DNA from: Desulfuromonadaceae bacterium
Lineage (GTDB): Bacteria > Desulfobacterota > Desulfuromonadia > Geobacterales > Pseudopelobacteraceae
DNA length: 64,000 nt
NCBI GenBank assembly: GCA_028712075.1
Contig: JAQTQX010000004.1
Location: 62,001 to 126,000 of the forward strand
Reading direction: 5' to 3'
Below are positions 1 to 64,000 of this stretch, piece after piece. Below the pieces are notes generated by a model. That model was not told where the DNA came from. It searched no databases and saw nothing but the letters and a program-made list of their open reading frames with translations. Both the position numbers and the translations under genes were made by a program. Position 1 is the stretch's first letter, and every line of letters starts with the position of its first letter.

Positions 1-19
1 ACCAGACTTGCACTGCCAT
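1..19 (-). CDS. 5' end of an unidentified phage-element gene (partial)
   Basis: On the minus strand a GGGAGG ribosome binding site is followed, eight bases later, by an ATG (bases 19-17) reading Met-Ala-Val-Gln-Val-Trp before the window ends. The gene follows the same strand as the rest of the element and the 79-aa gene immediately upstream. Only six codons are visible, so no function can be given. Confidence 0.55.
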
Positions 20-76
20 GGTATTTTCCTCCCTTTAGTGTATTTTGGGGTGTCCACTAAGTGAGTGCTCCTTTCC

Positions 77-316
77 TCAGGCATTGCCCTTGGTAAGAAA
101 TGTTTCGTAGATCGCTTCCTGAAGTGCATCCTTGCTGGCCTGTTCCATGTCTGACAATAGAGACTCAACGGCAGCCTTAGCGGCAACAGCTAGCGCAAGA
201 ACCTCATCCGGATAAAAGTGTCCATGACACTCTTGTGCCTTGGTGATAAGTTCCGCCAGGGTATCGAGCTGAGGGCTCCTGCTTTCCGCTTCTCTGAGTT
301 GGTGAAGGTCTCCCAT
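77..316 (-). CDS. Small hypothetical protein, 79 aa, phage-like element
   Basis: I do not recognise this protein. It is soluble, largely helical and alanine/glutamate/leucine rich in its second half, with no cysteine pair and no membrane segment. An AAGGA Shine-Dalgarno sequence sits about eight bases before the ATG. It lies downstream of the giant polyvalent gene, on the same strand, in what should be the late or structural part of the element. Its position suggests an accessory virion or lysis-region protein, but nothing in the sequence proves this. Confidence 0.55.
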   Translation of the reverse strand: MGDLHQLREAESRSPQLDTLAELITKAQECHGHFYPDEVLALAVAAKAAVESLLSDMEQASKDALQEAIYETFLTKGNA

Positions 317-334
317 AACAATATCCTTTCTAAG

Positions 335-399
335 AGGGGGCGTAGAATTACCGCCCCCTTAACTATCTGATTAAAGAGATCGGCTTAAAAATAAGCCGG
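335..399. repeat. Two small hairpins between element genes
   Basis: Bases 335-342 and 352-359 form a perfect 8-bp G/C-rich inverted repeat. Bases 381-387 and 392-398 form a 7-bp inverted repeat around an A-rich loop. Neither is followed by a convincing U-run on the minus strand, so they may be processing or weak termination structures rather than classical terminators. Confidence 0.4.
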
Positions 400-407
400 A
401 CTTGCGT

Positions 408-651
408 TTACTGTTTGTTTCTCCTGATGTAAGCGTCGTACCTGTTATCCCAGGGATCTTCACCTTTGTACAGACTTGGAGGTGTACCCACTCGAAAGGT
501 TGCCCTAGCCTCCCGCGCGTGTTTCATAGCAATAGCCAACTCGGTTTCTTCTGTCGCTCGGGATAATGCGGTCTCATGACTAAGACCTTTATCAAGGTAT
601 TCTTCATATTTCCTCTTGAAGGCTCGGTCTTGCTCTGTTGTTTTCGCCCAT
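408..651 (-). pseudogene. Frame-disrupted small gene downstream of the giant protein
   Basis: An AAAGGAG Shine-Dalgarno precedes an ATG at 651-649, but that frame closes after 15 codons. The coding-like frame is offset by one base: it is open from the codon after the giant gene's TAA (705) to a stop at 408, 98 codons without a usable start near its beginning. It contains a charged helical stretch and a Lys/Arg-rich end (YDAYIRRNKQ). The simplest reading is a one-base insertion or two-base deletion near 620-645 in a gene of about 80 codons. Alternatives are stop-codon readthrough from the giant gene, since the long frame is in phase with it, or initiation at the internal ATG (527). I do not recognise the family. 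Confidence 0.45.
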
Positions 652-704
652 ACTGTTACTCCTTTTGTCGCTAGAATTCGGCCTTGAGGCCGTTTGACTG
701 TGGT

Positions 705-3700
705 TTACTGTGAGGTGTACACTTGCCGGTACCAATCAATTCCCCTGGTCAACGTTTCCAGATCCTGAGCAGAAAGCGACTGCCTGAACTTTGCTCGCTC
801 ACTAAGCGGTAACATTGCCATCGGGTGAGCTTTACCGATGCTTTTACCTATCCCTTGCAGCGTCCCGCCTGCTGCAAGATATTCGTCCTTATACTTTCCC
901 GCTGCTTCAGCATCGCCATAACGCAATGCCTGCTTGTAGTAGTACAGGGCATTGCTGCGGCTTGTCGGTTCAGCTGCCACGGGTTCTTTGCCCGATTTTT
1001 CCAGGTGCTTTATTGCCAGCCGCCGAATATTGTTATAAGCCGCTTCTCCTGGATCATTTTCGTATAGGTACAAGCCTTTCAGGCTATCCAGGTACCCGCG
1101 TGAAGGTTTGCCTTTCATGGCCTTGTATTCGTTTTCCAGTGCCAGAAAACGGGCCGCATGCTCTACTTTGTCGCGGATCGGTACCGGCTTGGTAATATCC
1201 GGATAGATTGACTTGCCGGTAATCAGTTCACCGGCAAGCTTGAAGAAGGGCGCTGAAGCGTTGGCCAGTTTGTTGGGCGTTGCCATAAGCATCTTCTTGG
1301 CCAGTTCACCTGATTCCATTTCGCCGTTTTTGAGCTTACGCAATGTTTCCGGATAATCCTCAAGGCCAAACCATGCCAGGGCATCAGGAAAGGCACCTTG
1401 AAAGCGGGCCGTCATAATATTACCATTGGTTTTGGTACCCAGAATCACATGAAGTTGCTGCTGGTCAGATTCGTTCAGAAGATCCTCTTCATCAGGATGC
1501 ACCAGATGATTGAATGCGCTGACAGTCGCAAACAGCACCTGAGTCAGCATAACCTTTTCTGCTATACCAAGAACTGCGCCTGCAACCTTGCGAGTCCCTA
1601 CGCCTGCCATGCGTGCGGCAGTGCTGCCTGCTTCACCTTTGGTTGCTGCATTCTGAAACAGCCGGTAATAACGAGGGGCGTTGATCTCCATCCAGGAAAA
1701 GAACGGAATGAACCGGGTCCGGATCTTCTCGCCATGAGCTGAAAGGTTCCCGTAATCGCCCAGGAGCTCGCGACTCAATTTAGCGGCCTTATCCTTAACA
1801 TCAATCAAGGCGTCAATCTCGCTCGGTTTGCTGGCCCAATATACCTTCTTTCCCTTTTCAAGCAGCTCTTTGGCTCTGAGGTATGCCGCTTCACGTAACA
1901 GCCCTTCACGAAGCTGAGACAGCCCGGACACCCAATAGAAATATTTTTGAATAATGTTTGGCGGCGCAAGCTTGGAAAGATCACCAGAACGCAAGGCAGC
2001 GATAAATTTTTGTTGGCGTTCTGCATCGCTCAGACGGGAAAAGCCTGGCAGCTTGTTGATATCGGGTATTTCATTGATACTGATCCCGGAATCAATGACG
2101 CCACGATCAAGCATGTCAATTTCATCTTTAGTCATGGCCCGGCCTGCTTTCCTACTCCAGGCGTTTTTCCATGCGGTGTTGAAATGCTTGATAACAATGC
2201 CAGGATCTGCAGCAACAGCTGCGTCAAGATCCCCGCTCATGTTGTTCAGGTTGTATTTGATTGCCCTACGTGGTGAAAGAAGCGTCCAGATCTTCCAGGC
2301 TCCCAACATTTTCTGATTAACGGTGTCGAGCGTGGCGCTTTCTCGGTCGGTTCTGAGACTGTCCAGGGTTTTAGCAAGGCCCTTCGGAATCACTACTTCG
2401 GTTTTCTTGCCGCCCATTATGGTGACTTCTTTGAACTTCTTGGCAATGTCGGCAAAGTTCGGATTCTCGGCAAGGAACTTGGTGACGATCTGCTCCGGAA
2501 GCGTTTGGCCGCGATAGAATATGCTGCCCCGTTCCGGTTGCCATACGGTATGAGTTTCCGGAATCAGGTCTTTCCACTCAGCGCCTTCTTTCTTGGCCTG
2601 CGCCTTCAGTTCAGGCACCAGGTCATTCAGCTTCAGCACTTCATCAAGGGTTTTCTTGGTAGCCAGCTCCTTCAAGCCCTGGCTGAATACTTCAAATTCG
2701 GCTTCGAGAAAGTTTGAATTGATATCAAGCTCGCTCCCCTGCCGCCCCTTTTGCCAGCCACGCTGCTTGTTGCGAACGTCCCCAGCCGTTGACACCCCGG
2801 CCCACCTGCGGGCGTTGGCATACTCAAGCACCTGGTGCCGGAAATATGTGGTGTTGATATCATCAGAATGATACTTGCCGGTTTTTTGATAGTGCGGAAG
2901 CGCATCCGGCTTAAGCACCGATTCAACCGGCAGCAGGTCATTATCAACCAGATCCATGACCAGGGCCTTATTGACATCTGCCCGGCGCCTGATTGCTGCC
3001 ATAATATCAGAATTGGCAGAAACAATTTTTGACACTGCGGCATGATCAGTCTGCAATGATTCCAGCGTGTAGCCGAAAGGCAAGCCGCGCCCCTTGTCAG
3101 CTTCATTCATGAGGTCGTCAAGAATAACCTTGCGGGTGAAAATATCCATCTTCTTGGGGCCGAATGTAGCAGTCAACGCATGCAGGTATTCTGCTGTTTT
3201 TGCCTTTACTGCCACGGCAGAGGATTCGAAGCGACGCAAGATATCTGCTGTGCGCTTATCAGCAAAACTGGAATCTTCCAATTCCGGAAAGTGGCGGGTT
3301 TCGGAAAGCATCCGGTGAATGAATGCCTTTGTCCGCTCCAAAAGGCTGGGGCCATCAGAAAGGCCGTTGGCAGCTTTCCAGCGCTGTTCAACCTGGGGAT
3401 CCACAGAAGAGAAATTTCCGGACTTGTCAATATGCTGCTGCGGGATCTTTACCGTATCGTCACGTTTTACGCCGGGCTTCACAGCAAGGCCGATATCCGG
3501 GGAACCTTCAGGGTAAACGCTGTTTAGGGTTTCGGCTGCTTTCTGGCGGGCGGCCTCGTTAGTTTGACTCACCTTTTTGGGTGAAGCAAAAGGCTTCTTG
3601 GTGTTATCTTCTTTCAGCCACTGTTTGAACTGTTCAACCGATACTTCTGATATTGTGCCAATACGTTGCGGGCCGGTCTTGTCATAATTCATCAGGTACC

Positions 3701-6374
3701 CGTCACGTGCAGCTGCTGGGGAACCAAAACCAATCATCACTTTGCTTTCATCATACGCGCCGGTTTTGGGGTTCACCTGGTCAACCACATACACCTTGCC
3801 GCTCTGATCATCACGCCCGATAAATACGTCAAGATGATCTTTGTCAGCACCGAGCACGCCTTTGATATACCCGTAATGGTGCGCAAGCTCTGTTTCCCAT
3901 GCCCGCCCGGTTTCATCAACACCTTTACGCAACGAGCCTGCCGGGTTCTCAATGGAGATATTGAGGCCGTGCAGGTTGACGTGTCCCTTCTTGTAGTTGC
4001 CCGCCTCGATCTGTGCCTGTGTCGGTTCTGGAATGTTGTTGTGTGGAGATGTTGCGGCTTCATGTGCGGCCGCATCAAGAGGGGTATTGATAGCCTTCAC
4101 GTCCCTTGAACTTTTGGAAGGGAAAACAACAACCTCGTCAGCAGGGACATACTCCCCGGTTCTTGGGTTAAGTGACTCCCGCAGAACTATTCCATCGTAT
4201 CCTTGATCAATAAGAATATCAGTTATTTGCTTTTGTCGTCGGATCTCAGCATCATTTATTGACTCTCCCGGCCTAACCTGAAGCGGATTCCGTTCTGTTT
4301 CGGGGAGTACGTTGAAAACAGTGTCCAGCGATTCCGCATAAAATGGTTTATTCAGTACGATGTCATGTGCTGTGACTTTGCCTGGTGCGTCAGAAAAATC
4401 TTCAGCATAGCTTTTGGCAATATCTTTCTCAGAAGAGAAATAGACACCTTTACCGATTCCACCAGAATGCAGCGGGTCTCTGTCTGCAGTTCCCCGGTAT
4501 AGCGTTTTCTTGTAAGGAACTATATTTAAGTCACCTTTTTCCGATCCTACTGAGTTTGTAATGCGGGATTTTCCCGCATTACTACTTGGAAATTTGAAAG
4601 GGTCGTCCGGATTTACAGCTTCAGAATTTATTTTCTTCTGCTTCCCGTCTGCATCCTTCAGTGTGCCACGGTCAAAATTGATTGCCTGTTCGTGATTCAG
4701 ATCAAACGTAACTCCATCTTTAAGGGTAACACCATCAGGTGAAACTTCAGTGACTTTGAAAACCTCGCCGTTCCTTTTCAGGGTGTCGCCTTCGTCCAGG
4801 TGATAGGCCGGGACTTCTGCAGGCTTGGCCCGTTCGGTAAGGATCATGTTTGTTTCCTGCTGCCGCTTGGCCTGGTGCAGATCCTCAACCATGATACGCT
4901 GATTTGCTGTTACGCCTTCACCGTTGATAATATTGTCAATGGCGCTGATAACCTGCTTTTTGCTGTAGCCCTTATCTTGAAAATACTCCGGGAAGGAACT
5001 TCCCCATGATACGGTTGTTGCACCTGGGGCCTGCTCATTGTAGATACTGGCTCGGCCTCCGGCTTCTCCGTCGCTAATGTCCTGACGCACCGCTTCAAGT
5101 GTGCGCTGCTGGGAAGGATTCAGCTTGACGTCAAAGATTTCTTGCCCGCCGCGTTTTCTGGTTGTGGCTGTGAACTGCTCAACCTTGCCGGGCTTAGTAA
5201 CTGAGGGGGCGACTGTCTCGATTTCTGAAACCGGCACATAACCGGAATTGTCCTTTTCAGAAATAGGGCTTGTTTTTATCGGTATATTTGTGTTCCCCGA
5301 AATTGGGGAGATCAAATTATCTTGCTGATCCACAAACCGATAGCGGGCTTCTGGTGTTTTTACCTGAACCGGTTCAGTAGAGATCTGATCAATCAGAGGT
5401 TCATTTGCTGCAGGTAATACGGCTGCAGCGCTTGTGCCTCTCTCCTGTGCCGCCCGGTACTGCTTCAACAAACTATCCTGGAACTGCGCATCACTGACGC
5501 CGGTATTCTGCATCAAGCCGCGTTGGCCTGATTGCCATAATGATTTGTTGTGCTGAACGGCTTGGTCAAGCTCAGTCGGTTCTTTTGGCGCAACTTCATC
5601 AACAAAGCGAAAGCGCCCCCCTGAATTTTCAGGAGTGTTACTTTCCGGGACAATCGATTCTTGTGCACGGCTGGCAAGATCACGGGCAATATCAGGCTGA
5701 ACGCCTTCCTTGATAAGGTTCTTCCGGATTATCTCCGCTTTTCCTCCACCATTCACTGATAGCAGAGTTCCTGTTATGGCGCTGGCTGCTACATCCTGGG
5801 GCTGAATGCCTCCTTCCGTCATTGCCTGTTCTGCCGCTGTCTGGACACCCATTGTCGAACCCATTGCAGCTGCTTTTGGTAAAGCCGATATGCCTGTGTT
5901 CTCGATACCGTGAAAGACTTTCCCAATACCGAGACGCTTCACACCTTCAATCGCTGCTTTTTCAAGGGCGCCAGGTGCGCCGCCTTCTCGATATCCTTCA
6001 GCGGCCCCTTTGGCGGCAGCATACGGAACGTTCCCCATGAACTCAGCCACGCCGGCAGGGGCAGCGCCGATACCCTGATATATTTTGGCGGGTAGTCCCG
6101 AAGATCCAGCCGCTTCAGCTTTGTCGCCCCAATAGTGCGCACCTTCTTTGTAAATCGAGCTATCAAGGCCAAAAGCATCATTGATAGAGTCAAGGGATTC
6201 ATTAACACCCTGGGCCATACGTGAACCAGCACCGATGATCGTATCGGCAGCGCTTTCAAGCATTCCCTTCGGTTTGGCATGAATTGGGGGATTTTGAAGC
6301 TGATTGTCGTCAATGAAGCGGAATCTTGGTGCAGGGGCCCGCTGTGCAGCATCATCAATAAAGGAAAAGGCCAT
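705..6374 (-). CDS. Giant phage polyvalent protein, 1889 aa (ART-like and pyrophosphatase-like domains)
   Basis: This is a very large soluble protein of the phage 'polyvalent protein' class, thought to be delivered into the host with the genome. The ATG at 6374 is chosen because it lies one base after the stop of the preceding gene. Short motifs FSFIDD, FRFIDD, FRFVDE and YRFVDQ recur at residues about 3, 18, 255 and 345. Residues about 622-765 look like an ADP-ribosyltransferase: LYRGT, GKGVYFSS, GYDGIVLRE, then DEVVVFPS. Residues about 782-925 look like the inorganic-pyrophosphatase-like domain of polyvalent proteins: GHVNLHGLNISIENPAG, HHYGYIKG, DHLDVFIG. The remaining 960 residues are helical with one weakly hydrophobic stretch (MLTQVLFATVSAF). 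Being last of three consecutive genes of rising size suggests a T7 gp16-like ejection role. I see no transglycosylase motif. Domain calls rest on motif recognition only. Confidence 0.75.
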   Translation of the reverse strand: MAFSFIDDAAQRAPAPRFRFIDDNQLQNPPIHAKPKGMLESAADTIIGAGSRMAQGVNESLDSINDAFGLDSSIYKEGAHYWGDKAEAAGSSGLPAKIYQGIGAAPAGVAEFMGNVPYAAAKGAAEGYREGGAPGALEKAAIEGVKRLGIGKVFHGIENTGISALPKAAAMGSTMGVQTAAEQAMTEGGIQPQDVAASAITGTLLSVNGGGKAEIIRKNLIKEGVQPDIARDLASRAQESIVPESNTPENSGGRFRFVDEVAPKEPTELDQAVQHNKSLWQSGQRGLMQNTGVSDAQFQDSLLKQYRAAQERGTSAAAVLPAANEPLIDQISTEPVQVKTPEARYRFVDQQDNLISPISGNTNIPIKTSPISEKDNSGYVPVSEIETVAPSVTKPGKVEQFTATTRKRGGQEIFDVKLNPSQQRTLEAVRQDISDGEAGGRASIYNEQAPGATTVSWGSSFPEYFQDKGYSKKQVISAIDNIINGEGVTANQRIMVEDLHQAKRQQETNMILTERAKPAEVPAYHLDEGDTLKRNGEVFKVTEVSPDGVTLKDGVTFDLNHEQAINFDRGTLKDADGKQKKINSEAVNPDDPFKFPSSNAGKSRITNSVGSEKGDLNIVPYKKTLYRGTADRDPLHSGGIGKGVYFSSEKDIAKSYAEDFSDAPGKVTAHDIVLNKPFYAESLDTVFNVLPETERNPLQVRPGESINDAEIRRQKQITDILIDQGYDGIVLRESLNPRTGEYVPADEVVVFPSKSSRDVKAINTPLDAAAHEAATSPHNNIPEPTQAQIEAGNYKKGHVNLHGLNISIENPAGSLRKGVDETGRAWETELAHHYGYIKGVLGADKDHLDVFIGRDDQSGKVYVVDQVNPKTGAYDESKVMIGFGSPAAARDGYLMNYDKTGPQRIGTISEVSVEQFKQWLKEDNTKKPFASPKKVSQTNEAARQKAAETLNSVYPEGSPDIGLAVKPGVKRDDTVKIPQQHIDKSGNFSSVDPQVEQRWKAANGLSDGPSLLERTKAFIHRMLSETRHFPELEDSSFADKRTADILRRFESSAVAVKAKTAEYLHALTATFGPKKMDIFTRKVILDDLMNEADKGRGLPFGYTLESLQTDHAAVSKIVSANSDIMAAIRRRADVNKALVMDLVDNDLLPVESVLKPDALPHYQKTGKYHSDDINTTYFRHQVLEYANARRWAGVSTAGDVRNKQRGWQKGRQGSELDINSNFLEAEFEVFSQGLKELATKKTLDEVLKLNDLVPELKAQAKKEGAEWKDLIPETHTVWQPERGSIFYRGQTLPEQIVTKFLAENPNFADIAKKFKEVTIMGGKKTEVVIPKGLAKTLDSLRTDRESATLDTVNQKMLGAWKIWTLLSPRRAIKYNLNNMSGDLDAAVAADPGIVIKHFNTAWKNAWSRKAGRAMTKDEIDMLDRGVIDSGISINEIPDINKLPGFSRLSDAERQQKFIAALRSGDLSKLAPPNIIQKYFYWVSGLSQLREGLLREAAYLRAKELLEKGKKVYWASKPSEIDALIDVKDKAAKLSRELLGDYGNLSAHGEKIRTRFIPFFSWMEINAPRYYRLFQNAATKGEAGSTAARMAGVGTRKVAGAVLGIAEKVMLTQVLFATVSAFNHLVHPDEEDLLNESDQQQLHVILGTKTNGNIMTARFQGAFPDALAWFGLEDYPETLRKLKNGEMESGELAKKMLMATPNKLANASAPFFKLAGELITGKSIYPDITKPVPIRDKVEHAARFLALENEYKAMKGKPSRGYLDSLKGLYLYENDPGEAAYNNIRRLAIKHLEKSGKEPVAAEPTSRSNALYYYKQALRYGDAEAAGKYKDEYLAAGGTLQGIGKSIGKAHPMAMLPLSERAKFRQSLSAQDLETLTRGIDWYRQVYTSQ

Positions 6375-6375
6375 G

Positions 6376-7977
6376 TCAATGCACCTCCAACCACTGAGAT
6401 CCGTTTGAGCGGTATTTCTTGCCGGTTGTGTCGTCCTGAATAAGTCGGCCTGCGTGCTGTTTCGCTGGCGGCATAACATCCATAATGCTTGGCTGCTGTG
6501 TCGGTTTTGGACTGACAAAGTTGAAGCCGCTGCCGGGCTTAACGGTTGATTTAAGTTGCTTAATTTCAAGGTTAATTGCGGGAACACTGGGCTTTATACC
6601 TAAGAGCTTTGCAGTCGCGCCTTGTTTTTCTGTAAGGTTTTTAATTGCCCTTTCTTTGATAGAATCTTCTTCCTCCCTGCTGAATGGCCGGTTTGGTAAC
6701 GGCTGTGGTTTTGCGCCCAATTCAGTAGCATCAGCGTTGAGCTGTTCAATCAGAGTAATTGATTCGTTAATTGATTCAGGATCACCGGTTTTCAAAGCGG
6801 CCTGATAGTCACGAACCGCATAATGTAACCGCCGGTTAATTTCGATTTTTGCTCTAACTCTATCTTTACCCGCCCCGGAGGCATCTTTCGGCGCATGCTT
6901 CGCCGTAGGTTTCCCCACCGGAATATCATACCTTTTGGACGCTGGGTTATACTGCATCGCCTGCTCCTGGTCATTACCGACACCAACTGTAACAACCTTG
7001 GGTGCATCTTCATTGGTTTTTGGATTAGACGCCAGCTCCTTTGTGCCGTCAGGAGAGAACGCTTTTGCCCCTTGTGACAGGATTAATGGGTCCTTGCCCT
7101 TGGTCTTTTTGTCCAGCATGGTCGTCGCCATATGCTGCACTACCGCAACCTGGGTTTCATACGGCAGCATTGCCAGCCACTTCATATCCTCTTCGGTCTT
7201 GAGCTCAACCGGACTTTTGCCACTCTGCTCTGCCGCATTCAAAACCGACAACCGCGACCCAGCCTTATGCAGGAACATATCCGACGTTACAACATTCACT
7301 TCATCATCCGGTTCATTGGTGCCTCGCTTGGTAAACGGCACCTCAAGCACGGCTGTTTTATCCTCCGGATCATGTGCCTCCAACATCGGCCGGACCTGCG
7401 CCTTGCCCCCCGCCGGCTTCACCACCTTATAACTGCTCAGGTTCCCGGTCAGCACATACTTCTTGCCGGTTGCCGGATCAGTAAACTCTTTGCCCGCCCG
7501 CCGTTGTGCCGCTTTGGCCAACCCCTCATCGTCAGCAAACTTCTGAAACTCCGGCGGAACGTCCGTCGGCTTCCACTCCTGGGCATACCCATCAGGCAGC
7601 TGGTCCAGCTGACCGGCCAGATTAGCCAAACCGGCAGCCGACTGCCGGGCCTGCTCGATTTCTGTCGGATCAAACGTATTTGGTATGCTGCTATCCTGTA
7701 GATTGACCTTGTGCACCATATCGCGCAGCCCTACTGCGAAACGCTCCCGGTCTTGTGCTTTGCGTTTGCCTTCATCAATAGCCAGTTCAGAAGCAGCCTG
7801 CGCCCGCTGATCAGCATTAACCGCCAGCTGCATACTCTGCTGCTGATAAGCAGAATCTCTCTCGGCTTTCTTTTCGTCCCGCTCGGCCTTCTTTTCCGCT
7901 TGATACATCCCGGTCAGCGACAGGTACGCGTCAAGGCCATCTTTTACCCAATTATTTGTTGTTGGTGCCATGCCCAT
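6376..7977 (-). CDS. Putative phage internal virion/ejection protein, 533 aa (gp15-like by position)
   Basis: I do not recognise this protein by sequence. Residues about 25-75 are strongly charged and Gln/Ala-rich (repeated AERDEKKAERD), predicting a coiled coil. The rest is soluble and Lys/Pro-rich, without membrane segments or enzyme motifs. GGGGAG lies seven bases before the ATG. The TGA is one base from the ATG of the giant gene, so the two are probably translationally coupled. Upstream is a 191-aa Ala/Gly-rich protein. The trio small/medium/giant resembles the podovirus gp14-gp15-gp16 ejection cassette; this is inferred from order and size, not homology. Confidence 0.6.
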   Translation of the reverse strand: MGMAPTTNNWVKDGLDAYLSLTGMYQAEKKAERDEKKAERDSAYQQQSMQLAVNADQRAQAASELAIDEGKRKAQDRERFAVGLRDMVHKVNLQDSSIPNTFDPTEIEQARQSAAGLANLAGQLDQLPDGYAQEWKPTDVPPEFQKFADDEGLAKAAQRRAGKEFTDPATGKKYVLTGNLSSYKVVKPAGGKAQVRPMLEAHDPEDKTAVLEVPFTKRGTNEPDDEVNVVTSDMFLHKAGSRLSVLNAAEQSGKSPVELKTEEDMKWLAMLPYETQVAVVQHMATTMLDKKTKGKDPLILSQGAKAFSPDGTKELASNPKTNEDAPKVVTVGVGNDQEQAMQYNPASKRYDIPVGKPTAKHAPKDASGAGKDRVRAKIEINRRLHYAVRDYQAALKTGDPESINESITLIEQLNADATELGAKPQPLPNRPFSREEEDSIKERAIKNLTEKQGATAKLLGIKPSVPAINLEIKQLKSTVKPGSGFNFVSPKPTQQPSIMDVMPPAKQHAGRLIQDDTTGKKYRSNGSQWLEVH

Positions 7978-8037
7978 GATAATCTCCCCCTACCAATTCG
8001 TTGTTGAGCCATGCCCATGATAATATCCCCTTACCAC
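7954..8037 (-). repeat. Imperfect 41-bp tandem duplication of a ribosome binding site and start codon
   Basis: The block around the start of the 533-aa gene is present twice with a 41-bp period (gccatgcccatgataat at 7967 and again at 8008). Each copy has a purine-rich Shine-Dalgarno and an ATG-GGC-ATG start. Only the proximal copy opens the long frame. The distal copy starts a short out-of-frame peptide of about 24 codons that overlaps the real start. A few substitutions and one indel separate the copies, so the duplication is not recent. Confidence 0.75.
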
Positions 8038-8606
8038 CAGTCAAACATTGACCCAAGTGCATACACGCCCAAACCCGCTGCAGCCGCCAAACCAACACCG
8101 GGAATAAGTGAAGCGGCTCCCATGGTAGAAGTAGCGCCGCTTGCTGCTGCCGTGCCTGCTGCTGCGGATCCTCCAACTGCGGCAGTCGTCCCGGTCGCTG
8201 CAGTCCCAGCCATTAAACCGGTGTCAGCCGCCAGAGCAGTGCCGCCGAACCCCAGGGTACTCGCTCCACCAGTAGCGGCTGCTCCCGACATGGTACTGCC
8301 ACCAACAGTACCGACAGCCCCGAGAGTTCCTGTGGACGCTCCCGCGCTGCCCGAAAGCATGCCTAAACTGCCAAGAGGAATGCCGCCCACCGTCAAACCG
8401 GTCGCCTCCGGGGCCATCGTTCCTATCCCTCTCGCCAAATACGAACCAATCCCCGCAGCCGTCGCATTACGTTGTTTCTCCGCAGACGCCGCTTGCTGCT
8501 TCACGGAATCATTTGTCATATTCCGTTGAGCTTCCAGCTGCGATGCCCCAACCAAACCATTAATAGCCGAATTCTGCATCCGCATGCCGGTTTCTATGAT
8601 ACCCAT
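8031..8606 (-). CDS. Ala/Gly/Thr-rich phage protein, 191 aa (gp14-like by position)
   Basis: The N-terminal 45 residues are amphipathic and Gln/Ala-rich. The following 130 residues are almost entirely Gly, Ala, Ser, Thr and Leu, ending in a hydrophobic segment (GLAAAAGLGVYALGSMFDWW). This is typical of small membrane-interacting phage ejection proteins such as T7 gp14, which is of similar length, but sequence homology cannot be claimed. GGGAGG precedes the ATG with ideal spacing. It is the first gene of the presumed ejection trio. Confidence 0.6.
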   Translation of the reverse strand: MGIIETGMRMQNSAINGLVGASQLEAQRNMTNDSVKQQAASAEKQRNATAAGIGSYLARGIGTMAPEATGLTVGGIPLGSLGMLSGSAGASTGTLGAVGTVGGSTMSGAAATGGASTLGFGGTALAADTGLMAGTAATGTTAAVGGSAAAGTAAASGATSTMGAASLIPGVGLAAAAGLGVYALGSMFDWW

Positions 8607-8666
8607 TAGATACCTCCCGTGGCTGCCGCTGGCAGCCCACCCATAGTAATTGATTTTTATCTGCTT

Positions 8667-8867
8667 TCACCAAGAGTCAAACAATCCGCCAATTAAGCAC
8701 ATTTCCTCGGTAGTGGTTTCAGTCTCCGAAGAAATGTTGTGAATATCCCGGTCAAAATCTTTGCGGAGTAATAGCGGTCTACTGATCGTTACCAAAGCGG
8801 CCCTCGCTTCCGGGACTTCTAATGCCTCACTATTGGGTGTTTCAGCCATATGGTTTACCGTTTCCAT
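8667..8867 (-). CDS. Small acidic hypothetical protein, 66 aa
   Basis: The ATG at 8867 follows AAGGGGG at four bases. A longer TTG-initiated form (from 8939) lacks a spaced ribosome binding site and was not chosen. The protein is acidic (SETETTTEE near the end) with no recognisable domain. It lies between the primase-helicase block and the presumed ejection genes, on the same strand. Function unknown. Confidence 0.5.
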   Translation of the reverse strand: METVNHMAETPNSEALEVPEARAALVTISRPLLLRKDFDRDIHNISSETETTTEEMCLIGGLFDSW

Positions 8868-8941
8868 TCTGCCCCCTTTTTTGTTGGAATATTTAAAACA
8901 ACCCTTTGCTGGTACCGTTCCTGCTTCCTTCTTTGCCAATC

Positions 8942-9247
8942 CTATGTTAGCAGCGTGTTAAATGTCCTGACGGCTGCACTGACGTCACCGGCAAGGATTG
9001 CTTTGATATGCTCTGACCACGCTTCAAGGTGCTGCAGCTTCACTGAGTCCCACCGACCTCTTAGATCGGGACGATCAAATGAATTCACCACCAACCGGAT
9101 ATCATCAGCAGAAACAGGCCGGGCCAGTTCTGCGCTTATAAGTTTTTCCTCGTGCTTCTCCGATAGAGTCAAGTATTCACCTGGCTTCAACTGCAGCAGC
9201 GCTGAATTGTGGCGTACTTCACACGGTTTCAGGATATGAACGGTCAT
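8942..9247 (-). CDS. Hypothetical phage protein, 101 aa
   Basis: The ATG overlaps the TGA of the primase-helicase gene (ATGA), so it is translationally coupled to it. The protein is small, mixed alpha/beta and soluble, with the segment LKPGEYLTLSEKHEEKLI followed by an amphipathic helical C-terminus. I recognise no family. The coupling suggests a replication accessory or a morphogenesis protein at the junction of the early and late modules, which is inference only. Confidence 0.55.
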   Translation of the reverse strand: MTVHILKPCEVRHNSALLQLKPGEYLTLSEKHEEKLISAELARPVSADDIRLVVNSFDRPDLRGRWDSVKLQHLEAWSEHIKAILAGDVSAAVRTFNTLLT

Positions 9248-11178
9248 TGGTTGTCCTCATCATCAAGGTTGATGTAGTGCGCCGGTCCTGTGTCAGCGGC
9301 CTGGTTGCTTACTACTTGGTCAAGAACGCAGTATTCATGGGGCTTGGAATCGTGGTGTGAATGATATTGAAGGCTCCATTTGTGGAAATAGAGCGCTATT
9401 TTGCCTTCTTCATTACGATCGTCACGAGCCTTAAAGCATTGCAGCAAGGCGTCGGGCATCCGTTCGATTTCGTCGCGGGTGTGCCTGGTTGATTCGCCTG
9501 CTTCGATCTTGGCAAGATCTTCCTCTTTGCAGCGGTTGCGCCACACGCTCCAAATGTTTGACGACAAATCCCCTATGTCGCCGCTGCCCTTAATGTCCAT
9601 TTTTCCTGGAGGGTTTAGCTCGTTCTCACCCTTCCGGGCGTGCGCAACAAGGTGTACGTGACTGTTTGTCTCGTTCACAAAGTCATTGAGAAGATCCAGA
9701 AACTTCTTTTGCGCCGTGTAATCGTCGGAAGGAATGCCGCACTTCAGCAGGCTGTCAATGATGAACTGCTGGACGCCGTAACGCTGATACGCATATTTGA
9801 ACACTTCCAAGATCCGTGAAACGCTGGCGGTACCAACAAGATCAAACATCCAAAGCTTACCGCCCAGCCATTCAAGCGCTGATGTAATCTCGTGGCGTTC
9901 CGGAATCTCTTTACCAAGTGCTTGCCGGGTAAGCCGTGATAGGGTTTTTCGGGGATGCATTTCAAAGCTGGCAACGCAGACGCGTTCGCCCTGGGTCATG
10001 GCGCTAACGGCTACCTGGTTGAGTACCAAAGATTTGCCGTGGCCGTTGATCCCGGTCCATAGGGACACTTCGCCGCGCAGAAACTTTACCGGGCGCTTGC
10101 GCATTTTCCACGGGAGAATGAAACCGGGGAGCTCTCCTGCTGGGGGGTAGAATTCGTCTATTACCGCCTGGCTGAAGGCAAGCGGGGCTTTCAGTTCGCT
10201 GGGGTCTTGTGATTGCGCGGCCGCAACCAGCTTTTCAATGTCAGCGGTCGTCATGCCTTGCTGTTTGCAATCGTTGATATCCTTACAGGGCAGAGTAATG
10301 ACGCGGCAACGGTGACGGCCCAGGCGGTTAATAAGTTCCTCGGTAGCTTTCTGGCCTTCCTCGTCCTGGTCAAGGCTCAACAAGATCTCTTCAAAGCGGT
10401 CAAGGTGCGGAAACTCAGTATCAATCCATTGCTGTTTGCCACCTTTACCGCCTCCGAATGGCACGGACAGCGCCGGGAATCCATAACCGTGATACGTGAT
10501 GGCGTCTAGTTCGCCTTCAGTCAGAATCACGCTGCGGGCATTGTCAGGGAGCGCCTGCCAGCCAAAAAGAATCGGTTCACAGCCAGGTTCAACCAGAGTG
10601 AATTTCTTGCCGTCCTTCCGCTGCAGGTGAAGATATTTCACAGCGACCAGTTCTTTGCCACGGAACGAGGGCAGCACAATCCAGGGCCCTTTCATGGCGT
10701 GTTGTGACTTCCAACCTGGGAACGGCCCTATTTCGGCAATCTCTCCGATACGGTAGGCGCTGATTGATTCGGGAGAAAGACCACGATCCAGCAGATACCG
10801 TTGCACGGCGCCGCCTTCAATTACCTTCTTGGCCGTTTTTGGGGGTACTGGCCGGCGAAAACTTTTATCAGTAAACTTTTCAAATTTCGGCTCCTGAATG
10901 CCCAAGTACTTTTTCGCCTCCTGCAGGGCCTCGGCAATGGAAATGCCCTTGACCGACTGCCAGAGGTCGAGCAGGTCGATACTTTTTCCTCCTTCGGCAA
11001 AGTCAGTAATGCGGCCCTTGTACTGGCCTTCAAGACACGCCTTGCATGACCGGCCCGCCTCACCGGCTATGGAGCCGACAACCCATTCCCGTCCCGCACG
11101 CTTACCGTTCGGTAACAGCATGGCGGCAACATCTTCGACTCGGTCGTTTAGTAGTCTGACAATTTCATGAATTTCCAT
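9244..11178 (-). CDS. Phage primase-helicase (TOPRIM + DnaB-type helicase), 644 aa
   Basis: This is a bifunctional replication enzyme of the T7 gp4/Twinkle type: RNA primer synthesis plus hexameric 5'-3' helicase. Residues about 20-75 include a CxxC-containing DNA-binding region of the DnaG type, incomplete as a zinc ribbon. A TOPRIM domain follows at about 210-310 (VILTEGELDAIT, then SLDQDEEGQ). A RecA/DnaB core starts near 365 with Walker A GINGHGKS and a Walker-B-like hydrophobic strand (QFIIDSLLKCG), then HLVAHARKGE. It begins two bases after the upstream replication-initiator gene and overlaps the 101-aa gene by four bases. This places the element among those with their own replisome. 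Confidence 0.85.
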   Translation of the reverse strand: MEIHEIVRLLNDRVEDVAAMLLPNGKRAGREWVVGSIAGEAGRSCKACLEGQYKGRITDFAEGGKSIDLLDLWQSVKGISIAEALQEAKKYLGIQEPKFEKFTDKSFRRPVPPKTAKKVIEGGAVQRYLLDRGLSPESISAYRIGEIAEIGPFPGWKSQHAMKGPWIVLPSFRGKELVAVKYLHLQRKDGKKFTLVEPGCEPILFGWQALPDNARSVILTEGELDAITYHGYGFPALSVPFGGGKGGKQQWIDTEFPHLDRFEEILLSLDQDEEGQKATEELINRLGRHRCRVITLPCKDINDCKQQGMTTADIEKLVAAAQSQDPSELKAPLAFSQAVIDEFYPPAGELPGFILPWKMRKRPVKFLRGEVSLWTGINGHGKSLVLNQVAVSAMTQGERVCVASFEMHPRKTLSRLTRQALGKEIPERHEITSALEWLGGKLWMFDLVGTASVSRILEVFKYAYQRYGVQQFIIDSLLKCGIPSDDYTAQKKFLDLLNDFVNETNSHVHLVAHARKGENELNPPGKMDIKGSGDIGDLSSNIWSVWRNRCKEEDLAKIEAGESTRHTRDEIERMPDALLQCFKARDDRNEEGKIALYFHKWSLQYHSHHDSKPHEYCVLDQVVSNQAADTGPAHYINLDDEDNQ

Positions 11179-11180
11179 GG

Positions 11181-12056
11181 CTACGTTCCTATAAACATGC
11201 TGTAGCGGTCGTCACTGGTCGCAGCACGTCCGCCTGATGGTGAAGTGGTCTCGTCCTCCCACCGGCGGTTATTCAACCAAGTAGAAGCGTGCGGGATGAA
11301 CTTGCCGCCTTCCTTTTGCCAAGCCTGTTGACATGACTGGCACGCTACGGCAGACATAATCGATGCGACAAGCTCCGGATCTGGATCAAGCTTCTTCCAT
11401 GCCTTAGCTGCGGCTACTTCGTTTTTTTTGCGGGGGTAGGCTTTCCAGAAAGTATCGAAATCGGACAAATGTTTTAAAGTTTTTACTTCTTTTAAAACCT
11501 TCTTCTCTATAGTGTGGGTTTCGCTCTGGGATCCGCCCCGGTGTTCGCCCTGGGTTTCGCATGCGCTTTTTTGATTGTTTTTGATAGTATTAACAGTATG
11601 TTGTGTTATTTGGCTTGTGGGTTTCGCTCTGGTGTTCGCTGGCTTGTTCGCTTCTGTATCCGCCTTTTTGTGGGATCCGTATAGTTCAGGGTTTTGATAA
11701 CTATCGAAATTTAATACAGTAATTGTCATTTTGTTTGCGGGTTTCGCTATACTGATCATTCCGCAATTTACAAACCAGTTGTATGCCGCCCGAACCTGAT
11801 CAACGGTCAATCTGCCAACACGCTGATTGCCGTTTTTGTACAGGCCAACGTTCTGCATTTCCGATATTGAAGTATGTAGTTGTCCACGTTTCAAAATATC
11901 TCCGTCCTTCCAGAAAGCCCGGCAAAGTAGCCATAACCATAACTTCAGATAGTGCGGGGGTTTATTCATTAGCTCTGAATCAAAAATTTTACGGGCAAGC
12001 AAGATGTAACCGCCCTGTATAATTTGAATTTCTCTGTTTGGCGAAACAATGGACAT
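11181..12056 (-). CDS. Phage replication initiator / helicase-loader-like protein, 291 aa
   Basis: The N-terminal half (about 15-125) is a winged-helix module of the phage replication-protein type (KPPHYLKLWLWLLCRAFW, then LTVDQVRAAYNWFVNCG). A polar, Lys/Thr/Gln-rich linker follows. The C-terminal block (FDTFWKAYPRKKNEVAAAKAW, then PHASTWLNNRRWED) is the signature of phage proteins that pair with replicative helicases. Its position directly upstream of the primase-helicase supports an origin-binding or helicase-loading role. The A+T-rich stretch around 11460-11760 inside the gene could host the origin, as in lambda O, though I see no clear iterons. Confidence 0.75.
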   Translation of the reverse strand: MSIVSPNREIQIIQGGYILLARKIFDSELMNKPPHYLKLWLWLLCRAFWKDGDILKRGQLHTSISEMQNVGLYKNGNQRVGRLTVDQVRAAYNWFVNCGMISIAKPANKMTITVLNFDSYQNPELYGSHKKADTEANKPANTRAKPTSQITQHTVNTIKNNQKSACETQGEHRGGSQSETHTIEKKVLKEVKTLKHLSDFDTFWKAYPRKKNEVAAAKAWKKLDPDPELVASIMSAVACQSCQQAWQKEGGKFIPHASTWLNNRRWEDETTSPSGGRAATSDDRYSMFIGT

Positions 12057-12211
12057 TCTCCGCTCCCCTTTGCGGCCCTGAAATTATCGCGAGCAGGGCC
12101 CCAGGGAAGGGCCGTTTTCACCGCCGGTCGGCTAGCTCGCGAAACTTTTAGTCTGTGCCAAATACGCCCGCTTCTTTAAACGCCTGGGCTTTATCTCTAA
12201 GCGTTCGCAAG

Positions 12212-12271
12212 CGCGTCATGTACTCTTCTTGAATCGCGTCATGTACTGTTCTTGAATCGCGTCTCTTGAAT
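12212..12271. repeat. 23-bp tandem duplication plus 14-bp partial copy at the terS 3' end
   Basis: Bases 12212-12234 and 12235-12257 are near-identical 23-bp units beginning cgcgtcatgtact. A shortened 14-bp unit follows at 12258-12271. Neither length is a multiple of three, so the repeats change the reading frame of the terS C-terminus. Confidence 0.85.
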
Positions 12272-12839
12272 CGCGTCCATTATCGGGTACGTAGATGTTT
12301 AGAGTGGTGCGCTCAATTGTCCCTGAGACTTCGAGCTTTTCCTTACTCAGGCCGATAATCTTTGCCAGTTCGACAGCGGCTTTCAGCCGTTCCGGGACTT
12401 GCGCTATAGCGTGCTTTTTCCCATGCCTGTCCATGACAATTTCAATATCAACTATCGCCGCGGCTTCTGGTGGCAGCTCATGAAGTTCCAGTGGCCGGCC
12501 ATCTTCAGCAACGAATTGGCGGCGATCCACCCCTGCAGTCATAGTCAGAAGTCTCAGGATTGATTGAGCGTCAACAGCGTATCTGTGTTGCAATTCTGTG
12601 CGGATTTCCGTAAGACGCTGCTGCACCTTCTTTGTTTTCATGAGCCGAGATGAATTGGCAAGGGCGGAAGTTTCTGACGATCCGGGATAAGACTTCAGGT
12701 AGGCATCCTTGGCATTGCTTGCGCTCAATACGTACTGCCAGCAAAACGCCTCAGCTTGGGGTTTTAAGTGAGTTATCGCGCCGTATCCCAGCTCACTTTC
12801 TAATGCTGGCAAGGTGGCTTGACCTGGAATGCTACTCAT
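12216..12839 (-). CDS. terS: Terminase small subunit, C-terminus altered by duplication, 207 aa
   Basis: This subunit recognises the packaging site and recruits the large terminase. The region FCWQYVLSASNAKDAYLKSYPG with the following TSALANSSRLMKTKKVQQRL is the typical helix-turn-helix of phage small terminases. The middle (VDRRQFVAEDGRPLELHELP, KLEVSGTIERTTLNIYV) also matches the family. The frame now ends at 12216. Removing one 23-bp repeat would join it to an open frame running to a stop at 12148, adding about 20 residues ending VFGTD. The start overlaps the preceding gene by eight bases. No large terminase is visible here; it is presumably left of the window. Confidence 0.8.
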   Translation of the reverse strand: MSSIPGQATLPALESELGYGAITHLKPQAEAFCWQYVLSASNAKDAYLKSYPGSSETSALANSSRLMKTKKVQQRLTEIRTELQHRYAVDAQSILRLLTMTAGVDRRQFVAEDGRPLELHELPPEAAAIVDIEIVMDRHGKKHAIAQVPERLKAAVELAKIIGLSKEKLEVSGTIERTTLNIYVPDNGRDSRDAIQEQYMTRFKKST

Positions 12840-13323
12840 TAGCGGACTTCTCGCAAGACGCCATTATTGCCGCAAGTCGTTCATTCCACCATTCATTCCA
12901 CCCATGGCGGTCAATTTCGTACCTGACGGGACGCGTGGAGCCGAAAACCCACGTCTGCCCCCTTGCCGCAGCCATCTCGGCAATAGCCTGGCTTGCGCCT
13001 TCCGTGTCTTCAACCCCGGAGGCGTTGCGGACAAATCTCGGCCCACAAAAGCCGCGATGTTGCCACATATATACATTGGCTACATCTAATGTATATATTT
13101 CAGCGAGCAGGTTAAGGATTTCAGCAGCAATCAAATTATATTTCCCGACCTGATCACAGAGCAATTCGCTACCGGCCGACTCCAACTGGCCGGCCAAGGC
13201 ATCACGCCTGCGTTCGGCAGCGTCGAGCGCGGCGACCAGGGCAACTGCGAGAGGATCTTCAATGTAATAAGCCGCCGGGCTGTCCTCGGTCCATGTAGCT
13301 GTTGCTTCACGCAAATCACGCAT
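12832..13323 (-). CDS. Hypothetical phage protein, 163 aa
   Basis: The ATG at 13323 follows AGAGGAG and overlaps the end of the AlpA-like gene by eight bases. A longer upstream frame start was rejected because it would run through that gene. The protein has an alanine-rich helical middle (ALVAALDAAERRRDALAGQL) and a Trp-rich C-terminal part (VYMWQHRGFCGPRF, HGWNEWWNERLAAI). I do not recognise it. It sits between the regulator and terS with overlapping ends, so all three are probably one transcript. Confidence 0.6.
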   Translation of the reverse strand: MRDLREATATWTEDSPAAYYIEDPLAVALVAALDAAERRRDALAGQLESAGSELLCDQVGKYNLIAAEILNLLAEIYTLDVANVYMWQHRGFCGPRFVRNASGVEDTEGASQAIAEMAAARGQTWVFGSTRPVRYEIDRHGWNEWWNERLAAIMASCEKSANE

Positions 13324-13501
13324 GTTTTTGACTCCTCTGATTGATGAAGGTTTCAATAGTGTCGCTCCTCCATCGAGTCGTTGCCACGGAAAGCTTGAAA
13401 GGCGGGGGGAGATCACCGGTTTTGACCATCGCCCAAATTTTCCCACGGCTGACGCCCAAGATTCCAGCGACTTCGCGATCTTTTAAAAGCCTCACGTCCA
13501 T
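13316..13501 (-). CDS. AlpA/excisionase-type HTH regulator, 61 aa
   Basis: This is a short winged helix-turn-helix protein: LLKDREVAGILGVSRGKIWA for the HTH, then a wing and TTRWRSDTIETFI, the usual end of AlpA/phage regulatory proteins. Such proteins act as excisionases or activators of integrase and late genes in P4-like elements. GGAG precedes the ATG. It is the first gene after a terminator and a possible promoter, so it probably heads the transcript through terS. Confidence 0.8.
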   Translation of the reverse strand: MDVRLLKDREVAGILGVSRGKIWAMVKTGDLPPPFKLSVATTRWRSDTIETFINQRSQKHA

Positions 13502-13541
13502 AATGTTGTCTCCAATCGGTGTTTGTCGTCATGTGTTGGCA

Positions 13542-13571
13542 ATTACATCGCAACGGTATGCAGATTCTCAA
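13542..13571 (-). promoter_or_regulatory. Possible promoter of the element's main leftward transcript
   Basis: On the minus strand TTGAGA (13571-13566) and TGTAAT (13547-13542) are separated by 18 bases, about 40 bases before the AlpA-like ATG and just after the serine-recombinase terminator. Matches to the sigma-70 consensus are partial. Confidence 0.35.
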
Positions 13572-13604
13572 CAAAAAAATGACATTTGGCGCAATTTTTT
13601 TACC

Positions 13605-13640
13605 AATAAAAAAAAGGGTACTCACTAAGTGAATACCCTT
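13605..13640 (-). terminator. Rho-independent terminator of the serine recombinase
   Basis: Arms at 13614-13625 and 13629-13640 form a 12-bp stem with one wobble and a three-base loop, followed on the minus strand by a run of eight U. An extra copy of the leading arm (ctaagtgaataccctt) lies at 13642-13657, before the hairpin in the direction of transcription. It could compete for pairing. Confidence 0.75.
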
Positions 13641-13686
13641 TCTAAGTGAATACCCTTTGAAGAATATTGTGTGTAAAGCGGGGATG

Positions 13687-14289
13687 TTAAGCTGTCCCTC
13701 TTATGAAGAGATTTAAGTCGATGGTCTTTTTTGATTTTGCGTTTTGAACCTTCATGATCCGGTAAACAGAGGCCACGCCGATTCCCACTTCATCTGCAAT
13801 AGCTTGTTTTGTTTTGCCCTGGGCAATCAATTCCATGACCCTGACGGCCTGCGCCTTGGCGGTCGGCTTGCGCCCTTGATAGCGCCCTGCCTCTTTTGCT
13901 AGGCGGATTCCTTCCTTCTGCCGTTCCAGCATCATAGAGCGTTCGAACTCTGCGATAGCTGCCAGCATGGAAAGCATCAGCTTACCGGTCGGGGTGGAAG
14001 TGTCCAGATTGATATTCAACACCTTGAAGGAAACCTTCTTTGCTTCCAGGGTATCAACGATTTGCAGAAGATGCCGCGTGCTACGGGCGACACGATCCAA
14101 TTTGGTGACAACAACTGTGTCCCCTTCCCGCAGATGGTCAAGCATAGCCGCCAGCTGCGGGCGATCCTGTTTCACTCCGCTGGCTTTCTCTTTAAATACC
14201 TTGTCTACTCCCGCGCCCTGAAGTTGCTCAAGCTGTGCGGTCAGTTCCTGGTCTATTGTGCTTACCCTTGCATAACCGATTTTTGCCAT
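13687..14289 (-). CDS. Serine recombinase (resolvase/invertase family), 200 aa
   Basis: This is a site-specific recombinase using an active-site serine. The catalytic domain shows IGYARVSTIDQ at the N-terminus, with the serine near residue 10, then VVTKLDRVARS and MLAAIAEFERSMMLERQ. The C-terminal part has a helix-turn-helix (KTKQAIADEVGIGVASVYRI). The length is typical for Tn3-type resolvases and DNA invertases. Inverted 13-bp repeats in the 250 bases upstream resemble res subsites. It lies inside the phage element, so it could resolve multimers or invert a segment not visible here. A hairpin terminator follows. Confidence 0.9.
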   Translation of the reverse strand: MAKIGYARVSTIDQELTAQLEQLQGAGVDKVFKEKASGVKQDRPQLAAMLDHLREGDTVVVTKLDRVARSTRHLLQIVDTLEAKKVSFKVLNINLDTSTPTGKLMLSMLAAIAEFERSMMLERQKEGIRLAKEAGRYQGRKPTAKAQAVRVMELIAQGKTKQAIADEVGIGVASVYRIMKVQNAKSKKTIDLNLFIRGTA

Positions 14290-14345
14290 ATCAATACCCT
14301 CCCTCTGTGGTTTTCACTCAATAGGTACAAGAACTATATGATAAT

Positions 14346-14474
14346 ACTATCAATAGAGTCAAGGACTTTCTTTATTTATGAGTTTTCCACGGATTCAAGG
14401 CTTGTAAGTAGCTGATTTTGCGTTGACGAGTCTATCATTGGTTTTCTATCAATACGGCATGCTCTATTGATAGT
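14346..14474. promoter_or_regulatory. Candidate res site cluster upstream of the serine recombinase
   Basis: actatcaatagag at 14346-14358 is repeated as its exact reverse complement at 14462-14474. Related half-sites tctatcattgg (14431) and tctatcaatacgg (14445) lie between them. The arrangement, just upstream of the recombinase start, is where Tn3-family res sites sit. Spacing between halves is not canonical, so this is a candidate only. Confidence 0.5.
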
Positions 14475-14508
14475 AAAAGAGACCGGCGCAAAATTGCGCT
14501 GATCTCTT
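14475..14508 (-). terminator. Terminator after the RadC-associated small gene
   Basis: On the minus strand gagatca-gcgcaa/ttgcgc-cggtctc folds as a two-part stem followed by four U. It lies about 35 bases after the stop of the 64-aa gene. Confidence 0.6.
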
Positions 14509-14540
14509 GTCTGTGCAGCCATTTTGCTTGGCCTGCTCTG

Positions 14541-14735
14541 TTAATTCACCAATAGCAAAGCATCCGCTGTTTCTTCAACCTGCTTGATGATCAGCTGAAG
14601 GATTGACTTGCAGTAACTAACCTCGCCCGCCTGGATCTGGCTCTTGTTGCTGATATCTTCCAGGAGCATACTCAGGCCGTTGAGTGACTGTTCGATACAT
14701 ATCAGGTCCCCACTTGTTTTTTTGATATCAGCCAT
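14541..14735 (-). CDS. Small hypothetical protein, 64 aa, coupled to radC-XRE
   Basis: The ATG at 14735 has GGAGG seven bases upstream, and the gene overlaps the end of the RadC-XRE gene by eight bases. A longer upstream frame was rejected because it runs through that gene. The protein is a predicted all-helical bundle (CIEQSLNGLSMLLEDISN, then SILQLIIKQVEETADALLLV). It is unrecognised. The coupling suggests a partner of the RadC-XRE protein. Confidence 0.6.
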   Translation of the reverse strand: MADIKKTSGDLICIEQSLNGLSMLLEDISNKSQIQAGEVSYCKSILQLIIKQVEETADALLLVN

Positions 14736-15444
14736 TGCAAGCCTCCGGCGGGGTTTTAAAAGCCAACACCATGCGGTCCACGTCCATTTTAAATGCCTGT
14801 GAGATTTTGTGTATCTCGTCTTTTGTGATTTCTCTATATCCGTTTTCGATCTGCGACAGATATGTCTGTGAAATCCCAGTCTGCCGCGAGAGTTCATTCT
14901 GCTTCATTTTTTGACCAAGGCGCAAGGCACGGATGCAACGCCCAATAGCCACCCTGAGTTTTTGTGCCGGCGAGGCCTCTTTTTCCGCATGAACCCCTCT
15001 GGCCTGATTTTTTGGCTGTGAGTCAAGGCCACCTGCTTCGACCATTGAGAAATACTTATTGTCACCGATTATGATATGGTCAAGCACCTTGATCCCGATC
15101 AATTCACCGGCGTCGCGTAAACGACAGGTTATAGCATTGTCATCAGTGCTGGGGGACGGGTCGCCAGAGGGGTGATTGTGTACACAGATAATTGAGTGGC
15201 TACCGTTATGCACGGCCGCCTTAAATACTTCTCGGGGATGTACTATGGTCTGGCTTAACGATCCGATTGAAACAGTCTCTCGGGCAATAATTCTGTTTTT
15301 GACGTCCAAATGCAACACTACAAAATGTTCACGATCCAGGGCCGCCATCTCCCGGCATGTCTCGTAAACTGCCTTGGGGCTTGTGTACATCAAGTGGCTT
15401 TCACGTACTTCGCAGGATATTTTTACCAGTTTCAATTCTTGCAT
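14728..15444 (-). CDS. RadC-family JAB/MPN+ protein fused to a C-terminal XRE helix-turn-helix
   Basis: Residues about 15-145 are a RadC domain with the metalloprotease-like signature VHNHPSGDPSPSTDD (H-x-H...S-x-x-D). RadC proteins are common on mobile elements; their biochemical role is unsettled. After a polar linker, residues about 165-235 form an XRE-type DNA-binding domain (QNELSRQTGISQTYLSQIEN). The ATG at 15444 is preferred because GGGGGAG lies immediately upstream; an ATG 11 codons earlier (15477) is possible. The fusion may be a self-regulating repressor. A 10-bp inverted repeat upstream is a candidate operator. Confidence 0.8.
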   Translation of the reverse strand: MQELKLVKISCEVRESHLMYTSPKAVYETCREMAALDREHFVVLHLDVKNRIIARETVSIGSLSQTIVHPREVFKAAVHNGSHSIICVHNHPSGDPSPSTDDNAITCRLRDAGELIGIKVLDHIIIGDNKYFSMVEAGGLDSQPKNQARGVHAEKEASPAQKLRVAIGRCIRALRLGQKMKQNELSRQTGISQTYLSQIENGYREITKDEIHKISQAFKMDVDRMVLAFKTPPEACNG

Positions 15445-15558
15445 AGTCTCCCCCTGTTCTGGATTATTTATGCTCATCAGGGTAAGCCGGAATATTTTAT
15501 TTACAAGCTAGTAAAATATTTTTTATTTGTATATAATCGCTTTTAAATCAATATGTTA

Positions 15559-15581
15559 GTGTTCAATATCTTATTGAACAC
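15559..15581. promoter_or_regulatory. Perfect 10-bp inverted repeat, candidate operator of radC-XRE
   Basis: gtgttcaata at 15559-15568 and its exact complement at 15572-15581 are separated by three bases. They lie in an A+T-rich region about 115 bases upstream of the RadC-XRE start, and no U-run follows. Symmetry, size and context fit an operator for a dimeric XRE protein. Confidence 0.5.
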
Positions 15582-15585
15582 CTAT

Positions 15586-15622
15586 TAAAAAACAGGCCGG
15601 TTCCCTTTATGGGTTCCGGCCT
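15586..15622 (-). terminator. Rho-independent terminator of the integrase gene
   Basis: On the minus strand ggccgg-aa-ccc/ggg-aa-ccggcc forms a nested stem (15595-15621) followed by a U-rich run. It lies about 65 bases after the integrase stop. Confidence 0.8.
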
Positions 15623-15629
15623 TTGTTAT

Positions 15630-15672
15630 CCGCATACGAAAACGGCTGATATTTGTTGTAAACCGTATGCGG
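15630..15672. repeat. 9-bp inverted repeat after the integrase stop
   Basis: ccgcatacg (15630-15638) and cgtatgcgg (15664-15672) are exact complements flanking 25 bases, between the integrase stop and its terminator. The role is unknown: it could be a second, weaker hairpin or a protein-binding site. Confidence 0.5.
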
Positions 15673-15684
15673 TCACGATCAAGG

Positions 15685-16947
15685 TTACGCTGCTGCCCTT
15701 ATCGGTATAACCTTCGCGCCTGCCTTCAATCCATCCAAGTAATCAGACCATACTTGCATCATTTTCTTTCGTTCAGGCAGATGTGTTGTTCTGTTATAAG
15801 CTCTACCCAGGGCGTCACGGACAGCGTGCGCCAACTGGTGTTCAATGAAATCGGGACGGAACCCAAGAACCTCGTCAAGGATTGTTCTAGCGCAAGCCCT
15901 GAAGCCGTGCCAGGACATTTCATCTTTATATCCCATTCGGATAAGTGCTGCAGTAATTGCGCCTTCACTCATCGGTTTTAGTGGCGTGCGGTGGCCAGGG
16001 AAAATATATTTGCTGTGGCCTGTGAGCGGTTGTAACTGGCGTAATATTTCAATTGCTTGTGCACTCAAAGGGATACAGTGAGACTCACCCCTGCGCTTCG
16101 CCTTTTCCTTTGCTGTCAGTTTCATTCGCTCAACGGGAATATTTAGTTCTGCCAGTTCAAAATCAATTTCGCTCCATTCGGCTTTCCTTAAATCACCCGG
16201 ACGGCAAAACCATAAAGAGGCAAGCTGCATAGCACACCTCGTTACGTACGAGCCTTTGAACTGATCTATAGCCCGTAGCAGGATTGCCAGTTCTTTTGGG
16301 TCAATAATGGCAGGGAAATGATGTTGTATTGGATCTGTCGTTAGAATATCTCTTGGCCTCAATCCCTCCAGGGGATTACGATCAAGCCGCTCTGTAGCAA
16401 CACAATAACGCAAAATCATATTAAGGCTGACGTATATCCGGCGGGCTGATTCCGGGGCACGCTGTTCAACCCTATGTAAAACCGACTTTATATCTGCTAG
16501 CTTGATTTCTGTGATTGCCTTCGACCCTACCCAGGGAAATATATTTTTTTCAAGCCGTTCCAGCGTGGTCTTTGCGTGACTCGCTGACCAGGAAGGAACA
16601 TTGACGGCGTGCCAGGCTCTTGCTATGACCTCAAAGGAATTATTGCACTCAGCGTGAGTTGCTGCTTTTTGAGCTTTCTTTATCTCGCCGGGATCTATAC
16701 CGTTTGCTAATAATTTTCTGGCATCCTCCCGGCGCTGTCTGGCATCTGCAAGGGATAGGGCCGGGTAAGTGCCGAAAGACAACTTTTTTTCTTTATCTGA
16801 GAACCTGTACTTCAGATTCCAGAGTTTCCCGCCTGTGGGTGTAATTAATATAAATAATCCACCACCATCAGTCAGCTTATACGGTTTATCTTTTGGCTTC
16901 GCCTTGCTCACCTGGATATCAGACAGTGGTACAATCTTCTTTGGCAT
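15685..16947 (-). CDS. int: P4-type tyrosine integrase, 420 aa
   Basis: This recombinase integrates and excises the element at the adjacent tRNA. The N-terminal 90 residues are the integrase DUF4102-type arm-binding domain (YKLTDGGGLFILITPTGGKLW). The SAM-like core-binding domain spans about 100-195. The catalytic domain shows the Arg of WFCRPGDLRKAEW, then SWHGFRACARTILDE (HxxR), HQLAH and the nucleophile in GRAYNRT. The start at 16947 is chosen for GGGAGG eight bases upstream; the longer frame adds an unrelated 35-residue lead. Its stop is followed by a strong terminator. It lies next to tRNA-Met, as is usual for this family. Confidence 0.93.
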   Translation of the reverse strand: MPKKIVPLSDIQVSKAKPKDKPYKLTDGGGLFILITPTGGKLWNLKYRFSDKEKKLSFGTYPALSLADARQRREDARKLLANGIDPGEIKKAQKAATHAECNNSFEVIARAWHAVNVPSWSASHAKTTLERLEKNIFPWVGSKAITEIKLADIKSVLHRVEQRAPESARRIYVSLNMILRYCVATERLDRNPLEGLRPRDILTTDPIQHHFPAIIDPKELAILLRAIDQFKGSYVTRCAMQLASLWFCRPGDLRKAEWSEIDFELAELNIPVERMKLTAKEKAKRRGESHCIPLSAQAIEILRQLQPLTGHSKYIFPGHRTPLKPMSEGAITAALIRMGYKDEMSWHGFRACARTILDEVLGFRPDFIEHQLAHAVRDALGRAYNRTTHLPERKKMMQVWSDYLDGLKAGAKVIPIRAAA

Positions 16948-17049
16948 CGCTTTATCCTCCCTTTTGGGGGCCTCTGATTTTCTATTGGGGCTTTTACACA
17001 CAGAAACGGCCCCCAAAAAACACAGATTCAATGATACCAAATGAGACAT

Positions 17050-17143
17050 CATAAGACAATAAACAATAAATCAACAGCGTAGCACAAATAAAAAAGCCAC
17101 TAAATTCAGTGACTTAAATACAACATAAGACAACATAAGACAA
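17050..17143. repeat. Repeated cataagacaa decamers, candidate integrase arm-type sites
   Basis: The decamer occurs at 17050-17059 and as a perfect tandem pair at 17124-17143, all in the same orientation, in the non-coding space between the integrase start and tRNA-Met. Phage integrases of this class bind direct repeats of this size flanking the core site, so these are plausible arm sites. Confidence 0.5.
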
Positions 17144-17145
17144 GA

Positions 17146-17173
17146 AAAGGCCCTGAAATTAATCAGGGCCTTT
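17146..17173. terminator. Bidirectional hairpin terminator beyond the tRNA 3' end
   Basis: Perfect 11-bp arms at 17146-17156 and 17163-17173 enclose a 6-base loop. The stem ends in A/T runs, so it can act on both strands. It terminates the minus-strand tRNA-Met transcript 10 bases after the mature 3' end. It may also insulate the integrated element. Confidence 0.8.
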
Positions 17174-17183
17174 CGGTCAATGG

Positions 17184-17220
17184 TGGCGGTGCAGAGATTT
17201 GAACTCCGGACCTAGCGAAT
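17184..17220. other. Probable attachment site within the tRNA-Met 3' half
   Basis: The P4-type integrase lies next to the 3' end of the tRNA, the standard insertion site for this family. The core should be a direct repeat of part of the tRNA 3' half. The second copy must lie outside the window on the left, so exact borders cannot be set. Confidence 0.45.
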
Positions 17221-17257
17221 ATGAGTCGCTTGCTCTGACCAGCTGAGCTACACCGCC
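17184..17257 (-). tRNA. tRNA-Met (anticodon CAT)
   Basis: Read on the minus strand, the 74 bases fold as a standard cloverleaf. The acceptor GGCGGTG pairs with CACCGCC. The D arm is GCTC/GAGC, the anticodon stem AGCGA/TCGCT with loop CTCATAT (CAT at positions 34-36), and the T arm CGGAG/CTCTG with TTCAAAT loop. The 3' CCA is not encoded. The D-loop lacks initiator hallmarks, so this is elongator Met or a lysidine-modified Ile-CAU tRNA. The 3' end faces the integrase. Confidence 0.93.
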
Positions 17258-17349
17258 AATTTATTTATTCTGCCGATTACAGCGAAGCCACACGTACAAT
17301 TGCCATCACCGATGATGAGATAGATACCGCCTGCTCAAACCGTCCGCGT

Positions 17350-17378
17350 TGTATATGTCGTTTTGAGCATTTTGTCAA
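17350..17378 (-). promoter_or_regulatory. Sigma-70 promoter of tRNA-Met
   Basis: On the minus strand a perfect TTGACA (17378-17373) and TATACA (17355-17350) are separated by exactly 17 bases. Transcription would begin about 85 bases before the tRNA 5' end. Confidence 0.7.
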
Positions 17379-17435
17379 TATCAAATTGGTCAAACAGAAG
17401 ACAGGCGCTCCCCCGGAGGGTTCATACAACCTTTC

Positions 17436-17954
17436 TCAGGACGTGGTAAATGCTTCGGCAATAGGCATCCGAATATCAGACGTGCTGTTCATGTGTGACA
17501 TATAGAGCGTGTTGATTGCGACCAAGAGCGTATTCAGCTTGTCAAGATCGACAGTGTGTGAGCCGGAGATGGTTCCCGTGCCGGTAAGATTGAGCGGGCA
17601 ACAGTCACTTTTGAGTTTGCCGTCCGCTGTGTAGATGATGGGCAGCCCGTGAGTTCGGCAGATTATGGGGCGGGCTTCGTACAGGAGACAGCGGTCCTGG
17701 CTCAGGAGCGGGCAACGTTCACCATCAGCATGAGTTGAAATGTAACGGAGAATTTCTGATGATTTGAGAGATGAACGTGAGTTCAGAGCCTTTTTCAGAG
17801 CAGCCGCCTCGACCGGAAACACGGTGATAGCGGTGCAACAGGAGCTGCACCCACCCGTACAGGTTATCTGTCCCCCAAGAGCCGATAAAATATCATTACA
17901 AAGGGCATCAACCTTGGCAATCAACTGGTCATAATTTTCAAGCAAATCGGACAT
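17436..17954 (-). CDS. YkgJ-family cysteine-cluster (metal-binding) protein
   Basis: This small soluble protein has the Zn/Fe-chelating cysteine cluster of the YkgJ family: CTGGCSSCC near residue 35, then CPLLSQDRCLLYEARPIICRTHG. The role is unknown; the cysteines probably bind an iron-sulfur cluster or zinc. The ATG at 17954 is preferred because family members begin shortly before a helical SDLLENYDQLI segment; an ATG six codons earlier also exists. It follows prfA on the same strand by about 45 bases and may be cotranscribed. Confidence 0.8.
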   Translation of the reverse strand: MSDLLENYDQLIAKVDALCNDILSALGGQITCTGGCSSCCTAITVFPVEAAALKKALNSRSSLKSSEILRYISTHADGERCPLLSQDRCLLYEARPIICRTHGLPIIYTADGKLKSDCCPLNLTGTGTISGSHTVDLDKLNTLLVAINTLYMSHMNSTSDIRMPIAEAFTTS

Positions 17955-18000
17955 AAGCAACTGCCATCTCATATTTCACACTGAAGTAGTTTTAATGGCG

Positions 18001-19071
18001 TTAGTTCCCCTCGCTCTGAGCTTTCAGAGCCTCCATCTGATAGTACGTCCGCAGTGCGTCCGTTATTTCCCCGATATCGCCGGTCATTATAGAATCGAGA
18101 CGATAAAGGGTTAGACCGATCCGGTGGTCGGTCATCCGCCCTTGCGGAAAATTGTAGGTACGAATCCTCTCACTCCGGTCCCCCGATCCAACCTGCTGCT
18201 TGCGGTCTGCAGCCAATTTGGAATCCTGCGCCTGCTGAATTGTATCGAGGATGCGAGTTTTGAGGACTTTCATGGCTTTTGCACGGTTTTTGATCTGGCT
18301 CCGCTCTTCCTGGCACGCAACCACTGTCCCGGTTGGCAAATGGGTGATACGCACAGCGGAATCAGTCGTGTTGACATGCTGACCGCCGGCGCCGGAAGAG
18401 CGATAAACATCAATCTTAAGGTCATCGGGCCGAATGTCGATGTCAACATCTTCTGCTTCAGGCATGATCGCCACGGTACAGGCACTGGTGTGAATACGAC
18501 CCTGGGCTTCTGTTTCCGGCACCCGCTGCACTCGATGGGTACCAGATTCGTATTTCAACTTGGCAAAAACCCCTTCACCTTCAACTGACGCGATGATTTC
18601 CTTGTAGCCGCCGCGCTCGGATTCCGATGCGGAGATTATTTCTACTTTCCAGCGGCTGGTATCGGCATAGCGCGAATACATCCGAAACAGGTCACCAGCG
18701 AAGAGGGCAGATTCGTCTCCGCCGGTTCCGGCCCTAATTTCCAGAATAACGCTCTTGTTGTCGTTGGGATCTTTCGGAAGCAGTAACAATTGAATGTCGG
18801 CGTCAAGTTGACTTTTCTCCGTCTCCAGGTTTTTCAGCTCTTCCTCTGCCATCTCTTTCATATCGGCGTCTGTAAGAAGCTCCCGGTTTTCGGCAATCTC
18901 ATTGAGCACTTTCCGGTAGCGCCGGTACACTGAAACCAGTTCACTCAGCTCTGAATGTTCTCGGGACAACTTGCGAAACTCCGGCTGATTGGAAATAATT
19001 GCCGGATCGGACAGCAATGCTTCCAACTCCTGATAGCGTCGTTCCAGCTCTTCTATCTTGTCCATCATCAT
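18001..19071 (-). CDS. prfA: Peptide chain release factor 1
   Basis: RF1 recognises UAA and UAG and triggers peptide release at the ribosome. The 356-aa length is standard. The helical N-terminal domain is followed by the catalytic GGQ loop in [16 protein letters not shown], where the Gln is methylated by PrmC. Downstream are the family blocks [15 protein letters not shown] and [12 protein letters not shown]. Three consecutive Met codons make the exact start uncertain by up to two residues. It follows hisG on the same strand across 43 bases. Confidence 0.97.
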
Positions 19072-19114
19072 TCGTTATAGTCCTTCACCACCAAAGAGCA
19101 GGAGATGTATTTCT

Positions 19115-19990
19115 TCATATAATCTTGTTCAACGGGTACTCGATAATTCCTTCAGCGCCTAATTTAAGAAGTTCCGGCACCACTCTGCGAACTTCTTTTT
19201 CTGACAGGATACTCTCCACGGAGAGCCAATCAGAGTTGTACAGATGGGAAACGGTCGGATTTTTGAGGCTCGGAAGCAAGGACGTAATTGCATCAACCTT
19301 GTCTGATGGTGCATTCATTTTCAGGCCAACCATCCCTTCGGCAGCAAGTGACGATTTCAAAAGAGTGGCAACCTGTTCGATTTTCGCACGGCGCCAAGGA
19401 TCTGCCCAGGCTGCCTTGCTGGCAATCAGCACCGGTACCGATTCCATGAGTTCACAGACGATGCGCAGGCCATTTGCCTTTATAGTTGAACCGGTCTCGG
19501 TAACTTCGACAATTGCATCACAAAGCCCATCAACAACTTTTGCTTCGGTAGCGCCCCAGGAAAATTCTACGTTGACCGGAATGTTGCGCTCCGCAAAATA
19601 GCGCTTGGTAAAACCGACCAATTCCGTCGAAATGGTCGCACCGTGAAGATCCTCCGGCCTCTGTACTTTCGAATTATTGTTAACAACAAGCACCCAGCGG
19701 GCCGGACGGCGCGAAACTTTTGAGTAGACCATTTCACACACTTCAATGACATCGGAGTCATTTTCCCGTACCCAGTCACGACCGGCAATACCGGCATCAA
19801 TCGTCTGACGTTCCACATATCTGGCCATTTCTTGCGGACGGATCAGTTTGCAGCTCATTTCACTGTCATCTACACCCGGAAAATAGCTGCGAGAGGAGAT
19901 GCTGATCAGCCAACCAGCTTTTTTGAATAATCCGACGGTAGCATCTTCGAGGCTCCCCTTGGGGATGCCGAAATTTAACGTGTTTGACAT
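19115..19990 (-). CDS. hisG: ATP phosphoribosyltransferase, long form (HisG-L)
   Basis: First enzyme of histidine synthesis: ATP + PRPP to phosphoribosyl-ATP. At 291 residues it is the long form, with two periplasmic-binding-like catalytic lobes ([44 protein letters not shown]) and a C-terminal ACT-like allosteric domain from about 215 that binds histidine. Long forms work as hexamers without HisZ. It follows hisI by 18 bases in the same transcript. A second, short-form hisG lies at 27729-28376, which is unusual. Confidence 0.93.
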
Positions 19991-20008
19991 ATCTATCCTC
20001 TTTCCTGA

Positions 20009-20389
20009 CTACGCTTTTTTATAAACTTCGTTCGGATCGAACAGCGGCTGTGAATGTTCTACCCATTGTCCATTCTCCCATCTGACGTAAAAGCAGCTGC
20101 GATTGCCGGTGTGACAAGCGGCCGGGCCATTTTGCTTTACCTTGATGACGACCGTATCGGCATCACAGTCGGTCAAAACTTCCATAACCTCCTGAGTATT
20201 GCCGGACTCTTCGCCCTTCATCCAATATTTATTGCGGGTACGGCTGAAAAACCAGGTTTTCCCGTCCTGCAACGTCAAATCGAGGGTTTTTTTATCCATG
20301 AAAGCGACCATCAGTACTTCGCCATTTTGGTAGTCCTGAATAACCGCCGGGATGAGCCCCCCCATTTTATCGAAATCAATTGTAATCAC
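20009..20389 (-). CDS. hisI: Phosphoribosyl-AMP cyclohydrolase
   Basis: Third step of histidine synthesis, opening the adenine ring of PR-AMP. The 126-aa monofunctional form carries the zinc/magnesium motif DCDADTVVIKVKQNG followed by ACHTGNRSCFY, and SRTRNKYWMKGE earlier. No HisE domain is fused. Translation starts at GTG, preceded by GGGGGAGG. It heads a two-gene transcript with the long hisG. Histidinol-end genes are elsewhere, at 27.7-31.4 kb on the other strand. Confidence 0.95.
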   Translation of the reverse strand: MITIDFDKMGGLIPAVIQDYQNGEVLMVAFMDKKTLDLTLQDGKTWFFSRTRNKYWMKGEESGNTQEVMEVLTDCDADTVVIKVKQNGPAACHTGNRSCFYVRWENGQWVEHSQPLFDPNEVYKKA

Positions 20390-20414
20390 ACTGCACCTCC
20401 CCCGGAATGTAATG

Positions 20415-20441
20415 AAAAACGCCCTGAAAATCTCAAGGCGT
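20415..20441 (-). terminator. Terminator-like hairpin in front of hisI
   Basis: On the minus strand acgcc-ttga/tcag-ggcgt (20441-20419) is followed by a short U-run, 26 bases before the hisI start. It may terminate amrS transcription or act as an attenuator if hisI has its own promoter upstream. No run of His codons is visible, so a classical his attenuator is unlikely. Confidence 0.4.
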
Positions 20442-20560
20442 CAAAAGAGTCATCATCAAAGTACCAACAGTAATCTCTGCGTGCTCGTGTAGCATAAAAT
20501 AACTGCATTGTCAAAGGAGTAAAGCAGGCTCGATCAGTGCGTACCGGCCGTCACGAAAGC

Positions 20561-21571
20561 TCACAGGCCAATGCCGGCAATTACTGCCTCGCACTCAGGG
20601 CACGCCCCCGCCTTTACCCTGTTGGATACGATTTTGAATCCGTGGCGTTCGATCAACAGGGCTGCACAGGTCGGACAAACCGTATTCTCACCACCGCGTC
20701 CCGGCACGTTGCCTTCGTAGACATAGCGCAAGCCGGCTGCAAGCCCTATATTTCGCGCCCTTTGCAAGGTTGCCAGCGGTGTCGACGGGCGGGAGGTCAA
20801 CTTGTAAGTGGGGTGGAACATGCTGACGTGCCACGGCGTGTCAATCCCCAGATTGGTAGTTATAAACGATGCAATGCCAGTCAGTTCTTCATCGGAATCA
20901 TTCAAACCCGGAATCACCAGAGTCGTAAGCTCGATCCAGATCCCGAGTTTTCGGTATTCAAGAATTGAATCAAGAACTTCGGAGAGCTTTGCCTGGACTA
21001 AATTACGGTAAAATGAGTCTGAAAAACCTTTCAGATCGATATTGGCTGCATCCAGATAAGGGGAGATTTCTTTAAGCGCTTCCTTGCTGATATAGCCGTT
21101 GGTAACGAAAACATTCAACAATCCCGCTTCCCGGGCAAGACGGGCGGTGTCGCAGGCAAACTCGAAATTGATGGTTGGTTCCGTGTAGGTATGGGAAATA
21201 GAACGGCATCCATACTCGACAGCCTGCCGTACCACTTGATCGGGAACCACCTCGGTTCCCCGCACGGGAGAATCCTGACCAAGCTGTGAGATGCTGAAGT
21301 TCTGACAGTGGCGGCAATGAAAGTTGCAGCCGACTGTTGCAATGGAGTAGGTACTGCTGCCGGGCATGACGTGAAAGAGCGGCTTTTTCTCAATCGGGTC
21401 TATCTGTGCGCTGCACAGTGTACCATATACCAGAGAGTAAAGTGTGCCCCCCCGATTCTCGCGCACGCCGCAGATGCCACGGGCACCATCGCCGATCAGG
21501 CAGCGAAAACGGCACAGACCGCAACACACCTGACTACTGTCAACACGTTCCCAAAACGCGGCTTTTTTCAT
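20561..21571 (-). CDS. amrS: AmmeMemoRadiSam system radical SAM enzyme
   Basis: A radical SAM protein of the PflA-activase-like AmrS family, 336 aa. The cluster motif is VGCNFHCRHCQN (CxxxCxxC) near residue 83. It is preceded by an extra cysteine set at the N-terminus (CCGLCRFRCLIGDGARGICG), typical of this family. A terminal CPTCAALL and CPEC pair suggests a zinc knuckle. Substrate and product are not established. AmrA/AmrB partners are not in the window. It reads toward hisI with a 170-base gap and diverges from the candidate RNA on the other side. Confidence 0.9.
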   Translation of the reverse strand: MKKAAFWERVDSSQVCCGLCRFRCLIGDGARGICGVRENRGGTLYSLVYGTLCSAQIDPIEKKPLFHVMPGSSTYSIATVGCNFHCRHCQNFSISQLGQDSPVRGTEVVPDQVVRQAVEYGCRSISHTYTEPTINFEFACDTARLAREAGLLNVFVTNGYISKEALKEISPYLDAANIDLKGFSDSFYRNLVQAKLSEVLDSILEYRKLGIWIELTTLVIPGLNDSDEELTGIASFITTNLGIDTPWHVSMFHPTYKLTSRPSTPLATLQRARNIGLAAGLRYVYEGNVPGRGGENTVCPTCAALLIERHGFKIVSNRVKAGACPECEAVIAGIGL

Positions 21572-21719
21572 AATGCCCCCACGGATTGGCAGCCTGAGCT
21601 GTTTTAACCGTCGTAGTATACTCCTGAAAAAAGTATATAAACAGCCTGTTTTTTTTGATTCAGCGGTGGTATATTACGATCATACGCACCGAGTAAAATA
21701 TGTTTGGAGGTTTTTGAAA

Positions 21720-21961
21720 TGGGAGAGACTCCACCAGACAGTGTCGGAAGCGGAAGGCTGTAGTGCTCCGCTGATTGGAAAACAGATAGAGGTTACTTGT
21801 TTACAAGGGGGGCGATAACAATCGCAGATAATCCGCCTGAAGGCAGGTCACATAAGTTTGGTGATTTACTCCGAGGGTAGTCTGGATCGGAATAATCCTT
21901 GAAAATGGACGAGAGTTTGTGGAGTGACACGAGGCCCGCCGAACCAATTGGCGGGCTTTTC
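21720..21961 (+). ncRNA. Candidate structured non-coding RNA with strong terminator
   Basis: The 427-base gap between amrS and the HD-GYP gene, both minus-strand, ends in a strong plus-strand terminator, so something is transcribed rightward here. A long-range stem joins 21728-21739 to 21915-21925 (actccac/gtggagt plus four more pairs with a bulge), enclosing about 180 bases with internal hairpins such as agcgga/tccgct and cctg/cagg. A GGAGG and ATG at 21720 could instead encode a 14-codon leader peptide. It matches no RNA family I can name with confidence. Size and closure recall 6S RNA, but the multi-hairpin interior does not. Confidence 0.45.
21934..21960 (+). terminator. Rho-independent terminator of the 21.7-kb candidate RNA
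   Basis: gcccgcc (21934-21940) pairs perfectly with ggcgggc (21950-21956) and is followed by TTTT on the plus strand. There is no T-run on the other strand, so it does not serve the flanking minus-strand genes. Confidence 0.85.
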
Positions 21962-21998
21962 ATATTAATCGACCCTTTATCAATTGTTGCCACACGGT

Positions 21999-23072
21999 TC
22001 ATCCCTGGCGTTTTTCATAAATCGCTGCAAAATCATCCTTGACTGCGTCAAATGCCTGAAGGACTATCGGATCAAAATGCTGCGGCATGGTGCGTCCATC
22101 TCCGTTCACAATGATATCGCTGGCTTTAGCATGATCAAACGCCGGCTTATACACCCGACAGCTGCGCAGTGCATCATATTGATCAACCAGCATGACAATC
22201 CGCCCTTCAAGTGGCGCTTCCGCCCCCACCAGGCCGGCAGGGTATCCACCGCCGTCCCACCGTTCGTGATGAGTTGCCGCAATAACCGCTCCCATCTTGA
22301 GCATCCTGTGCGGAGACCCTTGCAAAATACGTTCTCCAATGGTGGTGTGCTGCTTGATGGTGGTAAACTCATCAGCGGTCAGAGGCCCCGGTTTCAGAAG
22401 TATTGAGTCAGGAATGCCGATTTTGCCAACGTCATGCATGGCACTTGCCACCGAAATATCACTGACGAAGCTTTCAGGCAATTTCAGGTGCTGTGCCAAT
22501 CTCTTCGCATACATCCCTATGCGCGCAATGTGGTGGCCGGTATCTTCATCACGAAGTTCAGCGGCGGCGGTAAGACGCTCGATTATCTCCTGACTCATAT
22601 GGGTAATCTCACCCAGTGCCGCATTGAGTTCAGCAGTTCTTATGTCAACAGTGCGCTCAAGTTCCGCCTTGTAGTTTTTTTCAATCCGTGTAAGACGCTT
22701 GAAGTTAACCCCTTTTTCAACCGTATGGACCAGAGCCGCTGCCCGATAAGGTTTGATGATAAAATCGAAGGCTCCCTTCTGAATAGCCTTGACCGCTACA
22801 TCCAGGTCGGCATACGCAGTCATCAGGATAACCGGCGTCTCTCTGTCAAGAAAACGGATCTTTTCCAGCAGCTCAAGGCCATCCATAATCGGCATGTTGA
22901 TATCAGTCAGCACAAGATCAACCGGTTCGACCACAAACTGCTTGACCGCTTCCTGGCCATTTGAGAAAGCGCTGACAGAAAAACCGAATTCTGTGAGCAG
23001 CGTCGTCACACTCTCAAGAACAAAGCGGTCATCATCGACCACAAAAATATTGCCACCGTTATTAGTGTCCAT
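21999..23072 (-). CDS. Response regulator with HD-GYP domain (cyclic di-GMP phosphodiesterase type)
   Basis: An N-terminal receiver ([12 protein letters not shown], phospho-acceptor Asp in [10 protein letters not shown], Lys in DFIIKPY) is joined by a coiled coil to an HD-GYP domain ([23 protein letters not shown]). Such proteins degrade cyclic di-GMP when phosphorylated. The GYP and HD residues are intact, so activity is likely. The ATG at 23072 has GAGG upstream and overlaps the end of the hybrid kinase gene by 11 bases. The kinase is the probable partner. Confidence 0.93.
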
Positions 23073-26000
23073 TGTCAAGCACCTCACGAATTTTCATCAG
23101 CAGCTCTTTGGGAGCGAACGGCTTGCGCAGGTAATTAACCCCCTCTTCCAATCCCCCCTGAGATACCAGCAGATCTTGCGCATAACCGCTGCAAAACAGT
23201 ACCGGCAGGTGTGGCATGCTGTTCTGTATCGCATCATATACCGCTCCTCCATTCATTTTCGGCATGATGACATCAAGGATCACCAAACTGATACGCGTGC
23301 CCAGCTCACGGAACTTCTCTAAAGCATCCTCTCCATCAATCGCCTCAAACACTGTGTAGCCAAACTCTTCCAATATTTCTCGTGTCAGGGTACGGATCGC
23401 CTCATTGTCTTCGGCAAGTAAAATGCAACTGCCGTCTGTATCACTCTCCACAGTATCCAGTGGTTTCTCGCCAATAACGCCTGGAGTCTCACCAAGCAAT
23501 GGCAGGTAAATTTCGAAAATAGTGCCGAGACCAATGGAACTGTGACAGACAATATTCCCGTTATGCTCTTTCACTATGCCGTAGACAATTGAAAGACCAA
23601 GGCCTGTACCCTTGCCCAACTCCTTGGTTGTATAAAACGGATCGAAGATGTGCTTCACGACGTCGGGGCCCATTCCGTTGCCATTGTCACGAAAGGTCAG
23701 CAGGGCGTATCTACCCGGCGAGCCAAAGCCATTGGCAATGACAAAATCAGTCTCAATTGTAATCTCTTCAGTGGTAACGACTATTGCCCCCCCCTGTGGC
23801 AGTACATCACGGGCATTGGTGGCAAGATTCATAAGAACCTGCTCAATTTGCCCGCTGTCGGCCAACACCGGTAGCCCCTGTGGATCAAGATTGATTTCAA
23901 GATGAATGTCTTCGCTGATCAACCGAAGCAACAACTGATGTACACGGTTGATTATTTCATTAAGATCGACCACAACCGGGTTCGATGCCTGTTTGCGGCT
24001 AAACGCCAGTAGCCCCTGTGTAAGAGTTGCACCACGCTCAGCAGTAAGGGCAATCTGCGCGGCATTTTTCTGCAAGGGGCTGCCATCGGGGAGCTTAAGC
24101 TGCATAATACTCGCATAACCGATAATTGCGGTCAAAATATTGTTGAAATCGTGGGCAATGCCCCCTGCCAACTGACCGATAGCATCCATTTTCTGAGAAT
24201 GGCGCAGTTGTACTTCAAGCTGCTTCCGTTGCGTGATATCTTCCTTGATGGCTATAAAATGAGTTATATCGCCGTGTTCATCACGGATCGGGGCAATGAG
24301 CGCCTGCTCCCAGTACAGGTCGCCATCTTTTTTGCGGTTATGAAATTCACCATGCCATACGCGTCCACCACTAATGGTTTCCCACAAATTCCGGTATTCC
24401 TCGCTGGATGTTTCCCCCGTCTTTAAAAAACCGGGATTCCGGCCAACCGCCTCCTCCAGACTGTAGCCGGTCAGCTCGGTAAAATGCGGATTAACGTATT
24501 CAATTGTTCCGGCAGTGTCGGTAATAATGATCGATGCCGGATTTTGCTCGACAGCGACGGAAAGTTTTCGCAGGTTTTCCTCAGCCCGTTTCCGCTCAGC
24601 TAATTCATGCTGTGATTCTTCATTAAGTCGGGCATTTTCCAACGCCAGTGAAGCCAGATGGCTAAACTGCACCAGCGCCTCCATCTGTTGATCGTCAAAG
24701 ACAGCACCTGGTTCAATAAAGGCAAGTCCAAGCACCCCGGCTACTTTGTCACCAACCTTGATCGGTACTCCGGCCATAGCGTGAAGAAGCATTCGATCAG
24801 CAGCAGGAAGCCGCCCTTCCCATTGACTGTAATTACTTACCCTGATCGGTTCTCCTTCCAGCCAGACCCTCCCGCTGACACCTTCTCCCCGCTTGACCGA
24901 GTGATGTGTCAGTGAATTGTAAATGCCGCTTTGATACACCATATTAAGCTCGGTATCGCCGCTGTTGACCAGATAGAGGAAGCAATGTTCGGTACCGATC
25001 AGCCGTCCGGAGCGGGAAACTATCATTTGTAAAACAGTTGCGACATCAAGTCGTTTGATCAGCCCCATCGTCGTATCATGCAGCGCCTGCAGATATTCAT
25101 TATGCCGCTGCATTTGGAAGTCAGCCAGTTCATGGCGCTTCAACTCTTCCTCCAACTGCTGGCGCTGCCGATCAGTTTCCCTGATCAGGTCGTTAAATAC
25201 CCGCCCCAGAGTTGCAGCTTCATCTTCGCCTTGTACCAATATAAACCGCGCCTCACCCTCTTTTCCCGATAGCGTTGCAACATGCCTGGTCAGCTGGATG
25301 ACTGGTTCGGTCAAACGATCAAGATAGCGCCGCATGAGCCAGAACATGCTCAATGAAAGCAGCGGCAATAAAACCAGAAATATTTTTTTGATCTGTTTAA
25401 CTGGCTGGTAGGCTTCGATCAGCGGAAAATTGGCGCCGATGATCCACTCTTTTGATTTGAGTCGTTTGAAGGTGGTAAGTGTTTCCAATCCCTGCGAATT
25501 AACCCTCTCCCCCGTTCCGTCAAATCCTTTTAAGGCACGATCCAGAAACTGGTTGTCCTTCGGATCATTGTCTCGCGTCATAATCCGGTTTTTATCAGGG
25601 TGGACAATAATTGTCCGTCTTGTATCAACGAGAAATACGTAACCGGTTTTCCCGATTTTTCGCTGGGAGAGCCCCCCCAGAAAATTTGACTGCAGCAGAT
25701 CAATACTGCCTCCCAGCACGGCAAGTACTGAATCGTCGGCATTAAGGATAGGAACGGTAATCATGACAGCCGGGTGATTGGACTGGGAGGAAATATATGG
25801 TTCCGATACATAGGGGGTTTTCGTGGAGAACGTGACCTGCATATATTCCCTGAACGAGAAATCCCTGCCTGAGCGGGAAACTCCCTGCGGAAGTTCTGCA
25901 ATGATACGTCCGCGCGAGTCGAACAAAAAAACACCATTGTCAAAAAACCAGGTTGATTCGGTTCGTTCCAAGAGGAAGGCATACGCCTCCTGGGGATCCG

Positions 26001-26250
26001 AAATCAGTCCGGGCGTAATTTTGCTGGCAAGAGCAATGAGTGGTTTCTGGGCTTCCGCGATATTCCTGTCCACCTCGTCAGCCAGATTTGCGACAATCTG
26101 GAACTGCTGAGTAGAAATGGATTCCTTGATATACTCCTGGAGCAGATGCTGTATCAAAAACAGCAACCCTATCAGTACCAGCGTAATCGAAAGAGGAAAC
26201 AGAATGGTAATTCTTGTTTTCAGGCTGCTACTCACCATATTCGTACCCAC
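23062..26250 (-). CDS. Hybrid sensor histidine kinase (Cache-HAMP-GAF-PAS-HisKA-HATPase-REC), 1062 aa
   Basis: A membrane sensor. TM1 is at about 15-35, a periplasmic double-Cache ligand domain covers about 40-285 ([31 protein letters not shown]), and TM2 is at about 292-309, followed by HAMP. A GAF domain lies at about 395-540 and a PAS domain at about 565-690 ([19 protein letters not shown]). The phosphorylated His is in [12 protein letters not shown], the ATPase has [16 protein letters not shown], and a C-terminal receiver has [13 protein letters not shown]. It would phosphorylate its own receiver and probably the downstream HD-GYP regulator. The ligand cannot be predicted. An internal ATG four codons in is an alternative start. 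Confidence 0.93.
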
Positions 26251-26310
26251 ACCTGTTTCAACAGACGTTTATTAATCACGGAGAATATCACAATTTTACC
26301 GAGATGCTTG

Positions 26311-26348
26311 AATCGATTTTTTCCTGTGGATTCTTATGTAAATCGATT
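26311..26348. promoter_or_regulatory. Paired AATCGATT palindromes between the kinase gene and murA
   Basis: The 8-bp palindrome occurs at 26311-26318 and 26341-26348, 30 bases apart, so about three helical turns on the same face. It lies in the A+T-rich divergent intergenic region. A further inverted repeat tgtccaa/ttggaca is at 26401-26421. These look like regulator binding sites, but the regulator is unknown. Confidence 0.4.
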
Positions 26349-26478
26349 TCACAAGAAATGCCCGATCCAGGCTGATTTTGCAATTATTTTACGCACGGCG
26401 TGTCCAACTTTTATTTGGACAAGAGACGGCCCATGCAGTACTATTGCGAAATTTAATTGCGCTTGAGGAGTTACCGGT

Positions 26479-27732
26479 TTGGACAAACTTATTATAAAAG
26501 GTGGGAAAAAGTTGAAGGGAGACGTGACCGTCAGCGGTTCGAAAAATGCCTCGCTCCCTATTTTTGTCGCTACAATTCTGGCGCCGGGCATCAACCAGAT
26601 CAGTAATGTACCATTTCTCCGGGACATCAATACGACTATTAAGGTACTGGAATCACTCGGAGCACGTGTCGACGGCACCGGTAATGTTGTTAAAATTGAT
26701 ACGACCAGCATCGCCAGCCATGAGGCAACCTACGATCTGGTGAAAACCATGCGTGCGTCAGTACTGGTTCTGGGACCACTGCTGGCGCGTTTTGGCAAAG
26801 CCCGCGTATCGCTCCCGGGAGGATGCGCCATCGGCGCCCGTCCGATCAATCTCCACCTGAAAGGTTTGCAGGCGCTCGGCGCCGAAATTACACTTGAACA
26901 TGGCTACGTTGAGGCAAAGTGTCGCCGCCTGAAGGGAGCCCGCATCAATTTTGACGTTTCCACAGTCGGGGGCACCGAGCACCTGATGATGGCCGCTGCA
27001 ACAGCCAAAGGCGAAACAGTGTTGGAAAATGCTGCTCGCGAACCGGAAATTGTCGATCTCGCGCTGTATCTCAACCGCATGGGAGCAAAGATTGAAGGGG
27101 CCGGGACCGACACCATCAGAATTCAGGGGGTATCGGAGCTTTCTGCCGCCAGTTATGAAGTCATGCCGGACCGGATTGAGGCTGGCACGTTCATGATTGC
27201 TGCCGCCATGACCGGTGGCGATATCCGTATCCACCGCATGAAACTGGAGCACCTTGATGCGCTGGCATTCAAGATGCAGGATGCGGGGGTCGAAATCACC
27301 AGCCGCGACGGCATTGTTAGGGTCAAGGGGCCAAAACGGATTACGAGCGTCAATATCAAAACCCGCCCCTATCCCGGCTTTCCGACCGATATGCAGGCGC
27401 AGTTCATGGCCATGATGTGCGTTGCCGAGGGGGCAAGCGTTATTTCTGAGAACATTTTCGAAAACCGCTTCATGCATGTGTCGGAGCTGCAGCGTTTTGG
27501 CGCAGACATAACGGTTGAGGGGAACACAGCCACGATCAAGGGGGTCAAGAAGCTTTCCGGTGCACCGGTCATGGCCACCGATTTGCGTGCCTCCGCCTCG
27601 CTTATCCTGGCCGGCCTGGCTGCCGACAGTACAACAGAAGTTTCCCGGATCTATCACCTTGACCGTGGTTATGAAGCGATCGAAAAAAAATTTGCAGCTC
27701 TGGGAGCGGATATTGTGAGAGTCAAGGAATGA
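26479..27732 (+). CDS. murA: UDP-N-acetylglucosamine 1-carboxyvinyltransferase
   Basis: First committed step of peptidoglycan synthesis: transfer of enolpyruvate from PEP to UDP-GlcNAc in the cytoplasm. The 417-aa protein shows the two-domain EPT fold with GSKNASLPI near the start and the catalytic cysteine in [11 protein letters not shown] (Cys116). The Cys makes it fosfomycin-sensitive by family rule. Translation starts at TTG, eight bases after GAGGAG. Its stop overlaps the short hisG start (ATGA), making it the head of the murA-hisG-hisD-hisC-hisB operon. Confidence 0.97.
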
Positions 27733-28376
27733 GCAACTGGATAACCATTGCGATCCCAAAAGGACGCATTCTTGAAGAATCGGTCGATTTGTTCGGCCGG
27801 ATCGGCATCGACTGCCGCGAACTGCTGTCTGATTCCCGCAAACTGATCTTTGAAAATGCGGTACAGCAGATTCGCTACATGATCGTACGGGCAACCGACG
27901 TGCCGACCTATGTCGAATATGGCAGCGCCGACCTCGGCATTGTCGGCAAAGACACGCTGCTGGAGCAGGGCAAGGATGTTTATGAGCCGCTTGATCTTAA
28001 GTTCGGCTACTGCCGCATGATGGTTGCCGAACCGGCCAATCTGGCGAAAACGGATGACCCCTCTTGCTGGTCGCATATTCGCATCGCGACCAAATACCCG
28101 CATGTCGCCGAAACCTATTTTGCCGCAAAAGGAGTGCAGGTTGAAATCATCAAACTGTACGGGTCGATCGAACTCGCTCCGCTTGTTGGCCTTTCCGACC
28201 GGATCGTTGACCTGGTTTCAACCGGCGAGACCATGCGCCAGAACGGACTGGTCGAGGTAGAAACCATTGCCGAGATTACGACACGCCTGATTGTCAATCG
28301 GGCCAGCCTAAAAACAAAAAACAAGCGGATTTCACACATTATCCAGGGACTGGAGCGGGTGCTTCAGTCGAACTGA
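27729..28376 (+). CDS. hisG: ATP phosphoribosyltransferase, short form (HisG-S)
   Basis: Catalyses the same first histidine step as the long-form gene. The 215-aa protein has only the two catalytic lobes ([39 protein letters not shown]) and lacks the ACT-like domain. By family rule short forms need the regulatory subunit HisZ for histidine feedback and activity; no hisZ is in this window. It overlaps murA by four bases and is followed by hisD after 12 bases. Confidence 0.94.
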
Positions 28377-28388
28377 GCAAGGAAGAAT

Positions 28389-29684
28389 ATGCTTTTTCTT
28401 GATATCACTGATGCCGGTTTTGAACAAAAGTTTGCTGCCATACTGTCACGCGGCGAGGAGACAGGCCGGGAAGTAGAGCAAACCGTTCTTGATATTATCG
28501 CCGATGTCCGGCGGCGTGGCGATGCGGCAGTACTGGAGCTGACCCGCCGGTTTGACCGGTTGACGACAGAATCGATGGGTGATCTGGAAGTCACCGCTGC
28601 CGAGATCGAGGCGGCCTTCACTGAGATTTCAGCAGAAGAAATAGCCGCACTCCGGTTAGCAGCCGCGAGAGTCCGCAATTTCCATGAAAAACAGAAGCAA
28701 CAGACCTGGATATCAACCGAAGAGCCCGATATCATACTGGGTCAGAAGGTGACGCCGTTGTCCCGCGTTGGCATTTACGTACCGGGAGGAAAAGCCTGTT
28801 ATCCTTCCAGCGTTATCATGAACGCCATACCGGCGCGTGTGGCGGGTGTCGGTGAAATTATCATGGTGGTGCCGTCACCCAACGGGGAGATCAGCCCTCA
28901 TGTACTTGTCGCGGCGAGCCTCTCCGGCGTCGACCGTATTTTCCGGATTGGCGGAGCGCAAGCTGTTGCGGCTCTGGCATACGGTACCGCTACTATTCCG
29001 AAGGTTGATAAGATTACCGGTCCCGGTAATATTTACGTCGCCACAGCCAAGAAGCTGGTCTTTGGCCAGGTTGGTATCGACATGATCGCCGGGCCGAGTG
29101 AAATCCTCGTAATCAATGACGGCAGCGGCAACCCGGCTCACATCGCCGCCGACCTGCTCTCCCAGGCGGAACATGACGAACTTGCCTCTTCAATCCTTAT
29201 TACCACTGACCGTTCATTTGGTGAACAGGTTGTCGCCGAGGTTGAGCTCCAGCTGGCAAAACTTTCCCGTGAAACGATCGCCCGCGCATCCTGGGATAAA
29301 TACGGAGCGATTATCGTTGCCACTACTTTGGATGAAGTTGTCGAGTTTTCCAACCGCATCGCTCCGGAACATTTGGAGCTGGCGGTGGCCGATCCCTTTG
29401 CCATCCTGTCGCAGATAACCAATGCCGGAGCGATCTTCATGGGACACTGGACTCCCGAAGCGGCCGGAGATTATCTCGCCGGACCGAACCATACCTTGCC
29501 GACCGGAGGCACGGCCCGCTTTTTCTCGCCGCTGTCGGTAGATGATTTTGTCAAAAAATCATCGATCGTCTATTTTTCAAAAGACGGATTGCAGCGCCTT
29601 GGCGCTGATATTGTCAGAATTGCCGAACTGGAGGGGCTTGAAGCGCACGCCCGTTCAGTTAGCAGGCGGCTGACCACCCCATAA
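28389..29684 (+). CDS. hisD: Histidinol dehydrogenase
   Basis: Last two oxidations of histidine synthesis, L-histidinol to L-histidine with NAD. The 431-aa length is standard. The protein shows [35 protein letters not shown], the zinc region [14 protein letters not shown], and IAPEHLEL near the catalytic histidines. AAGGAAG precedes the ATG. It lies between hisG-S and hisC in the operon. Confidence 0.97.
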
Positions 29685-29697
29685 CCCTGGAATAGCG

Positions 29698-30750
29698 ATG
29701 ACTCTACTTCGACCAAATATTGCCGCAATGGATGCGTACATTCCCGGTTACCAACCGCACGACATCAATTCGTGGATCAAGCTCAACACCAACGAGAATT
29801 CGTACCCTCCGTCACCCAACGTTGTGGCAGCAATTCTGGCGGAACTGGGCAGCGATGGGAAACGGCTGCACACCTACCCTTCCGCATCCAGCCAGCAATT
29901 ACGTGAGGCGGCAGGTGAGCTGTACGGCTTCGACTCGTCATGGATCATCATGGCCAACGGCTCTGATGAAGTGCTCAACAACCTGATTCGCGCATCTGTT
30001 TCGGAGGGTGAAGAGATCGGTTACGTTCACCCTTCATATTCGTATTACGCGACTCTGGCGGCTATACAGGGTGCGCAGGTGCGCACCTACGGCCTGACTG
30101 GCGATTTTCGCATTGCCGACTTCCCGGATCGGTATCAGGGGAAAATATTTTTCCTTACCACACCGAACGCGCCGCTGGGCCCTGCCTTCCCGATCACGTA
30201 CATAGAGGAGCTGGCACAGCGCTGTTCAGGCATGCTGGTGCTTGATGAGACGTATGCCGATTTTGCCGATGGCAATGCTCTGGAGCTGGTCAGAAAACAT
30301 AAAAATGTTGTTATCACCCGGTCGCTTTCTAAAAGCTACGCACTGGCCGGCATGCGGCTCGGCCTTGCCATAGCGCATCCCGAAATAATTGCAGCACTGG
30401 ACAAGATTCGCGATCATTACAATCTCGACCGTCTTGCTCAGGCTGCCTGTCTCGCGGCTCTCAAGGACCAGGCATATTTACGGGAGATATGCCGGAGCAT
30501 TTGCAAGACCCGTGACTGGTTTTACGCACAGCTGCAACGAATAGGCTACGCTGCCATTCCATCTCAGGGGAATTATCTGTTTGTAACACCCCCGGACCGG
30601 AACGGCAAACGGGTGTATGAGGCTCTGTACGAACGTAAAATACTGGTTCGCCACTTTTCAGACCCGCAGCTTGCCCATGGTCTCAGAATTTCCATCGGTA
30701 CGAAAGAAGAAATGACTGCAACAGTGTCTGCACTTGCAGAGATTGGTTAA
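29698..30750 (+). CDS. hisC: Histidinol-phosphate aminotransferase
   Basis: A PLP enzyme converting imidazole acetol phosphate to histidinol phosphate. It is 350 aa of class I/II aminotransferase fold: [14 protein letters not shown] at the N-terminus, [14 protein letters not shown] in the cofactor loop, [11 protein letters not shown] with the Asp that contacts the pyridine nitrogen, and the PLP lysine in [14 protein letters not shown]. It follows hisD by 13 bases and precedes hisB by 19. Confidence 0.96.
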
Positions 30751-30769
30751 CGAAATCCTGGAGGGGAAT

Positions 30770-31357
30770 ATGTCACGCACCGCTTCTATCGAACGAGTCA
30801 CCAGAGAAACAAATATAAAGCTGACACTAACTCTTGACGGCTCGGGTACGGCCAGAATCTGCACATCCGTACCGTTTCTTGACCACATGCTCAACCTGTT
30901 TGCCCGCCATGGACTCTTTGATCTGGATGTTGAAGCGCGCGGCGATATCGATATCGATTTTCACCACACGGTCGAAGACATCGGCATCGTACTAGGGGAG
31001 GCATTCAAACAAGCGCTGGGGGATAAAAAAGGCATTCGCCGCTACGGTCAGGCGACTGTACCGATGGATGAAACGTTGGCAAGCGTTGCAGTTGACATCT
31101 CTGGAAGACCGTATCTTGTGTATCATGTAAACCTGCCAAAAGTTAAGATCGGCGAGTTTGACGTGGAACTGGCGCGGGAGTTTTTTCAGGCTTTTGTCAA
31201 CCACTGCGGCCTGAATCTGCATATCAATGTCATGTACGGAGACAATGTCCACCATATCATCGAAGCCTGTTTCAAGGCTTTTTCCCGGGCACTCGACGTA
31301 GCAAGTCAATGTGACCTTCGCGTGAACGGCGTCATGTCAACTAAAGGCGTTCTTTAA
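30770..31357 (+). CDS. hisB: Imidazoleglycerol-phosphate dehydratase
   Basis: Dehydrates IGP to imidazole acetol phosphate. The 195-aa monofunctional form has the manganese-binding histidine motifs [28 protein letters not shown] and [14 protein letters not shown]. The ATG at 30770 is chosen because GGAGGGG precedes it; a longer frame running into hisC was rejected. It is the last gene of the operon, followed by a long terminator hairpin. Confidence 0.96.
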
Positions 31358-31369
31358 TCGGATACTGTT

Positions 31370-31425
31370 CCAGACAATGAAACGAGGGCGTCCCGTACCC
31401 CGATCGCCCTCGTTTCATTGTCTGG
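31370..31425. terminator. Long bidirectional hairpin between hisB and cpoB
   Basis: Perfect 21-bp arms at 31370-31390 and 31405-31425 flank a 14-base loop. The inner arms contain cgagggcg/cgccctcg. It lies between convergent genes and would stop transcription from both sides, although no long U-run is visible. Confidence 0.75.
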
Positions 31426-31433
31426 AGAGCGCT

Positions 31434-32282
31434 CTATTTGATCTCTTTCAGTAGCACCCTGGCTTTTTTAGCCTCTTCACTTTTCGGGAACCCCTCAATC
31501 AGCTTTTTAAGTACGAATTTGGCGCTTTTTACATCCTTGATTGCTTCGAAGGACATGGCCTGTTTCAACATAGCCGCGATAACCTTCTCCTTGCCCGGGT
31601 ACTTTTTGATGACGTCCTGATATGAAAGAATTGCAGCCTCGAAGTTTTTTTCGCTGTAATAAGTTTCTCCAATCCAGTAGAGCGAATTGGCTGCCAGCTC
31701 ATGCGTTGGGTTTTGTTCGATAAATTTGGTGAATTGCGCCCGCGCGGTGGCAACGTCACCCGCCTTAAGCGAATCAAGCCCCTTCAAATACAGTGCATCT
31801 GGTGACGAGTCCGGGATGGATTCATCCCTTTTTCCCCCGACAGCCAGTTCGGTAACTGTTTTTGACAGTGCATCCAACTCAGCCTGCTGTTTCAGGAGCC
31901 GCTCTTCAAGAGAGAAAATACGCTTGTCCGCATCGTCGCGGTAACGGGCAAGATCTTCCGCCGGTTTTTTTGCCGCAAGCGTCGCATCATCAAGTTTTCC
32001 GTTAAGCGCCTGCATGTCACTTTTAGTGCTGTCAATCGTGGCCTGAATATCTGCCGACATTTTCCGCACGGCAGTTACGTCGCCTTTGACTCCGGTTTCA
32101 AGAGCAGCGGCACGTGATTTTGATTCTTCCCGCGCAGCGGCAAGATCCCTGTCAATGGTAAAAAGACGCGTCTTCACAGAGTCAACATCGTTCCGAACAT
32201 TGTCAAGAGAGCTCTGCGAGGCGCACCCGGCGACATTCACTAGTAACAGTAAGATCATAACGTGTGCATATTTTGCATTCAT
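31434..32282 (-). CDS. cpoB: YbgF/CpoB-like TPR lipoprotein
   Basis: A periplasmic or outer-membrane-anchored TPR protein related to the Tol-Pal-associated YbgF/CpoB. The ATG at 32282 has GGGAG eight bases upstream. It gives a lipoprotein signal with lipobox VAGC (Cys20), while the longer frame has none. Residues about 25-140 are coiled coil. Residues about 165-282 hold TPR repeats (ALYLKGLDSLKAGDVATAR, SLYWIGETYYSEKNFEAAIL). No tol or pal genes are adjacent, so the symbol is by similarity. It is convergent with hisB. Confidence 0.8.
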   Translation of the reverse strand: MNAKYAHVMILLLLVNVAGCASQSSLDNVRNDVDSVKTRLFTIDRDLAAAREESKSRAAALETGVKGDVTAVRKMSADIQATIDSTKSDMQALNGKLDDATLAAKKPAEDLARYRDDADKRIFSLEERLLKQQAELDALSKTVTELAVGGKRDESIPDSSPDALYLKGLDSLKAGDVATARAQFTKFIEQNPTHELAANSLYWIGETYYSEKNFEAAILSYQDVIKKYPGKEKVIAAMLKQAMSFEAIKDVKSAKFVLKKLIEGFPKSEEAKKARVLLKEIK

Positions 32283-32376
32283 GAGCAGACTCCCGTATCG
32301 AAATATTTTCTCAGAACATATCATGCATATGAGCGTTTTACAAGAATCCATAACAACATGTGCATCTATATAGCTG

Positions 32377-32403
32377 TTGACAATCAGCTTCCACTAGTAT
32401 AAG
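32377..32403 (+). promoter_or_regulatory. Possible promoter of hppA
   Basis: TTGACA (32377-32382) and TATAAG (32398-32403) are 15 bases apart, shorter than the usual 17, about 100 bases before hppA. They lie in the divergent 223-base gap shared with cpoB. Confidence 0.4.
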
Positions 32404-32505
32404 AGTGTCAAGATTTTTTGCACACAGGTATGACTGACAACTTGCACACGTTTCCGTATTATTTCTGTATCAAAACATATCCGAAGAAAGAGAGGAAAAA
32501 GCACC

Positions 32506-34518
32506 ATGCAATTACAGATGTTCGCACCAATTTTAGGAGTTGTCGGTTTTTTCATCGCCGTATTAGTCTACAAATCCATCAAGTCACAGCCTGTTGGCAA
32601 CGAAAAAATGAGGGAAATTGCTGAAGCAATCCACGGCGGCGCTATGGCGTTTCTCAACCGGGAATACCGGGTATTGGCGATCTTTATCGTTGTCGTTTTT
32701 GCTCTGATTTTCATCGGCATGGGGATTCAGACGGCTCTTGCCTTTGTGGGGGGGGCACTCTGCTCCATGCTGTGCGGCTATATAGGGATGCAGGCCGCAA
32801 CGCATGCCAACGTGCGCACTACCGAGGCTGCTCGCACTACAGGCCAGGGTGCGGCCCTGATGGTTGCATTCAACGGCGGAGCCGTCATGGGCCTGTCCGT
32901 TGCTTCCGTCGGCCTTATCGGTGTAGGTATCGCCTATATCCTGTTCGGCAGTGATCCGGCTACCGCCAACTACATTAACGGTTTTGCCATGGGTGCCTCT
33001 TCCATTGCCTTGTTTGCCCGCGTTGGTGGCGGCATCTATACCAAGGCTGCCGATGTCGGCTCCGACTTGGTTGGAAAAATCGAAGCCGGCATCCCTGAGG
33101 ATGATCCCCGCAACCCCGGCGTTATTGCTGACAACGTTGGTGACTGCGTCGGTGATACTGCTGGCATGGGCGCCGACATCTTCGAATCCTACGTCGGCTC
33201 AATCATCGCCACCATCGCCATTGCCGCGACCGCAAGCGCTCTGCAACTTGATATTCTCGGCGGCGAAGCCGTTCGCGCCAATGCAATGCTGCTACCGCTT
33301 GTGCTGGCCATGGCCGGTCTGATCTTCTCCCTGATCGGCGTTGGTTCCATGAAATTCCTCAAAAACATCAATCCGGCTGCCGCTCTTCGTTATACAACTT
33401 TCGTAGCAGCTGGCGGCTTCCTTGTTGCGTCATACTTCATTACCAGCGCCATGCACATCAATAACGGCGTATTCTGGGCTATCCTGGCCGGTTCCATCGC
33501 CGGTATCTGCATAGGCCTGATTACCGAATATTACACGTCAGCAGGCCCGGTTACCCGGATCGCCGAAGCCAGCAAGACCGGCCCTGCTACCAACATTATC
33601 CATGGTCTGGCAGTTGGCCTTGAGAGTACTGTTGCGCCGATCCTTGTCATCTGCGTCGGCATTTTTGTTGCCAACCAGGTTGCCGGCCTCTACGGAATAG
33701 GCATTGCCGCGGTCGGTATGCTGGCCACTGTCGGCGTTACCATGACTGTTGATGCATACGGCCCGATTGCCGATAACGCCGGCGGTATCTCGGAAATGGC
33801 CGGCCTTGGCCCTGACGTTCGCAAAATCACTGATGGGCTGGATGCCATCGGCAATACCACCGCTGCGGTAGGCAAAGGTTTTGCCATCGGCTCAGCAGCT
33901 CTGACCGCTCTAGCACTCTTCTCCGCCTACGCTACCGCAGTCGGTCTTGAGTCAATTAACCTCCTCAACCCGATGGTTGTTATCGGCCTTTTGATCGGCG
34001 GTGCCCTGCCGTTCTTCATTGGCGCCCTTACCATGACTTCAGTTGGCCGGGCTGCCGGCAAAATGGTTGATGAAATCCGCCGCCAGTTCCGTGAAATTCC
34101 GGGACTGCTCGAAGGCAAAGAAGGGGTCAAGCCCGACTCGCAGAAATGCGTTGATATTTCTGCCAAAGCAGCATTGAAAGAAATGGTTCTGCCCGGCATG
34201 GTGGCGGTTATCGCCCCGGTGCTGGTCGGTTTCGTGCTTCACAAGGAGGCACTGGGCGGCATGCTGGCCGGTGCAACCCTGGCAGGTGTTCTGCTGGCAC
34301 TCATGATGTCCAACGGTGGCGGCGCATGGGACAATGCAAAAAAATACATTGAAAAAGGTGAACTGGCTGGAGAGAAAAAAGGTGGCGAGGCTCATAAGGC
34401 TGCTGTTGTTGGCGACACCGTCGGCGATCCGTTCAAAGACACCTCTGGTCCGGCCATGAACATTCTTATCAAGCTTATGAGTGTTGTTTCTCTGGTTATC
34501 GCACCGCTGCTAAAGTAA
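32506..34518 (+). CDS. hppA: Membrane-bound ion-pumping pyrophosphatase, K+-dependent type
   Basis: Hydrolyses PPi and pumps H+ (or Na+) across the inner membrane. It is 670 aa with about 16 membrane segments. Substrate loops are [20 protein letters not shown], then [20 protein letters not shown] and [14 protein letters not shown]. The diagnostic site reads [10 protein letters not shown], with Ala where K+-independent enzymes have Lys, so potassium dependence is predicted. The pumped ion is not decided by what I can see. A strong terminator follows. Confidence 0.96.
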
Positions 34519-34554
34519 CGCTATTTGTGTCAAAATAAGCAAAGTTATGTTAAG

Positions 34555-34589
34555 AGGCGGTGTGGGGATTACCCCTATGCCGCCTTTTT
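34555..34589 (+). terminator. Rho-independent terminator of hppA
   Basis: aggcgg...ccgcct with an inner gggg/cccc stem (34555-34585) is followed by TTTTT. It lies about 40 bases after the hppA stop. Confidence 0.85.
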
Positions 34590-34681
34590 ATTTGCTTACA
34601 GCCGCAAAAGGGATATAATTCGCCAGTTTTATATTCAGGCAGGTCTGCACATACGAATGACCCGAAAGGTTATCAATTACA

Positions 34682-36889
34682 ATGAGTACACAAATCAGTA
34701 AAAAAATGCTGATCAATGTCATGCATCCTGAGGAAACCCGCGTCGCAATAGTACACGACGGGCGCCTCATGGAACTGAACATCGAAATCAGCGGCAAGGA
34801 ACAGATCAAAGGCAACATTTACAAAGGTGTTGTCCTGCGGGTTGAGCCGGGTTTGCAAGCGGCTTTTATTGACATCGGCCGTGCCAAGCCGGGGTTTCTC
34901 CAGATGGGCGAACTGCACCCGGACTATTGGGAGTGGCGCGACGACGTGCCCGAAGAACAGCGCAAACGGCGTCCCCGCATTCAGGAAGTACTGCGGCGCG
35001 GCCAGGAACTGGTTGTACAGATAGAGAAAGATGAACGTGACAATAAGGGTTCCGCGCTTACCAGTTATCTGTCTTTGCCGGGGCGGTACATGGTTATCAT
35101 GCCTGGCAGTGATTCGACCGGCATCTCCCGGAAAGTTGAGCAGGAGGGGGCCCGTAAGAAGTTGAAGGAAATAGTGGCAGATATGACCATTCCGGAAGGG
35201 GTCGGTTATATCATTCGCACCGAAGCGGTCGGACGAACCCCGGAAGAGCTGCAGAAAGATTTTACCTATCTCACCGAACTGTATGAGTCGATCAAACAGA
35301 AGGCGACTGAAATCAAGGGGGCTGGCGAAATTTACCGTGACAGCGGCCTGATCATCCGGACGATTCGCGACTATTTTTCTGACGATATTGATGAAGTGCT
35401 GGTTGACAGCAAGGATGCCTATCGTGAAGCCAAGGAATTCTTCAAGGACACCATGCCGGCCTGTGAAAAGCGAGTCAAACTGCACAAGGAAAAGCGACCT
35501 ATTTTTTCCCGGTTTCAGCTTGAGGAGCAGATCGACCAGATTTACGAGAAAAGGGTCTCCCTGCCATCGGGAGGTTCATTAATAATCGAACCGACCGAAG
35601 CGCTGGTGTCGATTGATGTCAACTCAGGCAAATCAAGTGGCGAGCGGGGCATTGAAGATACCGCATTCAAAACCAACATGGAGGCAGCGGAAGAAGTTGC
35701 CCGTCAGTTGAGACTTCGTGACCTCGGCGGACTGATTGTTATCGATTTCATTGATATGCGTGAGAACAAACATAACATCGACGTCGAAAAAACTCTTAAG
35801 AACGCCCTCAAAATGGATAAAGCCCGTGTTAATGTCGGGCGTATTTCGCAGTTCGGCATCATGGAGATGTCCCGTCAACGAATCGCCAAAACTCTGAATG
35901 ACGCCATTCATCTGGAATGTCCACACTGTGAAGGACGTGGAAAAGTGAAGTCGGTTGAAGCTATGGCGGTATCGTTCCTGCGCAAGGTGCATGCCGCTGC
36001 CGCCAAGGGGACTGTTGCCGAGGTACGGGGGGGACTTCCACTGGAAGTTGCGTACTATCTGCTTAATCGTAAAAAACGTGAACTGGCCCAGATTGAAAAT
36101 GATTATGAAATAGATGTTACCGTCAAGGGTAAAACATCCTTCCTGCTCAACCAGCTGGAGTTGGAAACCGTAAAGCGTGACAAACCGCACCTTGAGGATG
36201 TTCAGAAGAGTGAGGCCGAGGCGGAAGAAGCACATAAAACCGTTGTACCAGATATGTCTGTCCATGCTGTAACAGCGCCTGACGCGGAAGCACACCACGG
36301 CGATACTGGCGGCACCTCTGCCGAAGGGGGCAAGAAACGGAAGCGGCGTAAAAAGAAAAAGAAACCTGCCGGTGAAGCCCCGCATATACTTGAACAAGAG
36401 CAGACCGATGTAACGACAGTGCATGATGCCGTTTCTCGAAGTGATGAAGTTCGGGAGTCTGCAGCTACGGATGATGCCGCAACGGGTTCAGATCAGACGG
36501 AGAAGCCAAAGAAACGAAAGCGGCGGCGGAGTCGTAGTAAAACTCATAAGGGGCTGGAGCACCCCCAGGAAGACACATTGGCCATATCAATCCCTGAACA
36601 GGGTGCACCGGAAATTGAAACCGAGCTGCCCAGAGCCAATGCCGTTGAAGCGGCACCAAAACCAAAGCGTGCACGGACACCACGCAAGAAAAAACCGGAA
36701 GCTACCGGTGCAGAACCGATGGTTTCTGAGCCGGTAACCGCGATACCTGAACCTGTAGCAGCAAAACCTCGCCGCCGGGCATCCGCAAAAAAGAGCGCAG
36801 AAGTGGTTGCAGCGCCGGTCGTGGATGTCGCTGAAGTATCTGCCAAATCTCGGCCACGCAGAAAGAAAAAAACCGATGAAACACCGTAA
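34682..36889 (+). CDS. rng: Ribonuclease E/G family endoribonuclease with long charged tail
   Basis: A single-strand-specific RNA endonuclease for rRNA maturation and mRNA decay. The catalytic part (about 1-500) has an S1 domain (GNIYKGVVLRVEPGLQAAFIDIG), the magnesium aspartates in SIDVNSG and IVIDFIDM, and the zinc-link CPHCEGRGKV. Residues about 510-735 are a low-complexity tail with basic patches (KKRKRRKKKKKP, KKRKRRRSRSK, RRRASAKK) between acidic Ala/Glu/Pro stretches. This is like the RNA- and partner-binding scaffold of RNase E, though family members of RNase G length lack it. Both names are defensible. Confidence 0.93.
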   Translation: MSTQISKKMLINVMHPEETRVAIVHDGRLMELNIEISGKEQIKGNIYKGVVLRVEPGLQAAFIDIGRAKPGFLQMGELHPDYWEWRDDVPEEQRKRRPRIQEVLRRGQELVVQIEKDERDNKGSALTSYLSLPGRYMVIMPGSDSTGISRKVEQEGARKKLKEIVADMTIPEGVGYIIRTEAVGRTPEELQKDFTYLTELYESIKQKATEIKGAGEIYRDSGLIIRTIRDYFSDDIDEVLVDSKDAYREAKEFFKDTMPACEKRVKLHKEKRPIFSRFQLEEQIDQIYEKRVSLPSGGSLIIEPTEALVSIDVNSGKSSGERGIEDTAFKTNMEAAEEVARQLRLRDLGGLIVIDFIDMRENKHNIDVEKTLKNALKMDKARVNVGRISQFGIMEMSRQRIAKTLNDAIHLECPHCEGRGKVKSVEAMAVSFLRKVHAAAAKGTVAEVRGGLPLEVAYYLLNRKKRELAQIENDYEIDVTVKGKTSFLLNQLELETVKRDKPHLEDVQKSEAEAEEAHKTVVPDMSVHAVTAPDAEAHHGDTGGTSAEGGKKRKRRKKKKKPAGEAPHILEQEQTDVTTVHDAVSRSDEVRESAATDDAATGSDQTEKPKKRKRRRSRSKTHKGLEHPQEDTLAISIPEQGAPEIETELPRANAVEAAPKPKRARTPRKKKPEATGAEPMVSEPVTAIPEPVAAKPRRRASAKKSAEVVAAPVVDVAEVSAKSRPRRKKKTDETP

Positions 36890-36918
36890 GCTACTTCGTA
36901 CCACTGGAGAATAGAGTA

Positions 36919-38103
36919 ATGCAGAAAGTCGCAACATACTTGATTGTTTGTGCCCTTTTTTTGGGAGCCTGCATTGCCGGGTGCGGCAGCGGCTCATCTA
37001 CACCGGTTGAGGATACGTATAGCCTTCCTGCAAGCCTTGCACCCCCGAGTCCCCTGATGGGAGGCTCCATCCAGAGAACGCCGCTTGTTTTTAATAACTA
37101 CAGTGTAGCAACTCTGGCGGGTACCGCCGGGCAGAGAGGGTTCAGCAACTACAGCACCAGTAATGGCCCACCGGCAACATTCAACCATCCCGCCGGCATT
37201 ACCACTGACGGTACTGATATCTATGTTGCGGATTATTACAACAACATGATTCGCCAGATCAATATTGAAAGCAAAAAAGTTTCATTATTTGCCGGGAACG
37301 TTTACGGAGGCGCAGGGCGTACTGATGGGACAGGGACAACAGCGACATTTTACCATCCGTCAGATATCACCACCGACGGGACGAATCTGTATGTTACGGA
37401 TTTTGACAACAACTCTGTCCGGGTGATCAATATCGTGAGCAAGGCTGTCACAACGATCGGCAGCACAGGCGGGTACGCCGGCTCCGTCGATTCAACCGAC
37501 GCAACCGAAGTGCGTTTCAATCGCCCGTCGGGTATTACCACCGACGGTGTCAACCTCTACGTCACCGACTTCAATAATGCCACGGTACGCCGGATAGATA
37601 TTGCAACCCGTGCCGTTACAACGCTGGCAGGCTTATCTGGAACCGTTGGTACTGCTGACGGAAAGCAGCGGGCCGCGCGCTTCAATCGCCCCGGTCGCAT
37701 TACCACTAACGGGACCAGTATCTTTGTGACCGACTTCTACAACCGGACCATCCGCCGGATTGACATTTTAACGGGCGAAGTCACCACCATCGCCGGCACT
37801 TCCGGACGTCTGGGGAGTGACGACGGTGCACTAGACGGAATCAGCACGACGGCACGCTTCAACCAGCCGAACGGTATCACCACCGATGGGACATTTCTTT
37901 ATGTAACTGACTCATATAAAAATACAATCCGAAAAATCAGCATTGCATCTGGCGAGGTGACAACCATACCCTTGCCTGAAAACAGCCTTCATACGCCGAT
38001 CGGCGTCACAACCGATGGCACTACTCTTTTCGTTGCAGATACGGATACTTTAAACACAGATAATACCCGCATATACAGTAACAGCATCATCAGCATTAAA
38101 TAA
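36919..38103 (+). CDS. NHL-repeat beta-propeller lipoprotein
   Basis: A secreted lipoprotein of 394 aa. The signal peptide ends in overlapping lipobox candidates (LGAC, IAGC). Five or six repeats of about 57 residues follow, each with FNxPxGITTDGTxLYVTD, a variable part and IRRIDI...GEVTTIAG, giving a six-bladed propeller of NHL type. Such proteins bind ligands or partners at the envelope; the partner is unknown. It lies 29 bases after rng and 37 before lysS, so it may share the transcript, though the functions do not match. Confidence 0.85.
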   Translation: MQKVATYLIVCALFLGACIAGCGSGSSTPVEDTYSLPASLAPPSPLMGGSIQRTPLVFNNYSVATLAGTAGQRGFSNYSTSNGPPATFNHPAGITTDGTDIYVADYYNNMIRQINIESKKVSLFAGNVYGGAGRTDGTGTTATFYHPSDITTDGTNLYVTDFDNNSVRVINIVSKAVTTIGSTGGYAGSVDSTDATEVRFNRPSGITTDGVNLYVTDFNNATVRRIDIATRAVTTLAGLSGTVGTADGKQRAARFNRPGRITTNGTSIFVTDFYNRTIRRIDILTGEVTTIAGTSGRLGSDDGALDGISTTARFNQPNGITTDGTFLYVTDSYKNTIRKISIASGEVTTIPLPENSLHTPIGVTTDGTTLFVADTDTLNTDNTRIYSNSIISIK

Positions 38104-38140
38104 TTGAACACCATATTGCGTGAAAGGTTGGCTTACCAGC

Positions 38141-39619
38141 ATGGAAGAACTCAGTGAGCTTTTGCTCCAAAGACGCCGTAAAGTTGATGCACTGTGGGAA
38201 GCAGGCATCAACCCGTATCCCAACAACTTTAAGCCCCGTCATACGTCGGCGGACATAATTGCCACGTATAACGATGTCGAAACTCTCGATGCTTCTGATG
38301 ACAATTTGAGTGTCGCCGGCCGTATCCTTGCGCGAAGATCTTTTGGCAAAGCTGCTTTTATCCAGCTACAGGACCGGAAAGGGCGCATTCAGCTATATGT
38401 GAAAAAAGATGAAGTCGGCGATGAGGCGTTTGCCGCTTTTGAAACATTCGACATTGGTGACATTGTCGGGGCAGAAGGTTTCCCGTTTCGCACGAAAACT
38501 GGGGAATTATCCCTGCATGTCCGCACCATACGGCTGTTGGTCAAATCACTCCTGCCGCTGCCTGAAAAATTTCACGGACTGACCGATATTGAAACCCGCT
38601 ATCGTCAACGCTATGTCGACCTCATCGTGAACCCTGATGCGCGAGAGATTTTTATCAAGCGATCCCGCATAGTCAATCTGATCCGCAGTTTTATGACCAG
38701 CCGAGATTTCCTTGAAGTGGAAACTCCCATGATGCATCAGATTCCGGGTGGTGCGACAGCCCGCCCGTTTATTACGTATCACAACACACTCGATATGGAG
38801 CTGTATCTCCGTATCGCCCCCGAGCTGTATTTGAAACGACTGGTTGTCGGCGGTTTGGACCGCGTGTTTGAGATAAACCGAAACTTCCGTAATGAAGGTA
38901 TTTCCGTACGCCACAACCCGGAATTTACCATGATGGAATTTTATCAGGCGTATGCAACGTACGAGGATTTGATGGAATTCACTGAGGAGCTGTTCTGCCA
39001 TGTCGCCCAGGATCTGCTCGGCACCCTTGATTTTACCAATCAGGGGCTCGACATCAGTTTCCAGCGCCCCTGGAAGCGCCTGACTGTTCGTGACGCTGTT
39101 TTGGAATATGGTGATATTGATGCGCGGCAGCTTGATGACCGCGATCTGGCATATTCATACTCCCGCAGCATCGGGCTGACACTTCCGGAGGGGATCAGCT
39201 ATGGTAAACTTCTGATGGAGATTTTTGAGGAGGTTGCGGAGCACAAGCTGATTCAGCCGACGTTCATCACCGCCTATCCCACTGAGGTCTCTCCGTTGTC
39301 GCGTAAAAATGACCATAATCCTGATATTGTCGATCGTTTCGAGTTATTTATCGGCGGACGCGAAATTGCCAACGCCTTTTCCGAATTGAATGATCCGGTC
39401 GACCAGAAAGAGCGTTTTCTGGCCCAGGTCGCTGAAAAGGACAAAGGCGATGAAGAAGCCCACTATATGGACGAAGATTATGTTCGCGCCCTTGAATACG
39501 GTCTCCCCCCGACAGCAGGTGAGGGAATTGGTATTGATCGACTGGTCATGCTGTTGACCGATTCCCCGTCGATCCGTGATGTCATCCTGTTTCCGCAGTT
39601 ACGCAAGGAAGCTAAATAA
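38141..39619 (+). CDS. lysS: Lysyl-tRNA synthetase, class II
   Basis: Charges tRNA-Lys. The 492-aa protein has an OB-fold anticodon-binding domain (about 55-150, VAGRILARRSFGKAAFIQLQ) and the class II core. Motif 2 is FEINRNFRNEGISVRHNPEF and motif 3 is GEGIGIDRLVMLLT. The ATG at 38141 is chosen because known proteins start with a short EELSEL-type helix; a GTG seven codons earlier is possible. It precedes lolC by three bases. Confidence 0.96.
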   Translation: MEELSELLLQRRRKVDALWEAGINPYPNNFKPRHTSADIIATYNDVETLDASDDNLSVAGRILARRSFGKAAFIQLQDRKGRIQLYVKKDEVGDEAFAAFETFDIGDIVGAEGFPFRTKTGELSLHVRTIRLLVKSLLPLPEKFHGLTDIETRYRQRYVDLIVNPDAREIFIKRSRIVNLIRSFMTSRDFLEVETPMMHQIPGGATARPFITYHNTLDMELYLRIAPELYLKRLVVGGLDRVFEINRNFRNEGISVRHNPEFTMMEFYQAYATYEDLMEFTEELFCHVAQDLLGTLDFTNQGLDISFQRPWKRLTVRDAVLEYGDIDARQLDDRDLAYSYSRSIGLTLPEGISYGKLLMEIFEEVAEHKLIQPTFITAYPTEVSPLSRKNDHNPDIVDRFELFIGGREIANAFSELNDPVDQKERFLAQVAEKDKGDEEAHYMDEDYVRALEYGLPPTAGEGIGIDRLVMLLTDSPSIRDVILFPQLRKEAK

Positions 39620-39622
39620 CCT

Positions 39623-40885
39623 ATGTCTTTCGAATTGTTTGTCGGTTTGCGTTATTTGAAGGCAAAACGTAAATCCACCTTTATTTCAATCATTACCTTT
39701 ATTTCAACCGCCGGAGTAACACTAGGCGTCATGGCGCTTATTGTTGTGTTGGCGGTCATGACCGGTTTTGAAAATGATCTGAAGGAGAAGATTCTCGGCA
39801 CAAATGCGCATATTGTTGTGCTTCGAAGCGGTGCTCCGATGGAAAACTACCGCGCGGTCATGAAGGAGCTGAAAGGGTTTGCCGGAGTCACCGCCGCGAC
39901 ACCATTTATCTACAACCAGGTCATGCTCTCTTCCGGCAAAAATGTCTCCGGCGTCGTCCTGCGCGGCATAGATGTCGCCACCGACCGTACCGTCACCCGC
40001 CTCGGCGCATCGATTGTGGAAGGGAGCCTTGATGACCTTGAACTGAAAATGGGGCAGGGTTCGGCCGCACTGCCCGGCTTGATGGTCGGCAAAGAGCTTG
40101 CCAAACATCTCAACCTGTTTTTGGGTGACAAAGTCAATGTCATTTCACCAATGGGGAATATTACGCCGCTCGGCATGATGCCACGCATGAAACCATTCAG
40201 AATTACCGGCATTTTCAACACAGGCATGTTTGAGTACGACTCGACTCTCGCGTATATCAGCCTTGATCAGGCACAGCGTTTTTTTGACCTTGATGATACG
40301 GTCACTGGCATTCAGCTCAAAGTTGAGAATGTTTACCATACCGGTGAGCTGGCCCGCAGCATCAACAGCAAAATGGGCTCCGGTTATTACGCGCGGGACT
40401 GGATGCAGATGAATAAAAACATTCTGTTTGCCCTGAAAACGGAAAAAGTTGTCATGTTTATCATCCTGACCTTGATCGTTCTGGTGGCCGCTTTTGGCAT
40501 CGCCTCCACCCTCTTTATGGTTGTCATGGAAAAAACCAGGGATATCGCGATCCTCAAATCAATGGGGGCTACCGCTACAAGTATCATGAAGATTTTTGTT
40601 CTTGAAGGGTTGATTATCGGCGTTATTGGTACGTTGCTTGGTATGGCTTCCGGTCTGCTGATTGCGCTTAATCTTGAGCCGATTATCGACGTCATCCAGA
40701 AAATCACCGGGCAGAACTTTTTCAGCAAGGATATCTACTACCTTGACCATTTTCCATCACTGGTAGTGCCTTCTGATGTGCTGCTTATTTCGGTTACGGC
40801 CATATTGATCTCTTTTATCGCCACGCTCTATCCCGCCTGGCAGGCGTCGAGGATGCTGCCGGCAGAGGCGCTCCGCTATGAATAG
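39623..40885 (+). CDS. lolC: Lipoprotein-releasing ABC transporter permease (LolC/LolE family)
   Basis: Inner-membrane permease that extracts outer-membrane lipoproteins and passes them to LolA. The 420-aa protein has one N-terminal TM (about 20-45), a large periplasmic MacB-like domain (about 48-265), then three C-terminal TMs with the family block EKTRDIAILKSMGAT. Only one permease gene is present, so it may form a homodimer (LolF-like) instead of a LolC-LolE pair. It follows lysS closely. lolD comes after a 138-base gap containing a perfect hairpin. Confidence 0.93.
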   Translation: MSFELFVGLRYLKAKRKSTFISIITFISTAGVTLGVMALIVVLAVMTGFENDLKEKILGTNAHIVVLRSGAPMENYRAVMKELKGFAGVTAATPFIYNQVMLSSGKNVSGVVLRGIDVATDRTVTRLGASIVEGSLDDLELKMGQGSAALPGLMVGKELAKHLNLFLGDKVNVISPMGNITPLGMMPRMKPFRITGIFNTGMFEYDSTLAYISLDQAQRFFDLDDTVTGIQLKVENVYHTGELARSINSKMGSGYYARDWMQMNKNILFALKTEKVVMFIILTLIVLVAAFGIASTLFMVVMEKTRDIAILKSMGATATSIMKIFVLEGLIIGVIGTLLGMASGLLIALNLEPIIDVIQKITGQNFFSKDIYYLDHFPSLVVPSDVLLISVTAILISFIATLYPAWQASRMLPAEALRYE

Positions 40886-40932
40886 AAAATGTGGATTTTC
40901 CGTAATGCCGGCGTTACCCTGCGTGGTCGTTT

Positions 40933-40967
40933 GTGCGGAGGCGTACCACCACGGTACGCCTCCGCAC
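40933..40967. repeat. Perfect 15-bp inverted repeat between lolC and lolD
   Basis: gtgcggaggcgtacc (40933-40947) and its exact complement (40953-40967) enclose a five-base loop. No U-run follows. Its G/C-rich palindromic form inside an operon resembles REP-like elements or an mRNA-stabilising hairpin. Confidence 0.7.
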
Positions 40968-41023
40968 TCTCCCTTGGGTGACTTGGCCTTACGAAAACTT
41001 CACGTTTTTAAAGTTGGTGAAAA

Positions 41024-41701
41024 ATGATTCTGCTGGAAATTCAGGATCTCTGCAAAACATACGGGAGCGGCTCTAACCGCCTTGAGGTGCTCAGCGGGAT
41101 ACATCTTGATCTGCAGGCCGGCACCACAACTGCGCTGGTTGGGGCGTCAGGCGCCGGGAAAAGCACTCTGATGCATCTGTTGGGAGCTCTTGACCGTCCG
41201 ACATCTGGGACAGTGAGATTTCGCGGTGAGGATATTTTCAAAAAGAATGAGCGGCAACTTGCCGCCTTCAGAAATAAAAGTATCGGCTTTGTATTTCAGT
41301 TTCACCATCTGCTGCCCGAATTTACGGCTCTTGAAAACGTCATGATGCCCGCTCTTATTGCCCGGATGCCTCGCCCGAAAGCGTATGAGACGGCAGAGGC
41401 GCTCCTTGAGGACGTCGGTCTCGCAGAGCGAATGACCCATCGTCCGGGGGAGTTGTCCGGCGGCGAACAGCAACGGGTTGCCATCGCACGCGCTCTGGCG
41501 CTTGGACCAGAGTTGTTACTTGCCGATGAACCGACCGGCAATCTTGATATGAAAACCAGTGACGGAATTCATGCCATGCTTGCGGATCTGCAGATCAGAA
41601 AAGGGCTGACGCTGGTGGTTGTTACTCACAACGAGAAACTGGCAGCGGCCATGGGAACAACCATTCACCTGCTTGATGGCAGAGTCGAAAAAACTACATG
41701 A
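41024..41701 (+). CDS. lolD: Lipoprotein-releasing ABC transporter ATPase
   Basis: The ATPase that powers LolC. It is 225 aa with Walker [10 protein letters not shown] (about 40-48), Q-loop [12 protein letters not shown], signature LSGGEQQR, Walker [13 protein letters not shown] and the switch histidine in [20 protein letters not shown] is the LolD-type motif. Its last bases overlap the bamA start (ATGA). Confidence 0.96.
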
Positions 41702-44022
41702 TATTCGGGGGAAGAGTGCCCAGTTTAAAACGTTATGCAGCCATCATACTCCTGACGCTGTTCGGTTGTCTGACACGTGCCCACGCCGATGGCGAAAAAT
41801 TGACAGAAATCCGGATCGAAGGAAACCACCGTATTGAGTCACCGGCTATACTTACCGTTGTCAAGACGCATGCCGGCGACATCCTTACCAGCGATGCAAC
41901 CGATGCGGATATTCGGGCAATATACAAAATGGGGCACTTCCAGGATGTTCGAGCCTTGACAGTGGAGTCAGAAAAAGGGACCGTACTGGTCTACTCCGTG
42001 CTGGAGAAACCGATTGTTCGGGAAATCACCTTCGAGGGAAACAAGGAAATATCAACGGAAAAACTCAAGGAGGCCCTTGAATTCAAGCAAAATTCCGTGT
42101 TTTCGCCAAAAGATCTGGCCAAAAGTCTCGCTAAAATTAAAAAAATGTATGGCGATGAAGGGTATTATCTGGCAGAGGTACAGTCAGAGATAAAGAAAAA
42201 TGTGCCGAGCGAACTGTCAGTCGTAGTTAAAGTGATTGAGGGGGAAAAGGTACTTATCACAGAGATCCGCTTTGACGGAAACAAGGCACTGAGCGACAGC
42301 AAGCTGAAAGGGATCATGGAGACCAAGGAAAAATGGTTCATGTCTTGGCTGACCGGTGCCGGTACCTACAAGGAAGAAGTGCTTAAAAACGATGCGCTGC
42401 TGCTAGCCGATCATTACCTCAACAATGGCTTTATCAACATAAAGGTCGGCGAACCGGTCGTGAAAATGAACGATGCCAAAACCGCCCTGTCAGTTTCGAT
42501 TGCGATCACCGAGGGAGAACAATACCGGATTGGTTCAATAGGATTCAAGGGGGAACTGCTTGATCCCGAGGCCGAACTGCGTAAAAAATTGAAAAGCGAA
42601 CCGGGTGAACTTTTCAATCGTTCCATTCTGCGCACCGATATTGGCGTTCTGACTGATGTATATGGTGACAAGGGTTACGCCTTTGCGACCATTAATCCCC
42701 AGACACGTGTGGATAACGAGAAAAAAACCATGGACCTGACCTTTGATGTTGATAAGGGAGAGTTGGTATCTATCGAACGGATCAATATAACCGGGAACCC
42801 CAAGACGAGGGACAAGGTTATCCGCCGTGAAATGCGCATTACGGAAAGCGGCCTGTACAGCGCCACCGGCATCAAACGAAGCAAGCAGAACTTGATGAAC
42901 CTCGGTTTTTTTGAAGAGGCAAACGTTGCCACTGCCAAAGGGAGCGCCAGCAGCAAGCTGAATGTCACTGTCGATGTCAAGGAAAAGCCGACCGGCACCT
43001 TCAGCATTGGTGGCGGCTACAGTTCTCTCGACGGCATTATCGCTCAGGGATCAATCCAACAGGCCAATTTTCTCGGGCTGGGGTTAAAAGCAAATCTTTC
43101 CGCCTCGTTTGGCGGTAAGTCAAGTACGTACGCACTTGGGCTGACTGACCCCTATTTCATGGACACCAAATGGACGCTCGGAGGAGACGTGTATCGCTCG
43201 GAGCGTGTCTATACCGATTATACCCGGCGACTCACCGGCGGAGACATTAAGGGGGGCTATCCGATCAGCGACACGGTTGGGACTTTCTTGATGTACAAGT
43301 ATGAGGTGAAAGACCTCCTTGAGCCGAGCATTACCTATCAGACTCTTCATGATGCAGATGTGTACGATACCTACCCGCTCGGCAGGACGACCACCAGTTC
43401 CATATACGGCAGCATTACCCGTAATACGACAGACTATCGTCTTGATCCTTCGACCGGAATGATCGACACATTATCGGTGGAGTATGCCGGGTTGGGGGGG
43501 GACAATAAATTTGCCCGGTTCATCACGGACAATACCTATTTTCATCCCATATATAAACGACTGATCGCGTCAACAAAATTGACTCTCGGCTATATCGCTG
43601 AAGTTGGCAAACCGATCCCGATCGATGAAAAGTTCTATCTGGGCGGCATTTATTCGCTGCGCGGCTACAGGGTTCGAACCGTTTCTCCGACGAATACCCA
43701 GCTGGTAAAAGACATCAACGGCACCCAGAGCAACGAGCAGATCTACATGGGGGGCGTTAAGGAAATTACCGGCAACGCCGAGCTGACGTTTCCACTTCTC
43801 GCCGACGCCGGCCTTAAAGGTGTCGTATTCTTTGATTATGGCAATTCATTTGACGAAACATCAACCGCTTTTGATACCATGCTGTTCAGTTATGGCTGGG
43901 GAATCCGCTGGGCTTCCCCTATCGGCCCTCTCCGACTTGAATACGGAATACCGATCAATCCGCGCAAATATATTGATGGCAGCAGCGGCCGGCTCGAATT
44001 TTCTATCGGCACCATGTTCTAA
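41698..44022 (+). CDS. bamA: Outer membrane protein assembly factor BamA
   Basis: Omp85-family insertase that folds beta-barrels into the outer membrane. The 774-aa protein has a signal peptide (about 1-30, ending RAHA), five POTRA domains (about 35-430, each with I.G....) and a 16-strand barrel. The barrel includes [11 protein letters not shown], the family VRGF-type loop, and ends in Phe as barrel proteins do. Start codons ATG 41698 and GTG 41716 are both possible; the ATG gives the four-base overlap with lolD. Confidence 0.95.
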
Positions 44023-44076
44023 CAGTATCAAGTTTTCCAGGGTCTCAGACCCAACACCATAAAAGGAGACGTATTC

Positions 44077-44592
44077 ATGAAACGGGTTTTTCTGGCAGGT
44101 ATTGCAGCAGCGTGCATCGCGTCAACGACAGTTTTTGCCGCTGACGTGAAGATCGGTTACATTGACATGCAGAGGGCCTTAAGCAGTTCCGAGGCGGGTA
44201 AGGAGGCTAAAGAGCAACTGGCTGCCAAGGTAAAGAAGTACCAGGAAGAGATCAATCTCAAGCAGGAAGATCTTAAAAAAATAAAAGAGAATCTTGAAAA
44301 GCAAGGAATACTTCTCACTGATTCCGTCCGTGCAACAAAAGAAAAAGATTACCAGAACAAGCTAAAAGATTTTCAGCGCTTTACCAAGGACGCTCAGGAC
44401 GAGCTTCAGGGTAAGGACGAGGAGCTCACCAGGAAAATTTATGAAGGGATAGCTAAAATATCTCAGGAATTCGGGCAAAAGAACAGTTACAGTTTCATCC
44501 TGATAAAAAACGATACGATGCTTTTCGCTGACGAAAAAGTCGATGTGACTGATGAAGTGTTAAAGCTGTATAACTCCAGTAGAAAGAAGTAA
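44077..44592 (+). CDS. skp: OmpH/Skp-like periplasmic chaperone
   Basis: Holds unfolded outer-membrane proteins on their way to BamA. The 171-aa protein has a signal peptide cleaved after VFA (about 22) and the typical start [20 protein letters not shown]. Long amphipathic Lys/Glu-rich helices (about 50-115) form the tentacles. AAGGAG lies eight bases before the ATG. Its place between bamA and lpxD is the classic order. Confidence 0.93.
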
Positions 44593-44596
44593 TGCC

Positions 44597-45649
44597 ATGA
44601 CACGTACCCGGACTGTTGCTGAACTGGCCGAATATCTTGGAGGTGTTGTACAGGGAGACGGAACGACGCTAATTTCCAGCCTTGCCCCTCTTGAAACAGC
44701 GGACGCCACCGCACTGACATTTCTTGCCAACCCAAAGTATGCAGGCAAAGTTGCCGAAACGTCTGCAGGTGCGGTTCTTATGGCGCCGGGGGGCGAGCGG
44801 CATGGTCGTACGGCAATTGAAGTTGCAAATCCGTACCTTTGTTTCGCAAAACTGCTGACGCTGTTCTACACAACGCCACATCTGCCTCTCGGAACTCTTC
44901 CCGCTGCCAATGTCAGTGAAACGGCACAAGTCGGTGCCAACACGACGATATATCCGGGAGCCTGCATCGGACAAAACGTGGTTGTCGGCGACAGGACGGT
45001 CATTTATCCGGGAGCGGTGCTTTATGATGACGTGGTTATCGGCAGTAATTGCATTATTCACGCAAACGCCGTTGTCAGGGAACGTTGCCGCATTGGTAAC
45101 AATTGTGTCCTGCAACCGGGAGCGGTGATCGGTTCGGATGGCTTTGGCTATGCACCTGACGGTGCCAGCTACTATCCCATTCCTCAGATTGGTATTGTCG
45201 TACTGGATGACGGAGTGGAAATCGGCGCCAACAGCTGTATAGACAGGGCTGCCATTGAGGTAACGCGAATCGGCCGTGGCACAAAACTCGATAATTTAGT
45301 GCAAATTGCCCACAACTGCCTGATCGGAGAGGATTGTATGATCGTTTCTCAGGTCGGCATTTCAGGAAGCGCCAAAATCGGCAACCATGTAACATTGGCC
45401 GGGCAGGTCGGCGTTGCAGGGCATCTCACTATTGGTGACAACGTGCTGGTCGGCGCACAATCGGGCGTACCCAGCTCGCTACCCGCCAACGCTGCCTATA
45501 GCGGTACACCGACCATGCCACACAAGGAGTGGTTGAAATCCGTCATGGTTGTGCCGAGATTGCCGGAGATGAAGAAAACACTCTCATCGCTTGAAAAACG
45601 GGTTGCCGAGCTTGAAGCGCTATTAAAACAGAATCGCCTGGAGAATTGA
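44597..45649 (+). CDS. lpxD: UDP-3-O-(3-hydroxyacyl)glucosamine N-acyltransferase
   Basis: Third step of lipid A synthesis: adds an N-linked hydroxyacyl chain from acyl-ACP. The 350-aa protein has an N-terminal uridine-binding domain (about 1-100) followed by left-handed beta-helix hexapeptide repeats. It includes the family signature [13 protein letters not shown] and the catalytic His in [15 protein letters not shown]-terminal helix ([16 protein letters not shown]) trimerises it. It starts four bases after skp and ends one base before fabZ. Confidence 0.97.
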
Positions 45650-45650
45650 C

Positions 45651-46094
45651 ATGCAACTGGACATTAATGAAATCATGAAAATCCTGCCGCACCGCTATCC
45701 CTTTCTGATGGTCGACCGGATTGTCGAAATGGAGCAGGGCAAGCGCTGTGTCGGCATGAAGAACGTCACTATCAATGAACCGTTTTTCCCGGGACATTTC
45801 CCCGGCCATCCGGTCATGCCCGGAGTGCTTATCATAGAGGCAATGGCACAGGTAGCTGGAATCATGGCGTATATTGACTCAGATGAGGCCACTCGTGCCA
45901 AGGTGACATACTTTATGGCGATCGACAATGCCCGCTTCCGCAAGCCGGTTTCTCCCGGCGATCAGCTGCGCATCGAAATTACCACCACCATGAAAAGACG
46001 GGGAATATGGGGCGTAGCTGGTAAAGCATACGTTGGAGACACACTGGTAACCGAGGCAGACCTAAAAGCAACGTTTGCCGATGCACCGAAGTAA
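45651..46094 (+). CDS. fabZ: 3-hydroxyacyl-ACP dehydratase
   Basis: Dehydrates 3-hydroxyacyl-ACP in fatty acid elongation, competing with the lipid A acyltransferases for the same substrate. The 147-aa hot-dog fold has HRYPFLMVDRIV and the active-site His and Glu in GHFPGHPVMPGVLIIEAMAQ. It starts one base after the lpxD stop, the usual lpxD-fabZ-lpxA order that balances lipid A and phospholipid. Confidence 0.97.
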   Translation: MQLDINEIMKILPHRYPFLMVDRIVEMEQGKRCVGMKNVTINEPFFPGHFPGHPVMPGVLIIEAMAQVAGIMAYIDSDEATRAKVTYFMAIDNARFRKPVSPGDQLRIEITTTMKRRGIWGVAGKAYVGDTLVTEADLKATFADAPK

Positions 46095-46137
46095 GCGCTG
46101 ACTGATTTATTCAACAGATAAGTTATGGGAGAACTCC

Positions 46138-46920
46138 ATGATCCATCCGACAGCAATAATTGACTCAACGGCTCATCTTGCTTCCGATGTCGAAGTAGGC
46201 CCGTATGCCATCATCGGTAAATATGTGACTATCGGTAAAGGAACATCGGTGGGAGCTCATTCGTTCATCGGCGATTGGACCGAAATCGGTGAGGACAACA
46301 AGATATTTCATATGGCATCTGTTGGCCCGGCTTCTCAGGACCTGAAATACCGAGGCGAAGAGTGCTGGACGCGTATCGGCGACAATAACCTCATCCGTGA
46401 GTTTGCCACTATCCATCGCGGGACAGTGACTGGCTTAAGCGAGACGGTCATTGGCAACGGCAACCTCTTCATGGCGTATTCCCACGTTGCCCACGATTGC
46501 CGGATCGGTAATAATGTGGTTATGGCAAATGCGGCAACTCTTGCGGGCCATGTCACTGTTGAGGATTATGTTATTCTGGGCGGACTGGTTGCCGTTCATC
46601 AGTTCACAACGATCGGTGCCCATGTCATGGCCGGTGGTGGCTCTTTGATTGGTCTTGACGTTCCCCCCTATATGATCGCCACATTGGGCGACAAGCGCGA
46701 ATCAAAACTGCGTGGCCTCAACCTGATCGGCCTGAAACGGCGCGGCTTTTCTGACGAGACCATATCTCTGTTAAAAAAAGCCTACAAAATTCTTTATATG
46801 GCCGGCCTGAAACAAGCCGAGGCTATTGTCCGGATCAAAACCGAGATCACCGACTGTCCGGAAGTCGATTATCTGGTGTCGTTCATTGAACGTTCCGAAC
46901 GGGGTCTCTGTCGCGGATGA
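46138..46920 (+). CDS. lpxA: UDP-N-acetylglucosamine O-acyltransferase
   Basis: First step of lipid A synthesis, reversible O-acylation of UDP-GlcNAc. The 260-aa protein is a left-handed beta-helix (PTAIIDSTAHLASDVEVGPY) with the catalytic His in MAYSHVAHDCRIGN and a helical C-terminus (GLNLIGLKRRGFSDETI). GGGAG precedes the ATG. Its stop overlaps the lpxB start. Confidence 0.97.
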   Translation: MIHPTAIIDSTAHLASDVEVGPYAIIGKYVTIGKGTSVGAHSFIGDWTEIGEDNKIFHMASVGPASQDLKYRGEECWTRIGDNNLIREFATIHRGTVTGLSETVIGNGNLFMAYSHVAHDCRIGNNVVMANAATLAGHVTVEDYVILGGLVAVHQFTTIGAHVMAGGGSLIGLDVPPYMIATLGDKRESKLRGLNLIGLKRRGFSDETISLLKKAYKILYMAGLKQAEAIVRIKTEITDCPEVDYLVSFIERSERGLCRG

Positions 46921-48095
46921 AACGCATTATGATAGTCGCCGGTGAAGCCTCCGGTGACATCTATGGAGCAGATCTAGTTCACGAAATGCGCTCACGGGAG
47001 CCGAAAATACATTTTTTCGGCATTGGCGGTCAGCGGATGCGTGAGGCGGGGGTTGAAATTCTCGTTGATTCTGCTGACATGGCGGTAATGGGACTGGTCG
47101 AGGTGTTCAGCCATTTTGCCGTCATCACCTCGGCGTTTCGCACGCTCAAGAATATACTGATCCACTCCCCTCCTACTCTCTTGATCGTCATAGACTATCC
47201 CGGATTCAACCTGCGTCTGGCCAAAGCGGCCAGAAAAGCCGGTGTTAAAGTACTTTACTACATCAGCCCGAAGGTATGGGCCTGGAAGGCAGGGCGGATA
47301 AAGACCATCGCTTCCTGCGTAGATCATTTGGCGGCCATATTTCCCTTTGAAGTCTCCCTGTACGAAAAAGCCGGCGTACCGGTAACGTTTGTCGGCCACC
47401 CGCTGCTCGACCTGGTCAAGGGAAACATGACACGCAACGATGCAGTAACAAGCTTCGGCCTTGATCCTTCCAGAAAGATCATCGGTCTTTTTCCGGGGAG
47501 CCGCAAAAGTGAAATCGAACAGATGCTGCCGACTATATTTGCTGCCACTGCGAAGATAAAGGAACGCTTTCCCGGTATTCAGTTCATTCTGCCAATAGCG
47601 TCAACCCTGCAGGATGATGACATTATTCGGCGAATATCTGAGGTAGACCTTGACGTTACGGTCACACACGAGCGTATCCATGACGTGATCCGCTCTTCTG
47701 ATGCCATAATTTCCGTTTCCGGGACGGTTACCCTTGAAATCGCCCTGGTAGGAACTCCGATGGTAATCATCTATAAACTTTCTCCGCTTACCTATCAACT
47801 GGCCAAACGATTGGTGAAAATTCCCCATATTGGTCTATGCAACATTGTCGCCGGTGAAACGATTGTACGGGAGTTGATACAGGACCAGGCCAATCCTGAG
47901 GAGATTGCATCCGAAATCGGGAAACTGCTCACAGACTGCGAGTATCACGCTACGATGGTGCATAACCTGTCGAAAATACGTGAAAAACTGGGATGTGGTG
48001 GTGCTTCTGCAAACGTGGCACGCCTCGCCCTCTCGTTATGCGGCCCGAACAATGATACGGCCACTGTTTCAGACATCGGGGAATTGAGCCAATGA
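46917..48095 (+). CDS. lpxB: Lipid A disaccharide synthase
   Basis: A GT19 inner-membrane-peripheral enzyme joining lipid X and UDP-diacylglucosamine. The 392-aa protein shows MIVAGEASGDIYGADLV, YISPKVWAWKAGRI, LFPGSRKSEIEQMLP and the C-terminal nucleotide loop VSGTVTLEIALVGTPMVI. It overlaps lpxA and the acyltransferase by ATGA on both sides. No lpxI or lpxH lies between lpxA and lpxB, so UDP-diacylglucosamine hydrolysis must be encoded elsewhere. Confidence 0.97.
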   Translation: MKRIMIVAGEASGDIYGADLVHEMRSREPKIHFFGIGGQRMREAGVEILVDSADMAVMGLVEVFSHFAVITSAFRTLKNILIHSPPTLLIVIDYPGFNLRLAKAARKAGVKVLYYISPKVWAWKAGRIKTIASCVDHLAAIFPFEVSLYEKAGVPVTFVGHPLLDLVKGNMTRNDAVTSFGLDPSRKIIGLFPGSRKSEIEQMLPTIFAATAKIKERFPGIQFILPIASTLQDDDIIRRISEVDLDVTVTHERIHDVIRSSDAIISVSGTVTLEIALVGTPMVIIYKLSPLTYQLAKRLVKIPHIGLCNIVAGETIVRELIQDQANPEEIASEIGKLLTDCEYHATMVHNLSKIREKLGCGGASANVARLALSLCGPNNDTATVSDIGELSQ

Positions 48096-49006
48096 AAGCA
48101 TGTAGCTGGATGATCCAAGCAGCCGTTTTTTATCTGCTTACTTTGGGTATTGCGCTGCTGCCTCGTTCTCAATCAGTCCGCATCGGCAGCAACATCGGTG
48201 CATTTCTCTTTAACGTTCTGCATGCACGGAGAACTGTCGCCATTGATAATATCAGGCAGGCGCTGCCGTTCATGGTAAAGCATCCGGCCTGGACAGGCGA
48301 GTTCGAGACCGCTGAAGAGATTGCGCTGGCGACATTCAAAAACCTTGGGGTCTCGATTGTCGAGGTGTGCCGGTTGTATCACGGTAGAGGTAACGAACTG
48401 ATAGATACGATTGAAGTTAGAGGCCTTGAGAACTTTCAGAGCGCCCTGGAGAAAAACAAGGGAGTGCTTTGCATCAGCGGACACTGCGGAAACTGGGAAC
48501 TGATTTCGCTTTCGTTTAAAAAATACCTGAATGTTAATGTCTCCGCAATTGCCAGAAGGCAGAATAATCCGTACCTTAATTCGATTGTCGAAAAAATGCG
48601 GATGGGATACGGTAACAAGGTCATTTATACCAAGGCTGCAGCAAAACAAGTACTGACTGTGTTGAAAAACCGGGGCGTCATCGGCATGCTGATCGATCAG
48701 GCTGTGTTTGAGGATAATGGCGCCTTAATCAGTTTTCTCGGAAGAAAGGCCTGGGCGAACAAGGCTCCCGCCATATTCTCCCACAAAACAGGATCGCCGG
48801 TGATACCGGTGTTCGGCTACCGAACGCCTGATAAGCATATCCTTACCTTTTATCCTGAATTTGTACCAAGCGGCGACCGCACTGAACAGGGCATTACCAA
48901 GGATATCCAGGCATTGGCAGCATATCTTGAAGAGTACATTTGCGCTCATCCGGCTGACTGGTACTGGGTGCATCGTCGCTGGAAACGCGCCGGAGAACCG
49001 GCATGA
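48092..49006 (+). CDS. Lipid A secondary acyltransferase (LpxL/HtrB family)
   Basis: Adds a secondary acyl chain to lipid A precursor at the inner membrane. The 304-aa protein has an N-terminal membrane anchor (about 8-28) and the catalytic H-x4-E motif in SGHCGNWELIS. NRGVIGMLIDQAVFEDNGAL and VHRRWKRAGE complete the family pattern. Whether it is an LpxL- or LpxM-type enzyme, and which chain it uses, cannot be told. It overlaps lpxB and the PAP2 gene by four bases each. Confidence 0.93.
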   Translation: MKACSWMIQAAVFYLLTLGIALLPRSQSVRIGSNIGAFLFNVLHARRTVAIDNIRQALPFMVKHPAWTGEFETAEEIALATFKNLGVSIVEVCRLYHGRGNELIDTIEVRGLENFQSALEKNKGVLCISGHCGNWELISLSFKKYLNVNVSAIARRQNNPYLNSIVEKMRMGYGNKVIYTKAAAKQVLTVLKNRGVIGMLIDQAVFEDNGALISFLGRKAWANKAPAIFSHKTGSPVIPVFGYRTPDKHILTFYPEFVPSGDRTEQGITKDIQALAAYLEEYICAHPADWYWVHRRWKRAGEPA

Positions 49007-49686
49007 CCGTCAGAGCCAGTGATTTCATAATTCCTGTCTGCTTTCTGGTACTGACTACCATTGTTATAGCCGTTACCGGAGCAGATCTTGCGCTCTCTTC
49101 GCTGTTCTATAGTAACGGTACATGGCCAATCGGCAATCTGGAACCGTGGCATCTGCTGTATAAACTTGACAGAATTCCCTCGTTCATGCTCGGCGGGTGC
49201 AGCCTCGTTGCCGCGCTTATCGGCTTTTTTTATCAGCAGCGCCGCGTCTGGCTCAAGCCGGGGCTGTTTTTAGCATTGCTGCTCGTACTCGGCCCAGGCC
49301 TCCTGGTTAATGCGGTTTTTAAAGAGTATTGGGGACGACCACGACCACGCGAAGTGAGCCAGTTTAACGGTACAAAACAATTTCTGCATCCGTGGCAGAA
49401 AGGGGTTTCTCACCAGGGTCGTTCTTTCCCCTCCGGCCACTCATCTGCCGCGTTTTATCTCTCCGCCCCTTATTTTGTGCTGCGTCGCCGCCGCCCCCGA
49501 ACCGCCTCGCTCTGGCTGACCGGGGGATTACTTTTCGGCGTGGCGATGAGTATCGCCCGCATCGCCCAGGGTGGTCATTTTCTGAGTGATACGCTCTGGG
49601 CATGGGGGATGGTTCACCTGACGGCGGTGGCGCTCTATTACCTGTTGCGGCTTGACCGGGACGAAATACTTTCGCCCTCCCCATAA
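49003..49686 (+). CDS. PAP2-superfamily membrane phosphatase (lipid A phosphatase candidate)
   Basis: A 227-aa polytopic inner-membrane protein with the three PAP2 motifs: KEYWGRPRP (KX6RP type), SFPSGHSSAAF, and RIAQGGHFLSD (RX5HXXXD). Active site residues are intact. It is sandwiched between the lipid A acyltransferase and waaA with overlapping ends, so a lipid A phosphatase (LpxE/LpxF-like) or an undecaprenyl-PP phosphatase are the likely roles. The first fits the operon better. Confidence 0.85.
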   Translation: MTVRASDFIIPVCFLVLTTIVIAVTGADLALSSLFYSNGTWPIGNLEPWHLLYKLDRIPSFMLGGCSLVAALIGFFYQQRRVWLKPGLFLALLLVLGPGLLVNAVFKEYWGRPRPREVSQFNGTKQFLHPWQKGVSHQGRSFPSGHSSAAFYLSAPYFVLRRRRPRTASLWLTGGLLFGVAMSIARIAQGGHFLSDTLWAWGMVHLTAVALYYLLRLDRDEILSPSP

Positions 49687-49693
49687 CCTGATT

Positions 49694-50977
49694 ATGTTCT
49701 TTTATACGTACAACATCCTCTCCATAGTGCTGCTCGTACCGGTGTTCCTGTTCAACATCTACCGTGCCTACCGGCTTGGCTGGCCTCTGGCGATGTTTGA
49801 GCGTTTCGGCCGTGTGCCACGCAGCAGCATGACGGTAATCGCCCGACGACCGGTTATTTTGCTGCATGCTGTTTCAGTTGGTGAAATCATTGCCTCACGC
49901 CCGTTACTCAAGGCTCTGCGCAGCCGCTATCCAGATCATGTCATCGTGACGACTCACACAACTGAAACTGGTAAATCAGCTGCTGCAGGCTTTAGTGAGG
50001 TTGACCTGCAACTCTATTTTCCCTTTGATTTTCTCCCCGCTGTGCACTCCCTGCTGAGCAGCATTAAGCCCCGCGTTATCATCATCATGGAAACCGAAAT
50101 CTGGCCCAACTTTTGTCATGAAGCTGCTGCACGCACTATTCCGCTGATTCTTGCCAATGGTCGAATTTCTGATCGCTCCTACAAACGCTACCTGAAGTTC
50201 AGTTGGTTTTTCCGCCCGGCACTCAGCTGTTTCTCGGCAATCTGCATGCAGTCGGATGTCGGTCGTGAACGGATTATCGCAATCGGTGCAACTCCGGAAG
50301 TGGTGTGCGTCACCGGTAATCTGAAAAACGATGTCGCATATCGGCAAATCAGTCAGCAGGAACGCCAACAGTTACGCGTGCATTACGCCATCCCGGTTGA
50401 GAGTACTGTGCTGACCGCCGGCAGCACCCGCGATGGCGAAGAAGGGTTTATTGTAGAAACCTACAGAGAACTCTTGCTCCAGCACAGCAATCTGTTTCTC
50501 ATACTCGCCCCGCGCCACCCGGCACGCTGCACCGAAGTTGGCGCACTGCTCGACCTCGCCGGAGTGCCCTTCCGAAAGCTTTCCGAACTCTCCACAAACA
50601 CCCGGATGCAGCATGGTGAAGTACTGCTGATAGACAGCGTCGGCGAATTGATGAACCTGTACGCGCTCGCCGATGTGGCGTATGTCGGTGGCAGCCTTGT
50701 CCCACTCGGCGGTCATAACCTGCTGGAGCCGGCATCTGTCGGCATACCAAGCCTGTTTGGTCCCCATATGGCCAATTTCCGAGAAATTGAGGAACTGGTG
50801 CTGCAGTATGGCGCAGGCATACAGGTATGGACACAGGAACAGCTGACTGAAAGCTGCCGAAACCTGATCACCAGCGTCGAACTGCGCAGCGTGCTCGGAC
50901 AGAACGGCTTGAAATTGCTGCGGGATAACGGCGGGGCTGCGCAGTTGCATCTTGACATCATCGGGAGATACGTATGA
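49694..50977 (+). CDS. waaA: Kdo transferase (3-deoxy-D-manno-octulosonic acid transferase)
   Basis: A GT30 enzyme adding Kdo to lipid IVA. The 427-aa protein has one N-terminal TM (about 5-22), the motif ILLHAVSVGEIIASRPLLKAL, IIMETEIWPNF, LILANGRISDRSYKRY, and a GT-B C-domain with YVGGSLVPLGGHNLLEPA. The ATG at 49694 was chosen because it starts directly with the TM helix; a TTG 14 codons earlier lies inside the PAP2 gene. It overlaps lpxK by four bases. Confidence 0.95.
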   Translation: MFFYTYNILSIVLLVPVFLFNIYRAYRLGWPLAMFERFGRVPRSSMTVIARRPVILLHAVSVGEIIASRPLLKALRSRYPDHVIVTTHTTETGKSAAAGFSEVDLQLYFPFDFLPAVHSLLSSIKPRVIIIMETEIWPNFCHEAAARTIPLILANGRISDRSYKRYLKFSWFFRPALSCFSAICMQSDVGRERIIAIGATPEVVCVTGNLKNDVAYRQISQQERQQLRVHYAIPVESTVLTAGSTRDGEEGFIVETYRELLLQHSNLFLILAPRHPARCTEVGALLDLAGVPFRKLSELSTNTRMQHGEVLLIDSVGELMNLYALADVAYVGGSLVPLGGHNLLEPASVGIPSLFGPHMANFREIEELVLQYGAGIQVWTQEQLTESCRNLITSVELRSVLGQNGLKLLRDNGGAAQLHLDIIGRYV

Positions 50978-52053
50978 ACCGCTCATACCAAACCTACTGG
51001 AGAGAACTTGCCTCGGGGGTACGCACCGGCACAGCTGACAGCCTCGTGCTGCTGTTGCTGGCCCCACTGGCACGGCTGTACTCTATTGTCCTGCAACTCA
51101 GAGCGCTGATGTTTACGTTTGGCATCCTGAAAAAGCGCCGACTCTCCCGCCCGGTTGTATCGGTAGGGAATCTCACCGTAGGAGGCACCGGCAAAACCCC
51201 GGTTACCGCCTTCATAGCCAGATACCTCCTTGCACAGGGGCTCAAAGTCGCAGTACTTTCACGAGGGTACGGAGGAGCCCTGGAAGGACAAACCCTCATC
51301 GTCAGTGACGGCTCCACGATTATGATGAGCGCCAGGGAGTGCGGTGACGAACCGTATTTGCTCGCGACAACAGTGCCTGGATTGATAGTTGTCATCGGTA
51401 CCGATCGGTATGCCGCCGGTCTGATGGCACTGCAGCAGCTCGAACCGGACGTTTTTATATTGGATGACGGTTTTCAGCATCAGCGTCTGCATCGAGATCT
51501 GAACATCCTGCTGCTCGATTTTTCACATCCGTTTGGCAGCGGCCTGACCATTCCGGCGGGGCTGCTGCGCGAGCCTTCCGCCGCCGTACGTCGGGCCGAT
51601 CTGGTTATTTTCACACGTTCACCGGAAGGTGCAACAATCTCCGGTACTGCCCAGGGAACTCCCGCGTGTGTATCCAGCCACACGATCATTGATTTTCTGC
51701 CCCTTGACGAAGGCGCACCTGTCCCGTTATCCCGCTGTCTTGGCCATAACATGCTGGCTTTTGCAGGCATTGCCGATCCGGACTCGTTTTTTGAAGGGCT
51801 GCGCGCCAAGGGTCTGAACCTGGTACATACCATCAACTTCCCGGATCATGTCACCTACACGCAGGAGCAGTATGAGCAGATCAGCAGAGCGATGCGAGAG
51901 AAGGGTGCGGAGTTTTTAGTCACAACGGAAAAGGATGGGGTCAAACTGATGGGATTTCCGCAGGAATGGGTCGGTCAGACGCTGCTCGCCCGATTGGAAA
52001 TAACCTTTGAAAAACCGGATATTGTACACAAAAAACTGGACGAACTGTTTTAA
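50974..52053 (+). CDS. lpxK: Tetraacyldisaccharide 4'-kinase
   Basis: Phosphorylates the 4' position to yield lipid IVA. The 359-aa protein has an N-terminal membrane helix and the Walker A VGNLTVGGTGKTPV near residue 65. The Asp/His pair lies in FILDDGFQHQRLHRDLNILLLD, followed by FTRSPEG and TTEKDGVKL. It ends convergently, with stop codons overlapping the minus-strand GT9 gene. Confidence 0.96.
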   Translation: MNRSYQTYWRELASGVRTGTADSLVLLLLAPLARLYSIVLQLRALMFTFGILKKRRLSRPVVSVGNLTVGGTGKTPVTAFIARYLLAQGLKVAVLSRGYGGALEGQTLIVSDGSTIMMSARECGDEPYLLATTVPGLIVVIGTDRYAAGLMALQQLEPDVFILDDGFQHQRLHRDLNILLLDFSHPFGSGLTIPAGLLREPSAAVRRADLVIFTRSPEGATISGTAQGTPACVSSHTIIDFLPLDEGAPVPLSRCLGHNMLAFAGIADPDSFFEGLRAKGLNLVHTINFPDHVTYTQEQYEQISRAMREKGAEFLVTTEKDGVKLMGFPQEWVGQTLLARLEITFEKPDIVHKKLDELF

Positions 52054-53078
52054 TAGACTGTTCGCCATACATCAACTTTTTCAAGCACGTCCTTCACGGT
52101 AATCAGTGGCATCCGGTTTGGGCGATTCTCCATGGATATCTGATAGTCCTCCCCCGGTTCACCGTACGCATCGATCATCAACTCACCAAATTTGTGGTAT
52201 GGGCCGACCCGTTTCGGGTTGGAGTAGCCCATAAGCGACACGACCGGGCGGTCAAGCGCGACCGTGATATGGAGCGGACCCGTATCAAGCGATATGACCA
52301 GTGCCGCACCCTCCAGAATACCCACTAACCCGCGCAGGCCTCCGTTGCCCAGAGCGCTTATCGGCTTATACTTTACCCTATCCATAATGATCCGTTCGCA
52401 CTCAACTTCTGTTGGAGAACGCCCCCCTACCAGAATCGGCTGCAGAGCGAAATCGGCATACAGTGCATCGCACACTTCGGCCCATCGTTCAGGCAGCCAG
52501 TTTTTCTCCCGCTTGCTGGTCGCCACGACAATCGGCACCGCCGGGCGGTCGATGCTGGAGTAAAACTTTTTCTGCCATCTCCGCTCATCATCGTTCCACG
52601 GCCCGAGTCCCCAAACCACCGGGTCCCTTGGAGCGCCAAGCCAATCGCAGAATTCGAGATATTGATCCTGGACATGCTGCATGGGATGTGGGGGAATGCG
52701 ATGTGTCGTAAACAGCCAATTGAGATCGCGGGCCCTCGCAAAATCAAAGCCGAGCTTTACCGTGGCATTAATAAACGAGGTAATAATATTCGCTTTGAAA
52801 TAGACCTGTAGATCAATGACAAGATCAAATTGACGGGTGCACAACTGGTGTCGGGTATCGAGAAAACCCCGCATACCCCTGGTGCGATCAAAAAGGATAA
52901 TTTCATCAACCAACTGGTGTCCGCGCACCAACGTGGCAGGCCCCGGCTGGAGAATCCAGGTGATATGCATGGCAGGATTAGCCCGTTTGAGCGCATGCAG
53001 CACCGGCAGGACATGCACCGTGTCACCCACAGCGCTCATCATGACAATGCAGACCCGATCTGCCGATACTTTTAGCAT
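52050..53078 (-). CDS. GT9-family heptosyltransferase-like LPS core enzyme
   Basis: A GT-B enzyme using ADP-heptose or a related donor in LPS core assembly at the inner membrane. The 342-aa protein has VCIVMMSAVGDTVHVLPVLH at the N-terminus, VVATSKREKNWLPERW at the start of the donor domain, and LVISLDTGPLHITVALDRPVV, the GT9 signature. It is likely WaaC- or WaaQ-type, since a WaaF-type enzyme lies at 58203. It overlaps the upstream kinase gene by seven bases, forming a minus-strand pair. Confidence 0.9.
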   Translation of the reverse strand: MLKVSADRVCIVMMSAVGDTVHVLPVLHALKRANPAMHITWILQPGPATLVRGHQLVDEIILFDRTRGMRGFLDTRHQLCTRQFDLVIDLQVYFKANIITSFINATVKLGFDFARARDLNWLFTTHRIPPHPMQHVQDQYLEFCDWLGAPRDPVVWGLGPWNDDERRWQKKFYSSIDRPAVPIVVATSKREKNWLPERWAEVCDALYADFALQPILVGGRSPTEVECERIIMDRVKYKPISALGNGGLRGLVGILEGAALVISLDTGPLHITVALDRPVVSLMGYSNPKRVGPYHKFGELMIDAYGEPGEDYQISMENRPNRMPLITVKDVLEKVDVWRTVY

Positions 53079-53917
53079 CTGATCTCCTGTACCAATGAAG
53101 TCAGCTTTGACAGCGCATCATCGCCAAAATCAAGCCCCCATTTTGTGCGCCACTTACGGGCTGAGCGCGTGAGCCTGTTCAGATTTCGTGAGGCAATGTC
53201 ATTCACCGCCGGAAATGTCACCCGGTCAACATCAAGCAGGTACGCAATCTGTTCTGAACCATTACCGGCTATGTAGATGTTTTTCAGGTTCAGGTCGGCA
53301 TGCCAGGCCCCAGCAGCAGCCAATAATTTCAGAAGGTTGGCCATTGCCATCAACATCGCCTCACGCTCATCTTTATCAGCACGTTTCCAGGCAGCAGGTG
53401 CATCCTCGCCGCACGGCAGCCGTCGGGTCATGACATCGCTCCGGGCAAACATCCCGGCAACAGGATAGATAGCATACGCGATAACTTGCGGGGTTGGAAT
53501 TCCGGCAACCGCAAGTCGCAGCGAGGTCGCCAACTCATGCGGTGCCCGCGTCGGAGCAAGAAAATATTCCCCCGTCACGCCACCCAAAAGACCTCCATGA
53601 CGATTTCTGCGCACAACCACCTGAATTGGCGGCGTTACCGGCAAGTCAACCGAGTACATAAGGGCGCGGCCCAGCATCTCCTCACGCACTGTCTGGGCAG
53701 CAGCCCATTCGTGGAGGGTTCCGTGAGCAAGAGCACGGATAACCGCAGAAGACGCCCAATTAAGAGCAACGACAGTGCACCCGTTCACCTCACACGGAAT
53801 ATACTCCTGATGCGCTGTATCAATTATCCGTTGAACCTCTAATGCTGAAAAGGATGTCATGGGTCTCAAAGAATTAAACAAGAGATGGAATTGCCGGTGT
53901 GTAGTTGTAAATATCAT
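53072..53917 (-). CDS. LPS core/Kdo kinase (WaaP/KdkA family)
   Basis: A protein-kinase-fold enzyme that phosphorylates Kdo or heptose. The 281-aa protein has the catalytic loop AAGAWHADLNLKNIYI and the metal Asp in LLDVDRV. The glycine-rich loop region is GLLGGVTGEYF. An ATG 19 codons later (53860) is an alternative start, as no strong ribosome binding site marks either. Kdo phosphorylation is expected where waaA is monofunctional. It heads a two-gene minus-strand unit within an otherwise plus-strand cluster. Confidence 0.85.
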   Translation of the reverse strand: MIFTTTHRQFHLLFNSLRPMTSFSALEVQRIIDTAHQEYIPCEVNGCTVVALNWASSAVIRALAHGTLHEWAAAQTVREEMLGRALMYSVDLPVTPPIQVVVRRNRHGGLLGGVTGEYFLAPTRAPHELATSLRLAVAGIPTPQVIAYAIYPVAGMFARSDVMTRRLPCGEDAPAAWKRADKDEREAMLMAMANLLKLLAAAGAWHADLNLKNIYIAGNGSEQIAYLLDVDRVTFPAVNDIASRNLNRLTRSARKWRTKWGLDFGDDALSKLTSLVQEIRC

Positions 53918-54036
53918 TCATCCCGAAACATCGTCAACATGAATCTATGGAAAATATCAGCGGCGCACAGAGTAATTTACTTCAAAAACGGTGCTGTTTA
54001 TGGCATATTTATCAATCACATTTTTCATGGATAACT

Positions 54037-54267
54037 ATGCTGCCACCTGAACTGTTACATATACTCGCGTGCCCGTCCTGCAAGGGAAAATTAGTGCAGA
54101 ACTCAGATGGGCATTCCCTGCTGTGTAGCACCTGTGACGACAGCTATCCTGTCGTTGAAGGCATTCCCGTACTGCTTCCTGTTCGCACGGGCACGGCATC
54201 GTGTGATACCACTACGTACTCATCATCTAATAAACATAAGGCTACAACAACAAATGCCCGTATTTAA
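54037..54267 (+). CDS. Trm112/UPF0434-family zinc-ribbon protein
   Basis: A 76-aa protein with ACPSCKGKL and LLCSTCDDSYPVVEGIPVLLP, the YcaR/Trm112 pattern of two CxxC pairs. In bacteria this small protein often lies next to lpxK, kdsB or msbA; its role is uncertain. The ATG at 54037 is chosen because the family begins just before the first CxxC; the longer frame is unrelated. It overlaps the msbA-like gene by 14 bases. Confidence 0.85.
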   Translation: MLPPELLHILACPSCKGKLVQNSDGHSLLCSTCDDSYPVVEGIPVLLPVRTGTASCDTTTYSSSNKHKATTTNARI

Positions 54268-55975
54268 ACGACTCGTTCTGTATATGAAGCCATACTGGTG
54301 GCGCATTCTTATTGCGGTGTTAGCCTCTTCTGCGTATGGCGGTCTCGACGCTGCTTTCGCGTGGATGGTTGAACCTCTGTTAAAGAAGATATTCGTTACC
54401 AAGGATGTATTCATTTTTTCAATTCTTCCTTTTGCTATTATTTTTATTTTTGTTTTTCGGGCAATATGCCGATACCTGAATGACTATTTTATGAGGACAG
54501 CCGCCCAGTTGGCTATGCAAGACGTTCGCAACGAGATATTTCGAAAAAATGTATTTCTTGATTTAAAGTTTTTTTATCGCAACCAGACGGGCTCATTGAT
54601 GTCCCGAATAGTTAATGACGTTGCGATGATGCAAAACGGAATAGGCGGTATAATTACCGGGGTATTCAGAGACTTCATCGGACTTGTCACCCTCCTAGGT
54701 GTCATTTTCTATCGTGATTGGCAATTGGCACTTATATCCATTCTTGTAATCCCACTTACTGTTTATCCTGCCAGTATTTTGGGAACAAGGATTAAAAAGA
54801 ATGCGCGCAGAGGTCAGGAGGAGGCCGGATATTTTGCCAGCATTCTTCAGGAAACTCTCAGCGGGATCAAAGTTGTCAAGGCATTTTCTCTTGAACAGGC
54901 AATGATCGACCAATTTGCTAACGCTAACAAGAAATACTATAATTTCACAGAAAAGTTGATCAAGTATAACTCGTTATCCGCTCCAATTATGGAAATCATT
55001 ACTTCGCTTGGAATAGCTGCGGTGATTTTTTATGGCGGCAGCAAGGTAATGGCTAATACAATGACCGCCCCGGAGTTTTTTTCCTTTATTACCGCTATGG
55101 CACTGGTGTACTCACCGCTCAAGAAACTGATTAACGCATACCACGAAACTCAACGGTGTATCGGCGCTGCTGAGCGTGTGTTTGAGATAATTGATGCTGT
55201 TCCTGAAATTATTGAAAATCCCGATGGGCATACACTCTCACCAAACGATACCCGGGTGGAACTTAAAAACGTTCGTTTCAAATACCAAGATGATTACATA
55301 ATTAACAATGTCAGTCTCATAGCTGAAAAAGGTGAAATAGTCGCACTCGTCGGCCCATCCGGTGGCGGAAAAACCACGATTGTATCGCTGATAGCCCGCT
55401 TTTTTGATGTCAATGAAGGCCAGATCATTATCGGATCAAATGACATCCGCGACATCACGAAATCTAGCCTTATGAACCATATAGCTCTGGTTGATCAGGA
55501 AACAATTCTTTTTCACGACTCGATTGCAAACAATATCCGCTACGGTAAGCCTGAAGCTACTGACGATGAAATCATAAGAGCTGCGCAGGCGGCATTCGCG
55601 CATGATTTTGTTATGGATATGCCCAAAGGCTATGAAACGAGCATTGGTGACCGCGGCATACGTCTTTCCGGGGGACAGCGACAACGACTCTGTATTGCCA
55701 GGGCAATACTAAAAAATGCACCAATCTTGATTCTTGACGAGGCAACCAGTGCACTGGATACCGAAAGCGAGCAAATGGTTCAGAGAGCCCTCGACAACCT
55801 TATGAATAACAGGACCACCTTTGTCATTGCCCACCGGCTGTCCACGGTTCTTCACGCAGATAAAATTATTGTTCTGGAACATGGAAAAATTGTTGAGAGC
55901 GGGACACATCAGGTACTTCTGCAGAACAATGGGCTCTACAGCCGCCTCTGTTCGGTTCAACTCGGTAATGGTTGA
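54254..55975 (+). CDS. msbA: MsbA-type lipid A flippase ABC transporter
   Basis: A 573-aa half-transporter with six TM helices (about 15-330) and an ATPase domain: Walker A GPSGGGKTT, Q-loop VDQETILFHDSI, signature RLSGGQRQRLC, Walker B ILILDEATSALD, and switch AHRLSTVLHA. In this neighbourhood (lpxK, core transferases) it most likely flips core-lipid A, though peptide or lipid exporters share the fold. The ATG at 54254 overlaps the preceding gene. From about here the sequence becomes A+T-richer. Confidence 0.9.
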   Translation: MPVFKRLVLYMKPYWWRILIAVLASSAYGGLDAAFAWMVEPLLKKIFVTKDVFIFSILPFAIIFIFVFRAICRYLNDYFMRTAAQLAMQDVRNEIFRKNVFLDLKFFYRNQTGSLMSRIVNDVAMMQNGIGGIITGVFRDFIGLVTLLGVIFYRDWQLALISILVIPLTVYPASILGTRIKKNARRGQEEAGYFASILQETLSGIKVVKAFSLEQAMIDQFANANKKYYNFTEKLIKYNSLSAPIMEIITSLGIAAVIFYGGSKVMANTMTAPEFFSFITAMALVYSPLKKLINAYHETQRCIGAAERVFEIIDAVPEIIENPDGHTLSPNDTRVELKNVRFKYQDDYIINNVSLIAEKGEIVALVGPSGGGKTTIVSLIARFFDVNEGQIIIGSNDIRDITKSSLMNHIALVDQETILFHDSIANNIRYGKPEATDDEIIRAAQAAFAHDFVMDMPKGYETSIGDRGIRLSGGQRQRLCIARAILKNAPILILDEATSALDTESEQMVQRALDNLMNNRTTFVIAHRLSTVLHADKIIVLEHGKIVESGTHQVLLQNNGLYSRLCSVQLGNG

Positions 55976-56078
55976 ACATAAATATATTTTTGTAATTAGT
56001 TAAAGAAATCAGTCACGCATTGATTACGGTGACGAACTAAAAACGTGTTTAAACAAACACTTGCAAAAGGCTTTAAGA

Positions 56079-56939
56079 TTGAGCGAAAAAATATCCACAA
56101 CCGTTATCGTTACCTCGTATAACCAACCGTATCTACTTGGAAAGGCCTTGCGCTCTATCGCCAGTCAGTCATTGTTTCCTGATGAGGTTATTGTGGCTGA
56201 CGATGGCTCACGCGAAGAGGTCTTTTTATTTTTAAAATCAATTGCGAAAACTCTTCCCTACAAACTGCGCTTCGTAACCCATCCCGACATCGGCTTTAGG
56301 CTTTCAAAGACCCGAAATAACGCCATAAGGGCGGCAAGGGGCGACCTTTTAATCTTTACCGACCAGGATATATTGTTTACCCGAGGCTACATCGAAAATT
56401 TTGTCATTAACGCCCGAAAAGGGTATTTTCTGGTCTCCTGGCCTGTAAGGCTTACCGAGAAACAGTCAAATTCCATAACCCCCATGATGATAGAGGGTTG
56501 TGATTACTCAAACGTAGTTACCGATGAGCAGATATCAGATATGTTACGGCAGTACAGAAAAGACACGTTCTACCGTTTTTTGTATGCGCTTAAACTGCGG
56601 CGGATAGGCCCGAAGTTAAGAGGGGGCGTCTGCGCAATATTTAAAAACGACCTTCTTTCGGTAAACGGCTACGACGAAAAGTACCAAGGGTGGGGTAATG
56701 AGGATGATGACATGGGTCGAAGGCTTTATGCTTACGGCTTAAAGGGCATGAATGTTACGCGAGAGGAGCTTCCGCTGCATCTGCATCACCCGGTTAACCA
56801 CGGCGGCACAAGGCCCAACAAAGAGTATTACCTGAAAAGGCTAAAGGCGATCGGAAACAAAAATTATACCTGCGCCGACGGCGTGAATACGCCCCTTGGT
56901 GGTGATCAGTCACGGGTTTTCGAGTTTGACGGGTCTTAA
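56079..56939 (+). CDS. GT2-family glycosyltransferase with C-terminal galactosyltransferase-type domain
   Basis: A cytoplasmic GT-A enzyme. The N-terminal domain has VIVTSYNQPYLLGKALRSI and VIVADDGS, and the DXD-like motif is in LLIFTDQDILFTRGY. The C-terminal block GWGNEDDDMGRRLYAYGLKG is the acceptor motif found in chondroitin and galactosyl-transferases. Translation probably starts at TTG (56079), with AAAAGG eight bases upstream; a TTG six codons earlier lacks one. It is the first gene of an A+T-richer module with LicD and TagD homologs, probably acquired by transfer. Confidence 0.88.
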   Translation: MSEKISTTVIVTSYNQPYLLGKALRSIASQSLFPDEVIVADDGSREEVFLFLKSIAKTLPYKLRFVTHPDIGFRLSKTRNNAIRAARGDLLIFTDQDILFTRGYIENFVINARKGYFLVSWPVRLTEKQSNSITPMMIEGCDYSNVVTDEQISDMLRQYRKDTFYRFLYALKLRRIGPKLRGGVCAIFKNDLLSVNGYDEKYQGWGNEDDDMGRRLYAYGLKGMNVTREELPLHLHHPVNHGGTRPNKEYYLKRLKAIGNKNYTCADGVNTPLGGDQSRVFEFDGS

Positions 56940-57060
56940 AACAGTTACTTACTTGAGAATTGTAGAGAACCAGAATACATTTATACATTAGTTGAAAATA
57001 CTCCTGGCTTGTGGATGAGAAAGATTGCCGGTGCTATTTGATGAGAAGGGTTAAATATTT

Positions 57061-57699
57061 ATGGGGCTCATAAAATGCATCAAACGGCTTTTCGGGGTTA
57101 AGCCACTACCGAAGGAAACCCTTAAAAAGGAGGAGGCGCTTCTGCTCTTAAATGATGCGCGCCATATTTTCAAAAGCCTTGGAAAACAGATGTGGCTTAC
57201 CGATGGAACTCTTTTGGGATATTTTCGTGAGGGGGAGTTTTTATCGCACGATTTTGATGTCGATGTTGGGGCCTTTATCGACGAATTTTCACAGCAGCTT
57301 GTAAATGCATTTAAAGCAGCAGGATTTGAACTAAAAAGGGTTTACGGCACGATTGATTGTGGTCTTGAGCTTACGCTTGAAAAACACGGCGTCAAGATGG
57401 ACATCTTCTTCTTTTACCGCGACGGGCAAACGCTTTGGCATGGCGCGTGGCGAAGGGTTGAAAAGCAAAGAAATCTTATTCGCTACCGCTACGAACCCTT
57501 TGAATTTAAAAAGGTCGATTTTTTAGGCCACGAGTTTGAAATTCCAGCGGATACGCTAAAATATGTCTGCACAAAATACGGGGAAGGGTGGGCAACCCCA
57601 GAGAAAAGCTGGGATTGGGCCTTCGGGCCTGCTAACGCCGAGGCGACCGAGATTTATATGCCTGACGACAAACACTCTGGAAAGTTTGAGATAAAATGA
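57061..57699 (+). CDS. LicD-family nucleotidyl/phosphotransferase
   Basis: A 212-aa protein of the LicD/fukutin family, which transfers phospho-alcohol groups (phosphocholine, glycerol or ribitol phosphate) from CDP donors onto glycans. It shows LTDGTLLGYFREGEFLSHDF followed by DVDVG, the metal-binding core. GVKMDIFFFYRDG and the end motif KYGEGWATP also fit. The TagD-type gene starts inside its last codons (overlap 4 bases), suggesting that the latter supplies the CDP donor. The 121-base gap before it shows no terminator. Confidence 0.85.
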   Translation: MGLIKCIKRLFGVKPLPKETLKKEEALLLLNDARHIFKSLGKQMWLTDGTLLGYFREGEFLSHDFDVDVGAFIDEFSQQLVNAFKAAGFELKRVYGTIDCGLELTLEKHGVKMDIFFFYRDGQTLWHGAWRRVEKQRNLIRYRYEPFEFKKVDFLGHEFEIPADTLKYVCTKYGEGWATPEKSWDWAFGPANAEATEIYMPDDKHSGKFEIK

Positions 57700-58139
57700 A
57701 AAAAGTCCTAACCTACGGAACCTTTGACCTTTTTCACATTGGACATCTTAAAATTCTAGAAAGGGCAAAAAGCCTGGGGGATTATCTGGTGGTTGGCGTA
57801 TCCACCGACGAGTTTAACGCGCTGAAAAATAAAAAATGTGCCTTGCCCTATTGGCAACGCATAGAAATCGTCCGTGCTATAAGGTTCGTCGACAAGGCAA
57901 TACCAGAAACCAACTGGGAGCAGAAGATTGCCGATATCAAGGAAAACGGGATTGATATTTTTGTGATGGGCGATGACTGGGTAGGAAGGTTTGACTTTTT
58001 AAAACCGCATTGCAAGGTGGTTTACCTGCCTCGCACTCCCGATATTTCAAGCACTGGCATAAAAACTGGGCTTGCAGCAGATAAGGATAATTTTTCCCGG
58101 GCCGATAGATTGCCCTCTCCCAGTTTTTTACCTTGGTAA
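57696..58139 (+). CDS. TagD-like cytidylyltransferase (glycerol-3-phosphate type)
   Basis: Makes a CDP-activated alcohol from CTP. The 147-aa protein has the nucleotide motif YGTFDLFHIGHLKILERA (HxGH) and the second motif RTPDISSTGIKT (RTxxISST). ENGIDIFVMGDDWVG fits glycerol-3-phosphate cytidylyltransferases. Choline- or ethanolamine-phosphate enzymes share the fold, so substrate is inferred. It overlaps the LicD-like gene and is followed by a terminator. Confidence 0.88.
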   Translation: MKKVLTYGTFDLFHIGHLKILERAKSLGDYLVVGVSTDEFNALKNKKCALPYWQRIEIVRAIRFVDKAIPETNWEQKIADIKENGIDIFVMGDDWVGRFDFLKPHCKVVYLPRTPDISSTGIKTGLAADKDNFSRADRLPSPSFLPW

Positions 58140-58152
58140 CTTCATTCGGGTT

Positions 58153-58186
58153 CCCCCTCCACTGGAGGGGGATATATTTTATTTTT
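58153..58186 (+). terminator. Rho-independent terminator after the TagD-like gene
   Basis: ccccctcc (58153-58160) pairs perfectly with ggaggggg (58164-58171) around a 3-base loop, followed by a T-rich run. It would separate the GT2-LicD-TagD module from waaF. Confidence 0.75.
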
Positions 58187-58202
58187 CGTCAACCGGGAAA
58201 AA

Positions 58203-59246
58203 ATGCAACCGATCAAAGCTGAAATGATCAAACATATTCTTATCCGATCAGTGAACTGGATAGGTGATGCGGTCATGACAACTCCGGCTATCGGTGTTAT
58301 TCGTGAGTTCTTTCCGCAGTCTGAAATCACCATTCTGGCCAACCCTCTTGTTTCCCAGATCTTTATCAATCACTGTTGGGTCGACAGAGTCATAGCCTTT
58401 GACGAGAATAGGACTCATAGAGGTATTGCAGGGCGGATGAAGCTGGCCAGAGAGCTAAAAAGGCACTCTTTCGATCTTGCCATCATTCTGCCAAATTCCA
58501 TTAATGCTGCTCTGGTACCGTGGCTTGCAGGCATACCCATGAGGCTCGGGAAAATGGGTGATGGCAGGAGTTTGCTGTTGACCCACCGTTTTCCTCGATC
58601 TCTCCAAGCTTTAGATGTTCATCAGTCGCAAAACTACCTTGCGATTCTGGAATACTTTGGCATTACAGGAAGCAAGAAGTCACAACTACTTGTTACCACA
58701 GTTGCAGAGGATTCCGCGATAGCCTCACGGCTTGCCGGGAGCGGTATCAATGAAGGTGATTTTGTGCTTGGCATAAATCCCGGTGCAACCTATGGTTCGG
58801 CGAAACGCTGGTATCCCGACCGTTTTGCTGAAGTAGCACGAACACTTGCAGTGACCTGGGGCGCGAAAGTGATCATAACCGGCGGCCCCGGAGAAACAGC
58901 CATAGCGGCGGATATTGAGCGGGATCTGCCCGGAAACTGCCTGAACATGGCAGGCCAGACATCGGTTCGCGAACTAATGGCTCTAGTAAAAAGATGCAAC
59001 TTCTTCATAACCAATGATTCCGGACCGATGCACCTTGCTGCGGCATTTGCTGTGCCGCTGGTTGCCGTTTTTGGATCGACCGACCATTCCACCACGTATC
59101 CGCTGTCAGACAACGCGGTTATGGTGCGGGAATCTGTTGAGTGCTCTCCGTGCATGAAGCGCGAGTGTCCAACGGATCATATGTGTATGAAATCAGTTTT
59201 ACCGCAAACCGTTATTAATAGGGCTCTGGAGCTACACAGAAGATGA
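58203..59246 (+). CDS. waaF: LPS heptosyltransferase II
   Basis: A GT9 enzyme adding the second heptose to the inner core from ADP-heptose. The 347-aa protein has HILIRSVNWIGDAVMTTPAI, the family block LGINPGATYGSAKRWYPDRF, FFITNDSGPMHLAAA, and the C-terminal cysteine motif SPCMKRECPTDHMCM. Another in-frame ATG (58224) is possible. Its stop overlaps the next gene by ATGA. Confidence 0.94.
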   Translation: MQPIKAEMIKHILIRSVNWIGDAVMTTPAIGVIREFFPQSEITILANPLVSQIFINHCWVDRVIAFDENRTHRGIAGRMKLARELKRHSFDLAIILPNSINAALVPWLAGIPMRLGKMGDGRSLLLTHRFPRSLQALDVHQSQNYLAILEYFGITGSKKSQLLVTTVAEDSAIASRLAGSGINEGDFVLGINPGATYGSAKRWYPDRFAEVARTLAVTWGAKVIITGGPGETAIAADIERDLPGNCLNMAGQTSVRELMALVKRCNFFITNDSGPMHLAAAFAVPLVAVFGSTDHSTTYPLSDNAVMVRESVECSPCMKRECPTDHMCMKSVLPQTVINRALELHRR

Positions 59247-60034
59247 TGAATAAAATCACGGCTATTATCCCCACATTCAATGAGGAAGTTAACATCAGAG
59301 GGGCGATTGAGTCGGTTAACTGGTGCGATGAAATTATCGTGGTGGATTCTTTTTCCAAAGACCGCACGGTGGAAATCGTAAAAAGTTTTCCACGGGTGAG
59401 GTTGCTGGAGCATGAATACGAGCATTCAGCCGCCCAAAAGAACTGGACCATTCCCCAGGCGACGTATCCATGGATTTTCCTTCTTGATGCCGATGAGAGG
59501 CCGACGCCGGAACTCATCGAAGAGATCAAGGCTGTTGTAAGGTCCGGCACCAGTTATTCTGGTTTTTGGATTTATCGTCGTAATAACTTCATGGGCAAAA
59601 GAATCAACTACTCCGGCTGGCAGTCCGACAAAGTGATTCGCCTCTTTAAAAGAAATGATTGCCGCTACCAAAACAAACATGTGCATGCGGAGATCGAAGC
59701 AAAAGGCGAGATCGGGGCCCTTAAGCAGAAACTCATTCATTACACGTACAAGGATCTTACTTCCTATCTTGATAAAGCCGATCGTTACACTACCTGGGGG
59801 GCGCTTGACCGCGTCGATAAATTTGAGACATCCCACCGGCACATTGGTCTGCCATATCTATTTTTCAAGCCATTAGTGCGTTTCCTCAGACATTATTTCT
59901 GGCGCTTGGGGATGTTGGATGGAACACACGGCTTTGTAGTTTCTGCCCTTTCTGCCTACAATGTTTTTATACGTGCAGTTAAGATCTGGCGTTTGCAGCA
60001 TGGTGAGAAGATTGAAGATCCCTTTAAAAAATAA
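59243..60034 (+). CDS. GT2-family LPS core glycosyltransferase (WaaE/KdtX-like)
   Basis: A 263-aa GT-A enzyme of the WaaE/KdtX type, which adds glucose to the first heptose. Motifs are AIIPTFNEEVNIRGAIES, CDEIIVVDSFSKDRT, the DXD-type LLDADERPTPELI, and the Trp/Arg end WRLGMLDGTHGFVVS. ATGATG at the start overlaps the waaF stop. The exact sugar and acceptor are inferred from family members. Confidence 0.87.
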   Translation: MMNKITAIIPTFNEEVNIRGAIESVNWCDEIIVVDSFSKDRTVEIVKSFPRVRLLEHEYEHSAAQKNWTIPQATYPWIFLLDADERPTPELIEEIKAVVRSGTSYSGFWIYRRNNFMGKRINYSGWQSDKVIRLFKRNDCRYQNKHVHAEIEAKGEIGALKQKLIHYTYKDLTSYLDKADRYTTWGALDRVDKFETSHRHIGLPYLFFKPLVRFLRHYFWRLGMLDGTHGFVVSALSAYNVFIRAVKIWRLQHGEKIEDPFKK

Positions 60035-60094
60035 CTCTCATGTATCAATCACTTCAGGATTGGGTGAGTTATAGAATTGAATGCCGGAGTTGTA

Positions 60095-61210
60095 ATGCAA
60101 AGCAAGAAAATTTGTTTTTTTAACAGCACGAGAGCCTGGGGAGGCGGCGAAAAATGGCATTTTGATATAGCCGGCAGACTGCATAATGCTTATGGGAATG
60201 TCTTTATGGTGGCCGGGAAAGGGAGTGTGCTCGGCAATCGTTTGGCTGAAACTGCTATACCTCACTATCTGGTGTCAATCGGGAATCTGAGTTTTTTGAA
60301 TGTATTCAAAATAGTCAACCTGATAAGGCTTTTCAGGAAAGAGCAGCCTGATATACTGATCATGAATTTGCCGGCTGACCTGAAAGCCGCCGGAATAGCC
60401 GCGCGGTTGTTGGGGATCAAACGGATAATCTACCGCAGAGGAAGCGCCATTCCGGTTCGGAACACTCTTTTAAACCGTTTATTGTTCAGATTCGTTATAG
60501 ATGAAATCATTGCTAATTCCGAAGAAACCGCCCGAACAATTCTCTCTGAAAACCCTGAACTTTTTCTGGCCAGTAACATACATGTAATCTACAACGGAGT
60601 CGATTGGAGCAGATTTGACTCACAACTACAGATGACGGTGTGCCGGTCACAGCAGCATAGAATTGTCTTGGGCAACGCAGGGAGGATGGTGCCGCAGAAA
60701 GGTCAGGAAATTCTGATACAACTGGCAAAGCAGCTTAAACACAAGGGATACGACTTTGAAATGTTGATAGCCGGTGAAGGCAGACTGAAAGAATCTCTTT
60801 TACGGAAAGCAGTTGAAGAAGGGGTTGCCGATCGTCTGCGTTTTATGGGTTTTGTCGAAAACATGCCACACTTTCTTAATTTAATTGACATTTTCCTATT
60901 ACCCTCGCTTTGGGAGGGTTTTGGCTATGTGATCGCCGAAGCAATGTTTTGTGAAAAACCGGTGATCGCCTTTAATATCAGCAGTAATCCGGAAATTGTC
61001 AGCAATAATGAAACCGGTTTTTTGGTTGAACCGGGGAATGTAGAAATGTTTCTGGAAAAAACAGAGCTTCTTATCAATGATGTTCAGCTACGGCAAAAAA
61101 TGGGGCAACGTGCGAGAAAAGAAGCTGTGGGAAGGTTTTCGATACAACATACTCTTGCACAAATTGAACAGCTTCTGTACATGAATGAATCTGAACAACG
61201 ATATAAGTAG
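60095..61210 (+). CDS. GT4-family glycosyltransferase
   Basis: A GT-B retaining enzyme for LPS core or glycan extension. The 371-aa protein has the N-terminal TRAWGGGEKWHFDIAG loop and IIYNGVDW-type motif (HVIYNGVDWSRF). The C-domain has GNAGRMVPQKGQEILIQLAK and the signature LPSLWEGFGYVIAEAMFCEKP with the E-x7-E pattern. The ATG at 60095 follows GGAG at six bases; a TTG six codons upstream is less likely. Donor sugar unknown. Confidence 0.88.
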   Translation: MQSKKICFFNSTRAWGGGEKWHFDIAGRLHNAYGNVFMVAGKGSVLGNRLAETAIPHYLVSIGNLSFLNVFKIVNLIRLFRKEQPDILIMNLPADLKAAGIAARLLGIKRIIYRRGSAIPVRNTLLNRLLFRFVIDEIIANSEETARTILSENPELFLASNIHVIYNGVDWSRFDSQLQMTVCRSQQHRIVLGNAGRMVPQKGQEILIQLAKQLKHKGYDFEMLIAGEGRLKESLLRKAVEEGVADRLRFMGFVENMPHFLNLIDIFLLPSLWEGFGYVIAEAMFCEKPVIAFNISSNPEIVSNNETGFLVEPGNVEMFLEKTELLINDVQLRQKMGQRARKEAVGRFSIQHTLAQIEQLLYMNESEQRYK

Positions 61211-61236
61211 AGCGAACAGAAAGCACCCCTCACTTT

Positions 61237-63147
61237 ATGAATTTTTTTCACACGCTATTTTCAGAAACCAGACGGTTCGTGAAGTTTCTGCTTTATCATT
61301 TCGTTTTCTGGGTTCTGTTTTTCCTGCTCTGCCGAGCGATCTTCCTGTTGTATCATCTGTCCCAGACGAAGGTGTTGCCATTGGCGACAACTGCCGGAAT
61401 ATTCTTGTACGGCCTGCGTATGGATTTTTCAACGGCAGCGTATCTTATTGTGGCGCCGTATGTCCTCTGGGTTATTCAATCGCTGATTCCCGTACCGTTC
61501 ACGAAGCGGCTTATAGCTGTTTATACCGCTTTCATGCTGCTGCTCACAGCGCTGATCACAACAAGTGATCTGGAAATCTACAAAATATGGGGAAGCAAAC
61601 TTAATTCCCAGGCTGTTACATATCTGAAATACCCAAAAGAGGCGATAGCGTCAATGTCCTCATCTCCGGTTATTCTGCTGATCGGGATATGTGCATGCAT
61701 CGTTCTGGCCGGCTATTGCCTGTACGCTACACTTCTCAAACAAATCTCTTTTGAAGTATCACCACGTTCACTGGCGGCTGTCACTTCGCGGCTTGCACTG
61801 TTTTTACTTTTTTCCGGAGTGCTTATTGTTGCCATACGGGGAGGCACCGGCCTTGCTCCGATGAACCCTGGGTTCGCCTATTTCTCGGCGCAGCAATTTG
61901 CTAATCATGCCGCCTTGAATACCACCTGGAACCTGATGTACGATCTGAAACATTATTTCAGGCACAAGAACAATCAGTTCACATATATGAGCGATGCGGA
62001 AATGCATAAAAGGGTTGATAGGCTGACTGCTGTCGGGCTTCCTACCAATACGGAACACATTTTGAGCGTATCCAGACCGAATATAATAGTTGTCATTCTG
62101 GAGAGCTGGACTGCTGATGTCATTGGCTCGCTCGGCGCCGAAAAAGGCATCACTCCCAATTTTGACGAACTTGCCTCCCATGGCATTCTGTTCACAGATT
62201 TTTATGCCAACGGTTATCGCACATCATTCGGTATTGCCGCAATCCTGAGCGGTTTCCCGTCAACACCGGAAGGAAGCATTCTGAACAGGGCAAACAAGAT
62301 GGAACGGCTTCCCACTCTGGCCGCCGGTCTCAAGGCCAGTGGCTACGGCACTTCATTTTATTATGGAGGTGACACTCACTTTGACGATATGAACGCATTC
62401 TTTGTTCATTCAAAGTTTGACACGGTAAACAGCAAAGCTTCGTTTCAGGGCAAGGATATGAACTCCAAATGGGGGGTACATGACCACGTGCTCTTTGAAA
62501 GAGTGATATCTGATCTTGCCCGCAAACCGGAACCGTTCTTTACCGCTTTGTTGACCATCAGCAGTCATGAACCCTTTGATGTCCCGATGGCAACCGTATT
62601 CAAAGGGGATGACCAACCGTCCCGATTCAAGAATTCGGTCAATTATACGGACAGAAGTATCAAAACTTTTATTGACAAGGCCCGTACTCAGCCGTGGTTC
62701 AAAAACACCCTGTTCATTTTTGTTGCCGATCATGGCAGTGTTTTGCCGCTGAGACGTCCCGGCGCCCATATTCCCGAGCGCTACAGAATCCCGTTACTGT
62801 TCTATGGTGTGGTTATCCGGAAAGAGTTTCAGGGCAGCACACGAACAGCCATCGGCTCCCAATCGGATATTCCGGCAACCATTTTTGGCCAGTTGGGTCT
62901 TTCGACTGAGGAGTTTGCCTGGAGCAACAACCTGTTCAATGCGAATCGTTACAACTTCGCCTTCTATAATTTTTCCGGCGGATTCGGATTAAAAACCGAG
63001 AGCCAAACAGTCGTTTTTGATACCGTATCAGGGAAGCTGATACCGGGTAATACGTCCGGGGGAATTCCCCCAACAGCCGTTGAAGAGGATTTGAAGGACG
63101 GCCAGGCGTTTCTTCAGAACCTGTATCAGAAATATTCACGTTTCTGA
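61237..63147 (+). CDS. LtaS-like alkaline-phosphatase-superfamily membrane enzyme
   Basis: A 636-aa inner-membrane protein with five N-terminal TMs (about 15-205) and a periplasmic sulfatase-fold domain. The latter has RPNIIVVILESWTADVIG (metal Glu), the probable nucleophile in ANGYRTSFGIAAILSGFPS, and the metal site FIFVADHGSVLP. LTA synthase-type relatives transfer phosphoglycerol, others phosphoethanolamine. Lying in an LPS locus with TagD- and LicD-like genes, a phospho-alcohol transfer to LPS is probable. A terminator is not seen after it. Confidence 0.88.
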   Translation: MNFFHTLFSETRRFVKFLLYHFVFWVLFFLLCRAIFLLYHLSQTKVLPLATTAGIFLYGLRMDFSTAAYLIVAPYVLWVIQSLIPVPFTKRLIAVYTAFMLLLTALITTSDLEIYKIWGSKLNSQAVTYLKYPKEAIASMSSSPVILLIGICACIVLAGYCLYATLLKQISFEVSPRSLAAVTSRLALFLLFSGVLIVAIRGGTGLAPMNPGFAYFSAQQFANHAALNTTWNLMYDLKHYFRHKNNQFTYMSDAEMHKRVDRLTAVGLPTNTEHILSVSRPNIIVVILESWTADVIGSLGAEKGITPNFDELASHGILFTDFYANGYRTSFGIAAILSGFPSTPEGSILNRANKMERLPTLAAGLKASGYGTSFYYGGDTHFDDMNAFFVHSKFDTVNSKASFQGKDMNSKWGVHDHVLFERVISDLARKPEPFFTALLTISSHEPFDVPMATVFKGDDQPSRFKNSVNYTDRSIKTFIDKARTQPWFKNTLFIFVADHGSVLPLRRPGAHIPERYRIPLLFYGVVIRKEFQGSTRTAIGSQSDIPATIFGQLGLSTEEFAWSNNLFNANRYNFAFYNFSGGFGLKTESQTVVFDTVSGKLIPGNTSGGIPPTAVEEDLKDGQAFLQNLYQKYSRF

Positions 63148-63233
63148 TAAAATGAACGGGACGTTTGGTTGGAAGGCAATAACAGGCGAAAAAGTACACC
63201 ACTGCAGAAATAAGGGCGGAAAGTCGTGCAATT

Positions 63234-64000
63234 ATGTTGAAATCCAATAAAATTTTGGCGCAAAAAACAGCATTCTCACGGTCGGGCTGGTTCTTCCTTT
63301 TTAGTTTGGTCGTTATTTTTCTGCAGACGCTCTGCTATTTTGACTTTGGCGTGGCCAGCGCAGACTTTGATCTTTTGACCTGGGTATTTCTTTTGTTGGA
63401 TGGGCCAGCTCACTTTGGTTCACTGCTGCTCCTGATCTGGCTGATTGGTTTTCTTCCTTGGCAGCTGTTATTTCAGGGAAAGAGATTTCCTGCCATCATC
63501 ACAATTTGTCTTTTCACTCTGTTCAATATTTATCTGGTGTTGGACATCCTAGTGTTCAAGCTGTACAAATTTCATATCAACGGTTTTGTGTACGAAATGG
63601 TCACGGGTCCGGATGCAAACCAAATCTTCGTGTTTGACCAGAAACTGCTTATTAAAGCCGCTTTGGCGATCTGCCTGATTTTTGTCACCTACCTCCTGTT
63701 ATACGGCGCGGCTGGAAAATTGCGGAGATTTTCCTGTAAATGGCGCTATATAATGGCGTTTATCATTGCCTGTCAGCTGCTTGCCAATGGCATGCATGCC
63801 TGGGCTGCGGCAGGGGGTTCAAGAATGATAGTTCGCGTCGCTCTCTCATATCCGCTTAATTACCCACTGACGGCCAATTCGTTATTAATAAAACACGGAC
63901 TGGTTGATGCCAACAAGCAAAAGGGGCTTGGGAACCTGAAAAGCACCGGCAATATCCTGTATCCCAGGCAACGTGTAACCTCAGCCGATAACTGCACAAA
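63234..64000 (+). CDS. YejM/PbgA-like inner-membrane protein (5' part)
   Basis: The frame is open from ATG 63234 to the window edge, 255 codons. Five hydrophobic segments occur before residue about 200. KFHINGFVYEMVTGPDANQI and YPLNYPLTANSLLIKHGLVD match the N-terminal region of E. coli YejM (PbgA/LapC), which senses periplasmic LPS and controls LpxC turnover through LapB. The periplasmic sulfatase-like domain must lie beyond the window. It follows the LtaS-like gene by 86 bases. GGAAAG precedes the ATG. Confidence 0.78.
   Translation, partial: MLKSNKILAQKTAFSRSGWFFLFSLVVIFLQTLCYFDFGVASADFDLLTWVFLLLDGPAHFGSLLLLIWLIGFLPWQLLFQGKRFPAIITICLFTLFNIYLVLDILVFKLYKFHINGFVYEMVTGPDANQIFVFDQKLLIKAALAICLIFVTYLLLYGAAGKLRRFSCKWRYIMAFIIACQLLANGMHAWAAAGGSRMIVRVALSYPLNYPLTANSLLIKHGLVDANKQKGLGNLKSTGNILYPRQRVTSADNCT

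Follow-up and report, generated by a model that had tools for sequence, protein, structure and literature searches.

Three consecutive genes in a 64,000-nucleotide stretch of DNA from a Geobacter-family bacterium (hereafter the window) raise the question of what kind of element they serve. The original prediction took them for the ejection cassette of a podovirus prophage, with the order and rising size of gp14, gp15 and gp16. We found all three as minus-strand open reading frames of the predicted lengths: a gp14-like protein of 191 aa (8031..8606), Gly/Ala-rich and with a single hydrophobic segment at residues 161-189; a gp15-like protein of 533 aa (6376..7977); and a gp16-like giant polyvalent protein of 1889 aa (705..6374) with ART-like and InPase domains. 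The last length counts from the ATG at 6374; a GTG start gives the longest reading frame, 1960 aa. The gaps within the trio are 53 and 1 nt, and a Shine-Dalgarno-like stretch was recognized by eye upstream of every start. The order and rise in size, compared by position with the closing structural genes of podovirus-type phages of related bacteria, held up as well: sizes rise in the window (191/533/1889), G022 (201/592/1752), G043 (125/600/2219) and L052 (199/459/2708), and in G033 (404/401/1941) and L056 (319/263/1652) the second protein is smaller than the first. The gp14-like protein is 47% identical to its copy in the related G022 element, which also has a gp15-like homologue; a database search with the gp15-like protein gave five matches including itself, one of them on a 3.7-Mb contig. 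That the three are ejection proteins is predicted from position, size order and family context. Against the PDB, the gp16-family profile matched no phage protein, that is, homology of gp16 to solved ejection proteins was not seen.

The giant protein consists of an N-terminal part common to the G022 element (residues 1-238 and 365-588), an ART-like stretch (637-753), an InPase stretch (786-921) and a conserved C-terminal half (about 985-1889). By profile and predicted fold together, we regard the pyrophosphatase (InPase) domain as certain. Pfam InPase (PF18823) matched residues 786-921 with E=1.6e-52 and 177.4 bits (cut-off 26.8), and in an AlphaFold model of residues 595-960 the ten-residue blocks of this domain mostly had pLDDT 85-96. 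Comparison with the PDB gave 223 matches at E<=10, with 10 at E<=0.001; the best 50 of the 223 were inorganic pyrophosphatases or variants of them, one titled 'inorganic phosphatase'. An ART-like domain is likely from its sequence, more weakly than InPase. Pfam ART-PolyVal (PF18760) reached 28.4 bits on residues 637-753, under the cut-off of 31.2, and the precomputed Pfam record of the database copy of the protein (P0002) lists both domains. The ART stretch was mostly of low confidence in the model (pLDDT below 50 in 7 of 12 ten-residue blocks), and this domain therefore lacks structural support here. The ART active site is given as H-Y-D in the available text of PMC5512222; in an alignment of the window protein with its relatives P0004 and P0015, we read R at the first position of all three, which differs from H, while the second position is aromatic and DE lies close to the last one. 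Of the two domains first proposed, the pyrophosphatase-like domain stands by profile and fold, and the ADP-ribosyltransferase-like domain as a sub-cut-off profile match. The label 'polyvalent' fits, as the protein combines at least two unrelated domains in one large polypeptide, the ART-PolyVal part at the sub-cut-off level just given. Its PHROG matches named 'virion structural protein' and 'minor head protein' fall on the InPase stretch, as expected of the domain's phage relatives, and one PHROG named endolysin matches that stretch only.

We then considered the surroundings of the trio, which closes an element of about 17 kb (17.0 kb gene to gene) integrated beside a tRNA-Met gene (17181..17257), the presumed attachment region. 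A tyrosine integrase gene (15685..17052) adjoins the tRNA. From there the genes, all on the minus strand like the tRNA, are a RadC-like JAB domain fused to a Cro/CI-type HTH (14728..15477), a doubtful 118-aa ORF overlapping it (14541..14897), a serine resolvase/invertase (13687..14289), a 204-aa ORF (12832..13446) that overlaps the terminase small subunit TerS (Terminase_2; 12216..12839), a replication initiator or helicase loader-like gene (11181..12056), a primase-helicase (Toprim + AAA; 9244..11178), a 101-aa ORF (8942..9247) and a 90-aa ORF of unassigned function (8667..8939). The primase-helicase is 67-68% identical to the copies in two related genomes, G062 and G069, where homologues of the 101-aa ORF likewise come after it. 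The trio continues this same-strand run of replication genes, no gap exceeding 60 nt, and a further minus-strand ORF of 79 aa (77..316) lies near the far end of the element. No TerL follows TerS, which is the sole Terminase_2 match in the host genome. None of 14 window genes matched a TerL, portal, capsid or tail family, and in the element we detected neither a lysis gene nor a divergent master repressor. That the trio is the cassette of a podovirus prophage was not supported: the element which it closes is small and has replication genes and TerS, without detectable TerL, portal, capsid or tail genes, a lack of the usual virion neighbours that the original prediction did not mention. We consider it somewhat better than an even chance that the trio is the terminal module of a phage satellite, whose own TerS would aid packaging in a podovirus-like helper shell and which would bring its own ejection proteins.

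The missing structural genes could instead be located in a gap of the assembly or at another site of the genome, the trio then belonging to a split or unfinished podovirus. We find this very improbable. The host genome is a draft of 53 contigs, as most genomes used here are drafts, yet it is 99.82% complete, and searches of it for SU10_MCP, SU10_portal and the G129-type TerL gave no match; moreover, four elements of this kind are contiguous between host-type genes. The genome-wide absence of virion genes is limited in reach because each probe misses some known phages: among four phage-bearing genomes, SU10_MCP finds one (G033), SU10_portal finds three (G043, G047 and G129), and the G129 TerL query recovers G129 and G047 but neither the G033 nor the G043 TerL. 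The SU10_MCP search covered genomes other than G001, G062, G069 and G073.

The true left boundary of the element falls between the 79-aa ORF and about 1.7 kb past the window edge. No exact 14-mer attachment repeat was common to the 40 kb on the left, no convincing local match occurred near the far end, and the G+C profile of the window gave no clear element boundary. Synteny among the genus genomes demonstrated no empty site. The neighbouring CxxCxxCC gene was present in 35 of 39 genus genomes; a tRNA stood at none of the 17 loci scanned (the window's own excluded), and the left-flank genes at none of 19 loci besides the window's, within the stretch available.

Relatives of the trio do occur in phages. 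In phages G033 and G043 the structural block ends with a gp15-/gp16-like pair, preceded, as judged by position, by a further gene; the trio stands alongside TerL in the IMG/VR phage L052, where TerS is followed by TerL; and the G129 phage carries the pair with TerL and portal. The G129 TerS is 37% identical to that of the window, and TerL, portal and other virion genes follow it there, whereas replication genes follow in the window. Many viral contigs share the C-terminal half of the giant protein: of 191 candidate stretches in IMG/VR, 147 were confirmed and 80 kept. When loci L026-L126 (101 ids) were searched with integrase, replication, TerS and capsid-type queries, 17 gave matches, three of which (L041-L043) are pieces of phages already counted; apart from these three, only L052 and L070 had a TerL-like gene. 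Two loci were considered as satellites and set aside as not clearly such: L057, with integrase- and primase-like genes, and L028, with DnaB beside a gp15-gp16-like pair. Single-protein scans of viral contigs (gp15, P0001 and the G022 gp16) returned no relatives, and a DNA search of phage records no match. At the protein level, 467 records of cultured phages matched the giant protein, none over 80% of its length, and the best 20 of the 467 covered 9-14% of it around the InPase stretch. Cultured phages gave no match for gp14, gp15 or the C-terminal half of gp16; TerS had a single weak match.

Five other genomes of the family carry capsid-less elements whose giant gene is related to that of the window; three of these elements are contiguous and two are divided between contigs. 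Decayed pieces were found in three further genomes (G060, G040 and G044). The elements contiguous between host-type genes are those of the window, G022 (16.0 kb), G001 (13.2 kb) and G073 (18.3 kb between repeats). The G073 element is bounded by a 46-bp repeat (43/46 identical), the only flanking repeat among these four; the att-repeat test gave nothing on G001, G060 and G022, and on G069 a 30/35 hairpin-type match between two contigs. The integrases adjoin tRNA-Met, tRNA-Leu or tmRNA, at least three different RNA genes, with no tRNA found near that of G022. Replication genes come directly after TerS in G062, G069 and G001; in the window they separate TerS from the trio. We detected no TerS in G022 or G073 and no gp14 or gp15 match in G001. 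G022 has an opposite-strand HTH regulator, and G062, G069 and G073 have mutually related opposite-strand genes of unassigned family. Across the elements the giant proteins have 1.7-2.1 thousand residues. A phylum-wide search with the giant protein matched 5 of 395 genomes, the four besides the window's on the InPase stretch only.

The decayed pieces, together with the relation of TerS, InPase and the giant gene to phage genes, would suit a prophage remnant, that is, a podovirus-like prophage that has lost TerL, capsid and tail genes and whose rest is decaying. This is unlikely in our view. Replication genes separate TerS from the trio, which simple deletion of the G129-type order would not yield, and the capsid-less type recurs in six genomes with its several integration sites. 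Furthermore, the giant gene is under purifying selection: all six ORFs chosen for the test were intact, and gp16 dN/dS was 0.17, 0.15 and 0.13 in three pairs. Between two species (G073/G069) divergence is lower in the element than in the host gene argS beside it, with dS of 0.28 for gp16, 0.21 for the integrase and 0.08 for the resolvase against 0.56 for argS; one element has thus spread after host divergence, which also speaks against a remnant. The primase-helicase (dS 0.84, G062/G069) and a 421/423-aa gene (dS 0.68, G073/G062) are more diverged, and therefore not all element genes look young.

Returning to the satellite reading, we infer a helper, packaging and injection. A helper phage would trigger the element, and the satellite TerS would steer the helper TerL onto satellite DNA. 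In the helper procapsid, the satellite gp14-15-16 would take the place of the core proteins made by the helper and, once a new cell is infected, would form a conduit, which could deliver the InPase and ART-like domains to the new host and favour establishment of the satellite. With confidence a little short of even, we propose a satellite family that pirates a podovirus shell but supplies its own DNA-ejection apparatus, together with a giant effector (pyrophosphatase, ART-like) that would be injected; how the genome enters, and which cargo goes with it, would then be decided by the satellite and not by the helper. A mobile defence, or domesticated polyvalent protein, would lack such virion delivery, the host-made giant protein countering incoming phages or spoiling helper virions. 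In the available text of PMC5512222, polyvalent proteins without phage context are interpreted as host-acquired defences, and helper interference is common among satellites according to the part of PMC6092414 at hand. Still, this explanation appears improbable: the trio had no PADLOC match, its order is that of a phage virion module, its C-terminal half is shared with viral contigs, and it sits in a tight same-strand run with replication genes.

Known satellite functions are capsid remodelling, packaging redirection and helper blocking, with an own capsid in some families. If our reading is true, entry itself would be a satellite function, which could affect the site of establishment and protect incoming satellite DNA, and delivery of polyvalent proteins would become testable in a small element. 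In searches of the open-access PMC library for phage satellites, 'ejection protein(s)' occurred, in the papers inspected, only in reference lists, for example in a title on gp44 of phage 80alpha; nothing combined phage satellites with an internal virion protein or polyvalent protein, and, judged by listing, nothing relevant linked Geobacter to phage satellites.

PICIs are induced by, and interfere with, helper phages, and to our knowledge their attachment sites are never occupied by prophages. As far as described in the available part of PMC6092414, PICIs resemble our element in size (about 15 kb) and gene content, having an integrase, replication genes and, in some, TerS without TerL, and no capsid or lysis gene. 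They differ in that the window element has an ejection-like virion module with a giant protein, and no master repressor divergent from the replication genes as in PICIs (PMC6092414, same part). We do not file the element as a PICI because the trio is probably virion-type, which would break the PICI feature of carrying no virion gene. Capsid-forming PICIs and the Streptomyces satellites MulchRoom and MiniFlayer are alike in supplying part of the virion; in the portion of PMC10690885 available, where the word 'ejection' is absent, they carry capsid, portal and both terminase subunits, and our element has only TerS of these, plus the ejection-like part. AH14b of Pseudomonas, as covered in the accessible text of PMC4936722, is a small prophage and 16.8-kb satellite with integrase, primase and helper-supplied virion proteins; in contrast to our element, no terminase gene was identified in it, and its own proteins went undetected in particles. 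SU10-like podoviruses (SU10_MCP and SU10_portal families) likewise close their structural block with a gp15-gp16-like pair, and G129 has a homologous TerS; they differ in having the capsid, portal, TerL and tail genes that the element lacks. Finally, the polyvalent proteins of PMC5512222, in the part available, also unite InPase and ART-like domains within a single giant polypeptide and show modular swaps; that paper assigns them to phages, to conjugative elements or to contexts that lack distinguishing neighbours, and its main text does not contain the word 'satellite'. If the satellite reading is true, elements such as ours would offer a home for some of those polyvalent proteins without phage context that were earlier interpreted as host-acquired remnants.

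The original prediction placed three consecutive genes of 191, 533 and 1889 aa here, and minus-strand ORFs at 705-8606 bore it out: the gp14-like ORF (191 aa) lies at 8031-8606, the gp15-like ORF (533 aa) at 6376-7977 and the giant gp16-like ORF (1889 aa) at 705-6374, with intergenic gaps of 53 and 1 nt. A purine-rich stretch stands ahead of each start codon; read mechanically from an upstream GTG, the giant ORF measures 1960 aa. Its predicted pyrophosphatase-like domain was confirmed by Pfam InPase (PF18823, residues 786-921, E=1.6e-52) and by an AlphaFold model of residues 595-960, in which the InPase blocks mostly reach pLDDT 85-96. Structure matches of this model in the PDB had E<=0.001 in 10 of 223 cases; the best 50 of the 223 were all pyrophosphatases or variant forms, one of them bearing the title 'inorganic phosphatase', and TM-scores among the matches listed were 0.17-0.23 when normalised to query length and did not exceed 0.46 when normalised to target length. 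The predicted ADP-ribosyltransferase (ART)-like domain held in part: residues 637-753 match ART-PolyVal (PF18760), at 28.4 bits against a cut-off of 31.2, and AlphaFold modelled the stretch poorly. When 126 proteins were compared, only P0004 and P0015 covered most of it besides the giant protein and its database copy, and P0008 aligned with its end only. The giant protein, P0004 and P0015 have in common an R and an aromatic residue, and also a DEVVVF strand. They differ in the first residue from the H-Y-D triad published for ART-PolyVal in section 9 of PMC5512222.

Upward from the trio, the same strand carries in order a 90-aa ORF, a 101-aa ORF, a primase-helicase, a replication initiator, the small terminase subunit (TerS) and a 204-aa ORF, past which come a serine resolvase, a RadC-HTH gene, a tyrosine integrase and tRNA-Met. 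Spacing is -8 to 159 nt from the 204-aa ORF through the giant gene and at most 60 nt from the initiator downward, an arrangement suggestive of transcription in one or two runs. The RadC-HTH gene (14728-15477), which joins a RadC-like JAB domain to a Cro/CI-type HTH, has a homologue in the element of genome G001 and is a possible regulator of the element. Past the giant gene follow one listed 79-aa ORF, a PEP-CTERM protein gene (L003:18564-19283) and a bacterial PH-domain gene; the PEP-CTERM gene, just beyond the far end, is either a host gene or element cargo.

Among the 14 genes of the window element, no large terminase subunit (TerL), portal, capsid or tail family was found, and Phage_attach (PF05354) gave a sub-threshold match. 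The giant protein matches three PHROGs named for virion or lysis functions (phrog_20705 'virion structural protein', phrog_4660 'minor head protein', phrog_938 'endolysin'), in every case over the InPase stretch. In the whole host genome (53 contigs, completeness 99.82), SU10_MCP, SU10_portal and the TerL of the G129 phage had no match, and the single Terminase_2 gene was the element's own TerS. This genome-wide absence is weakened because the probes miss some phages: SU10_MCP recovers one of four genomes with such phages and SU10_portal three of four, while the TerL probe recovers only G129 and G047 among four phage-bearing genomes, missing the TerL genes that PHROGs identifies in G033 and G043.

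A search for the giant protein gave 395 matches among 7991 candidates scored, from 5.8 billion proteins, and the relatives are described from the 120 matches listed. All 35 invariant positions in an alignment of 35 members lie at residue 1087 or beyond. Precomputed Pfam labels vary among the relatives listed: InPase, ART-PolyVal, GGDEF (cyclic-di-GMP synthase; P0018-P0020, P0041, P0067), RadC (P0061, P0068, P0075, P0087), and PF13871 and PF13872, which we take to be helicase-type. Polyvalent proteins with GGDEF were described previously in section 6 of PMC5512222. The window protein and its G022 counterpart have N-terminal regions in common (70% over 240 aa, 67% over 230 aa) and not the C-terminal half. 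That half turned up at 15 loci in a single genome collection, and of 191 candidate IMG/VR stretches 147 were confirmed to carry it (80 kept); it had no match among 50,697 phage records, and the gp16 profile matched no phage protein in the PDB.

Query P0001 detected the giant protein in 7 of 141 genomes of the order (E<=1e-15) and P0044 in 10 of 141 (E<=1e-20), together 13; G043 joined through a looser search (6 of 76 family genomes at 1e-10), and the 14 genomes, mostly drafts, were sorted by context. Four carry a capsid-less element contiguous between host-type genes (the window's own genome G000, G022, G001, G073). Pfam identified the host-type flanks of the window element and the right-hand one of G022; the flanks of G001 and G073 and the left-hand one of G022 were judged by eye from translations. 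Two have similar gene sets split over contigs (G062, G069), three decayed pieces (G060, G040, G044), three a phage context (G033, G043, G129) and two fragments: G047, where TerL and portal share one contig and the giant protein lies on others, and G136, whose gp15-gp16-like pair sits on a contig of 7 kb. Contig L028 (13 kb, binned as Bacteroidetes) likewise has such a pair, then a DnaB-type gene, and no virion gene was recognised in the stretch viewed. For replication, G022, G001 and G073 have a DnaB-like helicase; the window, G062 and G069 have a primase-helicase. At the gp15/gp14 positions, G073 and G062 have 421/423-aa and 200/203-aa genes unmatched to the window's; the 421-aa gene of G073 (L157:17906-19171) has eight IAG motifs, seven of which fall within residues 1-170; they may be a processing signal or a scaffold built of repeats. 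On contig C53 of G062 (L135:8061-15925), a 2469-aa ORF runs antiparallel to the replication genes and overlaps an opposite-direction C-terminal fragment of another giant protein, of G022 type; this is an inversion, decay or an assembly fault, and the contig was left out of the intact count.

The element might be the remnant of a podovirus-like prophage. The G129 phage has, in order, TerS (37% identical to the window's), a 544-aa TerL (phrog_38, E=2.3e-35), an SU10 portal, a structural protein, a tail-fibre gene and gp15- and gp16-like genes; the InPase of the last shares 60% identity with that of the window. A capsid gene was not identified in this phage. TerL also follows a TerS-like gene in the IMG/VR phage L052, and in G033 a primase-helicase relative precedes TerL, portal and SU10 capsid. 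Replication genes come after TerS in G000, G001, G062 (whose 262-aa gene is a replication initiator by PHROGs) and G069, an order that a single deletion would not produce. All six elements tested, which were chosen as intact, have an open giant gene, and its dN/dS is 0.17 for G073/G062 (1874/1874 codons), 0.15 for G073/G069 (2075/2092) and 0.13 for G062/G069 (1847/1874), with poorly aligned windows dropped; remaining pairs had silent sites at or near saturation or too little alignable sequence. We therefore consider a remnant unlikely.

The G073 and G069 elements share the tRNA-Met site, and their dS (gp16 0.28, integrase 0.21, resolvase 0.08) is below that of the adjoining argS (0.56); G060 follows the same trend (integrase 0.43-0.49, argS 0.76-0.84). 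The element is therefore younger in these hosts than the host split, with one host gene as yardstick. Counter-cases are the G062/G069 primase-helicase (dS 0.84) and the G073/G062 421/423-aa gene (dS 0.68, dN/dS 0.31), G062 being without a host yardstick. The giant proteins of G062 and G073 are 92% identical and their integrases only 65%, and the G062 element adjoins a tmRNA gene. A 46-bp direct repeat (43/46 identical), one copy adjoining tRNA-Met, bounds the G073 element; none was found for the other three contiguous elements (G000, G022, G001).

The simplest reading, which we favour by a modest degree, is a phage satellite with integrase, its own replication and TerS, and without a shell. 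Against it count the failure to detect TerS in the G022 and G073 elements, the lack of a gp14 or gp15 match in that of G001, the lack of a phage protein among the PDB matches of the gp16 profile, and the draft state of most genomes. The unusual part is the trio. In phage T7, gp14, gp15 and gp16 are internal capsid proteins that, once ejected, build a conduit. We propose, tentatively and at slightly less than even confidence, satellites that pirate a podovirus shell and bring their own ejection apparatus and giant injected effector. The element carries these genes and selection keeps them; from there on we infer. Its TerS would redirect the TerL of a helper phage, the satellite gp14-15-16 would take the place of the helper's proteins within the shell, and the InPase and ART-like domains would pass into the next host together with the DNA. 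Single hydrophobic segments in the gp14-like protein (161-189) and in the conserved half of gp16 (1597-1620) might fit the needs of a membrane conduit. A close alternative is interference, the trio proteins spoiling helper virions. A further point against the satellite reading is that the element-bearing host genomes yielded no SU10-type portal, so that any helper would need to be a lytic phage or one of another type.

Satellites with virion genes (capsid, portal, terminase) are already known; in the open-access literature searched we found no satellites combined with ejection or polyvalent proteins. Reduced satellites include the PICMIs (PMC10803314), and AH14b, as described in PMC4936722, is a 16.8-kb satellite without terminase. 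As outlined in PMC6092414, PICIs have an integrase, a replication module, optional TerS and about 15 kb, without phage structural genes, a feature that the element's trio probably breaks. In the account of PMC10690885, capsid, portal and both terminase subunits are encoded by capsid-forming PICIs and by two Streptomyces satellites, a set of virion genes complementary to the trio of our element.
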